Shown here in pieces: positions 1 through 64,000 of a stretch of 64,000 bases of DNA. The stretch lies in contig JAIWWG010000013.1 of NCBI GenBank assembly GCA_025435555.1, positions 124,001-188,000 on the forward strand, read 5' to 3'. Source of the DNA: Chytriomyces cf. hyalinus JEL632. Its lineage: Eukaryota; Chytridiomycota; Chytridiomycetes; Chytridiales; Chytriomycetaceae. Under the pieces are notes generated by a model. The model worked only from the letters and a program-made list of their open reading frames with translations, had not been told where the DNA came from and made no database searches. Each line of letters opens with the position of its first letter. Within the stretch, counting starts at the first letter, position 1. The position numbers were made by a program, and so were the translations under genes.

Positions 1-145
1 GATTCAGAAAGTGAAGGATTGATTCATCAAGTTCGTATTTTTGTTTTTCCAATGGTGTCAAATTAAAAGAACAAGCGCAGTTGTATCCCAAATCAAGAGT
101 ATGAACAAGTTTTATACATCGCTATTTCCATTGAAAAACGCTTCA

Positions 146-3100
146 TCAAAACGACTGAAGCCCATCGCTCACATCAGAAACAACATCAAATCCCGTCAGC
201 AACAACCTTTTGTGCAACTCCATCGTCCGTCCAAGCACCATCTTTTCGCGTTCATTCATCTCAATCACCTCTTCTGACGGCACACGGCTGTGTACACACC
301 ATGGATGGTGTCCAATATCCACATTTCCTGGGTTATCTCTGATGGGTGCCACGTAGTGATGAAAGTCGATGTAGCCTTTAGAAGGGTCGTCCTTGTGCAA
401 AAGGGTAAGGCCGTTGAAATGAGTTAGACGGCGCATTTCGTCAATGTGGGATTGCGGGCCACAGACAACGTCAGGCTCTGGAGGGCCGCCATTCTTTGTG
501 CGGAACGAACCGGCTGCTCCTCCGATCCCTGGAATGAAACCGTACGGTGCGCGAACCAGTTCATGACTGAGCCAGAAGCTTTCCTTATCACCTGTGAAAA
601 AGCCAAGTTGCGAGGGAAAGTTAGAAAAGCCTGTCATCAGAGTTGTTTCGACATGTGACAAATACCATGCGTGTGCTTGTGCAGCGCCTCATCGCGACTC
701 TCCTTCAAGTTCATATGACACGCTGCCAGCAAGGCATGAACAATGCCGATCCTTCCCTTGTCCAAAACAACTAGCGAGCTTTCTTGCTCGTCACGACTCA
801 CATCCCGCATATACCGACCGTTTTCACTGGTAATACTGGGAAACGGGATAAACGAACGCGCCCATTCACTATTCCCGGCACTGAAACTGCGATCCAAAAA
901 GAACAGAGTCCCGTGAGTTTTGTAGATTAAGCTTTCATCAACAAGCGTTGACGGGTTCTGAATCATGGTGACATCATCGTCCAGAAAAATAATCTCTCGG
1001 AACGAAGATGCGAGCATGACGTATGGTTTAATGTTGAAGCCGTTCACGTCGCGAACCTTGGGCAAGCGTTCTTCCATGTTGATGAGTGTCACCATTGGCA
1101 ACTTGGCAAGTTTTTCGCGTTCTGGACGGCCAAGGTCGTTTTCTCCAATATAAAAGATTTCAATAGGAAGAGTGCAGTTGAGAATGTTGCGGAGAGCGAG
1201 AATGAGGTGCACACCGCGTGGATATCCGCTTGTGGGGAAGGTGAAAGCGATACCACGGCCTGTCCATTGGCCCATCATATCATTGATTGATGAGACCTTG
1301 TCGTTCATTATCCATGGATATAGTCGCTTAGTTAGGGTGTCAGTGAGAGACGATGCGCGTTGGATTAGGCGGGGTATTTTCGATGTGACTGACGAATCTA
1401 GTGACGGTTCACGAAGAACATGGTGTGCGACATGCAAGTAGCGCGCAAGATGGCCAAATGTTTCAAAGTCTTGAGCTTTGAATTCCATTTCGACTTCCTT
1501 GTCGGCGAGGCTGAGCACGCTTTCAAGAGCCTCCGCAGGATCAAACGATTTCCCCTTCAGCGACCCTCCAAACGTGTGCTGCTTGTTCAGCTCGCCGTGC
1601 AAGTAGTCCAGTACTTGATACTGAACAAGGTCCGATCGATGCGCCTCCTGCTTCCTCTTCTTTTCGTAATACAGCGACCCAGTTTGTGCAACCTCCTTCA
1701 TTTCAAGCTCGAATGGAGTCAACTTCTTCTGGTTGTCGTCCCAAATCTGAATCTGCTCGTCTCTTTGCTTCCCTTTCCACGCTTTCACAGCACCGTACGC
1801 TGCCTTCCATTCATTCAAATCTGCCGGTTTCGCGCCTGCAATTGGGATCGAAAACTTTTGTATCGGCGTGTACATCGCAGCCGCGGAGCTGCCCCGCTTC
1901 TTGCCGTCCACCAATAGATTTGGGAACCCCATTTCGGCAAACAAATCCGCCCATCCGTGCAGCATATCTTGAGTGATTCGGTCATACGCGGCAGGTGCAG
2001 TGACACGAGCATTCTTGGTGTCAAGGTCTTTAGTGGAGGTGAGGATTTCTCGTAAATGATCAAATGAATTGAAGTAGTAGATGTAGGGGCTGAGTTCGGG
2101 GACGTAGTAGTCCATGTATTCGTGCCAGTTTGGCCCCATTCGTCGAAGCATTTCCCAGGGACCAAATGCATGGATTCGTTTCTACATAGGGCAGTGAACA
2201 AGGTGTTGAGTTCGCTTTTGGCATACAAGAGCAGGGCCATGAACCGTAATCACCTCAACAAGCTCTTTGAAAAACGAGTGCGATGGGACAAGCATCACGA
2301 CTCCAGCTGCTAAATTCTCATACAATTTCATTGTCGAAACTTGGTAAGGAAATTCAATGTAGGCACGGTACTGCTTCAGAGTGTGCGGGCCGCCGTAATG
2401 CCCCACAACTCGGTTGAACGGAATCTGCAGCTCCCGCATTGTAGCAAGCACCTCGGAATTGTCGAGTTCACGCATCAGCGCCATTTCCTTTTCTTGAGGC
2501 GAGACAGCCTGCATGACACATGCAAGTGAGTTCAACAGACCTTGCAAACAAAAAAACAAATAACTCTCACGTTTGGCGGAACATCCGAGAAACCAGACGG
2601 TCGAAAAATTCGGAATTCGGGATTTGCAAGAGTGTCGTCGGCCATCACTTTTGCTTCAAACGCGTTGTTGGCAACCCAATGCAAGTTGGCGGGCTTTGCG
2701 TGGTGCAGCTGCCAGATGAGTTGGTGGTACTTGTCAAAGTCAGCAATGCCCCAGTCGAAACGATTCGTCAATTCAACAACAATTTGTGAGGAGCAGCGTT
2801 CAGCTGGATTCGGCCTGAGGAGGGATTGAAGCAAAGGTCGTGCGTCTGGAAGCGTGTCTGAAATTATAATCACGTCGGCAGAGGCACATACAACTTGAAC
2901 AAATCCATCGTTAATAATGTCGTTTGCTCTTTAAGAATAAACCGAAAGGATTTAGTTTGACAGCAGTTCAAAGTGACGCAGCAAAAACCTGTGTTCCCGC
3001 ATGCCCAAATCTCCGAGAAAGCCCGGTTTCAGCCGCGTAAAGTTGAGACCGAGCCGTGAAGTAATATAAGCCATATTGTTGTGGCATGCACTGTGCCGGT

Positions 3101-3414
3101 TATAGTAAAGAATCCTGGGCGCGTCTGTCAAAGAAAAAACCATCAGCGCAGGAGTTGAGCACAAAACACAAAGAGAACACACCCTTTTTTGACAGCAGTG
3201 ACACCGCTTCCCACCTATCTTTGTAAAAGGTGTTTGTGCGAAACAGCTGTACCACTACAAATACAAGCACAGCAAGCACAATGCAGCGACGCTTCAGTCG
3301 TTTGGGTTGCGAGTGACGAGAGGTCTCTAGGAACACGTCGTCCGTTTTTTCGACCATGTGTCTGTGTGTACGTTTGGATGTTGTTCCTGTTTTTCTAGCG
3401 AGATGCAGATGCAA
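146..3414 (-). CDS. Two-domain glycosyltransferase: GT-B-like N-terminus fused to GT71-type alpha-mannosyltransferase
   Basis: Six-exon model: 3414-3183, 3124-2962, 2928-2571, 2508-2254, 2181-666, 630-146; 1002 aa. Residues 1-43 are cytosolic and basic, followed by a signal anchor (about 44-58), so this should be a type II Golgi protein. The first ~350 residues look like a GT-B fold glycosyltransferase, with a nucleotide-sugar-binding-like motif (KLYENLAAGVV). After a linker, the C-terminal half resembles the fungal MNN1-type alpha-mannosyltransferase family (Mannosyl_trans3, GT71). It has an acidic metal/sugar-nucleotide motif (FLDDDV) and a downstream GDKESFW motif typical of the family. 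Each domain would extend glycans on secreted or wall proteins, probably with GDP-mannose for the C-terminal one; this is inferred. The last intron would be only 35 nt; without it the reading frame breaks. Domain order and the fusion are read from sequence; exact family of the N-terminal domain is uncertain. Confidence 0.75.
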
Positions 3415-3665
3415 AAAAAGTGGCCCGCTTTCAAAGCTTGAGATTTGCCAAACAAAAAATTACGTGGGCGGGACTTTTTTTTTTAAGTGAGCGGGTCATG
3501 TTCCCACGAAACAAATATTTGCTGTATATCTTTGGTTGTATTGCACGGTCAGGAGTTCTTTTGTTTAGCGTGCTCGAGAGAGCAATGCTTTTTTAAAAAA
3601 GGTCGCCAAGGTTGAGCACTCACACTACATATTTATATTAGTTCTACATTTGGGGTATTCATCAG

Positions 3666-3739
3666 CTCCATTAGCTCAGTTGGTTTAGAGCGTGGTGCTA
3701 ATAACGCCAAGGTCACAGGTTCGATCCCTGTATGGAGCA
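3666..3739 (+). tRNA. tRNA-Ile (anticodon AAT)
   Basis: A 74-nt cloverleaf can be folded by eye. The acceptor arm GCTCCAT pairs with ATGGAGC, and the D-stem GCTC pairs with GAGC. The anticodon stem TGGTG/CGCCA carries loop CTAATAA, giving anticodon AAT. The T-arm ACAGG/CCTGT carries loop TTCGATC. There is no intron. The internal promoter boxes (TAGCTCAGTTGG and GGTTCGATCCC) match the pol III consensus, and an A follows the acceptor arm. A T-rich tract (cttttttctc) about 5 nt downstream can act as the pol III terminator. Confidence 0.95.
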
Positions 3740-3946
3740 TGCTTTTTTCTCTCGTCCAGCTTTTCCATTCAATGTTATTACAATGACTTTGGACTGGTGC
3801 GAATCCATGCATTGGCAATCTCAGAGAAGGAAGGACCCAGTGACCCAGTTGTTTCTCAATTGCGAGCAAGAGATGGGATGAGTGAAGCATAAAAGGATAT
3901 AATTCATTTCGGTGAATCTCGGTTTTTCAATTTTTCTTCACTCAAA

Positions 3947-5892
3947 ATGAGCGGAATTGTTCCTGACTTGGACTGGAGCCAAGTGCTCGACCACGTCTCC
4001 CGTCTCGACCCCCGCTTCAGCAGCTACACCACCTACCTCTTTGCAGATGCCAGCCTGGGAGGCATCACTGAGTACCTACTTGACCACAAGCTGTTGATCC
4101 TTCTCGGAGCTGTCCTGATCTTTGCAATGCATTTGCTGTACTCCTGCGTCGTCTACCCGCTGTATCTGGATCCCTTATTGGCTATTCCGGGCCCAAAGGT
4201 GGAGAATCCCTTCAACATGCTGGGCAATATGCGCGGTGAGTTCTGTTTAGCTTACAAACACCACGCTCAACGCTGTTCATGCAGGAATCTTTGACTCTGA
4301 GCCGATGGTTATGGAGCGGCAGTGGGTGAAGCAGTTTGGCGACGTGTGCCGCTACCACTACCTCTTTAACGACCAAAGAGTCATTGTGACTTCTCAAACT
4401 GGAATTCGCCATGTTTTCGTGACGCACTTGGACCACTACGAAAAGAAAACTGCCAGCATCAAAGTGCTGAAGACGTGCGTGAGACCACCCATGTGCTTCT
4501 TTTTTATCCAACTCACCCTTGTTCAATTGAACACGAACGCAGTGTCTTGGGAGACGGCATTTTTGTGGTCAACGGCGAGCAGCATAAACGGCAGCGAGCC
4601 ATCCTCCTCCCAGCATTCCGCGTTAAGACCGTCAACGCGCTGGTCCCCGTGTTTATCCAAAGTTCGCACGAGCTGCGAGACAGCTGGATCAACCGGCTCC
4701 ACACAGCCTCAGAAAAGTGCATTGAAATCGACACGAACGAAGAACTCTCCAAACCAACACTTGATGTGATTGGTCGCGCTGGATTCGGGTACGAGTTCAA
4801 CGCTGTTGCAAACGGCGAGTCACCGCTGTACACGTCGCTCACGACGATAATGGGAATGTTTGAGGAGGTGTTTGTGTTTCGCGATGTGGCGTTTCCATGG
4901 CTCAAGTGGGTGTTCCCGCCTGAGTGGAGACGGCATGCACGGATCAATGCTGCCAAGGCGCAGTTCCGGGACACGTGCATGAAAATGGTGGAGTTGAAGC
5001 GTGCGGCAATTTCTGAAGAGGCGGACGAGTCCAAGGATTTGCTGAGCGCGCTTGTTCGGGCAAATATCGATGAAGCGAATCCTGCAAAGAGATTGTCCGA
5101 CGATGAACTTGCGGCACAAGTTCTGACTTTGGTTGTGGCTGGCCATGAAACAAGCTTCACGACCCTCACGTAAGTCTTGTTGGCACTTTCTCCCACTGAA
5201 ACTTTACCTGATGAACTTTATGTTCCTGCGATGCGGCATTTAAGCTGGACTTTGGACTTTCTGGTGAAGGATAAGCGTGTCCAAGATACTCTGCGTGCGG
5301 AGCTCGTGAAGGACATGCCGAACCCATCCGACGACCCGTCCATGGAACTGCTTCAATCCAACTCAAATTACCTGGATGCTGTCGTGAAGGAATCTCTTCG
5401 TGTCGTAACCCCTGGTATTTGCGAATGTTCCTGCACGGTATCGGAGACACTAATAAGTATTAACCAATAGTTCCCGCCGCCTCTCGCAAGTGTGTCATTG
5501 ATGATGTGATTGATGGCTACAAAATCCCAAAAGGAACAGTCGTTTATCTCATTTCTGACGTGATCCATAAAAAGGAAGAACTCTGGGGCCCCGACGCGCT
5601 GGAATTCAAACCTGAAAGATGGCTTCAAGAAGGAGGTGCCCTCGCGGATTCGGCGGATGCAGAAAGCGGTAGAGCCTTTGGGACGTATATCCCATTTTTA
5701 GTGGGTCCGCGGAACTGCATTGGGATGAAATTCGCTGTGTTGGAGCTGAAGGCGATTTTGAGTGTCCTTGTGAGGAACTTTGAGTTTTCCGAGAGTTTGT
5801 CAGAAGAAGGCCTTCCACCAGTGAAAAAGACGCTGAAAATCGTTGTCAAGCCGGATAGACCGCTGAAAATGAGCGTTCGTCAGGTTGCATAG
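3947..5892 (+). CDS. Cytochrome P450 monooxygenase (first of a tandem pair)
   Basis: Five exons: 3947-4235, 4285-4474, 4543-5169, 5245-5414, 5471-5892; 565 aa. It should be a haem-thiolate monooxygenase anchored in the ER. An N-terminal hydrophobic helix (about residues 47-70) is followed by a proline-rich hinge (AIPGP). The I-helix oxygen-activation motif AGHETS lies near residue 360, the K-helix ExxR (ESLR) near 417, the PERW meander motif after it, and the haem-binding loop FLVGPRNCIG with the axial Cys near 500. Length is slightly above the usual ~500-520 aa because of the long N-terminus. It lies 40 nt upstream of a paralogue with similar exon layout, so the pair is a local duplication. 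The substrate cannot be told; the general form (CYP4/CYP5-like motifs) suggests lipid or xenobiotic oxidation. Confidence 0.92.
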
Positions 5893-5932
5893 CCGAGTAA
5901 AAGTAAATATTTCCGCTGAGAAGCACTTTTGA

Positions 5933-7840
5933 ATGGTGGCACTTGAGTGGCTTCTCCAAATCGTGACAAACGGCCAGCATGCAGCACTGCAGCGAGTGAA
6001 TAAGCACAGCATGCTGGCGGCCGCGTCAGCAGCCTTCGGCCTTCCTCTCTGCCTGTTTATCTATCGAACTTTGGTGCATCCATTCTTCATCAATCCTCTC
6101 GCCAAAGTGCCGGGACCCCCCGTCAATCCATTCACATTCCTTGGAAATCTTCCTGGTACTTGACTTGGACACTTGGTTCTGCTGAACATCTCAAGTCCTG
6201 ATTCGAACCAATCATTTTGGCAGATATCCTGAGTCAGGAACCCCTCGTGGCCTACGGGAAATATGTGCGACTTTATGGGCCCATTGTACGCATTCGCAGT
6301 ACGTTCAACAGCGTTCGCGTTCTTGTTGCTTCATCATCGGGTAATTTGTTTTGTTCCAACCGTCTTTGGGACTGAGCATTTTTCTCAGGGTTGCGCCACG
6401 TTCTTGGCACGCATTCCCATCTGTACACAAAGGACTCCAAAATAACGCATGAAATCAGCAGGTGAGCTTTTCCTCGCATCTCAGTCACAGTGCGAAAAAA
6501 AGAGACACACGCTTAAAAACGCACTCAAAATTTAGAGTTCTTGGAAAGGGTCTTTTGACTGTTGAAACAGCGGGTCATAAACGCCAGAGAGCCATGATCA
6601 ACCCTGTATTCCGCGTCCAAACAATCAACAAACTCATCCCCTGTTTCGTTCAAAGCGGCATTGAAACAAAAGCAGCGTGGCAAACCCTGTTCAAAAACGA
6701 CACAACGGCAAAAAAAGCAGTCCAACTGGACATTAGCGCCGAACTGTCGAAAACAACACTGGACGTGATTGGCCGTGCAGGTTTTGGATATGAGTTCAAC
6801 GCTGTTTCAAAAGGAGAGTCGAAGCTGTACACGTCGTTTCGAAATGTGCTGGGACTGTTTGACGCGAAAACCTTTTTCAAGTTTTATTATCTGCCCTTTT
6901 TGCGGTATCTTGTTCCGAGCGAGCGGAAAGCGCATCGCGAACGCGAAGACGGAAAACGCGTGTTGAAAACAGCTTGTGCAAACATCATTTCCCAAAAACT
7001 CGAGCAACAACGCTCCTCCGCCGACAAAGAAATACCGCAAGATCTCTTGTCTGTGCTTGTGGAGGCAAATCAACTAGCGGATTCCAGCCAACGCTTGTCG
7101 GATGCTGAATTGATGGCTCAGGTCAATACTTTCCTGCTTGCTGGGCATGAAACGACGGGTGTTGCGTTGACTTGGACTCTTGATTTCTTGGCGCATCATC
7201 CTCGCGTGCAAGAGAAATTGAGAGCAGAGTTGATGCATGACATGCCGTTGCGCAGTTCAGAACCATCAGCGGATTATATAATGTCGAATGCATCGTATTT
7301 GGAGGCGGTTATGAAAGAGTCGTTGCGATTGCGAAGCCCTGGTATGAAATTGGATTTTATCCAAATGGCCAACGGCAGTCTGAATATTCCCCCATTTTCA
7401 ATTCTTTTGAAGCACCTGTAACAAGCCGTACAGCACTCCAAGACGATATCATTGACGGTTTTAAAATCCCAAAAGGAACCATTGTCATTATTTCACCCGA
7501 AGTCATGCATAAACGTGCTGAATTCTGGGGTGATGATGTCCTTGACTTTAAACCTGAGCGATGGCACAATGACCATGTGCAAAATGATGGAACCGACGGT
7601 AGCAGTGCTGTGGGAGGATCTGGCTCCAAGGCGTTCGGCGTTTACATGCCGTTTTTACTTGGTCCGAGAAATTGCATTGGATCCCGATTTGCTACACTCG
7701 AGTTCAAGACGCTGCTTGCGATTCTCGTGCGCAGCTTTGAATTTTCTCCTGTGCCTGGGTTCAAGTACAAAAGCGTATTGCATGTCACGTTAAAGCCGGA
7801 TCCAGGGCTTTTGCTTAATGTTGCAGAGAGTTCAAACTGA
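5933..7840 (+). CDS. Cytochrome P450 monooxygenase (second of a tandem pair)
   Basis: Five exons: 5933-6155, 6224-6340, 6389-6461, 6536-7341, 7413-7840; 548 aa. Paralogue of the preceding P450: both share the motif DVIGRAGFGYEFNAV and equivalent splice positions before VLGxG and after the ExxR region. The membrane anchor lies near residues 27-45 and is followed by KVPGPP. The I-helix motif is AGHETT (near 339), the K-helix motif ESLR, the meander PERW, and the haem loop FLLGPRNCIG (near 486). One intron of the first P450 (after AGHETS) is absent here, while an extra one splits the N-terminal third, so intron loss or gain followed duplication. All catalytic motifs are intact, so it is probably an active ER monooxygenase of unknown substrate. 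Confidence 0.92.
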
Positions 7841-7870
7841 AATACATGATTGAAATTCTTTTTTATTCCT

Positions 7871-10068
7871 TCACAATTTCGCTTCAAACGCAATGCAAGA
7901 ATCCACATCAATGGAATCCATACTATGCTCTGAATCACTGGACACTCCAAAAAGCGCGCCACTTGAACTGCAGCAAAGTACCCACCGTCTTGCAATTTCC
8001 ATGTCCGCCGTTTTTCCGGAATATAGAGCCTCCTCCACCAGCAATACACTTGCGAGAATGGTGCCCATAAGGTTGAGCAACGTACGCGATGCAACTTGAT
8101 TGACGACTGCTTCTTTACAGAGACGCGCAAAGGAGGACAGTTTCTCCTCAATACGCTTTTTGGAAGCTGCCAAAGGGTGGTTTGTGGGGATGGAATGCGT
8201 GTTCAGGATCTTTGACATGCCCTGTGGGATTATCGAAAAAAAAAAGGATTGAGATCAGCACTCCGTCCACGATAAACTTTAAAGCCTTACTTGATGGAAA
8301 ATACGAGCAGCGTCTCCCTTCGTCTCGGCAAGTACCCTCAAAACATCCAGTGACATGACATTCGTGGCACCCTCCCAAATCGCATTCACTTGAGTGTCAC
8401 GAAGCGCGAGTCCAATACCGGTCCCTTCAATGTATCCAACTCCGCCCAATGCTTCCATACATTCACTGATTGCTGCAACACTTGTCTTGGAACCCCAAGC
8501 TTTCAAAACGGGTGTCAAGAAGCGCAGCAAAACTTGGGTGTCTTGAGATGGATTCTGTAACACGTTTTGTGGGTTTAAATGATGGCGTAAAATACAGCAG
8601 AATTCCTGCTGAGTGTACCTTTTCCGACTCAGTTTGCCCCAACAAGTCAACCACGAAAAAGCAGGCATGTGTCAACGCGGTACAAGTGACTTCCAAATCT
8701 GCAAGCACACGCGCTTGAAGAGGCTGTTGAGCAAGTGGTTTGCCAAACGCGATCCGTTTGTTTGCAAAGTCTTTAGCGAGGTATAAACAGTGACGAAACG
8801 CTCCGACTGAACCAACAGCAGCGTGGATTCGCGTGATGTTGAGCATTGTTGATACTGCCTTGATACCTTTCAGAGGGTCTCCAAATCTGAGAAAGAGACT
8901 CGGTTGGTTGGTTGTGTGGTTCGAAACAAGCGCAGAATAACGGTTTTCTTTACCGATGAGCTTGCATTCCATCCAGCTCGAGTTCTGCAGTCGGAAGTGA
9001 TTTTGTTCCAAATTTGTCTTTCAGTCCAACTACACGAATTCCATTCAGTTTCTGGACACTGCGATGGGCATGGTGATGCATTGTCTCCAAGTCCCCAGAC
9101 GCTTGAGGATCATTCACCCACACTTGCGCAAAAAACAGTGAAAGCCCGCGACTTCCATGAGCAAATTGATTTCCATCTTTATCTTGGAAGGACTTTTTGG
9201 TAGCATTTGCAGCAATTACATCAGTAACAGCCTCGCGCGCAAGCAAGAATGTAATGTCGGAATCTGTTGCCGATGAAAACCATTTCTGGCCATGAATGGA
9301 AAATGAGTTTTCTGCCGGTTGTGCCTTGTTTTGAATTGCAATGGTTTCTGTCATGCCGACATCGGAGCCACCAGGTTTCTCAGTCATCCACTGCCCGCTT
9401 GTGATAAATTTGCGGGGGTCTCGGGATAAAAGACGGGGGTAAAATTCGCGCTTCAGGCTCTGTGTGGTTGGATCGGGGGAATCGCCGAGTAACTCAAAAA
9501 CGCGAGTGGCGCCGTCGGTCATGGCAAGTGGACATGAAACCATTGCACTTTTGGGAGAGAAGAGGAAGATTTTGCAGAATTGGTGGACGCGTGGGGTTGA
9601 CGAGTTTTTGTTAGCACTGGGAAAGCCATATAGATGATTAATCAGTTGTTTTTGAACCGGGGAGTTTAACATACCGCTCGTAGCCAGTGGCAATGAGACC
9701 TTCAGTCGCGCTCAAATCTTTCAAACACTTCCAACCATGAGCGGTGTCGATGCGATCAATCCTCTCTCCCCACTGGGAGTACTGGCGCAACACGGGAAGA
9801 TTCGTGTTGCCATCACGACTAAACTGCTCCACCTCTAGAGATTGACCAAGTTAAAACTCCCGCGAATGGAAGAAAGAGGAAGCCATCGGATATCAGCTGT
9901 GGAAATACCTGGCGATTGAAGAAGCTTTCCGAATGCTTCCAAGTCGCGATGGACGGAGGGTGCATCACTGCCACAGCGCCGTTTGACAATGGAGGCAAGG
10001 GCTCTGTCTGCGGTGAAGCTGTTTCGCGGAGTGCGCGGTGGCTCTTGCTGGAACTTTGCAGGCGGCAT
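7871..10068 (-). CDS. Acyl-CoA dehydrogenase, AidB/ACDH-11-like
   Basis: Six exons: 10068-9909, 9834-9675, 9616-8954, 8886-8619, 8554-8291, 8221-7871; 621 aa. The protein has the flavin-dependent acyl-CoA dehydrogenase fold. The middle domain carries MTEKPGGSDVG and a HGQKWF motif. The C-terminal helical domain carries RIAFGKPLAQQPL, EALGGVGYIEGTG and WEGATNVMSLDVLR. That last motif, with the long N-terminal extension (PPRTPRN, later WGERIDRID), is characteristic of the AidB/ACDH-11 branch rather than mitochondrial beta-oxidation enzymes. In C. elegans ACDH-11 acts on long-chain acyl groups in lipid homeostasis; bacterial AidB is alkylation-responsive. Either role is possible here. An apparent frame break near 9838 is removed by the intron 9835-9908. 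It faces away from the MAPEG gene at 10194 with a ~125-bp shared promoter region. Confidence 0.9.
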
Positions 10069-10193
10069 TTTGGCTCAAGACTTTTTAGTTGTGACAACAA
10101 TTATGTTTTTTTTCCACATTTTATGGCAAATAAATTTATGAGCAGCTTGGCTGTGGAGGAACAAAACGTGGTGCGACAGAAACTACCCAAAAA

Positions 10194-10901
10194 ATGTCTG
10201 ACCTGACCATCCAAAACCCAGCATTCAAAAGCTTTGGTGAGATGTCCCTGCGAATGCGTGCTTGATGCCGCGCGTCTGATCTGACTTTATACACTGAACG
10301 CAGCCATTGCCACCGGCGTGCTTGGCCTCAAGATGGTGGCGACGAACGTGTCTATCGTCACTCTGCGTGTCATTTCGAACAACTTTGGATACGCCGAAGA
10401 GTAAGTGAATTCTAATCTCTCCGCTATTGCAAGTGTCTCCAGACAATTAACACCCTCGCGATCAAGCCGTGTCCTTTTCCCCACTGTTCTAAACGCCATC
10501 ACGGGAGGAAACTACAGCAAGTGGACCAAGAAGGAAGAGAAGCCAAACAAGCAGCCTAGCGAATTGATTCCCGTGAGTTCATATTTCCTCGCGATTCCCG
10601 GTTGCTGATTTCAAATATGAATTTCAAATCTTGATTTCCCTGCTGCTAGCGCCTCAACGCAGCCCTCAGCAATGACGTTGCAAGCATCCCCATCTTTCTG
10701 TTGCTCTCCCTCACGTGGATTATTGTTGCAAAGCCATCTGAGGAAACTGCCACAAAAGTTTTAGGCGCCTTTGTCGGGGCTCGTTTCGTGCACGTGTTTG
10801 CGTTTGTGACGCGCATTCAGCCGTTCCGAGTTGCGTCTTTCTTGACTGGTTTGGGCGCCACGGGATATGTTGTCGCAGGCATTTTGAAGGCGGTCCTCTG
10901 A
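10194..10901 (+). CDS. MAPEG-family membrane protein, microsomal glutathione S-transferase 1-like (copy 1)
   Basis: Four exons: 10194-10236, 10304-10400, 10443-10572, 10650-10901; 173 aa, the usual size for the family. MAPEG proteins are four-helix integral membrane enzymes that conjugate glutathione to hydrophobic substrates or reduce lipid peroxides. Four hydrophobic helices are visible. The family core is the loop RLNAALSNDVASIPIFL and the helix with GARFVHVFAF, corresponding to the Arg-rich GSH-binding and helix-3 regions of MGST1. It is immediately followed by a paralogue with the same four-exon layout and phases. With the P450s next door it could act in phase II detoxification (inference from proximity only). 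Confidence 0.85.
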
Positions 10902-11205
10902 ATTTCCTGACGTTTAGTACGGCAGGCAGTTTACTTGAGTGCAACTTATTGCCATGGACCTTTCTATTTTTCTTACTACTTCTGGCAGTACTTGAACCGT
11001 TTTAAGCCGTGTTTTCTGTTGGATGTAGTAAACGCGAATCGCCTCTTCTTAAAAAGTCTGCTTAATGGAAAACAATCCCACACAGACTGTAAACCGAACC
11101 AGTGTTTTGTGCTGCGTTGGTTAAAAAGTAAAATCTGTAAAATAAATATTGAAGGGAAAGGCGATGGGTGGTTCACCAAACAACCACAAAACTTTTCAAA
11201 AAAAT

Positions 11206-11961
11206 ATGCAAGTCCAAGAAGCCATTGAGAAGGTTGTGACTCCTGAGCTCACTATCCGCAACCCAGTCTTCCGTAGCTTTGGTAAGGGTTGGTTTGGTCG
11301 TCCGGTGACTGCGTTTGGCTGACGCGTTCAACGGCAGCTCTCACGGCCGGTGTTCTGGGCCTGAAGATGGTTGCGAACAACCTGGTCGTGCAAAGTCTAC
11401 GCAACATGACAAACAACTTTGCATATGCCGAAGAGTTGAGTATTCTTGTTCTTGTTCATTTCGTGTCAGCTGCCTTCGAAGGCCTAACTTTACTGCAACT
11501 CTGAAAAGTCGAGCGCTGTTCCCAGCTTTTTGGAATGCTCTCTCGGGTGGTAACTACACGAGACGGACCAAGCCAGAAGACAAACCGACTCTACCGCAGC
11601 AAAGCGAATTAATTCCGGTGCGCGGTGGTTTCCCTTTTTATTTTTACTTCGCCACATTTATTCGCACCAAACACTCTTCCTCTTTTTTCTCTTTTTTAAG
11701 CGATTGAACGCTGCCGCAATCAACGATGCTGTCAACGTTCCCATCTTCCTCCTGCTCTCGTTCACCTGGATCCTAGTAGCGAAGCCATCGGAAGAAACCG
11801 CCGCCAAAGTGTTTGGCACGTTCGTAGCGTCCCGTCTTGTACACGTGTTTTCGTTTGTAGCACGCGTACAGCCGTTCCGTGTTTTGTCTTACTTGACTGG
11901 CGCGGGTGCTACGGGATACGTTGTGGGGTGTCTCTTGAAGGCTGTGTACTACAACTCCTGA
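11206..11961 (+). CDS. MAPEG-family membrane protein, microsomal glutathione S-transferase 1-like (copy 2)
   Basis: Four exons: 11206-11281, 11338-11434, 11482-11617, 11701-11961; 189 aa. Tandem paralogue of the gene at 10194, with introns at the same codons. The N-terminus is about 13 residues longer (MQVQEAIEKVV). Conserved segments are NPVFRSF, AGVLGLKMVANN, LNAAAINDAVNVPIFL and ASRLVHVFSFVAR. The start was chosen as the first ATG in frame with the conserved exon 1. The acceptor of exon 3 (after CTTCGAAG) is the least certain splice site. It is predicted to be a multipass ER or outer mitochondrial membrane enzyme using glutathione; activity on a specific substrate is not inferable. Confidence 0.83.
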
Positions 11962-12125
11962 GTGGGCATTTTTGTTTACAATTTGCCCCCTTTACTTTCT
12001 TGGCTTTTTTGTTGCGAGGGGTAACTCCCGGGTTAAGGCCGTACTTTTGCGTATTGCGATGTGTGTAAAAAATTAAGTCAGTCATCTTGTTGAATCAAAA
12101 CAAATAAAAAATTTAATATAAGATC

Positions 12126-13716
12126 ATGATCAAAGACCGACGCACCTTTGCGCGAACCTGGATCCCGTCTCTGCTCATCGCCTTCATCTTCCTCGTGCTT
12201 GTGAACAGGTGCATGGGTAAATTGGCCTGGCTTTGTCTTGAATTGGGTCTGCCAGAAACAGGCGCTGATGAAACCCCTCCGCAGTCAGCCATTTTAGAGG
12301 TTACGCCAAAGATGACTCAAATTCCAGTCCTCGAAACGCTTTCGAATTCGAAGACGCTCATTCGCGTGGGAATAATCTAGCTTCATCGCAAGACACTGCA
12401 AAACCGCCAAACACGAACGAAGCTTTCGCGTCTTACCAGAAAGAATACGGCACTGCCGATGCATCACGGTACGCAAAGAATGTGGAAAAGTTGAAGCGGT
12501 TTCTGCGCTGCAAAACGGACGCAACTTGCTCGAAATCAGAAAGAACAGTTTTAATTCTAGGTTCCAGCCATTTCGGTAAATAACGCGACTTGTTTGTTAT
12601 TGACAACGCAAGTAATCGAAAAGCTTCGAAAAAGAAAACGCATTAAAGGGCCATACTTCCGGGGAACATATTTGGGCGCGAAGCGTCATGCATTCGTTGG
12701 ATCTCCTCGGGTACACCTACTTGTTGGCGAGTGATGAACGGGAATCCTGGGCTTTGTATCAAATTGTTGGCAGTGAAACAAAAATGGTCATTATGGAGGA
12801 TATTGCTGTCGAGCGATGCTGGGATGGACGCGTGCGAGGTGAAGGGTACGAATGCATTGCAACGCCCGCTCGTCCTTTCGATATGCCCGTTTGGAAGCTG
12901 TTTTCATTTGATTTCTGGGCCGGAGGAAATCATCCTGTGAGTGTAGCCTGCGGGTAATTTTTTTTCGCTGCCGTTTCACTCACGATATGTGTTCTCATTA
13001 AGCTTGGAGGCGAATGGCAATTGAGTCCTGAAAATTACAAGGCAACCAAGCCTTACACAAGTACAACTTACCTCGGATATTCAATTGAAAACTGGTGCAA
13101 GAAAGTGCCCTTTGTGAACCAGCGTCAAAACCGAGTCTATCTCTTGGCAAAACACGCAGGCTACGTCAAAGAATCCGTCATTGACATGTCCATTGTCCAA
13201 AATCTTTCCCAGGAAGGTGTCAAATTCGTCATGGGCGGCGGAGAGCCCAACGAATCCATCTGGCCCGACGTGCAAAACTTTGGAACGCTCACACAGCCGC
13301 AATTTCATCTCGAATTGAGCAAAAGCAAAGTTTTGATGGGTCTTCGGAATCCATCCACGTCTCCGTCTCCATACGACGCGTTGTGTCTTGGTGTTGCGTT
13401 TGTGAACCCAATTATTTCACATAATCGGGAAAATCCTTTGGACGAGTCGCACTGGGAACTGCAGCAACCGTTCTTAAAATATGTGGGCGAACCGTTCGTG
13501 TACAATGTGCATGCAGACAACAAAACTGAAGTCATGGATGCTATCCGGCGTGCAATGGCGGCTCCCCTATTTGACCGAAAGATTCTTGCCCACATGACAA
13601 CACAAGCGGCAAAGGAGAGGCTGCAGAGAATCGTGAATACGGATTGGAGAGCAAAGGCCAGAATTGTTGCTGACGTGTTTTCAGAGTTTGGAGGGGATCG
13701 CGTTTTTATTATTTAA
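12126..13716 (+). CDS. GT18 (MGAT5-like) glycosyltransferase, copy 1
   Basis: Four exons: 12126-12216, 12285-12575, 12635-12936, 13003-13716; 465 aa. A short cytosolic tail and a signal anchor (residues ~13-26) make it a type II Golgi protein. The C-terminal domain resembles family GT18, the alpha-1,6-mannosylglycoprotein 6-beta-N-acetylglucosaminyltransferases. It carries GLRNPSTSPSPYDAL (nucleotide-sugar-binding region), LGVAFVNPII, GEPFVYNVHADN and a terminal helix. If function follows family, it adds branching GlcNAc to N-glycans from UDP-GlcNAc. The stem is much shorter than in animal MGAT5 (about 740 aa). The final two exons are nearly colinear with the next gene, so the pair is a tandem duplicate. 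Exon 1-2 boundaries were chosen to keep the frame open. Confidence 0.78.
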
Positions 13717-13785
13717 AAGATTTGGGGGCAATAAAAAAAAATCAGTCAAAATATTTAAAAACCCACTATCAAAACAAAGTCAAAA

Positions 13786-15331
13786 ATGACACTCACGAAA
13801 TATGCCCACATTTCACCGCACATGTTTCAACTTGTTTGCACTCTTGCGTTTGCATTCGCCGTCGTTGCTGTGACCTTGTTTTCCATGGATCGATGGATCA
13901 GTGAGTTGCCCTCGCAAAACCACCGCACTCGCGATATTAACCAGCAGCTTATTCTCGAACAAAAGAGAACCCCCCGAACGCGTCAATTCATTTACTCTCA
14001 GATTTCCCAGCCTTCCACATCACCATCAACGTCACTCAGATCTTGGAATCATTTCAAAACTTGAAGCAGAATGACCAAAAACTCTCAAAATTTATCGACT
14101 GCATCAACTTCAAAAACTGCTCTCAAGCGCAAATGAATGTCTTGATTTTAGCAAGTCCCAACTTTGGTAAAAATCTCTATTGTGGCTTGCTGGTTGATAA
14201 AGCAAGCGAGGGGTAAATTTTTTCACACGCATGGATTCAGGCGAAACAATACGGGGCCACATATCTGGAGAGAATATATGGGCCCGCAGCGTTATGCATT
14301 CGCTGGACCTTCTCGGGTACACGTATTTTATTGCCGACAACCAACAAGAGGCGCTTGCCTTGTACAAAGTTGTTGGGAACTACACGCGTATGGTCATTCT
14401 TTCTGAAGCGGATGTTGAAACTTGTTGGCGGGAACGGGATGATGACGGGGCAACGTGTCTCGCAACAAACAGCAATACTACAGGCATTCCAATATGGAAA
14501 ATATTTTCTTTCTCATTTTGGGCGACCGGGAATCATCCAGTTAAAACGGCCACTTTTTTTTAGGGAGGTTATGGATTTGATGCTTACCAAATGCATTTTT
14601 TTTCGTCTACAAAACAGCTCAGCAGCGAATGGCAGTTGAGCCCGGAAAATTACAAAGCAACAAAACCATTCACAGCACTCACATACTTGGGCTACTCTTT
14701 AGAACACTGGTGCCGCCAGACACCCTACATCCACAACCGGGAAAACCGCGTATACATCCTCGCCAAACACGCAGGACACGTGGGAACCTCAGCATTCAAC
14801 ATGACGCTTGTACAAGACCTATCAAGCGAAGGCATTCAATTTGTCATGGGCGGCGGAAATGCGGGGGAATTCGTGTGGCCCAACGTGACAAACTTTGGGG
14901 TCCTTACAAAGGAACAGTTTCACGTTGAGCTCAGTAAAAGCCGTGTTTTGCTGGGTTTGGGGAACCCGACTACTTCTCCGTCTCCGTATGACGCAATGTG
15001 CTTAGGTGTGCCGTTTGTGAATCCGATTATTGGGTATGACAAGGAACGGCCGTGGGACAGGTCACGGTGGGATTTACAGCAACCGTTCCTCGCGTACATG
15101 GACGAGCCATATGTGTACAATGTGCATGCGGACAATCGATCGGCGGTGATAGATGCTGTTCGGCGTGCAACAAAAGCCCCGTTGTTTGAGAGGAAAGTGC
15201 TGAGTCATATGACAACTGCCGCAATGAAGGATCGCGTTGAAAAGATTGTCTTGTTGGATTGGAGGAGTAAGGCCCTTGAAGTGCAAAAAATGAATATGGA
15301 GTATGGTGGGAATCAAGTGTTCATTGAGTGA
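13786..15331 (+). CDS. GT18 (MGAT5-like) glycosyltransferase, copy 2
   Basis: Four exons: 13786-13900, 14011-14166, 14241-14539, 14618-15331; 427 aa. Signal anchor at about residues 16-35, then a luminal GT domain. It shares with copy 1 the segments IWARSVMHSLDLLGYTY, SPENYKATKP, FVMGGG, NPTTSPSPYDAM and YNVHADN. The last exon has exactly the same length (714 nt), so the duplication included the gene structure. The stem region between the anchor and the catalytic domain is different and shorter than in copy 1. It is predicted to act in the Golgi on N-glycans like copy 1; whether the two are redundant cannot be told. Confidence 0.78.
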
Positions 15332-15530
15332 TGAGGGGGGTATTTTGTGGAATGAATATGGCTTACGCCGCGTTTGTAATATTGTTATGTTGGTACAAGG
15401 ACTCTAACTGGGGCACGACGATGCCCCCAACAAGTGTATAAAAAAAATAAAAGCTGGCATCACATAAACTGAAAACAGAACAGGCGACTCATTTCTGCGC
15501 TTTCTGCGAAAGTAGCTTTCCCTCTACTGC

Positions 15531-16498
15531 TTAAAGAATCCAGTGCTTAAGCGTCGTGCGGGTCTTGTTGTTGACAAGCCCGCCGAACCCAAACGCTGGC
15601 AGGATCCGGCCCATTCTTGCAAGCGTTGAGGGTATAAAATCGCGCCTCACAACCTGAGCCCGTTGTGCGGCGGTCGCCGAGGGATTGTTGTAAATGTCCA
15701 GGCCAAGCAAATGAATCGGAGTTGAAATGAATTGCACCATGCACGGCAACGCGAGCTGCGAGATGGAGTCACAGCTTGTTTTGGACATGGATGTGTTGCT
15801 TTGTAGCATGGTGGCCAGAAATGGGGGTAGCGAGAAGGAAGCAGCCACGGTCAGTGAATCGCGGAGCCCAAACAGGCCATATGAACCCATGGGAAACGGT
15901 CTGGCTGGTCCCAAACTGCACCAGTGCGTCAGCAGCTTGTCCTTGTAAACACAGGCTGCGATGTTGACGGTGGATGACGCGAGGAATTTGGGCAGCAGCG
16001 GATCCGCGTTTGCGGATATCGCAATTGTTTCGGATGAATTTGCCTAAAAGGTCAATTTTTTGCATTTTAGAAACCCTAGTAATCAACGCAATGGCTGGCG
16101 CACAAAAAGTACAAACCGTGATATAGGTGATTGCGTAGACGCTGAACACCGCCACGACGGACGGTTGTCTGGCCAGGACCGCGGGTCGGGTTGCCAGCGT
16201 CCTGAACCCGTCCTGTAGTCCTGCCATCAGCGGCATCCTCCCGCTTGCATTCGAAATGATGCTGCGGTCAATGATCGCAACAACTGCATTCAAACACCGA
16301 CTTAGAAGGGTTAGACATACGCACTCCTTAGAGACAACAACAGAGGCAAAACGCCTCAAGTCTGGGTTGGAGTGGTAACTCACATGGGGCTACGACAGCA
16401 CTCGTGGCCAACGCTGCCACGATATCGATGGACACGCCGAGTCCCAGTTCCGTGAGTTTGGACCGTTGTCTTTGTTGGACATCGATGTGAGCTTGCAT
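15531..16498 (-). CDS. Multipass membrane protein of unknown function, probably fungal-conserved
   Basis: Three exons: 16498-16384, 16283-16075, 16043-15531; 278 aa, starting at the first ATG (MQAHIDVQ). I do not recognise a named family. Several hydrophobic segments are seen, around VSIDIVAALATSAVVAP, VVAVFSVYAITYITVC and LTVAASFSLPPFL. The C-terminal third has conserved-looking motifs (GLFGLRDSLTVAAS, LLGLDIYNN, PAFGFGG) followed by a basic tail. The overall look (small multipass, Arg/Lys loops) resembles fungal mitochondrial membrane proteins, but this is an impression only. The second intron would be just 31 nt; without it the frame shifts and runs out of the recognisable C-terminus. Confidence 0.65.
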
Positions 16499-17077
16499 GG
16501 GATGGATGGCTTTAGGTGGGGGTCTTTGCTTCAAGTTTTAGCGAGTGTGTGGGATAGCCTGACTCAGTTCCAATTCTGTGCGCCGGAGAAAAAACCAAAA
16601 AGAAGAAAAAAAGGAGAGTTCCGAGACCTTCCGAGCACCCCCACAATAATTTGGAAAATTATGAAAACTTTTCTGCTTTGCACTTTTATTCGCTGCCACA
16701 GCTTTAAACGCTTGGGAAGAGCGTGCATTTGTCCACGCGCGACACTGTCTGCTTTCCGGCTAATGTTGCTCAGTGACGAGTTTCCCAGCGGCGACTTGAC
16801 ACGCATTCCTTCACCATTGCAATCTTGCCAAGCGGCTGGTCGTTGATTATTGCCATCGTTTCTCTATACTTAATATCAGGCCGGAGAGAGAGGCAGCCGC
16901 ATCTGGTGTAAGACGCGTTGGTGCCGATCGAAGGTGAAGGAAAGTTTTAAAGAAATTTCCTTTACTTTATTTACGCAAAAACCGATTCACTGCGGCACTC
17001 GATCTGCATCTGCATCTGGGAATGCGATAAATAGATCGAGGAGCTGTCATCTGGATAGAATTACTAAACCGAAACGA
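16499..17077. other. Intergenic stretch, 0.58 kb
   Basis: It separates the start of the minus-strand membrane protein (16498) from the start of the plus-strand reductase (17078), so it is a divergent promoter region. No long conserved-looking ORF, RNA gene or repeat was seen. A purine-rich patch (about 16,596-16,616) and a CT-rich patch are the only visible biases. Confidence 0.5.
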
Positions 17078-18209
17078 ATGCACCTAACCAACAACCCCAA
17101 CGTACTTATCATTGGAGGGGGCGCCTGTGGCGCTTACCATGGCCACCTCCTGAGCCAGGCCGGCCAGCCTGTAGCGATGGTGTGCCGCAGCAACTTCAAT
17201 GCCGTTCAGAAGGACGGATTCCAAGTCGCAGTTGGTGAGGGAGAGGCTAGCGTCGTCTTCCGTCCGTCGAGAGTCTTCAGAAGCACAGCCGAGGCAGCCA
17301 ATGCAGGAATTGCTTTTGAACACGTACTCGTGTTTACGAAAGCAACGGCTGGAAGCGACACTGCGGTCATGGTGGCACCATTGCTCTCTAAACTCAGCAT
17401 CAAGTCTGTTTCTCTCTGGCATAACGGAATCGGCGTTGAGGACTCTCTTGCGCGTGTCCTTGCCGCAAACGAGGCAACTCACTCTGTCGCCCTTGTCTCG
17501 GCTGTTGTCTACGCAGGCATTTCACGGAGACACGAAACACTGATTCGTACCGCTGGCATGCAAAAGAGTGTGGCAGGCTTGGTTGACTACCTCTCGTTGC
17601 ATACAAAACATCAAATGAAACAGGCCTCTGCCGATCAATCACGCTCTCATCAGATGCAGCATTTCAATGAATTGCACACCCTTCTTTCCTCTGCCTTCAG
17701 CTTTACTCCGATCCCGCACATTCAATCCGCTCGATGGCAAAAGTCGCTTTGGAACGCTTCTATTGGCCTTGTGAGCCTTGTTGGGTGCTGTGCAGACGTG
17801 CAAACTGTTGTTCGGACGCAGCAACCACTCGTCAGGGCTCTCATGAAAGAAATTGTCGACGCAGCTAGTTGTGTGCTTGGCACCCCATTAGTGGAGGACG
17901 AAGACGCGACGTTTGAAGATTTGTTGACAATACCACTTGATGACTCTTTTAAGGTAAATTCGTGCACTTTTTTTTTTTTTGGTGTTTCTTTGATGCCATG
18001 ACTGTAGCTGACTATGCATTCTCCAGCCTGACATTGTTTTAGATTGGGAATCAGGACGCGAACTGGACCACCAGGTGCAATACGGTAACCTCATTCTCGC
18101 TGCTAAAGCAGCTGGAGCGTCTGTCCCTCGTCTTGAAGCTCTATACTCTGTCCTGCAGCTGATGGTATTCCAGCGACACAGTCAAACCGCAGGAAACATT
18201 TCTAAATAA
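17078..18209 (+). CDS. Ketopantoate reductase (ApbA/PanE) family protein
   Basis: Two exons: 17078-17953 and 18027-18209; 352 aa. The N-terminal Rossmann domain has the NADPH-binding glycine pattern VLIIGGGACGAYHG right after the start, and the substrate-side motif WHNGIG follows near residue 125. The C-terminal all-helical domain includes WQKSLWNASI (catalytic-Lys region) and ends with a helix bearing RLEALYSVLQL, like the PanE C-terminus. Classical members reduce 2-dehydropantoate to pantoate in coenzyme A synthesis. Many fungal paralogues have other, unknown substrates, so the exact reaction is not certain. Start chosen at the ATG directly before the Rossmann strand. Confidence 0.85.
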
Positions 18210-18402
18210 ACGTTAATAATAAAGCTGATATGTAAAAAAGTTTCCATGGCCACTTCAACATGCGTACAACGCGAAAGTATCAAGAGTGCAGGCGGACATT
18301 AGTGAAATCTTGGAAGACATCCAGCTTCGCTCGTGGAGTTCTGGGCATTTTTGTCAACCAGTCAAGCAAAAGCAAAAAAGTAAAAAACCCGAACAAATAA
18401 AA

Positions 18403-19884
18403 ATGGACGGTGAATTCGATGGGGCACGCAGCCCAGCAGCATCTGCACCAGCGCACGATGGGCTCCCTCCGAAGCAGGAATTCCGTGATAGAGAGCCTGA
18501 GAGAGAGCTCAGACGAAGGTTTCTTCGTCATTTTATTTTTTTTTGGTGATGCATGGTTTTGACTCATTCGATTCCCCCACCTTTAACAGAGACTCTCGCT
18601 CGAGATCTCCTCGGGACAGAGGTGGCCGGGACAGAGAACGCGGGGGCAGGGATTATGGAGACTCGCACAGACCTGCACGAAGACACATTTCTCCCTCTGC
18701 GAGGGTACTTTTTTTTTTCTCTATATTTGCACATCCTGGACTTCCAATGGTCCTTCATTTTCTGCATCAATTACTGACTCTGCGCTTGTGTTTTCTGCGT
18801 TGTTCTCAAGGGCGTCCCGGAGCCGTCAAAAGTACTCGGCGTGTTTGGACTGTCCATCCTCACAAAGGAGAGTGACCTTGACAGACTTTTTGGTGCGTAT
18901 GGCCGCCTTTCGGATATCGCGATCCTTTATGACAAGCATGTGAGCCCTCCTCTTTTTTTTATTTGCTTTTCATTTGTGGTATGTTTACTGTATATTCATT
19001 TAAAAACAGACTGGAAAGAGCAGAGGCTTTGGTTTCATTACCTTTGAAGAGCAAGACTGTGCGAGTAAAGCGCGGGAGGCCATGAACGGATATGTGAGAT
19101 CTTTTATTGTTTTTAGAATTTATTTGTGTCTGTCTAACCTACTTTATTCTTTTTTTTGCCCCTGTCTGCCAGGAATTCAACGAACGCAGAATGCGCGTAG
19201 ACTACAGCTTGACGAAAAGCGGACATGGAGCAACGTAATCAATACTTTCCCGATCTCCCATCATACTTTTCCCTCTCTCCGCAAAGTTCAATGCACCCAT
19301 CCAAACATTGGAAAGCAAGGGACGCTCATCAAAACTGAGAGAACTTTTCCCAACCGCTCTGTTTCAAATCATCAACACTCCAAAAAAAGAAAAAGTTGGC
19401 TCATCAAAACAAAACAACATCTTCAAAACAACTCCAAAAAAACTCCAGGCCCGGGCAGTATTTGGGTCGACCGGAACAGGTACGACGAGGAAGCCGGGAC
19501 GGTGGAAGCAGCTACAGGGATGATCGTGGCGGATACCGTGATGACCACAGAGGCGGTGGCGGGTACAGAGACGAACGTCCAGGTGGCGGTTACCGCGAAG
19601 AGCGTGGAGGAGGTTTCCGTGGAGACGCAATGGGACCTCCGCCGCGATTTAGAGATGACCGTGGGATGGGTTACCGTGATGATCGCATCGGCGGACCGAT
19701 TGGCGGCGGAAGCTTCCGGGATGAGAGAATCAGTTACCGTGATGACAGGATGGGTGGTGGTGGATACCGCGACGACCATGGTAGCGGCGGCTCTGGTTAT
19801 CCTGACCGACGGGCAAATGGAGGCGGAAGGATGGAGAGATATGATCGTCCTCGGTCGAGATCGTTTTCTCCTGGACCACGTTAA
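18403..19884 (+). CDS. Tra2-type SR-like splicing regulator (RRM protein)
   Basis: Six exons: 18403-18518, 18590-18704, 18811-18939, 19010-19093, 19173-19234, 19449-19884; 313 aa. An N-terminal Arg/Ser-rich region (RDSRSRSPRDR) precedes one RRM with RNP2 LGVFGL and RNP1 RGFGFITF. A linker follows with TPGQYLGRP, the hallmark of the Transformer-2 family (TPGxYxGRP). The C-terminus is a long Gly/Arg/Asp-rich tail with repeated YRDDR and GGGYRDE units ending in RSRSFSPGPR. In animals Tra2 has a second RS domain there; here it is largely replaced by an RGG-like tail. Expected role: nuclear activator of exon inclusion through GAA-rich enhancers. A 286-codon overlapping frame across 19082-19942 is a shadow produced by the repetitive tail. 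Confidence 0.9.
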
Positions 19885-20062
19885 GAGGGCGGCTCTTGTT
19901 TTTTTCTGCTTTTGTTTGACCGTTTATTTCCGTTTTATATGAAGGTTTCAAATTTCCTGTGGAGGGGTTGCTTGATGTATACAGAGTTTGGTTGTATTGG
20001 TGAATGGAGATTTGTTAAACCGGTGTATTATTTTAGCACGTGGGGAAAGAAGTTGAGTCAAA

Positions 20063-20797
20063 ATGGCACCAAGCAACGACGGCATCAAAACCACCGTACT
20101 GCGCATCCTCGAGTCACACGGCGTGAGGAGCCAATTCGAACATCTCTTGTCATCGAAGCTGCCGGACGCCCCCAAATCCAAGGACAGCCCTGCCTCGCTT
20201 TCGCCCATTTGGAGTATCGAAATCATTCCAAAAGGTGACCCTCGCATACATTGCATGCTCATTTCGAATACTTAAGTCCATGCTTCAATCGTTTGTTCGT
20301 GAGCTAACCTCTTTTTTTCTCACCAACCTTGCATGTGGCACCGCACCGTGACTTGAACAACAAAAAAACACTGGCAGAGGGAATCTGCACCTTCTCAAAG
20401 CCCTTAATTATTGCAACAGAAGCCTCGCACGAATGCCGTGTGGTCCGATTGGCGCATTCATGGGCGGACGTGTGGGACGTGACCTGTAAGGAGACTTGGA
20501 GAATTTTGCATCCCCAGAGTCCGCCATATCTAAATCATGTCAAACACGCGCACATATACAGACGACCCTCTCTATGAATACGTGATTGCACCCGCCGGAA
20601 ACTGGGTCCCCGCAAATGTATACAGTACCAACCAAGGGGGATTCAAAATTTTCGAGTCGACGAAAGAAGTTGAGGAAGCGATCGAGTTTTCACAGGCATG
20701 GGCAAACACGCTGGAGGAGAGGGGGTATGCGGATGTCGGGCAAGCGCAGGTGCGTTGGTTGGCTGGGAAGGAGACGAAAGGGGCTGCGAAGCTTTGA
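20063..20797 (+). CDS. Hypothetical protein, 171 aa
   Basis: Three exons: 20063-20234, 20378-20485, 20562-20797; spliced length is a multiple of three, and the donors (GTGACC, GTAAGG) and acceptors are reasonable. I do not recognise the family. The N-terminal ~55 residues are mixed and polar. The middle exon encodes beta-strand-like sequence (CTFSKPLIIATEA, CRVVRLAHSW). The C-terminal exon has YEYVIAPAGNWVPANVYST and an acidic helix (STKEVEEAIEF). No signal peptide or membrane segment is present, so it is probably a soluble cytosolic protein. An alternative is that the last exon, which has its own ATG at 20537, is a separate 86-codon gene. Confidence 0.55.
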
Positions 20798-21188
20798 GAT
20801 GAACGATTTGTGTGTGCGTGTGTGGGGAGGTTTTATTATTCAATCGAGAGTTGGAAAGAGTTGGGAAGTAAAAAAAAAAGAAGGTGGAATATTGAGAGTA
20901 TGGAAGAACCCGCTGGGTGTGATGTTGAATCCGTAAAATATGCTGGCCGCTTTGTATCGGGTTTTGGGACACAAGAATTTTTCTTGTTGGTTTGAGCGGG
21001 AGTTCCATTGTCTCTCGCTCTCTCGCCCAAATCTTTTTGTTCCATTTCAACTCTTCTTTCAAGACAGCCAGACGGACGACCCACCCCCCCTTGAGAGACG
21101 CACGCAACACCATACACAGAGCACACTTCAAAGCACGTTGCGAATACGAAGAGCGAACACGAACAACAACCAAAACAGTTCGCCCCAA

Positions 21189-23598
21189 ATGCCAACAACA
21201 GGTGGCCACAATGTAAGCAACAATGCGTCATGATATTGACCCCCTCCCCACCTCCAACAACAACACGTACTGCGTCAACCACCCTTGAAGTGGCGTCAAT
21301 GAATCCGTCCATGATAACAAGCCTAATTTTTAATCAAACTCAAACCCCCGCACAGACCCCCTTCTACCTCTTCGCGAAGCTGATGGAATGCATCCCAGTC
21401 GAAGACATCAGACACCACTTCAAAGTGTACCCACGCTCCTTCAGAGGGGAGGCCGCGATCACGGCCATGGTCGACAACCTCGGCTTTGCTCGCAGCGAGG
21501 CGGAGGAGTGCATGGGTGGTGTTCTCTATGCTCAGCTCATCATAAATGCCGATAAACCACGCGAACAGGAACTCAAGCCACGCCACATTTACTGCGTGAG
21601 CGTCAAAGGCGCTCTCGTCCTGCGAGATGTCAAGGCCAAGCGGTTGCTGGCAGAGTCACCTCAAACGATCTACTCGAACCCTCGTTTCAATGCTTCTACA
21701 AACATTCTCTACGTTGACAGGGATATGGATGGGAACTTGGCCTTACCAGAAGCAACGCTGAATGTGTTGTTCCGATACGCGTTGGGTGACCGCCAGCCCA
21801 ACCTGACGCGTTTTGAAAACCCTGCCACAATATTCTGTGAAGGCATGCCCGAAACTGCTGAAGCTGAGGGCAGCGGGAGCAACGGCTTGACCACCATTTG
21901 GCCCCTGTTTCTTCGAGACCGTGTCGTGAGACTTAAAGGATACACACACGCGTTTACTGGAACGGGCCTTGTTGACTGGGTGCTTCGTTGCTCCAGTGTC
22001 GTTTCACGAGTAGAAGCTATGGCCGTTGCGAGCGCATTTGTCGACGCTGGATGGATTGTGAACGTGAATTCTGAGGATGCGACTTCTCCTGCTCCGTCGC
22101 CGACGCTACCTGGAAGCGCTTTTACTGGCGTAATTCAAGTCAGAGACACAGCAAAGTCAGTGTATCAACCCAGTTTGACGGGCGTTAAATTGCTGGGATG
22201 GGACTTGACAATGGACACGCCCAGTGTCACGAGTGCCGTGCAAGGCTTTTTTCGTGCAAAAAAGACTGGAGAGGCCGAAGAGAGGCCGAGTTCTAGAGCC
22301 TCGATTACCAATTATAATGCTGGTGCTCCTGGAAGAGAATCGATTGTAAATGAGGATCGCGCCGATGGGCAGAGCAGAAAGTCAGACGCTGATTCTGGGA
22401 GTGAGTACATTTTCGTTTTGCCTTGTTTGGGGATTGACCCGCCGTTGCTGACTTAACACTCATTATAAACAAAGAACCACCTGGTTCCAAATCGATGACA
22501 CATCTTGATGTTGACAGCGCTGCTGACGGTGACTTTCACGGGTGGGAAAGCTGCCACACAAACCTAATCTCCATGGATGGGAGCAAGGCGGCTTCTCGCT
22601 CAAAAACTACCAGCATCGCTCCCACGAGCCCTCACATGGCAAACGGTGGCATGTCTGCCGGTACCAGCGCCGGCCAAGTTACTATAGACGAACTCTCTGC
22701 CAACAAAATCATTTCCAAAATCATCTCTGCTGCTCGCCCGAAAGCCGTTGCCATCAAAAAGGCCGCTGCCGCGCAATACAGTCAAGCCAACTTGCCTGAA
22801 ATGCTTCCCATGGATCCTTCCATCCCACGCGACCCACTCGTCGTGCAACTCAAGGAAAAAACGCACACGTTGCGTCTTGTGCAGATCCTGGAAACACAAC
22901 TCCTGTGCGAACAGTTTCGAAAGTACAACCATTTCATGTACAGTCAAGAAAATTTCGGGTTCTGGAGCGAGGCGGATGCGTTCCGGCGGTTATACAGCTC
23001 TGAAAATGCCGTGATTGTTCCTGGCCAACCGATTTTTCACAAGGAAGAGGCTGCGGAGGTTTCAAAACCTGTTCCACCGTTCCCCCAGCTTGTTGCGCAT
23101 GCCATGGCAATTTATTTAAAGTATATTGTGGATGAGGCACCGTATGAAGTCAATGTCGGATCATTGCGTAAAAAGACCATTACTGCCGCTGTCACATGCG
23201 AGGAACTTTTGCCGTTTTTTGAGCTCGTGAACCCAGAGTGCATTGTTTCAGATGCACTGATTGACCCTGCGACCGTGCTGCTACCCGGTACCGAAGCCAT
23301 GCTTACTGGAAGGTTGGCGGGATCAGACGGTACTGTCTCAAAAAACATGACTGCGAGCTTGCTGGATGTTGCAGAAAACCACATTTTCGCGTTGATGGCG
23401 ACCGATAGCGTGCCAAAGTTTTTGAAAACAACAGCGTATCACGATACAATGTTGGACTGCATCAAAAGTGGGGCGTTGAAGCGCTTTGATGACGAGGAAG
23501 GGAAGGCTGAACCTGCGCCAGATTTCGCGAAATTTGCGGCAGATAAACGACACAGTTCCTTGTTCCAGCCTGCCAAACAGACCGAGTTGGACGCGTAG
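21189..23598 (+). CDS. DEP-DEP-RGS regulator of G-protein signalling (Sst2-like)
   Basis: Model: 21189-21212, 21356-22400, 22475-23598; 730 aa. If the first intron is not used, translation could start at 21230 in the same frame. Two DEP-like modules are seen: one near the N-terminus (PVEDIRHHFKVYPRSFRGEAA), the second around 21,900-22,080 (LKGYTHAFTGTGLVDWVL). A Ser-rich linker follows, and then an RGS domain whose first helices are at 22,880-23,010 (LLCEQFRKYNHF, NFGFWSEADAFRRL). The RGS core is interrupted by a longer insert before the final helices (AYHDTMLDCIKSG). Sst2-type proteins accelerate GTP hydrolysis on G-alpha and use DEP domains to dock on receptor tails and membranes. The same window encodes a class A GPCR at 38 kb. 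Confidence 0.85.
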
Positions 23599-24365
23599 TT
23601 TTGCTTTTTTATATTGATATTAATATTCCTTCCCAATCTCTTTTTTTGTGCTGATTTTCTTCTGTTGAACGCTTGTTTACGTTGTTGGATTTCCTTCAGT
23701 CGCTATGTCTCACTTTATCATCCAATTCGCAATAAAAGCTTTGTGACTATACAGTCACTGTGCCTTCTTCACATGTGAGATCTACTTCAGTGGTGGTGGG
23801 AACATTACCCCAGGCGGCCAACCATGCGCAGAACGCTAGTCGGCGATACAATTCACTGTTTCGTTGAGGCTACCGAACTTGCAAAGAAATCGACGAAGGC
23901 ACCCACCTTTTTTCTCTCTCAACACAGCACAGCTATTTAAATGCAATCAATCGTAGGATGTGGGGCACTACGTTTTTATTTTTACGCAGTTTGAATTGGA
24001 GAAACTTTTGAGAATTTCGTGGTCCTGTGTCGAAAAGTGAGGGTTAATTAGATTATTACACTTCCAATTCTAAGCGAGTACATGGAGGGAGGGAGGGAGC
24101 GAGGAATGCGATCAGACGCGATTTTTTCGTTCCTCATGTATGAGAACTCAGAAGGAACAATTGGTGTATAAATATAAAATAGTCATCATATCGCAGGGAA
24201 CAGGGAGATCGTTTGGACAGATACGCCGGAGGATTTGGTTTTGGCCATGGAATGGGTTGAAGTCTCACCTCGGTGCAGAAAAAAAATGAAGTACAAAATC
24301 CCGTGCAGAGAGACGCGGGGCTCGAAAGAAAAAACGACGCTAAGCAAGCACAGCCCCCTCTCGAT
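23599..24365. other. Intergenic stretch, 0.77 kb
   Basis: This lies between the ends of two convergent genes (RGS protein and HSP10). No credible ORF or RNA gene was found. It contains T-rich 3'-UTR-like sequence after 23,600 and a short G-rich run near 24,083-24,103 (GGAGGGAGGGAGGGAG) that has quadruplex potential. Confidence 0.5.
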
Positions 24366-24817
24366 TTACTCTGAAAGTTTCGCGAGCAAGTCCTTGTCGG
24401 TATACAGCAGGAATTCTTCGCCAGAGATCTTGACGGTGTTTCCGCCGTATGGTGGCAGCAGAACCTTGTCTCCAACTTTAACGGCCATTGGTTGAAGGTT
24501 TCCGTTCTGTCGTGATTCCCAACAAGAAAAACGGGTTTGAGCGAGCACTAGATGGAAGGGCGTGTTTTCATGTAGTTACCTTGTCGGCAGCTCCAGGACC
24601 GGCGGCGAGAACAAGGCCTTCGTTCAAGGTTTCCTGGGCCTTCTCTGGGATGAAAAGACCTGTGGCGGTTCTCTGGCAATGGTGAAGAAACGGGTGAGTT
24701 GTTTAGTACAGTGGGAAACAGCCGCCGAAGGCCACACACCTCCTGTGCCTTCACACGCTGGATCAGAACACGGTCGAAGAGGGGCAGAATCTTCTTGGCT
24801 GCTGCTGCTGCTGACAT
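24366..24817 (-). CDS. HSP10: Mitochondrial chaperonin 10 (GroES homologue)
   Basis: Three exons: 24817-24740, 24672-24580, 24506-24366; 103 aa, the usual size. Conserved GroES features in order: PLFDRVLIQR at the N-terminus, the mobile loop (TATGLFIPEKAQE) that contacts HSP60, VLAAGPGA, and VKVGDKVLLPPYGG, ending with LLAKL. It forms the heptameric lid of the HSP60 folding chamber in the mitochondrial matrix. It is transcribed divergently from HSP60, whose start lies 155 nt away, so both partners of one complex share a promoter. Confidence 0.97.
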
Positions 24818-24971
24818 TTCTTGTTCTTTTTTACGGAACCTTGGGCATCGAATTTGCCAGTTTTTCGGGACACGAGAAATGGAATCGATTCGAACAACAA
24901 AGAACGGACAAACCCGGTTTCAAATCACATCAAACGCAAAGCACTAAAAAAAAAAAGAAAATACGAAAATA
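24818..24971. promoter_or_regulatory. Shared divergent promoter of HSP10 and HSP60
   Basis: Only 154 nt separate the two start codons, so the 5' UTRs and promoters of both chaperonin genes must lie here or overlap. GAA/TTC elements occur (TGGAATCGATTCGAAC near 24,880), resembling a degenerate heat-shock element, but spacing is not canonical. The architecture equals the head-to-head HSPD1/HSPE1 arrangement known in animals. Confidence 0.75.
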
Positions 24972-26939
24972 ATGTTGAGAGCAGCAGCGACTTCAGCCAA
25001 GCGAGTGCCTCGTCTCGCGCGTTCCTTCGCCTCCCACAAGGAAATCTCTTTCGGAAACGAGGGCAGACAGGCCCTCGCACGAGGTGTCGAAATCCTTGCC
25101 AAGGCCGTGGCCGTGACCCTTGGACCAAAGGGACGCAATGTGCTCATTGGTGCGTCCTAACCTTCTGAATTCTTTCGTTTCTGACATGTGCTGCTTCTTC
25201 AACGACTGCATCTCGTGATCATGATCTAAACAAAACCAACTCACCCACAGAGCAAGCTTACGGTCCACCCAAAATCACCAAGGATGGAGTTACCGTTGCC
25301 AAGGCAATCGTCCTCGAAGACAGGATGGAAAACCTCGGCGCGCGTCTCGTCCAAGACGTTGCCAACAAAACCAACGAAACTGCCGGAGATGGAACCACCA
25401 CAGCAACTGTTCTTACCCGCGCAATCTTTTTGGAGGGTCTCAAGAGTGTTGCCGCCGGTGTTAACCCAATGGACTTGCGCAAGGGTGTCCAGTTGGCTGT
25501 CGACCATGTCGTCAAGCACTTGCATGCAAACCGAAAATTGATCACCACCAGCGAGGAAGTTGCGCAGGTGCGAATCAGCTGCATCTTTTGTTTGCGCAGT
25601 GTTTACAGCGAAAACTGATTTTCTCACTTTTTACAGGTTGCCACCATCTCAGCAAACGGTGACAAGCACGTCGGTGGTCTCATTGCTCAGGCCATGGAGA
25701 AGGTTGGCAAAGAAGGTGTCATCACTGTTGTCGAGGGCAAAACCATGGAAGATGAGCTTGAAGTTACCGAAGGTGCGTCCATTCACAATTGTATTATTGC
25801 CCACGTCCTCATGAATTTTTTGCGGCTGCACAGGAATGAGATTTGACCGTGGTTTCATCTCACCATACTTCATCACTGACACCCGTACCCAAAAGGTCGA
25901 ATTCGAGAAGCCCCTTATCCTCCTTTCCGAAAAGAAGGTCTCCAACCTCCAAGACCTTCTCCCCATCCTCGAAATTGCGGCCACCCGTCGTCGCCCTCTT
26001 CTCATCATTGCTGAAGACATCGACGGTGAAGCTCTCGCCGCATGCATCCTCAACAAGCTCCGTGGACAGCTCTCAGTTGCGTGTGTGAAAGCACCTGGCT
26101 TTGGAGACAACCGCAAAGCTATTCTCCAGGACATGGCCGTGCTCACCGGTGGAACTGTGTTCAGCGACGAGGTCGATGTTAAGCTTGAGAAGGCTGTGTT
26201 TGAGGACTTGGGACAAGCCGCAAGTGCCACTGTCACCAAGGATTCCACCACCTTTTTAAACGGAGCTGGTGCCAAGGAAGCCCTCCTGCAACGCACCGAG
26301 CAGATTCGTGAATTCATTGCCGCCACCACCAGCGACTACGAGAAGGAGAAGCTGCAAGAGCGTCTCGCCAAGTTGAGCGGAGGTGTTGCGGTGATTAAAG
26401 TTGGAGGACACTCTGAAGTGGAGGTTGGTGAAAAGAAGGACCGTTACGACGATGCATTGAACGCCACTCGTGCTGCCGTTGAAGAGGGTATCGTCCCAGG
26501 TGGAGGTACTGCGCTTCTCAAATCATCTGCCTTGATTGCAGAACTCAAGGGCGAGAACTTTGACCAGAACCTCGGAATTGAGATTGTTCGCAAGGCCATT
26601 CTGGCGCCATGCAAGACAATTGTTGACAACGCCGGTGGCGAAGGTGCCGTTGTTGCCGGCCGTCTTTTGGAGAACTTTGACGCGTCTGTCGAAGGTGCCT
26701 TCAACCAGGGTTACAACGCTGCCCTGGGTGAGTACACTGACATGATCAAGAGCGGAATCATTGACCCACTCAAGGTTGTGCGAACTGCTCTTGTTGACGC
26801 TTCCGGAGTTGCCTCGCTGCTTGTGACCACCGAAGCCATGATCGTGGATGCCCCTCCTAAGGCTGGAGCTGCACCAGCCGGTGGCATGGGCGGTATGGGC
26901 GGTATGGGAGGAATGGGAGGTATGGGAGGAATGATGTAA
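24972..26939 (+). CDS. HSP60: Mitochondrial chaperonin 60 (GroEL homologue)
   Basis: Four exons: 24972-25149, 25251-25567, 25637-25772, 25834-26939; 578 aa. A basic, Arg/Ser/Ala-rich presequence ([21 protein letters not shown]) is followed by the equatorial domain with the ATP-binding motifs [10 protein letters not shown] and [11 protein letters not shown]. The apical domain contains EDIDGEALA. The second half of the equatorial domain has the VPGGGTALL signature. The C-terminus is a run of GGM repeats ending in MM, as in other mitochondrial and bacterial chaperonins. It folds imported matrix proteins in an ATP-driven cycle with HSP10, whose gene is head-to-head with this one. Confidence 0.98.
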
Positions 26940-27107
26940 AAACACAAATCCCTGCCGCTTGCTCTCTTTTTTATGTATTTGATTCACGTTTATTTTTTCC
27001 TTGAGCATGCCCATTTGCTCTCTCAACTTTAAGTGTGTTGGATTTCAATACAGATTTTCACAAGATAATTTCGAGTGTTCCCATACGAAACACAAAACAA
27101 ATCGCTA

Positions 27108-28111
27108 TCAAAGAATCTTCTTGGATCGGAAGAAACTGCGCAGGTAATGCAGCTGCCATGCTGCAGCAGCGACAAGGACAATAATAGATAAAGTGCTGAG
27201 CCATGCAACGCGAGTATTTGTGGATTCTTGAAAACCCGAAAAGGTCAGAAGGGAGACGGGAAACAAAAAAAAAAAAGCACGCACCATTCACATCTCGCAT
27301 TTTCTCTTCATCTGCCTTCAATACATCCATTTCTTTGATGAGCTGTTGACTGATGCGTTCGAGACGGTACACTGCAACGATATCCACTTTAAAAACAGCT
27401 CGGGAGAAAAGTATGTCACGGGTCTTCACTCACATTCTTGTTCCAAGGGCTCCAAGGTCTTTTTAGTTTCACTGAAATCTTCGGCTTCAGCTCCCGTATC
27501 CACATGCAGGGCGACGGTTCGTTTGTGTCCTTGCGATTCATGGTACGCTGGATTTTTCGCATCATCAGTTTTGCACAGTCGAGATCAAAAATCACGAGAG
27601 GCTGGCAACACAATTTGCGAGTTACCTGGATTCGAGTTTGTGTTTGTGAAGCAATAGTGGATGTTTGCGGTTTCGTGGGTGTTGAATGTGAATTTTTGCG
27701 AGCCTTCGCTGACGCTGTTTTTATCTGCGAGTGCCAATGTCAAAACGATCCGCGGAAGAAACAAAGAAATGGATTGTAGAGACTACTAACGGTAGTATTT
27801 GGAAGCCATGGCTGCATCGTCGAAGACCTGGAATTCGAAAATGAACGCATGAATAAGACAGGCATCGCGAAAATCGCAATAGAATGAAGGAAACTAAAGC
27901 TAAAGATGCTGAGAAAAAGGAATACCTCAACATCGACCCGTTGCTCCTTTGATTGATCGGGGCCAATTTCGTAATGTCCGACAATGAGCGTGTCTGCAGC
28001 AATGTATTGCTTCACACAGCGCCGGACTCCGCCGGGAGGCGCACTCGGAAGCTCGAATTTGATGGCGGCGATGTGAATTGCCGTCAGGACAAGAACCAGC
28101 AGTTTGAGCAT
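27108..28111 (-). CDS. p24/emp24 family cargo receptor (TMED10/Erv25-like)
   Basis: Six exons: 28111-27926, 27827-27791, 27724-27626, 27547-27434, 27371-27285, 27226-27108; 213 aa. It has a cleavable signal peptide (~16 residues) and a luminal GOLD domain with the two conserved cysteines (RRCVKQY and HYCFTN). A heptad-like coiled coil (LERISQQLIKEMDVLKADEEKMRDVN), one transmembrane helix (TLSIIVLVAAAAWQL) and a short cytosolic tail follow. The tail RSFFRSKKIL has both the FF motif used for COPII binding and a C-terminal KKxx COPI retrieval signal. It therefore cycles between ER and Golgi in the early secretory pathway. It is divergent from NUG1 with only ~103 nt between starts. Confidence 0.93.
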
Positions 28112-28214
28112 TTTTTGAGTTGCAAAAATATTCGCCCAGATTTTAAATTTAACATTTTTTGTTTTCTTTCTTTTTGTTTTCTGTTTTTTTCACGCCTATT
28201 TTAAAACCCAAAAA

Positions 28215-30461
28215 ATGGTCGCACGCAGAGCAAAGAGCAAGCGCCAGTCGGCCTCAAAGCAGTACAAGATCCGTGCGAAAGTCAACGAGCACAACAGGAA
28301 ACTGCGCAAGGAATCGAAAAAGAACCCAAACCCGAAGCGTGAGTATGCAACAACCTCACCAACTGTGACTTCCCTGTCACTGGATCCCCACTTATACTCA
28401 TCTTTCATCCTCCGAACGCAAATAGGTCTTAAGAAGGATCCTGGTATTCCATCCCTCCTGCCCTTCAAAGACAAGCTGCTGCAGCAGATTGAAGAAAACA
28501 AGCGCAGAGTAAGCTATCACCTTTCGATCAAACGCAATTCACCAAAACCGAAAAACTGATCCCTGTCTATGTTCATCTTCAGACGGAAGAAGAAAAGCAA
28601 ATGCTCCGTGACGCCAAAAAGAAGGGAAAGCTGACTGACCAGCAAGCACTCGCTGGCCTTGTCCGGGACGCAAACCGCAGAGCAAACTCATTCGATACTG
28701 ACAACGACAATGCACCCATGGGCATGGGCGGCGACTACCGCAAAGCGAATGAAGCTGCTGCTACCGGTCGCAAGGACAACTCTAAGAAGGCTTACTACAG
28801 AGAGTTTAGAAAGGTTGTGGAACAAGCAGATGTCATTTTGGAAGTGTTGGATGCAAGAGATCCTATGGGTTGCCGGCCGAAGCAGATTGAGGAAATGATT
28901 TTGAATGCAGGTATCAACAAGCGTATCATTTTGGTTCTGAACAAGATTGGTGAGCCGACTTTGTATCCTTTGAGTTCCCTTGAGTTTCACTAATCATATT
29001 CGGTTTCTGTCAGATTTGGTACCCCGCGACGTTGTCGAAAAGTGGCTCAAATATTTGCGAAACGAGTTCCCCACCATTGCCTTCAAAGCCAGCACCCAAA
29101 CCCAACGCACAAACCTTGGACACAGCAGTGTTTCTACAGACAAAGCAAGCCAAGACCTTCTCAACTCCAGCGAATGTCTCGGTGCTGACAACCTCGTTAA
29201 ACTTCTCAAAAACTACTGTCGTAACAACAACATCAAGACCAGCATCACCGTTGGAGTTGTTGGATTCCCTAACGTGGGAAAGAGCAGTGTTATTAACTCC
29301 TTAAAACGGAGCAAAGCATGCAATGTTGGTGCCACACCCGGTGTCACAAAAATTGCTCAGCAGATTCACTTAGACAAGAACATCAAGTTGCTCGATTGCC
29401 CTGGTATCGTTTTCAGTAAAGGAAATGTCTCGGACGACCCAAAAGCTCAGGCCGAAGTTTTGCTGAGAAACTGCGTCAAGACTGAGTTGATTGATGATCC
29501 GATCACGCCAGGTAATTGGGTTTTGTCGCAGTGATGGTTGGAATGAGTTTTTCTAATCGATCGTTTCCAGTCGAGTTAATTCTATCGCGGTGTACAAAGG
29601 AGCAGATTATGCTCTTGTATGATATCCCGCCGTTTGTAGACACTCGTGATTTCCTGATTCAATTGGCGAGACAGCGAGGAAAACTTCGAAAGGTGAATCT
29701 CACCGCCATTCAATGTCTGCTTTCTTGTCCTTGCTAAAAACAATCGCATATATTAGGGTGGTATGCCTGACCTCGAAAACACGGCTCGATCTGTCCTGCA
29801 AGACTGGAATGCTGGTCGCGTGCCCTTCTACACACTCCCACCCCTCACTACTGGACTTGCTGTCACTACGCACGTCGAGTCAAGCCTCGTGACTGCATGG
29901 AGCGCCGAATTCAGCATGCCTGAGATTGTCGCCGTTGAGGAGGAGGAGCTGATTCGCAGCACGGGCACAAGGGATACCATGGGACGCATGGTTGCGTTGA
30001 AGAGTTCAAGCGGTGTTGTTGAGGGAGACCTTGAGGAAGGTGTCGCCGATGAGGAGAGTGACATGGACGAGGATGAAGAGGAGTATGACGAAGAAGATAT
30101 GGAAGATGATGACGAAGAAGACGACGAGGAAGGAGAGGACATGGAAGAAGACTCTGAAGAGGAGGAGGAAGCACCAGTCATGAAGGCACCTGCAGCTCCG
30201 CCCATTGCTCTTGACATTAACCGACTCAAGGCCGCGGCAGCATCGAAAAAGAAGAAGTCTTCAGCGGGTGCCGAATCAAAAGCACCTGTTGTGTCTCTTG
30301 CGGAACAGCTGTTGAACCCACAAACCAACAAAGACCGTAAAAAGGCAATGAAGCAGAAGAAGAAGCAAGGTCGGCGATCCGTGGTTGTCGGCGGTGACGA
30401 TGCTTATGACTTTGGTGAGCACTTCGATTTGCCAGGTGGGGATATGGACGAGGATGAGTAG
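28215..30461 (+). CDS. Nucleolar circularly permuted GTPase, Nug1/Grn1/GNL3 family
   Basis: Six exons: 28215-28338, 28426-28508, 28583-28949, 29014-29511, 29571-29692, 29757-30461; 632 aa. The basic N-terminus ([17 protein letters not shown], then [13 protein letters not shown]) matches the GN3L/Grn1 N-terminal domain that carries nucleolar targeting. The GTPase motifs are circularly permuted: G4 (LVLNKID) comes first, then G1 (GFPNVGKSS), then G3 (DCPG). The C-terminus has a long Asp/Glu-rich tract and a final Lys-rich segment. Known family role: maturation and nuclear export of the 60S ribosomal subunit. The start ATG is in the consensus context AAAAATGG. The acidic tract produces a Ser/Pro-rich shadow frame on the other strand. 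Confidence 0.93.
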
Positions 30462-30700
30462 TCTGTTGTTTTCTTCTGTTCGGTCAACTGCAAGCCGTGT
30501 TTTTTTCTGTGTTTTCTTTTGTTTTTTGATATTTACTAGTGAGATACACTTTTTTGAGCCTGTATGGATTGGATGGATTGGATAACGCTGTTCACATTGC
30601 GACCGTACAATAAAAACTGTCTGTCAAACATGAGCCGCCATCTTACCAAAAGTCGAGAAGGGATATGCATTTTTATTTTCGGATGGGGAAAAAAGAACAC

Positions 30701-32943
30701 TTAGGCTAAGAATGTGCTGTTCACTTTGGGCCGCATCGTAAGCGTTGTTGATGACGCATTCGCGGTACTCACTGCTGGCAAGGTAGAACTGACTGATAAG
30801 GTAGTCCTGGGTTTTGGCAAGAACGCTTTCGTGGACGAAGGCTGTACAAAGTTAGTTGCAAGCCTGGCAATGTCCGAAGCGCTGTTTGATGGGCTATCGC
30901 GACTTGATATTTTGATTGTGCTGGTGTAGTTGTTTCGTTAGCTTTGTTTTTTAAACAAGTCAGCGCGCAACAACTTGCACTCACTATGCAATACTTAAAA
31001 GCGTCCAATTTGCGCAAAAGAACGGCGACCATGAAAAAAGAGTCAGCAAAGCAAAAGATAATGCGCTCAACAGAAAAGAGACACTTACAACAGCGCAATC
31101 ACGACAATAAACACAACCAACATTCCATAACACTTGAACCGGTGCACAAACCGAGAAATCGGCCCGTACTTGAGTAGCTGTTCTTCTTTAGGAAAACACC
31201 ACTGGCACGGCGCGTCTTCGTCCTCTTCATCCTGCTCCCTTCGATTGCGATGGCGGCGGTGGTGGTGGCGGTGGCCTGATACAGGTGAATCGGGGATCTC
31301 GCTTGTCACTGGAGTCATTTCAAAGAGCGCAGCTTCTTCAGGAACCACTGCGTTGTCTTTAAAAACACGCCGAACTTTTGAATCTTCCAGGAAATCGTTA
31401 TCGGTTGCAAACAGAATTGCTTCGTAAGCTGTGAATTGCGTGTCATTGTTCCCATCTTCTTGATTGCTGTTTCGGACTGCTGCTTGATCAAAGTCTGTCT
31501 TGACTGGGGATCCAAACGGATTCACGCGGTCGTAGTCTGGATTATCGTGACTGCTGCTTTGCGGTTGTTGCATCTCGGACTCTTCCTTGACCATTTGGAC
31601 CCACTCCTCGATACTCGCAGGCACACCACTTGCCGTGACGGCGTTCACATAACTCAAGGCTCGCCGCCGGTTCTTGTGGGTTGCTGGAAGAAGGTCCTGT
31701 GCAGATGAAACTGGCTGAGCAAAACGCGTGACACAGCCGTGAGGAATCTCAACACGTAAATTTGATGCGCCTTTTGTTCCAGTAAGCACCGAGGAAGGCT
31801 GGATACCGCTAAAGTCCATCTGAGGATGGAATTTTGAAGGACTAATGAGAGCGTTGATTGTTTTGGAGGTGTTTCCAGCTTCCAGTGTGGTTGGGGTGGG
31901 TTCGTGGGGAGTTGCGGGGTTGCTTTTGGCTTTTTGAGTGAATGCCGAGATTGTCGAGATTCTGCGCAAGATGGATTTGAAAGAAGCATTGTTTGTGGCC
32001 GATGCTGGTGTGTTTGTTGGGACTTTGAGGTTTTTGTTTCCCTCTTCTTCTCCTTCGTCTTCTTCTTGGATTTGGGCGACGCTTGGGGACGCAATTGTCC
32101 AACTGTTGATGTCACCTTTATCAATTGATTTAACAGATGGGCTTGGTGGTGGCAGTTCTGTCGAGAGAGATTGGGCCGCGGGCATGTCTGTCTTGATTTG
32201 CATCTTTGGTTTTGAATGCGGTTGCTGCTTGTTCCTGCCTTCGTTTTTTGCCGTGGGTTTCGGTGAAAGACGCGCCATCGCCGGCTGTTTCTGAATACTT
32301 TCAGTTTGCTCTGAAAGCTCCCGCTTGGCCATTCTACTCAAAAGCGTGGAATTGGATCTGGGATGGCCTTTGACCATAAAGTATTGCACATTCCCGATAA
32401 TATCCGTGTTTGTGAGCGGGTTCAAGACATGAAGCCTGTGGATCAGTTTCTTGTTTAAGTACACCTTGTTTTTATGTGTGCGAGTGTTAGTTTTTGGCCG
32501 AGTGAGGAGGTGTCGGATTAAGTTGGGGAGCAATGCATTCGCTGTTGTGTCACCTGAGTCTGAAACAGGATCTTGTTCAAATGATACGCGTTGTAGTACG
32601 AATAGAAGGCCCTCTCCGGCTGCTTATGGTCCCACGTCTGCACGCGCGCAAGGATGAAGCATTTTGTCCCTTTCGGCTCCGTATGTTCATGCGCCGCAAT
32701 CAATTCAGCGAATGTGTCCAAACAAAATGAATCTTCGTAATCGGCGCTGACAGAGTCCAGGACGCAGTCTCCGGTACTATCGAGGAGGTTGATGACTTTC
32801 ATGGTAGTGTTCTTTCTCCTGCGAGGGCAACTCCTAGCCGTCAAAGGAGTCGCGTTTTTGGGTTTTTTGGAAGATGTTTTGGAACGTATCGAAGTGATAT
32901 GGTTGATTGGTGTGTTGCCTGTGTGCAAATTGACTCGCGCCAT
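30701..32943 (-). CDS. Single-pass membrane protein of unknown family with Ser/Thr-rich C-terminal tail
   Basis: Three exons: 32943-32554, 32464-31089, 30920-30701; 661 aa. The N-terminal ~200 residues are the only globular-looking part (FYSYYNAYHLNKILF, NPLTNTDIIGNVQYFMVKG). A long polar, Ser/Pro/Asn-rich region follows, then a His/Arg cluster (HRHHHRRHRNRR), a CQWC motif and a transmembrane helix (MLVVFIVVIAL). Read without splicing the protein stops right inside this helix, but the stop overlaps a perfect donor (GTAAGTG). Joining to the acceptor at 30,921-30,923, with a GCTAACG branch site just upstream, restores the frame and adds ~73 Ser/Thr-rich residues. It is probably a plasma-membrane or ER protein with a disordered cytosolic side. 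Family unknown. Confidence 0.65.
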
Positions 32944-33192
32944 TGTCTACCTTACCCAGTCAGAATCAGGCCCGCACAGAATACAGAAAAAAAAAACTCC
33001 ACCAAACACTACTTTCTTTTGACAGCTATTTCAGTTTATTTGCGGTATAATAAAGAGGCTTTGAAGCTCAAAACCAGCTGCGTGTGTCACAGAAAGAAAA
33101 GAGGGGAGGAATAGGAGGAAGAAAATTCACACCAAAACAAAAAACACGGCCGGAATACGTGAAAAACAAAATGATACAGGAAGACAGTTACA

Positions 33193-34323
33193 TTAAAGCA
33201 CCAAGGCCGAGGCCGCAAACACAATCAACGCGCTCACTTCAGCAACAATGCCGGCAGACTTTGGAGAAGCAGCAGCGGTGGGGCTGGAAGTAGCGGCAGC
33301 ACCTCCGGTGGTCTTAGCGCCGCCAGAGGCGGAACCAGAAGCAGGGGCAGCAGAGGCGGCAGAGGCTCCTGAGGCGGCGGGTGCGGCAGAGGAGGCGGCA
33401 GAGGAGGCGGCGGCTGAGGCAACTGCGTTGGCGAAGTCTGGGAGGAGGACCGTGTCAATGACGTGCACAATCATATTGGCGGCAAAGATGTCCGCTGCAA
33501 CGACCTTGGCTGGATTGTCGTTTTTGGCTCCCGAGATGAGCACATTTTCTCCGTCAACCGCGATCTTGAGCGTGTTTTTACCTCCAGCGAGCGTTGGCAA
33601 GGCGTCGATGGACTTGGCGGCAAGAATATCAGTGCTGTGGACCATGCCTGGGACAACGTGGAGTAGGAGAACTTGCTTGAGTTGGTCGACAGTGAGAGTG
33701 TCAGCAACGCTCTTGATGGCGGCAAACGCTTCATCGACAGGAGCCAGGATAGTCACGTTCTTGAGTCCAGCGACGGTAGAAGCAAGTCCAGCCTTGGTCA
33801 AGGCAGCTAGGAGGGCTGTAAGTTTACCAGCCGTAGCAACATCAACAATGTTGGCTGGTGGGATAAGGACAGCATCAATCACGTGCACGACACCATCGTC
33901 GAATGGCAGGGACCTGACCACAGTGGCTGGGGAGGCAGCAGCAGAGCCGATGCTAATGACAGTGCCTTCTTGGGTACCCTTCACCTCACTGCCCTCGAGC
34001 GTAGTGAGGAAGGCAGTGTCTCCAGCCTTGAAAGAGGCAGCCGGGAAGAGACTGGGAACAACATGGTACTGCAAAACGCGCGCGACGTCGGCGGCCTTTG
34101 TGGGGTCGAAACCTGCTGCGACGACTGCCTCAAATGCCTTGTCAGTGGGAGCGAAGAGAGTTCCCTTGAAGCCACCGAGGGCGCCCAGAATGGCAGGCTG
34201 ACCGGCGACGAGGGTCATGAGTGTCTTGAGGTCGGCGTCGCCTGAGACGACAGCGGTGAGAGGGGCCGCGTAGACTTGGGAGAGGAGAAGCAGGGCACCG
34301 GCAAGGAAGGCTTTCAATTGCAT
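33193..34323 (-). CDS. Secreted GPI-type protein with two FAS1 (fasciclin) domains
   Basis: Single exon, 376 aa. It has a signal peptide (MQLKAFLAGALLLLSQVYA) and two FAS1 domains. Domain 1 covers residues ~20-155 with GTLFAPTDKAFEAV, VLQYHVVP and DGVVHVIDAVL. Domain 2 covers ~160-295 with VTILAPVDEAFAAI, LLLHVVPG and MIVHVIDTVLLP. An Ala/Ser/Gly/Thr-rich stalk follows, and the C-terminal hydrophobic stretch (IVAEVSALIVFAASALVL) fits a GPI-anchor signal. FAS1 proteins mediate adhesion at the cell surface or wall. High third-position GC suggests strong expression. The antisense 317-codon frame is a shadow of this biased composition. Confidence 0.93.
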   Translation of the reverse strand: MQLKAFLAGALLLLSQVYAAPLTAVVSGDADLKTLMTLVAGQPAILGALGGFKGTLFAPTDKAFEAVVAAGFDPTKAADVARVLQYHVVPSLFPAASFKAGDTAFLTTLEGSEVKGTQEGTVISIGSAAASPATVVRSLPFDDGVVHVIDAVLIPPANIVDVATAGKLTALLAALTKAGLASTVAGLKNVTILAPVDEAFAAIKSVADTLTVDQLKQVLLLHVVPGMVHSTDILAAKSIDALPTLAGGKNTLKIAVDGENVLISGAKNDNPAKVVAADIFAANMIVHVIDTVLLPDFANAVASAAASSAASSAAPAASGASAASAAPASGSASGGAKTTGGAAATSSPTAAASPKSAGIVAEVSALIVFAASALVL

Positions 34324-34579
34324 TGTGTGTGTTTTTTGGATGTTTTCTGTTGTTGATGTATGGTTTGTTTTTGGGAGTTTGTTTTGACGGCAAGAAATTT
34401 TTCCTTTTTTTGACGGGATTCTCAGTTTCTTGACAAACAAAAAAAAAGGCGTGATTGCAAATGCTCTGTTTACTTTTTACAGCACACACCAACTGGGGAC
34501 ATGCAATCGCTGGAAACTCATTCCACGCACTTCCCTCACACGATGCACTCCCATCCACTCCGCTCCAACGCCCTCATGC

Positions 34580-35157
34580 TCAAAACTCAAAAGAATCAAA
34601 GTCCTCCACGTCCGATATGAAAGGAAGATGCAGCCAACATGACACATAAAACATGGCATCCGCAGTGTGCTTCACTTTAAATATGTTCGCAAACAGTTCC
34701 GACTTGAGCTGAATTTCCTTTTGGAATGCTGCGACTCTGTTCTTTAAGTCTGCGAGGAAACAAAAAAAAAAATGAGTGCAGGCACCTGAAGAAGATCAAA
34801 TATATACGCACGTGTAGTCTTTTCTGCATGTCCAAACGAATCGACATGAGAATATCCCGCCATGAGCGACTGCACCACCGTCTGCATATCCACAACAATG
34901 CCCTTCATCAACCGCAGGACCGACAGAATCGTTGCCCGGCCATTCGCAAGATCATCCATAGAAACGGCATTGGTGGTATCCGAGTCGTCTGAATGGAAGC
35001 CGTGCTGCGGACTGCCCCACTGCATCCCCTTCTTCTCTTGGCACAGATGCCGAGACAGAACCCAGTTTGCGATGGTTTGGAAAGCAGCTTGGCCGTCTGT
35101 GTTGAGACGCTGGAATCGCGTGTCGAGGTTGACAAGCGTTTCCAAGCTTCGTTGCAT
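34580..35157 (-). CDS. Hypothetical helical protein, 171 aa
   Basis: Two exons: 35157-34812 and 34749-34580; the splice joins KTT to HLKNRVAAFQKEI with a good donor and a polypyrimidine-rich acceptor. No family recognised. Most of it is predicted helical with heptad-like spacing (RSLETLVNLDTRFQRL; ILSVLRLMKGIVVDMQTVVQSL). The C-terminus is acidic (SDVEDFDSFEF). There is no signal peptide or transmembrane helix. The size and amphipathic helices would suit a small subunit of a larger complex, but nothing identifies which one. Confidence 0.55.
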
Positions 35158-35362
35158 TTACGATTTTAATAAAATGCTGTGACACCACCACACGCGTGAA
35201 ATATTCTTGATAACCAGAAAACAAAAGGACCTCATCGCGCACTCACAGAATTTGCGCGGGAGTAATTAATGCCGCGTTTCAAAGTAAGCAAAATCAGAAT
35301 TATGAATGAAAGGGGACAAAAAATTAAAGTCTTGAAGCAATCACCCTCCGCGCTCTTCATTC

Positions 35363-36682
35363 ATGTCATTTTTGACTCAGGCAGCTACGCTGTCAGATGC
35401 TTCACCATACCCAGCAACTACCGCATCAGCATCAACACCGCAGGATGCACTGCCAGTTACGTCCGGTTTGCTGGAAACTGGTGAAGCCGACCAAATTGAC
35501 GACGATGAGCCCGGCGATATTTCGGACAACTCGGATTCGGAATCCACACAATCCATGACCAGCGCCAGTGCAAGTATCTCGACTGATGTATTCTCCACTC
35601 TGACGGTGAACTCAGGGAATGAGAACAGGATGCTGGGGCGTTTGACGGAGACTGTGCCACCTCCTCAACCGCTAATCTCGCCAGCAGCTGCTGCGGTAAA
35701 CACACTGGAAAGCTCACATGAAACCAGCCCTTTTGTTATTGCTCTACCTTTTGTCGTGATTGGTCTTGCCGTACTTTTGGGGATAACGGCGCTGTGCATT
35801 GTGAATCGAAGGTCGCATAAGAAGGTGAGGAGAGGTAGTGCAAGTCTGGAATCGGGGCTCTCTACCATCAACAATGAGAGTAGGGCAAGATTAGCAGTGT
35901 CAAATGGTCATGACGGAGAATTGGGGAATGCTACCTATGTGATGGAGCCAAGTCGGACAGAGCGAATAAGCTCAGTGCCATCAATATCCTCAGAGCACAT
36001 GGAGCAGGAGTGCATAACGCAGGAAGACATCAGGTCTTCGTTCGAGACCATGGTCGCCACGTCTTCTTCACAACCAGTTGCTGCTCGCCCAGGTCAAGTT
36101 TTACCAGCTCTCGTGATTCCGTCCATACCAAATCCACCCAAACAAATCGAATCACCTCCAAAGCATTCAGCGCCGAGTGAATCCGAATACGAAGCGCATT
36201 TGGCAGAAATCGACTCATCTCTCGCGTTTGTCGATTCAATGCAAAGGCGTAATAATGCTATGACAGCTGCTTTCACGGTCAGCCCACAATCTCTTGTACC
36301 GTCCGATCTTTCAATGAGCGATGACGCCAGGGAGTGCACTCAAGCACCTCCACGCAATGGACACGTGCTAGGAAGCGAAGGCCCCATTCCCGGCGCTGTA
36401 TCCAATGAAACACGCTCAAAGCGAACTCCTGTGAACGTTGAAGGGCATTTGATTATTCCCGAGTCAAGCAAGCCGATGGAACCTGGTGAAATTTCTGCGA
36501 CGTTTATTATACTGAATGGAAGCGGTGACAGTGATGTTCATTCAAGTGGTGGATCGGGAGGCGACAGTTCCGGGTTTGATTTGCTCTCGCCGGTGGAATC
36601 GTTTCATACTGCTGCTGAGAGGAGGTCTATTGGAAGTGGAGATTATATTAAGGATGAGTGGAGGTCTGTTCATTACAATTGA
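35363..36682 (+). CDS. Putative single-pass membrane protein, Ser/Thr-rich ectodomain
   Basis: Single exon, 439 aa, no recognised family. The first ~125 residues are Ser/Thr/Asp-rich (TQSMTSASASISTDVF), like an O-glycosylated stalk. One transmembrane helix follows (FVIALPFVVIGLAVLLGITALCI, about residues 126-148), then a stop-transfer NRRSHKKVRR and a ~285-residue disordered cytosolic tail. This is the layout of fungal wall-stress sensors or mucin-like membrane proteins, but no WSC or other cysteine domain is present. No signal peptide is seen at the chosen ATG. An upstream exon encoding one may have been missed, or the helix acts as a reverse signal anchor. Confidence 0.6.
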   Translation: MSFLTQAATLSDASPYPATTASASTPQDALPVTSGLLETGEADQIDDDEPGDISDNSDSESTQSMTSASASISTDVFSTLTVNSGNENRMLGRLTETVPPPQPLISPAAAAVNTLESSHETSPFVIALPFVVIGLAVLLGITALCIVNRRSHKKVRRGSASLESGLSTINNESRARLAVSNGHDGELGNATYVMEPSRTERISSVPSISSEHMEQECITQEDIRSSFETMVATSSSQPVAARPGQVLPALVIPSIPNPPKQIESPPKHSAPSESEYEAHLAEIDSSLAFVDSMQRRNNAMTAAFTVSPQSLVPSDLSMSDDARECTQAPPRNGHVLGSEGPIPGAVSNETRSKRTPVNVEGHLIIPESSKPMEPGEISATFIILNGSGDSDVHSSGGSGGDSSGFDLLSPVESFHTAAERRSIGSGDYIKDEWRSVHYN

Positions 36683-36838
36683 TGTTTGGGAGTTGAGTGA
36701 CTAGTGTTTACCCTGCTGCATATGGGGGAATATATTCGTGTTTCTATGGAGCTCTCGCTTTCCTGGCGTTGTTCTTTAAGCAATCGAATGCCGTCCCGCA
36801 CAGCTTTCACTACAGTTCAACTGTCAATGACAAATTGT

Positions 36839-37853
36839 TTATTTGGCAGCTTCTGGCCAGTAGTGCCTCAAGGCAGCATCCTTCTCTTCTTGGCTCATTT
36901 GAATCCCAAAATCGCTTTGAATAATCAAATCCAGTTGCTCGAAGCTCTCGATATCGACCGAGCAGTTCAAGGCGCTTGTTTCAGACGTTTCGCGCCGCCG
37001 GAACGCTTTTCCAACGAGCTGTAGTGCTGCACCCGATTTGGAGACGATTGAGAGAAACAAGAATCGTTGCAGAAAATGTTTTGGGGAATGTGACACGTAG
37101 AAATTCATGACTTCGTAGTCTTGAGGTCTAAGGCAGAACGGTTTAACTGGGATTCAGCGCGGGGAATAGGGAATCATTTTTTGGTTACCTGCCGCGTTCT
37201 AAGGTAAAATAGAAAAGAGGCGTGAACCGCTGTAACGGGTCAGAGCTGCGGTCGACACCGTCGGCTGGAGCCGCCCATGGAGCCCGTCTGTGCCAGACCA
37301 TAAAGTTCCCAGGCCCCGTCAAATCTGCCGCTTGAATGCGATAAGCCTCTCCAGCAGGTCCCTCCGATGTTGCCCCCACCCGCACTTGAATCGCTTCCAC
37401 GAACCGAGTCCCACCCAAATCCACGAGATACGTGTCATTTCCCAATTCGACAAAGACAATCATGTGCAGCACAGCGTTAAAGATCCACTTGTCAATGCTC
37501 TTTTCGAATGCTGCGAATCGTCCGACGCCACTAGATGCCTTGAAACCGAGTGCTTTGATGGCACATAAGAAGAGAAGGTTGTTTTGGAGACATGTTCCGC
37601 CGCGCTTTTCGGCCACTAAAAGTTGAAAGACCTGAGGCGGATCAAGGGGCAGCTCTGTCTTTGTGAAGAGAGGGCCGATATTCTCAAATGGGATGGATGT
37701 TGCATGCGCATAGACGAGTTGGTTCAGGAGATCCAATGAGGGAAGTTCGTCCAGCCGTAGGAAGCTGCGACCGATGCGTTTCAAGTATTCGCGAGCTTGT
37801 TGAGCGGAGAGAGCTTCGAACTCGTGAGCGGGATTTAAGCTGGTGATGGTCAT
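36839..37853 (-). CDS. Arylamine N-acetyltransferase
   Basis: Two exons: 37853-37189 and 37127-36839; 317 aa. The protein transfers acetyl from acetyl-CoA to arylamines, hydrazines or related xenobiotics. The catalytic triad is recognisable: Cys in KRGGTCLQNN, His in VLHMIVFVE, and Asp in YLVDLGG. The N-terminal helical bundle has the family motifs LNQLVYAHATSIPFENI. The second exon begins RPQDYEVMNFYVSHSP, the usual C-terminal-domain entry. I start at MTITSLNP because the upstream codons read as 5' UTR. In fungi these enzymes detoxify plant or microbial amines. Divergent from the GPCR gene. Confidence 0.92.
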
Positions 37854-38022
37854 GATGCATAAAGATAAAATGCTGCGAAATATGCGTGACCCTTGATCTT
37901 GAAGCGGCAGTCCTCCTTCACGGTGATATTTCAGGCTGACTTGCGACTTACGACCATTTTTAAAGGATCGCCAAGAACAAAGAACATATATTCGATTGAC
38001 TCCCGTTCGTGCGCTGAAAATC

Positions 38023-39080
38023 ATGTCCCTGGACTTGACCGCAAATTCCGTTATGGCCTTGGATACGCTCAGCTATTGGTTCTCCGTAGTGTTTCTTGTC
38101 ATTGGAAACGTGGCGATTTTGTTCAACTACACTATCGTTCTTCTCAACCTGAAACACGCTCAACAACTCGCGCCCAGTTCATTTATCATACTGTGGCTGT
38201 GTTTCTTTGACGGGACATCAATATTGAGCAATGTCATTGTTTCAGCGCAGCACCTGCTCCGAAACAATGTCTCAGATGACGTCTTGCCGATACAAGTGCA
38301 CGGCGCACTCATTGTCTTTGCGCAGTGTTCATCTCTACTGCTGTGTTTCGGGCTCACTTTTTTCCGCTATCTTGTGATCGTACAAAACTTGCAGTTGTCG
38401 AGATACTTTGCGACTATTTACACCTCATCAGTCGCGGTTTTATCATCATTAATCGCCGGGATACCATTTTTCCTTGGAACGCAAAGCGAGTCCTATATTC
38501 TTCGACCGAGTACTGTTTACTGCTCCCCGGATTGGAGTCTTCGAAATTCGAAGGAAGTCATTCTCACGTGGGCGTGTTTCGCGGCAGTGTTTTTACCCAC
38601 CAGCTTTGTCATCTATGCATACGTTGCCATCATGTCTACCGTTCGGCAGTCTGTTTTGGAAGTGAAAAGCAGCCAAATGATCATTGGTGACACTGCCGGG
38701 GCTGCTGGCACTGACCTGGATACATCTGAGGCTGGAGTCACTGCAGGCGAGAAACTTCGACCAAGACCCAAGATGGAACTCCAGCAAGACAATCTCCTCA
38801 AGCAAAGCATCATTATCGTCTGCGCGTTTTTGATTGGTTGGACTCCGTATGTCATAAGTGGGTATTACCAGGTTTATTTCAAACACTTGATCTGAATATT
38901 CCAACAACAGTGTCAACATACGAGTTCGCAGGTGGGATGCGAGCATCACCTATTTTTGACTACGCAGCGGCCATGTGCGTCACAGTTTACGATGTCATCA
39001 ACCCCATCATTGTTTATAAATACGATCGGGATATTCGTGCCAATTGCAACAAAGTCTTCAATAAAGGAACAAGATGTTAG
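38023..39080 (+). CDS. Class A (rhodopsin-type) G-protein-coupled receptor, orphan
   Basis: Two exons: 38023-38857 and 38911-39080; 334 aa. Seven hydrophobic helices carry class A landmarks: TM1 GN (N29), TM2 Asp (D63 in LCFFDG), TM3 end FRY (114-116) in place of DRY, TM5 FLPTSFVIYAY (Pro and Tyr), TM6 FLIGWTPY (FxxxWxP), TM7 INPIIVY in place of NPxxY. Intracellular loop 3 is ~60 residues and Ser/Thr/Gly-rich. TM7 has Thr where opsins have the retinal-binding Lys, so it should not be a retinal opsin. The N-terminus is short, and the C-terminal tail is short and basic. True class A receptors are rare in fungi and known mainly from early-diverging lineages. Ligand unknown; the DEP-RGS protein at 21 kb could serve the same pathway. 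Confidence 0.87.
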
Positions 39081-39560
39081 CAGATATATGCGCTTTTGAA
39101 ACCTCAGCTTTTTTTTACCCCCCCGCCCCCCCAGTACACGGCCCACACACACTTTTCTGTGGAGATTCTCTAATAAATTTTGAATTGTGAGTCTCGCCAC
39201 TGCGGCAAGTGACGAAATAACTCAACTTTGAATAGTGTGAGGAATTGTCAACTTGATTCAGTGAGGGATGAGGTGGTTGATTTTAGTGTGTATAAGCGCT
39301 TAAAATGTTGTGTTTATTTCAATGAGAGTATTGTGTGTTGTCGTTTCAGTCAAAAAGTGCACGTGGCTGCATTTTTTGAACTAAAAATAAATTACATTTA
39401 AATTTAAAAACAACGGTATTTTTTTTTTTTCATTACGGCCAAAAAAAGAACAGCTGAAAGCCAGCACCGTCCAAAAGAAGAGCAAACTGTCCCAAACTGA
39501 TCAATAAAACATGTAAGAATGTGTTTCATTTGTATGCAGAGTACTGAATGATCTTGCAAG
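39081..39560. other. AT-rich intergenic stretch bordering the mobile-element region
   Basis: No credible gene. It contains a C-rich run near 39,118-39,133 and several A/T homopolymers (near 39,400-39,430). It marks the transition from ordinary genes into the repeat-rich 5-kb block. Confidence 0.5.
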
Positions 39561-40206
39561 CAGGAGTAACATGGAACTGGACACTGATACTGAAACCCCC
39601 ATCGAATCCACCGAATCCACTGTTGAGGACACTATTGACCCCCATGTTGAAGTCCTGCGCTCGATTCGAATCATCCTCTCCTCAAACTGACTCCACGGCA
39701 GCACACAAACCCCAACAACACTCTTGATAAGTGGATCCTTCGCACAGCAAATGTGGACACGGCCCGAAAGGATATCTGGAACAAGTTCCGTAACAAGTGA
39801 GTCAATGCAATTGACATGTTGTGATGAGACAGTGGTGACCCAAAAAACTTACACTACAGTTTAATGCGGCGTGCAATCGTTGATGAAAATGCCAGTCCAC
39901 ACAGCTTCAACATCAGTGATTCAGACCCTACCATTGATGACATCGACAGCTACATCTATTTCAAAACCAGCAGTCAAAAATATTGCTTTGGGATGAAGAC
40001 ATCTTTCACCAAAATCTGGTGGTGCTGGTGGTGCTGGTGGTGTATTCAGGGCAACAACAATGGGCTTCACGCCTTCAGCAAAGACAGAAAGTTCAGATGG
40101 AGGTGCCACCAGAGTATGGGAGTGCTTTGGACATTCCCCTACACTTTCACTGGAGCTGAGAAGAGCAGATACTTTCTTTTGTTGAGTGGCTGTTCATAAA
40201 ACAATG

Positions 40207-41278
40207 TCAGTAGAGGCAAAAAGATTCAGCAACAGGTGAAAACTCACTGAAGGCAGCAGAAGGCGTCGCTAAGAAAGGATTTGGGGTTGATACAGTAGAT
40301 GACAGAATAGGTGAATCCCAGTGACCAATGATCGGAGTAGCTGCATCTGAGGCTAAGTTTTGCAGCACTGCACTCAAACCTGAGGGACCACTCTTTGGGT
40401 AGGCAAGAGAAGGCAGGAGTGGTGCAAAGGAGAACATGTTGTTGTTGTTGACAAGGTCTTGAGAATAGTCAGAGGGTCCCAGCAGTAAGCTGGGTGTTGG
40501 CTTGCTGGTATAGTTGTATTTGGCTGGAGAAGTGGGGCTGGAGCAGGGGGCTGGAGCAGGTGGGGCTGGGGCTTCAGTGTTCACAGAGCTTCTGGCAAGC
40601 CTTCCCGTGGCCATGCTCTCCGTAAACAATGAGTTCAGACATTCAAAGTCAGCGAGACCAGAAGTCAGCGTGCGCCAATGCCTGCTTGTCTTTAGGTAGA
40701 GCCTGAACAAAATGGTCAGCAAGGCATGCACGTACACACAATAAAAGAAAGCTTACGCAATGTACACCCTCACAACGTTTTTTCATTGGTTGGGCATGAA
40801 GGGAGAAATTCCAACCCCAACCGCTGAGGTCTAGCATCTTCAAAGCAGTGCCGAGCTTGAGCTTGAGGAATTGACCTTGGATTTGATTTGGGTGAGGTCC
40901 AACTGGATGTTGAACTCTCGGTTCAGCTTGTCAAGCACCACTGCCATGATTCAGGCTTGAACGTTCCCGCAGCTGTTTGCCATGATCGGCTTCAATCAAC
41001 AGCAAATGCAGCATGTAGGAGACTTCCTCCTTGGCCCAAGAGTGCAGTTGCCATACTGGAGTGGTCTGGGCTGGAGCGGTCTGTGTTGGAGGGGTCTGGT
41101 GTTGGAACGTACCCTTGAGCTGGGCAGTGTGTGTGGCCGGAGGCTGGGCGTGCGAGTGGATTGGAGGGTGGGCCGGTATCTGGTACGGCTGAGCGTTCTG
41201 GCAGGGTGACGTCTGTGGCACTGATCGTGGTGCCATTCCGTCTTGTTCTTGGAAGAAAAAACGCAAAGATGGTGCCAC
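40207..41278 (-). pseudogene. Myb/SANT-like protein remnant of a Harbinger element
   Basis: The order on the minus strand is: a Pro/Gln/Thr-rich N-terminus, then WAKEEVSYMLHLLLIEADHG (helix 1 of a Myb_DNA-bind_3-type domain). After a frameshift comes LDKLNREFNIQLDLTQIKSK (helix 2), and after another shift LKLGTALKMLDLSGWGWN (helix 3, like the LLSLSGFGWD motif of this family). A Ser/Pro-rich 176-codon stretch follows (40,737-40,207). The domain boundaries match the second protein of PIF/Harbinger transposons, which helps the transposase bind DNA. At least two frame breaks make it non-functional as read. Confidence 0.55.
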
Positions 41279-41445
41279 CCATTCCCCTTATTGCGTCATT
41301 GCAATGAGGGGATATGAGTACAGTATTTCCCCTCAAGTGGAGGAGAAAAAAGTGCAAGAACTGCACGGCTGCCAACACACTGCCACAACAACACTACAGC
41401 AATGCTCTGCCTCCTCTGCCGAGAGCTACTCTCCCACCACTACCT

Positions 41446-41620
41446 CCAGCACTGCGCCCTCCAGCACTGCGCCCTCCAGCACTGCGCCCTCCAGCACTGC
41501 ACCCTCCAGCACCAACACTTCAGCCACCACCTCCAACACTCTACCCTCCAGCACTGCACCTCCAGCACTGCACCTCCAGCACTCCACCCTCCAGCACCAA
41601 CACTTCAGCCCAGCACCAAC
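41446..41620. repeat. 15-bp tandem repeat, Pro/Ser/Thr coding potential
   Basis: The unit ccagcactgcgccct is present four times head to tail (41,446-41,505, the last with one change). Degenerate copies follow to ~41,620, interspersed with ccaacacttcagcc. It lies between the Myb-like and transposase parts of the decayed element. Confidence 0.85.
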
Positions 41621-41987
41621 ACAGGCGCTGCTGTTTCCAGCCACCCATAGTCCCCGCAAACAGCACAGTTGCTACAAAAGGCATCTGCTGCTGTTCCCAT
41701 CATAAACCTCACAATCACTCAGGCTTGGTCACAGTCAACCTGCACCCAGGGCATTTGGTATGTTTGAAGCGCCCTTACAGGTTATCAGGACAGCTAATCA
41801 ACTTGCACCAAACAGTCAAACTGTCACCAAAATGACCATACCTCCTTTGACTCAAAGGCAGGAGCTTGAATGCACCATCAAGAAAACCTTGTTAATGATG
41901 ATTCTTCGCATAACTATCTCGCTCATCGACAAGAACCTCTGCAGGCAGATCTGAGTCCCATGGCACACTTCCATCCTGAGAGGAAGC

Positions 41988-42790
41988 ATGTGGCTGCAAG
42001 AAATCTGCTGCGGACATCCCACTAGAATCCTCAACGCCCTTCGGATGAACACTAAAACCTTTGAGTAAGTGAGCTTTCATTTTTGCTGTTGTTCTTTTAT
42101 TGAGGCTTTTCTTTTCAGTGGCTTGGTGCACCTGCTAGTGTCGACTAGAGCACTTCCAACAACTCGGTTCATGCAGCCATTTGAGCAAGTCGCCATTTGC
42201 CTGTATGTTGTGGGAGGGAATAACTCCAACGGTGCGACGCAAGAGCGATTTCAACGCTCTGCAGATACTGTCAGTTGATCTTTTCAAGGGGTACTGAATG
42301 CCCTCCTAAAGCTGCAACTGAAATTCATGTGCCTGCTGCAAGCAGATAGTCCAAACCCCCTGAAATTGCACTCAATCCCAAATTCTCCCCATTCTTCGAC
42401 AGCTGTATTGGAGCATTTGACAGGATGCACATCAGTGCCATTGTAGGTGAAACTGAAAGCAACCCATACCGATGTTGTAAAGGCAGATTGCTGACACAGA
42501 ACATGCTTGGTGTTTGTGGCTTTGACATGAAGTTTCAGTTCATTCATGCAGGCTGGGAGGGTTCTGCTCATGACGGCAAAGTGCTTGCAGATGCATACGA
42601 AAATGGATTTGTCATTCCAGAAGGGAGATTGTATGTTGCAGATGCAAGTTATGCGCAGTGGGACAATGTTCATGTTCCCTACCACGGAGTGAGGTATCAT
42701 CTGAAGGAGTGGTGCCAAGGCAACCTAGAGTATGATTCTTTATTTGTTGAATATCAGTCTCAAGTGATGGAGCACTGTTTACTTCAATAA
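41988..42790 (+). pseudogene. Harbinger-type DDE transposase remnant
   Basis: Successive fragments match a HARBI1/PIF transposase in order. First come ICCGHPTRILNALRMNTKTFE (N-terminal helix) and, after a likely intron or gap, FMQPFEQVAICLY and NGATQERFQRSADTVS (helix-turn-helix region). Next is FFDSCIGAFDRMHI, containing the first catalytic Asp of the usual GALDGTHI. The last frame (42,425-42,790) has LLTQNMLGVCGFDMKF, AGWEGSAHDGKVL, LYVADASYA (second catalytic Asp) and GVRYHLKEW. The final QVMEHCLLQ may hold the third acidic residue, and a stop then truncates the C-terminus. Frame changes between blocks and the GTHI-to-RMHI change indicate decay. Confidence 0.72.
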
Positions 42791-43059
42791 AGGTTAATTC
42801 TCCCCAATTCATCTCTTATTCTCTACTGCAGATAAAGAAGAGTCCTGCACCTCACCATTCCACCAACCTCAATACATATGGGCATGAATTATGACATTGA
42901 GTAGGGTAAATGTCTAGTAGATAACAAGGAATGAATACACGAATCCTCATGTTCTATAAAGGGTGCAGACTTGTAGATGACGATAGCTTATTCTATTACA
43001 TGATTCCTGCTGATCAAGCATAAACATGGTTGGAAAGCAAATGTTTGGAATATATATGA

Positions 43060-43190
43060 TTCTGGCATAGCTGTTAAGGTTTGCGACCACAGACCCGCAG
43101 GTCACTGGTTCAACCCCACTGCTGCCAACTCCATGCAGCTATCTTCTGATCTTTATAGGGAAATAAGCAGAAGAAGAGGAAATAGAAATT
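43060..43190 (+). repeat. Candidate tRNA-derived SINE (pol III A and B boxes)
   Basis: An A-box-like TGGCATAGCTG (43,063-43,073) and a perfect B box GGTTCAACCCC (43,107-43,117) are 33 nt apart, the normal spacing for a tRNA promoter. The intervening sequence (TTGCGACCACAGACCCGCAGGTC) resembles a tRNA anticodon arm but does not form a clean cloverleaf. An A/G-rich body (43,150-43,190) follows. It sits amid other mobile-element debris. A decayed tRNA pseudogene is the alternative. Confidence 0.5.
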
Positions 43191-43503
43191 AACTTAGACA
43201 AGTATTCTATTACCACTTTTGTATGACTAATCTGTCAAGCCAGTCAAGCAATTAATCAATAACCTTACCCACTGTGGGGATATTGATTATAATTGACAAG
43301 CCTTTGCTGTCAGCCCAGTTCTGATTAATGAATCAGCCTGAAAACTGATTTGTGAGCAATGACTCACTTTTTCAGCAATTTCAAACTGGAAAATGACAAA
43401 TGAGTGATTTCACATCCATAATGACTTTTCTGACTGAAAATCTCAATTATGACAAATGAAATGGAAAAAAGGTGGCTGAGAAGTGAAATTGAAGAAAGCC
43501 TAA

Positions 43504-43960
43504 TTAGATTTTATGGGAGACAAAAATGTATATAAGGAGAGCTGTTTTGATGTGTTGTGATTCACCCTTAAGATAATAAATACTTATCAGCCCAAGTTCA
43601 AAACCAAACACATGAGGATTTGTGACTGAATTGCCAGATGCATCTGCCATGCATGCATTGAGATCGCCAACCAGCAAACAACATAGTGTAAATCCTTCAG
43701 ACAACAGTTCCACCTTTTGAAGCATGTCACCAATCACTTGGTTATCTACAGATGGGGGGATGTAGGCCATGATGATGATAAGGTCATGTGTGTGCATAGT
43801 GCAGTAGAATCCTCTGCTGGACACTTGGAATGGTCACCCAACATGACAACTGCCTTAAGTGCCACACTGGAATGTCCCGAATCTATGGTGCTGACTGCTC
43901 TGGCGCTTTTGCCCTTCTCGCTGCAAGACACTCCACACTGGCCCCCTGTTGGACGCAAAA
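43504..43960 (-). pseudogene. LINE-type endonuclease (EEP) domain fragment
   Basis: On the minus strand, the frame ending at 43,504 contains FYCTMHTHDLIIIMAYIPPSVDN and CCLLVGDLNACMADASGNSVTNP. The LVGDLNA motif is the catalytic GDFN/GDLN motif of the endonuclease/exonuclease/phosphatase domain of non-LTR retrotransposons. Upstream codons (to ~43,960) continue in another frame, so the fragment carries at least one frameshift. No reverse transcriptase segment was seen on either side, so it is an isolated remnant. Captured host EEP sequence is a less likely alternative. Confidence 0.5.
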
Positions 43961-44646
43961 TGTGGATCTACTCTTTCCTGAATGAATTCCGGAACACCAA
44001 ACCCGATGAAACTGATGCATACTCTGACATAGCAGAAGCAGTCTTGCTCATCTACACTGAATGTTGACATCTCCACCAGCAAGCGCATGGCCACTGGGCT
44101 GAGCCAGATGCTCCTGCTAGACCACTGCCAGCATGACAACCTCATAACCGCATCCCACAACCAGGCGGCTGGCCACTCAGATGACCCTGCCAAACCTGGG
44201 ACCTTAGATGATCAAATCCTGTCCCCCACGAACATCTGTCACACCAGCACTTTACCGAACACCTGTTTTTACATCTCTTCTGTTTTTACATTTCTGCCCT
44301 TTATTCCTTGGAATTTTATTTTGAACTTGCTGACCAACTTTTTATAATGTCTTGACCTTGTTTAGCACCTGTGTTACTGTGTAACTTGATTAAAAGAAAC
44401 TGAGAAGAACACACTTAGGATAAGAGAGATATTGCTTTGTGTTAGTCAATTGGCCGGGATCTACTGTGTCAATCAATCAACATCTACATCTACTAATGCA
44501 GTTGCTGCTCCAGACTTGTCCTCATACCTGTCTAGGAGTTACTTGCACAAGTGAACCTATTTCTGATACAAGCTCAAAGCAATAAGACAAGCAGACACTT
44601 TGTTTATTCTGCACTCAACAACGGTTAAAGCGCACCCTTGCGAGAA
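43961..44646. other. Repeat-derived, gene-free stretch
   Basis: Short broken frames only, no domain recognised. It is probably further mobile-element debris between the EEP fragment and the next host gene, whose stop codon is at 44,647-44,649. Confidence 0.4.
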
Positions 44647-46173
44647 TTATTTAAAAACTTGGCTTTTTGCCGCCGACACTGCTAATTTTGTATACTTGAG
44701 CATAGATCCGACACTGTATAAAAAAAAAATGCGTTAAATTCGTTAGCAAAAGTGTATCCATCTTATGTAACTAAAAAAGAGAAAGAGAGGCAACTGTACT
44801 TGTTGTGAAATCCGTAACCGTCCACAATCTGTCGACACTTTCTAATCATGCAGAAAACCAAAAACGCTTTCACTCCTTGTTGCACAAACTTTTTCCTTAG
44901 CTTAGGAGTCTTGAGCATGAGCACTTGCCCCGCGACGTGCAATGGGTATTCAACGAGAAATGTGTTGACGGAGTAGACCGATAAAATGAGAATGCTACGT
45001 GCGTGTTACTAGAAGTCCCCGCTCGTAAAGCAACGAGAAATCAAATCAAATAGTTACCCCATGTCTATTAAAAAGTCCTGATTTAATTTGCTTTTTTGAA
45101 TAGAGTCCAGAATGGGTTGTTGGTTTTTCAGTGCCTCTGATTGCTTCTTCAATTCCTTCCGATACTGAGCAGGCGTAACGATCAGTTCAGGAGACAAGAG
45201 GACCAAAAAATAAAGCACAAAAATAATATAAAAAAGAAAGTTCAAACCTCCAACAAAGTCCGAGTCAAAACAATTCGCGTTGTGTCGATCGAATGCTTGA
45301 GCTGGTCCGCCACCACGCGTTGCGCCTCATTCTCAGAGTCAAGTGCCTGGACAGTTTGCTCCAGATCGTGCACTGTTTGCTGCAGCTCGACAATTTGATG
45401 GCGTCCTTTCATCAGAGATTTTTGAAGGTTCCGCGTTTTTGCAAAGTTGAACATATTTGTGATGTAGTTGATTGCAAACATGCGCGTGTTAATCTGATGT
45501 TTTTGTTTGCGTGCGAAGCAGTGATAGAGCGCGAGAAGCGTGATTTCAGAATGCAATGCGCGAAGTGTCAAACATACTCGAACGCACCATGTTCAACGCC
45601 CGCTGGTTCTCGAACGCGCAGTTTATTTTATACGCGAGACGCTTCAGATTTTGGGTATCGGATGGCTCTGAAAAGCTGGTTCAGTTTCCATGTGAAAGTT
45701 GCGACAAAGCACGGCTTACCAATCCGCAAATCAAACGCCATCAAGCTCTGCATCTGCGCAACAAGTTTCTTCGACGTTTCAAACAGCGGCTGAAACACTT
45801 TCGAACTGACGTCTTTCGAATGTGCCACGGAAGCGTCTGCGCTTTCAATCTCGGCGAGTACATCTGACATGGCACTGGCCTCCAGCAGCAATTCCTGTCC
45901 ATGTCCTTTCGGACAGTGCGAAAGGTGCTCGGCGCTCGATGGGATGGGCTCGCGGACAACTGAGTTTGGTGAGGGGGACAATGGAATCGCGAGGGAATCT
46001 GTGACTTTGGAGACTGATGTTTGCGAACGACGCTTTTTGCGGATGGCTCTGTCAAGCTCTGGTGATGTGATTGGGCCGCGTTGGCTCAGATGCGCCATGG
46101 GTTCTGTCAAGTCAGATTGAATGCTTGCTGTCGTGTCAATGGGCATTTTCTTATGAAACAAAATCGCGGCCAT
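44647..46173 (-). CDS. Coiled-coil protein with a C-terminal hydrophobic segment, unknown family
   Basis: Six exons: 46173-45720, 45667-45588, 45493-45248, 45164-45058, 44994-44800, 44713-44647; 382 aa. All phases agree. The N-terminal ~95 residues are disordered and basic. A middle helical region follows (ENQRALNMINTRMFAINYITNMFNF), then a strong coiled coil (IVELQQTVHDLEQTVQALDSE, then YRKELKKQSEALKNQQPILD). Near the C-terminus is a hydrophobic helix (GILILSVYSVNTFLVEYPL) and then an amphipathic basic region (FVQQGVKAFLVFCMIRKCRQIV). It could be a membrane-tethered coiled-coil protein. No homologue recognised. It directly abuts the mobile-element block yet has intact splice sites, so it is probably an expressed host gene. 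Confidence 0.68.
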
Positions 46174-46366
46174 TTTCTGATTCCACAAATTTTGTTACTT
46201 CCTCCACATGCCGCTGTACTGTAATACGAAGTCTGAAATAAACAGAAAGCATGTAAAACTGTAAATGTAAATAAAATGAAGGTTTGCTAGTAATAATCAG
46301 AGTCTCTCGAGCGGCCTTGAAAGAAAATGAGAGCGTGATTAGTGAGCAGTCATCGACCGAGCGGCG

Positions 46367-47560
46367 TCACATACCGCTGTACGCTCGAAGTCCGGCTGTT
46401 CCACGCGAAGTTTCTGCTGGCTTGCTACGACTGGGCGCTTCTTCGCGGTGAGAAGATCGAGGTTTGGTCTCAACAGAAAGCCCGTACGACTTTGCTTTTG
46501 ATAGCCCGCTGCTGCTTGGACTGTCCCATGGAAAGTCCCCCTTGTTATCCTTCTCGCGTCTCTTTTCTTTGGTATCGTATTCGTCGTCAGAATCACGGCG
46601 CCGGTCCTTGTCTGACCTGCGCTCACGATCTCGGTCGCTGCCTCTCAACGTGTATTCACGATCCTTTTCTCGAGACAAAGAAGATTTTGGCCGTGAATCA
46701 AACTCGTCATAATCATCGCCGCGTCCTTTGGAAACTGTGCCGCGACTTGACTTGGATTCGCGCCGAAACTCTTCGGGATCGGTATTCTTAACCTTCTCTC
46801 TGAGCCTGTCCCACCCAGGCTTGTCCCTCCCCAAATCCTTCAAGCTTTTGCTCTTTTCTTTCTCTGCCGGTCGGTCACCCCGCGCACTCTTGGGTCGGTC
46901 CTTCTTGACAACACTCTTCCTTCGGTCGTCGTCGTCACTTTCATAAACGGGCTTCTTGATGACCTTCTTCTTGGTATCATATTCATCGCTGTCGTACGAG
47001 GTTGGTTTCTTTGAAGAAGAAGAAGACTTTTTCTTGGTGTCGTAATCATCGCTGTCGTTGTGGAGTGGTTTCTTGCTGCTCGACGATTTCTTTTTGGAGT
47101 CGTACTCGTCTGAATCGTACTTTTTGTCTTTTTTGCTGCTCTTTTTGGACCGCGAATCCGAGGCATCTGACTCAAAGTCATCATCGTACTCCTGCTTCCT
47201 CCCTTTACTCGCCTTGTCCCCTCGCCCGCTGTCCTTTGAAGACTTTCTTCCAGGCGCATCACCCAAAAACGCGACAATAATCTTATCGCCATCATCCAAA
47301 ACACTAACGGGAGTCGTTTTGTTGATGACTGTAAAGTTGCTCGCGTAGAAAGTGACGCGAGAAGGGTCAATGCCGTCGTCGTCCCCAAGCTGGTCCCGCA
47401 TCGCTTTTGCGGTGAAGTCCGCCATGGTTGGAATGGTACGACCCAATTTGGTCAGTTCGGGAAGGTCCACAACGATGCGCCGGATGGGTGCCTCGGCCGT
47501 GTCGCGGGGGCTGTGTGGCGCGAACCCGAGAAAATAGAGGGCAACGCTGGAGCGTGGCAT
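46367..47560 (-). CDS. Charged, repetitive disordered protein with a small N-terminal domain
   Basis: Single exon, 397 aa. Start chosen at MPRSSVAL; the upstream frame is open but unlike coding sequence. Residues 1-105 look folded, with beta-type strands (IRRIVVDLP, VTFYASNFTVINK, KIIVAFLG) resembling a ubiquitin-like or PB1-like fold. The remaining ~290 residues are low-complexity Lys/Ser/Asp, with imperfect repeats of a unit like SDEYDTKKKSSSSKKP. These are followed by an Arg/Asp/Glu-rich part with alternating-charge runs (RDRERRSDKDRRRDSDDE), as in some nuclear RS/RE-type proteins. Function unknown; a nuclear, RNA-associated or microtubule-associated role is only a guess. Confidence 0.68.
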   Translation of the reverse strand: MPRSSVALYFLGFAPHSPRDTAEAPIRRIVVDLPELTKLGRTIPTMADFTAKAMRDQLGDDDGIDPSRVTFYASNFTVINKTTPVSVLDDGDKIIVAFLGDAPGRKSSKDSGRGDKASKGRKQEYDDDFESDASDSRSKKSSKKDKKYDSDEYDSKKKSSSSKKPLHNDSDDYDTKKKSSSSSKKPTSYDSDEYDTKKKVIKKPVYESDDDDRRKSVVKKDRPKSARGDRPAEKEKSKSLKDLGRDKPGWDRLREKVKNTDPEEFRRESKSSRGTVSKGRGDDYDEFDSRPKSSLSREKDREYTLRGSDRDRERRSDKDRRRDSDDEYDTKEKRREKDNKGDFPWDSPSSSGLSKAKSYGLSVETKPRSSHREEAPSRSKPAETSRGTAGLRAYSGM

Positions 47561-47779
47561 TTGCTTGCTAATGAAGCTTGCTTTGCTTTGTTTTGTGTTT
47601 TGGTGAACGAGCTCGGTCTTGGTGACTTTGCTGTGTGTGGGAGGGTGGTGGGGTGCTATCCGCGAATAATGGGTTTTAAAGATTATCCCATTGTGCAAGA
47701 AATATATGACTTGACCCGAAAACCCAAAATTTAAAATACCATCTCGGACATACAGGGAGCAGCAATCATTTCCTCGCGC

Positions 47780-49343
47780 ATGTCCCTGTCTATCGTTCTT
47801 CAAGCGCTGTCACTCGTCAACAGTTCGGACTGGAAATGCCCCGCACACAAGCAGCCAGTGCCACCCACGTATCTCCTCCAGGTGCTGCTTGGCAAGGGTG
47901 CTGCGCACGGCGACGTGTTTGTCGACGGATTTCTTGGCGAAGCCGACGATGACCACGTAACATGGCTGGTGGGATGGGCCACAGCGGGACTCTTTGCATT
48001 GGTGGCCATTTTGGTGTCTGGGTGGCTGATTGTCATGCACTTGCGTAACTGGACGCGTCCTGCTCTGCAACGGCATATTGCAAGGGTAATTCTGTCGATT
48101 TGAATGTTGATTGTGTCTGGTTTTTGTTCTGACGCCTCCCCCCGTGTACGGGTGCATCCCACAAAACAGATTCTGTTCATGGTTCCTAGCTACGCCGTTT
48201 GCGCCTTTGTTTCTTATCGATTTCCAGACTATGCAATTTATATCAACCTGTATCGCGACGTTTGTAAGAGATGCGCAGTTTTGCATGCAGTGTCTCTGTC
48301 TCGGCTATTCATACATCGTTCTCTTCACTCGATCCAGATGAGGGCTTCGCTGTATATTCCTTTTTTAGTCTCTGTCTACTATATCTCGGCCATACGTGGG
48401 ATGAACAGCGCGAATCAATGCGAGGAAGCGTGTTACAACGGTTCCCGCCACCAATGTGCTGTTTTCGATATGATCCGAAGATTCCCAACTTCTTGCTCTA
48501 CTGCAAACTTGGCATTGTACAATTGTTTATTCTCCGCTGTTGTACGAGCACATTTACGGTCGTTATGAATCATTTCGGTGTCTTTTGTGAAGGTGCGTTC
48601 CGTTCAAAAAGCAAAACCATTGAACTTACAGCCAACAATCCAACAAAAACACAGCTTCCATGTCGTGGCATTTCGGACATTTTTGGGCTGTTCTTCTGAA
48701 CAGCGTGAGCATGGGTTTCAGCATGTTCACACTCCTCTCTTTTTACTTAGCAGTGCACCATGATTTGCCTCCCGGCCGCCCCATCTACCAATTCTTCGCC
48801 ATCAAATTTGTGCTATTTGTGAGTTACTTGCAAATGTTCACGCTCACGTTTTTAGTCGGAATGGGTGTAATCAAAGGGACGGATGTTTACAGTCCCAGCG
48901 ATGTGATTACGGCAATTGCTGGATTCTTGACGTGCGTGGAAATGGCGTTTGCAGCGATTGTGAATTGCTCTGTGTTTAGTTGGAAGGAGTTTGCTGTGGA
49001 CGATGACGCGGCCGTGCGGAGGTTGAGTGCGGCTGCGGCAGGGTTTCTTATCGACTGGGACACGGGTGTGGACGGAGTTGGTGAAAATGCAATGGGTTCG
49101 AATGGGAGGAGGAGGGGAAGTTCGCGATGGAGGCAGACGGGAAGGTTGGGAATGTTGGATGCCTTTGTGGACTTTGCGAAGCCGGACGATTTGTGGGATG
49201 ATGGAGGACTCATTTTGAGGTCTTTAATTGCGTGGGTTCGGGGCGGTGGTGCGAGTGATGTGGAGGGAAATCAGGATGTAGGCGTTGATGGTCGAAGGGA
49301 GGTTGCGGGAGAACGGACACGTCTTTTGCCAAGTTCAACTTGA
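47780..49343 (+). CDS. TMEM184/organic solute transporter-alpha (DUF300) family membrane protein
   Basis: Four exons: 47780-48085, 48170-48263, 48338-48592, 48655-49343; 447 aa. About seven transmembrane helices. Family landmarks in order: QRHIARILFMVPSYAV (with the conserved Arg-His), INLYRDVYEGFAVYSFFSL, FPPPMCC, LLYCKLGIVQLFILR, and late helices with FFAIKFVLFVSYLQMF. The junction at 48,263/48,338 regenerates RDVYEGF, which closely matches the family and confirms the intron. The C-terminal ~110 residues are a polar cytosolic tail. Members have been linked to solute transport and vacuolar/endosomal membranes; the substrate here is unknown. Confidence 0.9.
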
Positions 49344-49401
49344 TCGGTAACAAACAACGCGTGAAAAAAAAGATAATTTATTTCTTAGTATCAGTCTGAG
49401 A

Positions 49402-49808
49402 TCACACGTCAGAGCCTGCCATGGAGTCTGCTGGTGAAGATGCTGATTCGGCGTCATCATTCATCAAGTGTTCGTGCTTTGAGGAAATGAAGGCAGTCAG
49501 TTAGCAGCCGCTGCATGGATGTGAAGACAACTCACTGGTTGAGAAAGATGGAAACTGGGCGGCAAGCCTGTCACGCCCAGTCCGAGTGGCGCCGCTGCCT
49601 CCACGTGGCGGATGCTTCTCAGCCATAGCTTATGCCGCGATTCAGCAGCATCGAGTGCGTGTATGCCTGGCTTGGTGCTGGCAGGTTGGGGTTGGGCGTT
49701 GTGCTGGGCCGCCTGTCGGAATGCGTACATGTGCCTTTGGTCGTCGTAAATATTTATCTGCCACTCATTTGCAAATGATTCGAACAGCGTTTGTTCGATC
49801 AGACCCAC
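49402..49808 (-). CDS. Hypothetical small protein, 115 aa
   Basis: Two exons: 49808-49536 and 49476-49402, joined by a good GTGAGT donor. No recognised family. It is polar, Ala/Gln-rich in the middle, with a central GLGVTGLPPSFHLSQP and an acidic Ser-rich C-terminus (NDDAESASSPADSMAGSDV). If the first ATG is used, its first codons overlap the start of the OMA1-like gene on the other strand by ~34 nt. An internal Met (MYAFRQ, ~49,730) would remove the overlap. Could be spurious. Confidence 0.4.
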
Positions 49809-51333
49809 TGAGAAAACCGGCGCAATCTATCCTACGCAGCAACCAACACCGATGGCCGACACGCAGCCACAACAACCCTTTCATACTCACACCTAGAAGG
49901 CACTACGCCGCACCCCTTCTGCCGCCTCTGTTCCTGCTCAACACTGCCCGCATAGCGCTCACTACTGTGCCCATTCTACACCGCTTCAAGTCCATTCGAA
50001 GCTTAACATACGGTATTCTGGCCATCACAGCCTTCACAACCGCTGCAGTCCTCGTGCAAACGACCGAGCAGCACCCATTCACCCAGCGCACGCGTCTAAT
50101 GCTTATCGACGAGACGTCTGAACTCGCAGCAGCTGAAGACACGGAGCGGCAACTGATGGTGACGCACGCACACGCAATTCTTCCGGATTTTCATCCTTGG
50201 TCTCGTGTTGTGCATCGCGTTGTTGATCGACTTATTGGCGTTGTTGGAATAGAGTTGCGGGCGTGGAAAGTGGTGGTTATTGACCAGCGGGATTGTGTGA
50301 ACGCAATGGTGTTGGCGAATGGGACGATTTTTGTGTTTACTGGCATTTTGCATGCGCTTTGGGAGATGGAGCGGGATTTGGATGGTGGGTCAATCGATTC
50401 CCGGCAACAACGCGCGACGGTTGATGTGGAGGAAGCTGTCGCCAGGGCATTGGCGGTTGCATTAAACGGCGGCAAAGAAAAGGGTTCTTGGTGGAAGAGT
50501 TTGGTGGGCATGACTTTTTGGAGTGGGCGTTTGTCACCACCAGTCAGTCCTGATTTGGAAGTAGGCCCTATGTTTACGGATACTCTGGCTGCCGTACTCG
50601 CGCATGAGATGGCGCATGTTCTGAGTCGGCATAGCGCAGAAGATTTGGGGCTGACTCAGTTTTTCCAACTGTTCATTGATGGGCTTCATGGCGTCTTGTA
50701 TGCGTTGAGTGTGAATTTGCCTGGTTTGACGGATTTGGCTGGTATGGGCGTGGATGCTGTTGCGCCGTACTTAAGCACACTGCCCGTTTCTCGATTAATG
50801 GAAGTTGAAGCGGATGTTGTGGGATTGTTTTTGATGGCTGTGGTGAGTTTTTCATGCCCTTTTTCTTCAACTTGCAGTCATTGCTTACTTTTTTTTTTTG
50901 TTGCTCTTTGTCACAGGCTGGCTTTAACCCTTCGCGTGCAAGCTTATTTTGGAAATATCTTGCAGATCGCCAAGGCAATCCTGGGGATGTGGACTGGAAT
51001 ATGTTTGAGGAATTCCTGTCCACGCATCCAAGTCATGTTCGGCGTTCACTCGAGCTGGAAAAACACGAAACAGCGGCGATGGAAATATACAGAGCGCACA
51101 AGAGAATCGAGGACGCATTGCGGCTGCATTTGAAACGTGGAATGGCCGATGGAACCCTCAGCCGAGAGCGTGAGGCAGCTGCATTGGATCAACTAAATCA
51201 CGGCATGTATACTGTGCTGAGCGAGTTCGTGAGTAGCCATGACGCATTCTGGTATGCGCGAAAAGGGTTCGATCAGAAACTGTTGGAACGAGAACAGCAA
51301 GTGGTCAAGGAATATCCAGTGCAGAATAATTGA
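49775..51333 (+). CDS. OMA1: Mitochondrial M48 metallopeptidase, OMA1-like
   Basis: Two exons: 49775-50842 and 50917-51333; 494 aa. An Arg/Ser-rich, acid-poor N-terminus fits a mitochondrial targeting peptide. One or two hydrophobic segments near residues 45-110 could anchor it in the inner membrane. The M48 zinc motif HEMAH is near residue 277 (context AAVLAHEMAHVLSRHSAE), and the third ligand region is MEVEADVVGLFLMA. OMA1 cleaves inner-membrane proteins such as the fusion dynamin on mitochondrial stress. The start is the first Met that leaves a plausible presequence; an upstream open stretch to 49,586 is considered non-coding. Confidence 0.87.
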
Positions 51334-51379
51334 AAGTAAATCGAACTTAAAATCTCACCTTGAAAGTAAATAATCGGCC

Positions 51380-53157
51380 ATGAACCTCGCACAGCAAGTA
51401 CTCAATGCCAACGCTGACACCCTTCTCTGGTCGACCACGGCGTCCAGTGCACGCCAATCTGTATCAACAAAACAATCAGTGTTGGATGCAGTCAGGGCCG
51501 CATCTGAGGCTGAGTTGAACGCCCTCGCATCAGACAACCACGTGATGCACATCCTGCACCATTCTCACATGCATGCATTGGTAGCAATGATAGTGTATAT
51601 TCGTCTGATCTCTGCCAATAGTGAGCATATCGTTTCTTCAATTGATTCTCGTGTGCATTAATTCTCTTCACTGTTGCCAGAGTCACCATTTTCTCTCGCC
51701 GAAGCCGCTTCGCGAAATGCTGCTCTGGCCGTTACCTTGCCTGCTGTTGATAAGCCAACATTCAACGCCGTTTCGCTCAGCTTTGCCCGCGCCGTTTGCT
51801 CAGCCGCTGATACGAACCACTCACCAATTTCGGCTGTGGCTCCGCTCAGAAACTTGATTGCAAACAGGTAGTTTACATTTACCTTCTGTGGACGCGCGAG
51901 CTCCATTGTGCTCACCCGTGACAACAGCGCCATCCTCGACACGACACAACACGTCCACTTTCTCACACGCGTTCACCCGCTCCTTCTCAAGTACGCTCTC
52001 CTCGCAAAAACACCGCGCGCTGTTGTACCTGTCATTTCCCACCCAATCACTTCAGTCAACAAGAGCTTGTTCACTGGTCTGTCTTCCACAGACTTCCTGT
52101 CTTACCATTACTACTCGGGTCTTGTCTGGGCCTCGCTTAAACGCTTTGATAACGCCGTGGATGCATTCCGCATCTGTCTTGCGACTCCTGCGCGGAATGG
52201 GGGTGCCTCGCTAATTCAAATTGAAGCATGGCGATCTGGCCTCTTATGCTGGCTTCTTGAGGGAGGTATGTCTCTTTCCAGAGAAACGCGTTCATCCTCC
52301 TCCTTGAGTGCATCCACTATTGTGAGAGCGTTTGAAAGGGAGGGGCTTGGAAGTTGTATTTCAACGAGCGTTTCAAAAGCGATTGAGTTTAGCGCCGGGC
52401 GGAAAGCTTACGCGGATTTTGCTTTTGCCTGTGAATCGGGTAATCGTGCTTCAGTGGAATTTGGTACGATGTACTTCGTTTTTTTGGTGGACTTCATTGC
52501 TGAATTTGCATGCTTTGACGTCGCTTTATTTCAGAACTTGCAAAAAACCATGAACTTTTCAGCAGTTCCACTAATCTGGGCCTTGCACGTCAATGTTTGC
52601 GTAATCTGGGCCCGCGCCGTATTCAAAAGCTCACTCAGACATACATCACCTTGAGCGTTTCTGATATCGCAAAATCTGTAGACGATGCTATTCGAATGAC
52701 GGCGGTAACGGAAACAACTTCTTCGTCTTCTGCTACAGTATCCACCATCGTGGACACGAAAATCATCCAGCAGGTGAAGAAGCAACTTTTAACCTTGATT
52801 GATCGAGGAATTGTGCACGCAACTCTGGACGAAAGTGTGTCGAAAGAGCAAGGAGGCATGGTTTCGTTCCACGACAGCTCGGAAGCGTATGCGGATGTGC
52901 CCACATTGCAGGCGTTAGACTCTGCATTGAAGCATGTCATGCGTCTTTATGATAACGTGACTGACATGGATAAGAGTGTTGGAATGTCGCGCGATTACCT
53001 TGTGCGTCTATCGCAGATGGAGACGAGAGGTGGTCCGGGGGTTGGTAGCTTTGATCGGCTGGGGTCTACTGGTGCTCCAGCTGGATTTCATGGTCAAGAC
53101 GGTGAAGCGTTTGACGATGACTCTTTGATGCTGATGGGAGACGAGGATATGGATTGA
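51380..53157 (+). CDS. CSN3: COP9 signalosome subunit 3
   Basis: Four exons: 51380-51620, 51681-51867, 51901-52463, 52535-53157; 537 aa. The TPR/helical-repeat middle has SYHYYSGLVWASLKRFDNAVDAF and QIEAWRSGLL, matching CSN3. The PCI domain follows: IQKLTQTYITLSVSDIA, then IDRGIVHATLDE and GGMVSFHDSSE, the family's winged-helix hallmark. The C-terminus is acidic (DDDSLMLMGDEDMD). An in-frame GGTATG at 52,266 is not used as a donor because the following codons align with the family. CSN3 is a scaffold of the COP9 signalosome, which removes NEDD8 from cullins and so tunes ubiquitin ligases. The third intron acceptor is well supported by resuming homology. Confidence 0.9.
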
Positions 53158-53420
53158 TTTACATGTTTTTTATTTTTGTGTGTGTTCATGTACGAGTATT
53201 GGTTCTAGTCTCTGCCTTGCGCTCTTTCTCAGTTTTGCATTGATTTTGATTGCGTGAATGACACGCGATTTGAGCAGAAGTGTGGGTTGGATAACAATGG
53301 AACAAAAAGATTTTCTCTTCCAATCCACACATCTCTGGAACGAAACAAGGAATCACCAACGATCAGAAAAAAAAAGAAGCACACCGCGAATACCAGACCC
53401 CACCGCCAAACAACCTTACG

Positions 53421-55443
53421 ATGCCCATCGTTACTCAAATCTACGTCAAAGCGAACGGAAAGAAGACTGAGTCGATCCGCATCCGACCGAACCACACAGT
53501 CAAAGAAGTCAAGAGTGTTCTCTGCGCGGCGGCAGAGATATCAGACAAAGGAAACGCCCACACGGATGCGATATTGAAGCTGTACAATGTCAGAAACGCG
53601 TTGGTTCCGATTGGCCCGAACATTCCCAAAAACACGCCGGAGGAGCCGTACACTGTGCTGATTAAGATGGGTACGGAAGGATGTGCTTTCTTATGTTAAC
53701 TTCTCCAATTGGTTTCTGTGAAACGTTTTTGATGGCCTCTATGTCGAGGCGCCCATACTCGTGCGAGATGACGCATCGTTGGATGATTGAGCTTTTTTGT
53801 TCGTGACTGACTCTCACCAACACAAAATATACAATGAGCAGTTCCAAAAGCCACCATCGATCCACCTGTCGAAACAAAGAAACTGATGGAAACAATTCGC
53901 GCAACGACAGAAGTTATGGAGGAAGTCCCGAAGCTAAGATCCGATATGGCGGAAATTCAAAAGAAACTTGTGAGCGCAGTTTCCGCCGCAGCTCATGCCT
54001 CGCCTTCGGTTGCTCCCTTGGCCACAGCTGAATCCACTGTAAGTTTGCGTTTTGCGATGTTGAGGCGTTTAAAAGAGACTCAACATGAAACAAAATTTTT
54101 TTCATGCTTAGACAAAGAAACCATATTCGGATCCAACGGCGCATCTTGCAATGCTCCGCGCAAGCGTCTATGACGAAGAAACTACAAACTTGATCTTGGC
54201 CACCCCGCGCCCCGTATTTTCGTCAACCGTGCTGAACCACTTGAAGCACCCAACCTTTAACATTTGGGATTATAACGAAGTGGAGCTGATTGGATTGATG
54301 GAGAACATGTTTGTGGAGATGGATTTGGTGGACACGTTTAAAATGGACATGGATATTGTGAGAGCGTTTCTGGCGCGCGTGAGTGTCACGTATAATCAGA
54401 ATCCGTTCCACAACTTTAAGCACTGCTTTTGCGTGACGCAAATGGTGAGTGCTTGAAAGATAAACAAAAAGTTGCGATGGAAGAGAAGTTTGGTTATTGA
54501 TTCTTTGATTTTGCCTTTTCTTTTGGCCAGATGTACGGGATCATCAACGTGACGGGAGTCATAACGAAATTGACCCCTCTCGAAAAACTTGCACTAATTT
54601 GCGGTACGATCGGGGTGAGAAGCTCTTTCTTGTTCATTCCTCGGCTGGAAAGCTGACTCACAGTAAATCTCAGCATGACTTGGATCACCCCGGAATGAAC
54701 AACGCGTACCAAATCAATGCAAACACAGACTTGACCATCATCTACAATGATATTTCCCCCTTGGAAAACCACCACGCTGGTATGTTTGATCAACAAACGT
54801 ATGCTTAAATATGGTGTCTTATTTTGGATCAAACTTTAGCCGTATTGTTCACTCTGTTCCGAGACCCGTCGCTAAATATTCTGGCAACTCTGCCTGAGGT
54901 TCAGTATCGTGAATGTCGCAAGCAGATCATCAGTTGCATCCTTGCCACTGATATGGCCAAACATGGTGAAATTCTTGCCAAATTCAAGGGATACTCAACC
55001 GATTTCAATTTTGAAGACCAAGCGCAGCGGCAATTGGTAAAAAGAACCTTCCATGTTGCATTATATCTCGGTTTAATATCCTTTTTTTCCGATTTTTTTG
55101 TTCGATATATATACAGCTGCTTCAAATGATCATCAAATGCAGCGATATTTCCAACGAAGTTCGCCCAAAGCACGTTTCAGAGCCATGGGTCGACAACCTG
55201 CTCGAAGAATTCTTTTGCCAAAGCGACAAGGAGAAACGAGACGGCCTACCCACAGCCCCATTCATGGACCGCGAAAAAGTAACCAAGCCGAGCGCGCAAG
55301 TTGGATTCATTGGATTTGTCATGATCCCGCTCTTTGAGCTTGTTGCAAAAGTGTTGCCGAATATGGAAGAGCCCATCATTCAGCCGATTAAAAAGGCTCA
55401 TGAGTATTACAAGAGTATGCTGGAAACAAAGCCGGCTGCTTGA
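53421..55443 (+). CDS. PDE9-like cyclic-nucleotide (cGMP-type) phosphodiesterase
   Basis: Seven exons: 53421-53670, 53842-54038, 54112-54444, 54531-54614, 54674-54779, 54840-55036, 55117-55443; 497 aa. Residues ~1-85 form a small domain resembling the N-terminus of animal PDE9A (PTPY-like PEEPYTV). A helical linker follows. The HD-type catalytic domain carries [57 protein letters not shown] and the purine-pocket motif [10 protein letters not shown]. Metal-binding His/Asp residues are all present. Similarity is greatest to PDE9, which is cGMP-selective; specificity here is inferred. It should lower cGMP in the cytosol. cGMP signalling is otherwise poorly represented in fungi but is used for zoospore phototaxis in Blastocladiomycota. 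Confidence 0.9.
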
Positions 55444-55778
55444 GGCAGGTGGAGAGTGGGTTCTTGCATTTTTTGGTACTTTCTTGTTTTTTTGGTTTTG
55501 CGATGCCTGTTGCGGAAAACTGTTTTGCATTCTATTTGATTTCTTATTTTTGTCAGCATAATCTCGCGTTTTCGGTTTGTGAGGTTTGAATAAAACTTGG
55601 ATCAGCTGGAGGCATTCCACAGGCATGGAAAACTGCGACCAGAGTCAGCTGTTCACTTCAAGGTAGTCTGGGCACTGTGCCACCAAAAACGAATCGGCAT
55701 TTTTGGTTGTAAAAAGTAAAACTACTTTATTTCTCGAGGTGTGTTTATAACTTTAACAACTAAGAAGAAAGCTGCTGC
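55444..55778. other. Intergenic stretch between convergent genes
   Basis: 3' regions of the PDE9-like gene and of the ODAD3-like gene. T-rich after 55,465, with no ORF, RNA or repeat evident. Confidence 0.5.
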
Positions 55779-58008
55779 TCAATCGTCCTCATCGTCCTTC
55801 ACCTTCTTCTTTTTGGACTTTTTAGGCTGACTCTTTTTGAGACGCGCATTGATCATCTGATTCGTATGCTTTTTGATGGTTTCACGGTCGGGAACTTCTC
55901 CATGTTCGTCATCGTTCTCATCCTCTTCTGCGAGTTGGGTTTGAGCAAATATTCAAACTAAAAACTCGTTGTAATTGAATCAAAATACCGTCAGCGAGAT
56001 CTTCCTCAAACTCTACGGCGTGCAGTTTCACACGCGTGTTGAAGGCTGGCAAAACAGATGGATTGACTTGCAAAATGCTCGGTGGTTCTCCTTGTTGCTG
56101 AATCTGGGCCGCTGTGGGTTGAACAGGCTGAAACGAAACTTAGAAAGATGCGCCCATGCCTGAAAGGGTTTTTGAAAACTGCGAAATGTATACCTCTGGC
56201 AGCTCTTTTCCTTCCAAACTTATCGTCAACTGCTCCAGCTTCGAAATACACACTTCCAGAAGTGGTTTTACATTTTCATCGGACATGGAAAGCTTTGGAG
56301 GTTTGTCGGGCTTTTTGAAGGAGATCAGAATTCAAGACGAGTTCCACTGTGAAGCTGACATCTTACCAAATTGACAGTCTCCAGTTTTTCGCAAAGATGC
56401 TGAATACCCGCCTTTGTGTTGTTCAAAAGCTTAGCGACGCGTTCAAAACGCATCTTGGTCTCTTGAGTATGCGCCTGAGTATCCTTCAAATGCGTTTTGA
56501 ATTCCTCAACAAGTCGCTGCGAATGTGTGGCCTTCACTTCTCCACTGAATTTAAGCGTGTCGTGCTCAGCCAGGATCTCAGCTTTCCGCTTCTTTAGATC
56601 TTCGATACGGGCTTCGTTGGACTCTTGAAGCTGCACGAGATGTTTGTGCGTGTCGCCTTGCGATTGGAACTTGGCAATGACTTCGTTAATGTCGCTGACA
56701 CCTGTCGCTTCTTTGATGAGCCGCATCGTTTCTTCGTATTCGGACATTTTGCGCTCTTTTGCTTCGTCGTACGCTTCCTTGTTGGAGTCAGCCTCTTTGT
56801 TTGTGTCTGCGTTCGTGTCGTCAAGCTGAAGGGACTGTGCAACAAAATGATGAATAAATAAGAAAGAAAGAACATGAGCCGCGTGATACCTTGCGGTCAA
56901 GCTTGTCGTTGATCTCCATCTTCTGCTTCACGAGCTCTTTTCTGATCTGGAGGTCTCTTTCTCTCTGCCTTCGTTCCTCGTTGATTTGCTGCTCAAATCG
57001 CGCAAGTTCAGCCTGCCCCACCGCCCCCAAAAGTCAGTTTCGGACATGTGAAAAGCGCACCATCAGAAAATCAGAGTCAGACCTTTGCAACTTCTTTTGC
57101 ATGGTTGGCATCGCGCGACATCATTTCCAGCTCCAGCGCATCCTGCTTTTTCGCCTTGAGTGTTTTTTCAAATGTGGCAAGCTGGTTGTCGAAAGTGAGG
57201 CGTTCATCTTGAAGCTTTTTGACAATGTGTTCGTAGGTTTTGCGAATGGATTGGGCTTCGTTGTATTTGATCATGGCCTTATCGAGTCTGTTCTCAAGCA
57301 TTCTGATTTCCTGGATTTTGTTGTGAGGGGAGTTGGGGTCAGTGTATGGGAAGATAAAGCCATTGTATTGGGAGGCAATGACTTAAGGGATTGGAGCACA
57401 AGTATTATGGATGGCTCAGGTCACCTTTGCCTGTGGGGAATCTTGCAGGTTGGATTTGACGAGCTCGGCCTCGCGTTTCAGGTCCTCCAAGTTGTCGTTC
57501 ATCTCACGCAGCCTTTCTTCTTTCATACGCGCTTCGGCTTGCAACTCGTCGTACTTTTTATGGATTTCGCAGATGCGGTGGTCAAATTTCTCCAACTCTG
57601 TCATGGAATTTCGAAGCGTCTGTGACTCCATGTCATTCTAACAGCCAAGAAAAAGGCCCATTAGCTGGTTGTTAAATCTGGGCGGCTAATCTGATCATTA
57701 CAACTGAAAAACGGAAAAACCTTTTTCATCCGAGCAATCGATTCACTCAGCTCCTTGTTTTGACTTCTCAGCGTGGAAATCTCCTCCTTGTTCTGTCTGA
57801 TGGCCCATTGACTCGTTTCATAGTACGCCTTTCGATCGCCCTCTGTTGTGTTGGCAGTTTTGCGTCAGTGCACATTCTTAACAGCACACGTTGCGGTCTG
57901 AGAAACAGGAGGCTGGGATGAGATGCTCGTACCAAGCAACTCGAAGCGCAGTTTCAGATCGTGCAGCTCGTCGTCAACGCCGTTTTGGTTGGGCCGCACA
58001 GCAGGCAT
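55779..58008 (-). CDS. ODAD3: Outer dynein arm docking complex subunit, ODAD3/CCDC151-like
   Basis: Nine exons: 58008-57933, 57842-57721, 57637-57425, 57310-57083, 57012-56890, 56834-56367, 56310-56194, 56127-55989, 55927-55779; 544 aa, almost wholly coiled coil. The exon-2 segment EGDRKAYYETSQWAIRQNKEEI is the family hallmark of CCDC151. Later segments EIRMLENRLDKAMIKYNEAQ, ELMSRDANHAKEVAK-like and EERRQRERDLQIRKELV also follow the animal protein in order. The C-terminus is acidic, then Lys-rich.  In cilia it docks outer dynein arms to the doublet microtubule. Its presence shows a motile flagellum in the life cycle. Divergent from the DRC10-like gene with a 167-bp gap. Confidence 0.87.
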
Positions 58009-58175
58009 TGTGTGGGTATGTGTGGCAAGTCGATTCTTCTGCAAAGGATTTGTCCACTACCCAGAAAAAATTGTCACGCGTTTAAATTTCAAACAATATC
58101 GCCCCTGAAGTGAATCCATCCCCAACCAACCAGCAGTAATAAGGCAGAGAACGCGAAGAGAGCGCTTGTAAAAGA
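58009..58175. promoter_or_regulatory. Shared divergent promoter of two axonemal genes
   Basis: A 167-bp gap between the start codons of the ODAD3-like (minus) and DRC10-like (plus) genes. Both 5' ends must be controlled from here. I looked for an RFX-type X-box (GTnRCC-N(0-3)-rGYAAC) and saw no convincing match. A small palindrome-like ACGCGTTTAAA patch lies near 58,075. Confidence 0.6.
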
Positions 58176-59832
58176 ATGAACACCCTTCTGCCGCTTCCAC
58201 CGATTGGGACACCAGTGGCTACACGCCATGCGGCTGCAGGAGTGCGATCCGCATCGACCATACACGGCTCCGAAATGTCAAATATATCCGTTGTGGGCTC
58301 TGCAATCGACGAATCTCTCACTGGAAAACTCATCAATGTGGAGGCGCAGCGGATCATGAGCGTGCTGCAGGAGGCGCAAAAGAAAGTGGCTGTGATTGGA
58401 TTATTGCCAGATGAAGTGGATCGGAGAGTTGCTACCATGTTCAACTCGGATACCGTTGCGCTGATTGGGGTGAGGTTTTTTGTTTTTGTTTTTTTCTTTC
58501 AATTCTTGATGTACTGATCACGCGTGTGGATGGCCAGGAACACAAGCTACTAGAAACAAAATACAAAACGCTTGTTGAAGGACGAGCTCCCGAGGTATAA
58601 CATCCTCTCGACCACTTCCAAAAGCTGACAGAAAACCCAACACACCCCCCCACTCCCATGGTTATCACACAACAGTCCGAAATCAAAGAAACCGCGAAAC
58701 TCGTACGAACATCCACACGCGCCGTCTGCCGGCATTTCTTGCAAAACCCAGCGTTTATGGGGAAACTGCGCTACCTCAAATCCACCAAACAAGCCAACCA
58801 CGTTCAATTTGAAAATCTGTTGCAAGAAGTAAAAGTTCTCGTGTATGAGCGCCTCAAAACAAGTGTGGAAGAGGAGAAGGCAAAGCAGGATCAGTTGTCT
58901 GTGATTATCGCAAAAGAGCAAAAGGTGCGGCGATTCCTTTTTTTTTTCAAATAAGAACTGAGCCTGTTGCTGATTTTATTCGCATTGCTTTCTCTCGCCC
59001 AGACGAGCAATGAAGTGCGTCTATTGAAGGACGAGCTCGATAAAGCGAAGCGAGAGCGAACAACTGAAGTCAGCAAGCGCAACGAAATCATTCGCAGGCT
59101 TAAAGGTGATGTGTTGGTTGACGTCTTTTAAGTCAGCTGAAACGAAATTCCGTATTCCAGAGGAGCTGCGCGACATCAAACAGCAGGCCGAAGATACCAC
59201 AAAACGGCTTGAATCCCGTTCAAAACAGAAGGAGGATCAAGAACTACAAATTGCAAAAGACAAGGTAATCATCAATGCCAAATCAGCAGACTCTTCTAAC
59301 CACAGATACCGAAATAAAATAAAAGGAACTGGCGATGAAAGACGAAATCAAACGAAGTACCGAAGAACTGCGCGATATGGTGAAAAAAAATCGCGAAGAA
59401 GAGGCGATTCTGCGCAAAAAGAAATTCAAGGTGGAATCCGAGGTTGAAAACTGGATTCATAAATATGACCAGGACATGGACGAGAAGCAAGCTGAGCTGG
59501 AAGACATTACAGTGAGACACTTGTGTTTTTCTCTTGATTGCCTTGACTGACCAGCTGCGTACAACTGCTAGGCAATTTACAATGAAGAAAAGGCGCAGCT
59601 CGATGAGCTTCAAGCGCGCTACAGCGAACTCCAAAAGGAATACGAAAAGATTATGGAGGAGCGGCGCATTGCTCAAGAAGAACGGATTGCGCAAGAAAAG
59701 AAGCTCCGCCACATGCACGAATGTGCCACAAAGATTCAGGCTCTGTACAGAGGTTGGAAGTTTCGAAAGGAAATGGCCAAAAAGAAGAGCGGAAAAGCAA
59801 CCGCGCAGAAGGGGAAGAAGAAGGGGAAGTGA
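58176..59832 (+). CDS. DRC10: Nexin-dynein regulatory complex subunit 10 (IQ-domain protein, IQCD-like)
   Basis: Seven exons: 58176-58469, 58538-58594, 58676-58924, 59003-59105, 59161-59264, 59326-59511, 59572-59832; 417 aa. The N-terminal region has NVEAQRIMSVLQEAQKKVAV, equivalent to the TIEAKRIMSILDEA motif of DRC10. A long coiled coil includes LRKKKFKVESEVENWIHKY and DEKQAELEDI, nearly identical in pattern to DRC10. An IQ motif (IQALYRGWKFRKEM) and a Lys/Gly tail (GKKKGK) end the protein. DRC9/IQCG is related, but these motifs favour DRC10. The N-DRC links adjacent doublets and regulates dynein in motile flagella; IQ implies calmodulin-type light-chain binding. Confidence 0.87.
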
Positions 59833-59877
59833 GAAAAAAAGTGTTCGCAAAAACGAAGTGTAAAATACAGTTTATTC

Positions 59878-60538
59878 TTAAAAATCCATCCTGCTTCCGC
59901 CGAATTCCCCGCCTTCCAGCCCATGCAGCGTTAGTTGGTTCTGAAAATGCAACGATAAAAGATTAGGAAAAAGAGGAAGAAATGCGAAGAACCGATCGCA
60001 AATTCGAACGCATGCAGCGTAAAACGACGAGATAAAAATGCGCGGACAGCATTCTATAGCATATGAGACCAACAAGAAAGCGTGCACTGACCTGAAACTT
60101 TTTGTTCAAATCCATAATATCGCGAATAATAGTTTGCATCTCAATAAGCAGGACTTCGAGCGGGTTAGTTTCGAAAGTAGTTTGAATTTTGAGCACGAAT
60201 GTGTGTTCGAGCGGGTGAGGGATCTTGTATCCAGCAAACAGCACTTTTGGGTTTTTCAAGAGTTGGCTGCAACCGGAAAAAATCAAGTCAGACGCAATGC
60301 TTTCGACATCAGATACAGTTGAGGGATATTACGCTCGCAGCAGATTCGCAAGAGTGTGGTCCTCCTTCAGGATTGTGAACGTGGCTGCGTTCGGGATCTT
60401 TGAATCCTTGGTCATTGAGACCCTGCGGCGAGATATTATTCAGTTTGTTGTAGAGAGAGCAAAAGGTCGCTTTTCATACTTGGACATGCCCTCCGGGATG
60501 AGAAAGAGTTCGTGTCTGTCAGGCTGGTTGTTGTTCAT
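59878..60538 (-). CDS. RPB11: RNA polymerase II subunit RPB11
   Basis: Four exons: 60538-60471, 60422-60333, 60266-60092, 59940-59878; 131 aa. Family motifs: HELFLIPEG at the start, KDSKIPNAATFTILKEDHTLANLL (the RPB11/RpoA-type alpha motif), and QLLKNPKVLFAGYKIPHPLEH. RPB11 pairs with RPB3 to form the assembly platform of RNA polymerase II. The first intron uses a GC-AG boundary (donor GCGACC); no GT donor in the neighbourhood restores the KVSMTKD junction. The last 20 residues are a Gly-rich tail. Divergent from the RUN gene with only 76 nt between start codons. Confidence 0.93.
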
Positions 60539-60614
60539 GCCAGCGTTTTGTGGTAAATTTATAAAAAGTTAAACCCAAAAAGAACGACCTCCGAATCAAA
60601 AGAGAACCGCCCCA

Positions 60615-61856
60615 ATGGAGATCGCAATTGCCCTCGAACAAACAACCGCCAACTTCAAAGCAACTCCTTCTGCACAGACCGCCGAAGCAGTCGCAGAAAA
60701 CGCGACCAAACTTCTCGAGTTCAAGCTCCGGGCACCGCGTACGGCACTCGCCATTCTCGACTTGCACATGGGACTTGCATGGCCCTTTGTGCATGAGACG
60801 CTGTCCAAGTACCAGAGGGATACAAATAACCAGGATGAGGTGAGTGTGAATGGTGCAGTGATCGGTTCATAATTTGCAAAACGCATTCGAACGATGTAGT
60901 GTATTCATTAACTGGCTGATCTTGTTCCAACCCCTCCAGACAGTTTCTATGCTGCTGCAGGACGTCGAGGCTGCCTCGAGTGGCAGACAGAAACCGCTCG
61001 CGTTCGTCAAGCTTGCTCTAATGCACCAGAACTTGCACAAGTGGATCAGGATCCTAGTCGACGATAAAACAGCCGCCGCTGCCTACTACGGTAAGCATGA
61101 TTCACACTGATTATTTTTTTTTATACGTCAATATGCACGTGGGGGGTCTAACAGGTCTTTACAGAACCATTTGCCCTGATGCGAGACAAGGAGGCAATCA
61201 ACAAAATTATCCTCTTTATCGAAACTGAGGTGTCCCCGCTTGACTTTGGCTTCGAATTCGGTCATCCAAAGGCTGCTTCTCCAACAGCCGCCGCAATTTC
61301 TGCTGCCATTCCAAACCCAACTCCCCTCGTCAGCGCAATTTCCACACGCGCCACAGAAAATGCGACTTCGCTCGCATCGACCGCGTTTGTGGTTGGAAAA
61401 GGAATTGGCCAGCAAACAAAATCCATTGCTTCAACTCTTGGCCAGCAGACTTCGTCCATCGCTTCAAGCGTCGGAATCTTGTCTTCCAGTGCACTAGGTT
61501 ACAGCATGCAGTCTTTAACTGCGGCAAAAGATTCACTCGACAGCACAATATCCTCTCTCGCCAAAAAGCCGTCGGCCAACAGGCTCTCTGTTGTGAATAT
61601 TCCCGAAGACCGTGATGTCCAACTTGAATCCAGTTTGACCGTTTCACCAAATGGAACGGGAGTCATGACAAGTGGCATTTCAACCACCGCTTCTGGCGCT
61701 GACGATTTGTCTCCGGTGAATGTTGCTGCTCTGCTGCGCGAACTGGAAATTACAAAGCGTCAGCTCTCTGTCGAAGTGGAAGCGCGAGAGCGAATCCAGG
61801 CGGAGTTGGACGCGCTGAAGTCGCAAAAAGATGCGCTCGCTGCTTCGCCTGCTTAG
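60615..61856 (+). CDS. RUN-domain protein
   Basis: Three exons: 60615-60839, 60940-61090, 61165-61856; 355 aa. Residues ~1-150 fit a RUN domain: helices around VAENATKLLEFKLRAPRT, LAFVKLALMHQNLHKWIRIL and the terminal motif YYEPFALMRDKEAINKIILFIE, which matches the family's FYEPxALLRD signature. The rest is Ala/Ser/Thr-rich and disordered, and a coiled coil lies at the C-terminus (LLRELEITKRQLSVEVEAR). RUN proteins act as effectors of Rap/Rab-type small GTPases in membrane traffic; the exact partner is not inferable. Confidence 0.8.
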
Positions 61857-62011
61857 AACTTTTAAGAATTTTGATAACATCGATATACATGGCGTTATTT
61901 TACTCGGGCAATACTCGGGCAATACAGTAATATTCTTCAGAAACTAACGAACTAACAAAGTGTATGGGTGAATGAATGAAAAGGAAAATAATGGGTACTT
62001 TGTGAACACAA

Positions 62012-63586
62012 TTAAACAGCCAGCTTTGCCCATTTGGCCAATGCACTCCAGGTCTCCTTGTCATCGGTCCAAAACTCGTAATCGCTCCAGGCAGTAGGGT
62101 TAGAAACTTGCCATGGCATCCACGGAATTCCCATCGAATTGCACAGTTCGGCGACTTTTCCAATAAAGTCTCCTTTGCCGCTCTGCAAACCAAACTCCTC
62201 GAAAATCACAATCTTTCCGTGCTTTTTGGCTTGCTCTTGCGCATGCTCCAGATTACTGCGAATGTCGTCCATGTCGCCGCTGTATGAGTGGATCGCAACA
62301 ATGTCCAACGCCTTACACTCAAAGTTCTCCTGACCCAAACTCATTTCAAAGTTCTGGCCACCCCCCGTAGAAATCAACACAGACGACGCGCCAATCACGT
62401 TTCGAAGTGCTGTAGCTCTCCCGCACCACCAGTTGGGGTTGCTAAACTGGTTGTACTGGTTACTCGATCCTTGAGCCTCGTTTGCAATTTCAAACGAGTA
62501 GATTGCTTCGGGAATGTCGCTCCATGCACGGTTGCCCATGTATGGGTTCTTGTGTGTGGCAATGTGTGCGAGGCGTTGGTCAAATTGAGCTTGCGCTTCT
62601 GAGTTCGAGAAGAAGTTGTTGAGGTCCTTTCCGGGTCCACCTGCGTACTTTTGGCAGTAAGCGTCGCAAGTACCTGTGGTGATTGATTGCAAAAAGTTAG
62701 AAATGAATATACGGTGTCTTGCAATTAATTGTGGCTTACCCCAAGTTCCGTCCAAGTTCCACCGATCGTGCATTGCAATGAGCAAACGAATGTTGTACTT
62801 GACAAGCAGCGGCATCATGGCATCCACTTGCGACAGAATGCTGTCATCGTACTCACCACACGTGTGCTCTTCCAAATCATTGGAGCCCACACTGGTTGTT
62901 CCCTTCCCACCCTTGCCAAATGCAGTCAGGAAAATACGGACTGTCTTGACGTTGGCCTTGTTCAATTCCGAAAGGATTTCTTCCTGGTCTTGCGGGGGCA
63001 ACGAGTAGATGAAGTATGAATTCACACCCGCCCACATTTTTGGGAGAGAGTTGGGATTGGGACTTGGGCTTTCAGGCGGCACTTCCGGGGCTTGCGTTGG
63101 CACTGGAATCGCAACAGTCGCTGATGTTGTCGCGGGTGGTTGTTGTTTGCTGCATTTTCCCGAAACGCAAGAGAGACCTGGCGCACAAGAATTTGTGGAA
63201 TCGCTTGAACAAACAGATCCCTCCCCGCCGGTAGTTTTGCTGGGTGTTGAGTCACCTTCGCAAGGACCAACGAAATCCCAACTGTCGGTATGAAGGAGGT
63301 AATTGAATCCATTATAGCTGACTTGGGTCAAGCTTGTGTAGTTGGTTGCGGCTTGCCATACTGTGGGGTAGCAAGGTTTCTTGTCCGCATTCGCATCGCA
63401 TGCAGCCTGGTGGGCCCACCCTTTCTCCTGGACAATGAAATTGTTCCCTTTGAAGCTGGCAACCGCACCGAGGATGTAATCTTGGGTATCGCTGGACCAA
63501 CCAGGGTAGCAAGCGGGTTTAGACTCTTCAGCAACAACGCCTGCTGCGAGGACAGCGAGGAAGGAAGCTGCCAGAGTGAATGACAT
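62012..63586 (-). CDS. Secreted GH5-like glycoside hydrolase (mannanase/glucanase type)
   Basis: Two exons: 63586-62740 and 62673-62012; 502 aa. A signal peptide (MSFTLAASFLAVLAAGVVA) precedes two Cys-bounded repeats of ~45 residues (CYPGWSSDTQ, CYPTVWQAATN) that look like substrate-binding modules. A short cysteine-rich knot-like module (CAPGLSCVSGKC) and a Pro/Thr linker come next. The catalytic TIM-barrel has MWAGVNSYF at the start, HDRWNLDGTW, FEIANEAQG (acid/base Glu) and IVIFEEFG (nucleophile Glu). It should cleave beta-linked polysaccharides such as mannan or glucan outside the cell. The intron is 66 nt with no stop, so the unspliced frame also stays open. Splicing gives GTWGTCDAYC, joining Cys-containing segments. 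Confidence 0.85.
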   Translation of the reverse strand: MSFTLAASFLAVLAAGVVAEESKPACYPGWSSDTQDYILGAVASFKGNNFIVQEKGWAHQAACDANADKKPCYPTVWQAATNYTSLTQVSYNGFNYLLHTDSWDFVGPCEGDSTPSKTTGGEGSVCSSDSTNSCAPGLSCVSGKCSKQQPPATTSATVAIPVPTQAPEVPPESPSPNPNSLPKMWAGVNSYFIYSLPPQDQEEILSELNKANVKTVRIFLTAFGKGGKGTTSVGSNDLEEHTCGEYDDSILSQVDAMMPLLVKYNIRLLIAMHDRWNLDGTWGKPQLIARHRIFISNFLQSITTGTCDAYCQKYAGGPGKDLNNFFSNSEAQAQFDQRLAHIATHKNPYMGNRAWSDIPEAIYSFEIANEAQGSSNQYNQFSNPNWWCGRATALRNVIGASSVLISTGGGQNFEMSLGQENFECKALDIVAIHSYSGDMDDIRSNLEHAQEQAKKHGKIVIFEEFGLQSGKGDFIGKVAELCNSMGIPWMPWQVSNPTAWSDYEFWTDDKETWSALAKWAKLAV

Positions 63587-64000
63587 TGGTTTGTTGTTAG
63601 AGTTGGTGGGACGGGAAATCCATTTCGCGCACGCATCTTTATACGCCTGGTTGTGAAATTGAAATGAGTAATTTTTTCACGAGTTGCGCGCATGTCTTTT
63701 TCTGGGACAAAAAAAGTCGACAATTTTTGTGAGACACATTATTATCTCATCACCTGGAATTGCAATTGGGGAACTGTACGCGGGAGCCGCGTTCCTCACT
63801 GGCGTAAGTGCAGTTATTTAAAGCAGTGGATGCAGTCTGGCACGCGTGTCTGAGTTGTCGTTGCTGGCTTTGAGCAAGGCATTTTTTATATTGCCCTTTG
63901 TTTGGGTAACTGATTAAAAACTCTGTGGTTTCTGGTGCGTGGCCTTGTTAGCTTCCCGGCGTTCCCGTCTCTTCTTGACCGACTCTTTTCCCACGTTTTT
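63587..64000. other. Upstream region of the GH5-like gene; no other gene seen
   Basis: Contains the promoter of the secreted hydrolase and the unannotated window end. No ORF with recognisable features, no RNA gene. Confidence 0.5.

Follow-up and report, generated by a model that had tools for sequence, protein, structure and literature searches.

The interval 38023-39080 of the window, as we call the whole stretch of 64,000 nucleotides that was analysed, holds one intact two-exon gene on the forward strand which codes for a class A GPCR. The product is probably a functional, ligand-activated receptor of a zoosporic fungus, derived from a lineage-specific, chemoreceptor-like expansion. This explanation is supported by the match to the Pfam family 7tm_1, by an intron site shared with paralogues, by the arrays in which the family is found, by the absence of Lys at position 7.43 and by the set of G-alpha genes in the same assembly. 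Taken singly, the gene does not stand out within its family except by Ile at position 3.25.

Structure of the receptor gene

The initial annotation described the interval as a single receptor gene. This stands, but the gene is not a single uninterrupted frame: the ORF opened at 38023 runs into a stop at 38895, and TM7 is read in another frame, which ends at 39080. A scan for GT/GC-AG introns around the frame break gave 11 open joins. Removal of the intron given in Table 1 (variant A) leaves a product of 334 residues, open across both exons, and the splice splits a Met codon (A/TG). Variant A scored 62.7 bits against 7tm_1 and variant B (38872-38924) 60.5 bits, and variant B was dropped for its lower score. 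Variant C (38858-38931) was dropped on its length in comparison with the paralogues, the Pfam scoring having covered variants A and B only. Variant A is preferred because it has the higher Pfam score of the two, a paralogue-like length between GW and NP and an A/TG site that occurs in paralogues as well.

The A/TG join is also present in four of the five intron-bearing paralogues tested (L068, L069, L071 and L072), in one of which, L071, two acceptors are possible with the A/TG donor site; the fifth, L070, gave no join under the A/TG rule. Without this rule the segment from GWxPY to NP is 37 residues long in the window gene, L068, L069 and L072, in a test where L068 also permitted 42 residues and L070 and L071 lay outside the scoring. 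The real start codon may be the second ATG, at 38053, with a product of 324 aa, since in some paralogues, L068 among them, the first Met falls at this place in the alignment.

Table 1. Coordinates of the receptor gene and of its divergent neighbour in the window
Feature	Position	Strand	Remarks
Arylamine N-acetyltransferase frame	37185..38024	-	Acetyltransf_2, E 3.7e-22; divergent neighbour, outside the receptor
Exon 1	38023..38857	+	N-terminus, TM1-TM6, to the end of TM6/start of ECL3
TM3 FFRY	38359..38370	+	3.48-3.51; F113-Y116 of the 334-aa product; replaces DRY
Intron	38858..38910	+	Phase 1, 53 nt, GTGGGT...ACAACAG
Exon 2	38911..39080	+	ECL3, TM7 (NPIIV), helix-8 segment YDRDIR, stop codon

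Class A identity and altered positions

The proposed assignment to class A GPCRs was borne out by the profile search. The spliced protein matches 7tm_1 with an E of 4.9e-17 and 62.7 bits (cut-off 30.5) over profile positions 2-259 of 260, which is nearly the full length, and 7tm_1 is its sole Pfam family at E <= 0.01. Seven hydrophobic 19-mers in the product correspond to seven predicted TM segments. Among the solved structures in the 22 PDB matches listed, substance-P receptor fusions come closest in sequence (best E 6.3e-07); a rhodopsin structure was matched over TM6-TM7 (E 0.018). A structure prediction made on the exon-1 frame alone, as a single sequence, had a mean pLDDT of 45.6 and a pTM of 0.30 and lends no support to a fold.

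That the product could instead be a class E (cAMP-receptor, Dicty_CAR) or another non-class-A seven-helix protein is brought to mind by the nine Dicty_CAR matches in the assembly, yet we find it very unlikely. The window locus lies outside these nine, no match to Dicty_CAR (PF05462) was found in the product at E <= 0.01, and what the product does match at this threshold is 7tm_1 only, with R3.50-Y, GWTP and NP in place. The Dicty_CAR loci on contigs C8 and C241, for their part, are under the 7tm_1 cut-off and unmatched by the family HMM at E <= 0.01.

Ballesteros-Weinstein numbers were set on an alignment of 26 receptors. The class A residues retained are N35 (1.50), L59 (2.46), D63 (2.50), R115-Y116 (3.50-3.51), P148 (4.60), P192 (5.50), Y200 (5.58), F269 (6.44), W273-T-P275 (6.48-6.50) and N309-P310 (7.49-7.50), together with C167 and W171 in ECL2. 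This is in accordance with the landmarks named in the initial annotation, i.e. Asn in TM1, Asp in TM2, Pro and Tyr in TM5 and FxxxWxP in TM6. Altered positions are F114 (3.49), Q255 (6.30), G272 (6.47), T303 (7.43), V313 (7.53), I90 (3.25) and 4.50, which is not Trp; class A receptors usually have D/E3.49, Cys6.47, Tyr7.53, Cys3.25 and Trp4.50. Three features which are characteristic of class A, if not universal in it, are thus lacking: the acidic residue of D/ERY is replaced by F114, the Tyr of NPxxY by V313, and the disulfide between Cys3.25 and the Cys of ECL2 has I90 on one side and C167 on the other. Thr in place of the retinal Lys was also correctly noted, as T303 occupies position 7.43, where type II opsins carry Lys.

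A family of about 60 loci in the same assembly

The assembly searched comprises 37.8 Mb in 242 contigs. The 7tm_1 profile matched 63 times when each exon is counted separately and five contig-end copies (discussed below) are included; none of 14 control genomes had a match. With the spliced protein as query, 144 matches were obtained. In the viral and prokaryote collections, 35 and 6 pattern matches were obtained in the search for relatives and none was confirmed by tblastn. For the family count, 62 rows spanning the Arg of TM3 were picked by hand with the five contig-end copies excluded, which gives about 60 related loci, some of them fragments, among the best-scoring candidates. At least 180 query residues are covered within one exon in 43 of the 62 rows. 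The figure refers to loci and not to working genes, because a gene split into neighboring fragments may have entered it twice, stops occur in some of the loci and only the best candidates were scored. Many rows lie in arrays: 15 on contig C174, 13 on C90, 10 on C111 and 6 on C187. The closest paralogue, L068 on C145, has 50-53% identity, and in a tree of 34 rows it is sister to the window receptor with support of 100/99.

Residues were read in 34 receptors including the window gene (the 26 aligned and eight more), roughly half of the loci; L016 and L070, which have no joined product, and shorter fragments were left out. The motif pattern scored 31 of the 34, and the remaining three, which failed the TM3 pattern, were taken from the alignment. 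All 34 have F, L or V at position 3.49 and none has D or E; L016 and L070 both carry LFRY. R3.50 is present in 33 (His in L007). At position 7.53 each of the 34 has V, I or A and never Tyr, Lys7.43 does not occur in any, and position 8.47 is Asp in 32, with Asn in L078 and L080. Among the 26 aligned receptors Gly6.47 is invariant, and Cys3.25 is present in 25, the exception being the window receptor with its Ile.

Because 3.49 and 7.53 are changed in 34 of 34, both FRY and the NPxxY variant characterize the family and are not oddities of one gene. The FRY and NPIIVY landmarks of the initial annotation are therefore present, but they do not distinguish this gene, and the singularity that the annotation implied was not upheld in view of about 60 loci and of the missing acidic 3.49 and Tyr7.53 common to the 34 read.

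The loss of Cys3.25 in the window copy alone (1/26), while the ECL2 Cys stays, counts against the explanation as a functional receptor, as it could reflect relaxed constraint. It could also be taken, together with the stops seen within a number of paralogous matches (part of them intronic), as a sign that the gene is a decaying member of the expansion, with an open frame and compromised folding or signalling. We hold this to be unlikely. The frame of 334 codons is open over two exons, its splice site is kept, the other near-invariant positions of the alignment are retained, and some class A receptors do without the disulfide between Cys3.25 and ECL2.

An opsin-like type II photoreceptor is hardly credible as an alternative. 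Apart from the distant similarity to rhodopsin over TM6-TM7, it has in its favor that a 2022 paper, which detected an "opsin-like type II GPCR" across various zoosporic fungi, counts it among the green-light receptors (PMC9616733, accessible parts). The absence of Lys7.43 from all 34 receptors read, the window receptor included, argues against ordinary retinal attachment. According to the available portions of two further papers, the Spizellomyces punctatus protein has this Lys "unlike those in other chytrids" (PMC5410147), and holomycotan rhodopsins are without light-sensing residues (PMC12716839). Type I rhodopsin matches are moreover present in the same assembly and could supply light sensing. 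As far as the accessible text of the 2022 paper shows, such a gene is scored there by search alone (PMC9616733). Of the 34 read here, none could hold retinal by the standard Lys.

Several other seven-helix frames were seen in the assembly. L073 (C90), L074 (C196) and L075 (C187) are class A frames that reach 621-637 aa because their third intracellular loop is long; in TM3 they carry YVRF. L076 (C8) and L079 (C241) are above the cut-off for Dicty_CAR and unmatched by the family HMM, and L077 (C170) has a weak match to that HMM (E 1e-4).

Contig-end copies and neighboring genes

The receptor gene was matched six times at equal 7tm_1 score in the assembly, and a near-identical block of 10 kb, from 32460 to about 42745 of the window, recurs on contigs C18, C24, C51, C183 and C234. 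This could be attributed to a recent amplification, in which a dispersed 10-kb segment carries the receptor in six copies. The copy on C24 departs from the window by 4 substitutions and 32 indels, and these can be viewed in favor of amplification as far as 23 of the indels lie away from homopolymers (9 are in or beside them) and 21 cluster in 40376-41396, so that they could be allelic and not errors. However, each of the five extra copies breaks off at one and the same base, at the end of its contig. Four of them (C51, C234, C183 and C18) are mutually identical for at least 8,159 bases, from which C24 differs at one point at least, and these four first diverge from one another within the interspersed repeat that spans about 42745 to 43612. 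The ratio of 4 substitutions to 32 indels also resembles that of errors. We therefore regard amplification as highly improbable, and the five extra copies as a probable assembly artefact in which one long read or graph path was appended to five contigs. Read as one appended path, they leave the receptor gene to be counted once; such a contig-end artefact would inflate gene counts. The window's own place is absent from the rows of the DNA self-search, where missing rows are not proof of a single copy.

The surroundings of the gene show further features. The arylamine N-acetyltransferase frame overlaps the start of the receptor by 2 nt. Frames with DEP (two stretches) and RGS adjoin at 21230-23598, about 14 kb from the receptor, and point to a G-protein regulator with what we take to be an Sst2-like make-up. 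A Solute_trans_a (Ost-alpha) frame is situated at 48660-49343; this family corresponds to class 13 of fungal GPCRs in the accessible part of a recent classification (PMC12842992). The interspersed repeat at 42745-43000 (to about 43612) has at least 30 further rows at 93-98% identity, and another at 44001-44629 has rows at 67-98% identity. Positions 15538-32822 are collinear with C181:97888-116068 in four pieces on the same strand, at 71-73% DNA identity, which suggests an ancient duplication, either segmental or of the whole genome, or else a hybrid origin.

Host genome and G proteins

G-alpha (PF00503) had 96 matches in the assembly, which were grouped by hand into about 34 loci, to our knowledge far above the numbers known for other fungi. 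They lie, for example, at C220:5514-12255, C100:280323-285094 and C161:203002-206666, and several form tandem groups. The assembly also has 18 matches to chitin synthase, three to IFT57 (one frame), four over cut-off to type I rhodopsin, 56 to 7tm_3 and nine to Dicty_CAR. None of the 14 control genomes had a match above cut-off for any of these six families; below cut-off, G-alpha was seen in one of 14 and IFT57 in three of 14.

The matches to chitin synthase and IFT57 are most naturally read as those of a fungus that has genes for intraflagellar transport, and together with G-alpha and type I rhodopsin they fit a zoosporic host. The contig that carries the window is 553 kb long, and its G+C of 0.42-0.52 has no break at the receptor gene. 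Contamination of the assembly by animal DNA, the objection raised together with the initial annotation, is unlikely because chitin synthase and IFT57 are found in the assembly, the contig is long and G+C is even at the gene. The chytrid (fungal) origin proposed for the receptor fits with the presence of chitin synthase and IFT57 beside it.

Proposed mechanism and role

A small extracellular or membrane ligand would bind in the helical bundle, the retained toggle (F6.44, W6.48 and P6.50) would move TM6 outward, and R3.50, steadied by Y5.58, would engage one of the many G-alpha subunits. In class A receptors the off state is usually locked by D/E3.49, R3.50 and E6.30. As read from the sequence, this lock cannot form here, with Phe at 3.49 and Gln at 6.30, nor can the active-state contact of Tyr7.53, as that Tyr is absent. 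With both missing, the balance between off and on must rest on other contacts, and a substitute is possibly the near-invariant Asp8.47, a candidate by its conservation alone.

The most likely role, by analogy, is chemosensing by zoospores or germlings, which fits with the arrays, the size of the family and the number of G-alpha genes. About 60 receptor loci beside about 34 G-alpha loci are concrete candidates for chemical sensing in zoospores, and the family offers a natural experiment on which of the class A switch residues a receptor can do without.

A broader proposal is tentative and, in our opinion, rather doubtful as a whole: the family would be the fungal equivalent of the chemoreceptor repertoires of animals, i.e. 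an independent class A radiation with many members in tandem arrays and about 34 G-alpha loci alongside. In a common ancestor, acidic 3.49, Tyr7.53 and Cys6.47 would have given way to hydrophobic 3.49, V/I7.53, Gly6.47 and near-invariant Asp8.47, and the members would be zoospore chemotaxis receptors working on a rewired switch.

Comparison with known receptors

The substance-P (NK1) receptor and bovine rhodopsin, which are the best PDB sequence matches among the 22 listed, are distant relatives, and both have D/ERY and NPxxY.

Closer to the subject, Krishnan et al. 2012 described 12 rhodopsin-family receptors, three in Allomyces, one in Batrachochytrium and eight in Spizellomyces, and Liu et al. 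2025 a "class 15" of 984 sequences with large numbers in Entomophthoromycotina (accessible parts of PMC3251606 and PMC12842992). The near-absence of the rhodopsin family from Dikarya, stated in the initial annotation, agrees with the former. As far as these parts go, the window receptor resembles both sets in its homology to 7tm_1, in D of TM2, Arg of TM3 and NP of TM7 and in a flagellated-fungal host, inferred in our case. The Chytridiomycota and Blastocladiomycota receptors of 2012 are reported there to have D/ERY and Cys in ECL1 and ECL2 (PMC3251606), whereas D/E3.49 is found in 0 of 34 in the window family and the window copy is without Cys3.25. Their number, one to eight per species in three flagellated fungi, also stands against about 60 loci here.

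In the available portions of PMC3251606, PMC12842992, PMC5410147, PMC9616733 and PMC12716839, no large fungal family is described as having lost the acidic residue at 3.49. Titles and abstract beginnings of open-licence literature yielded, among the matches listed, neither a chytrid class A expansion nor a GPCR of zoospore chemotaxis. Rhodopsin-family receptors in zoosporic fungi are thus already known, and with respect to the accessible literature the new part is the replacement of the switch.

Two other systems show part of the same changes, as judged from the accessible text. Choanoflagellate rhodopsins have lost E/DRY from TM3 (eLife 2025, PMC12716839) and share with the window family the absence of the retinal Lys; they differ in being two sequences, in keeping the disulfide and in that no comparable expansion was found in that text. 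The opsin-like GPCR of S. punctatus, a Lys-bearing protein modelled by Ahrendt et al. 2017 (PMC5410147), is likewise a class A receptor in a chytrid and also lacks Tyr7.53 (NPVLF). Unlike the window receptor, which has Thr, FRY and no Cys3.25, it carries the retinal Lys along with ERY and the disulfide.
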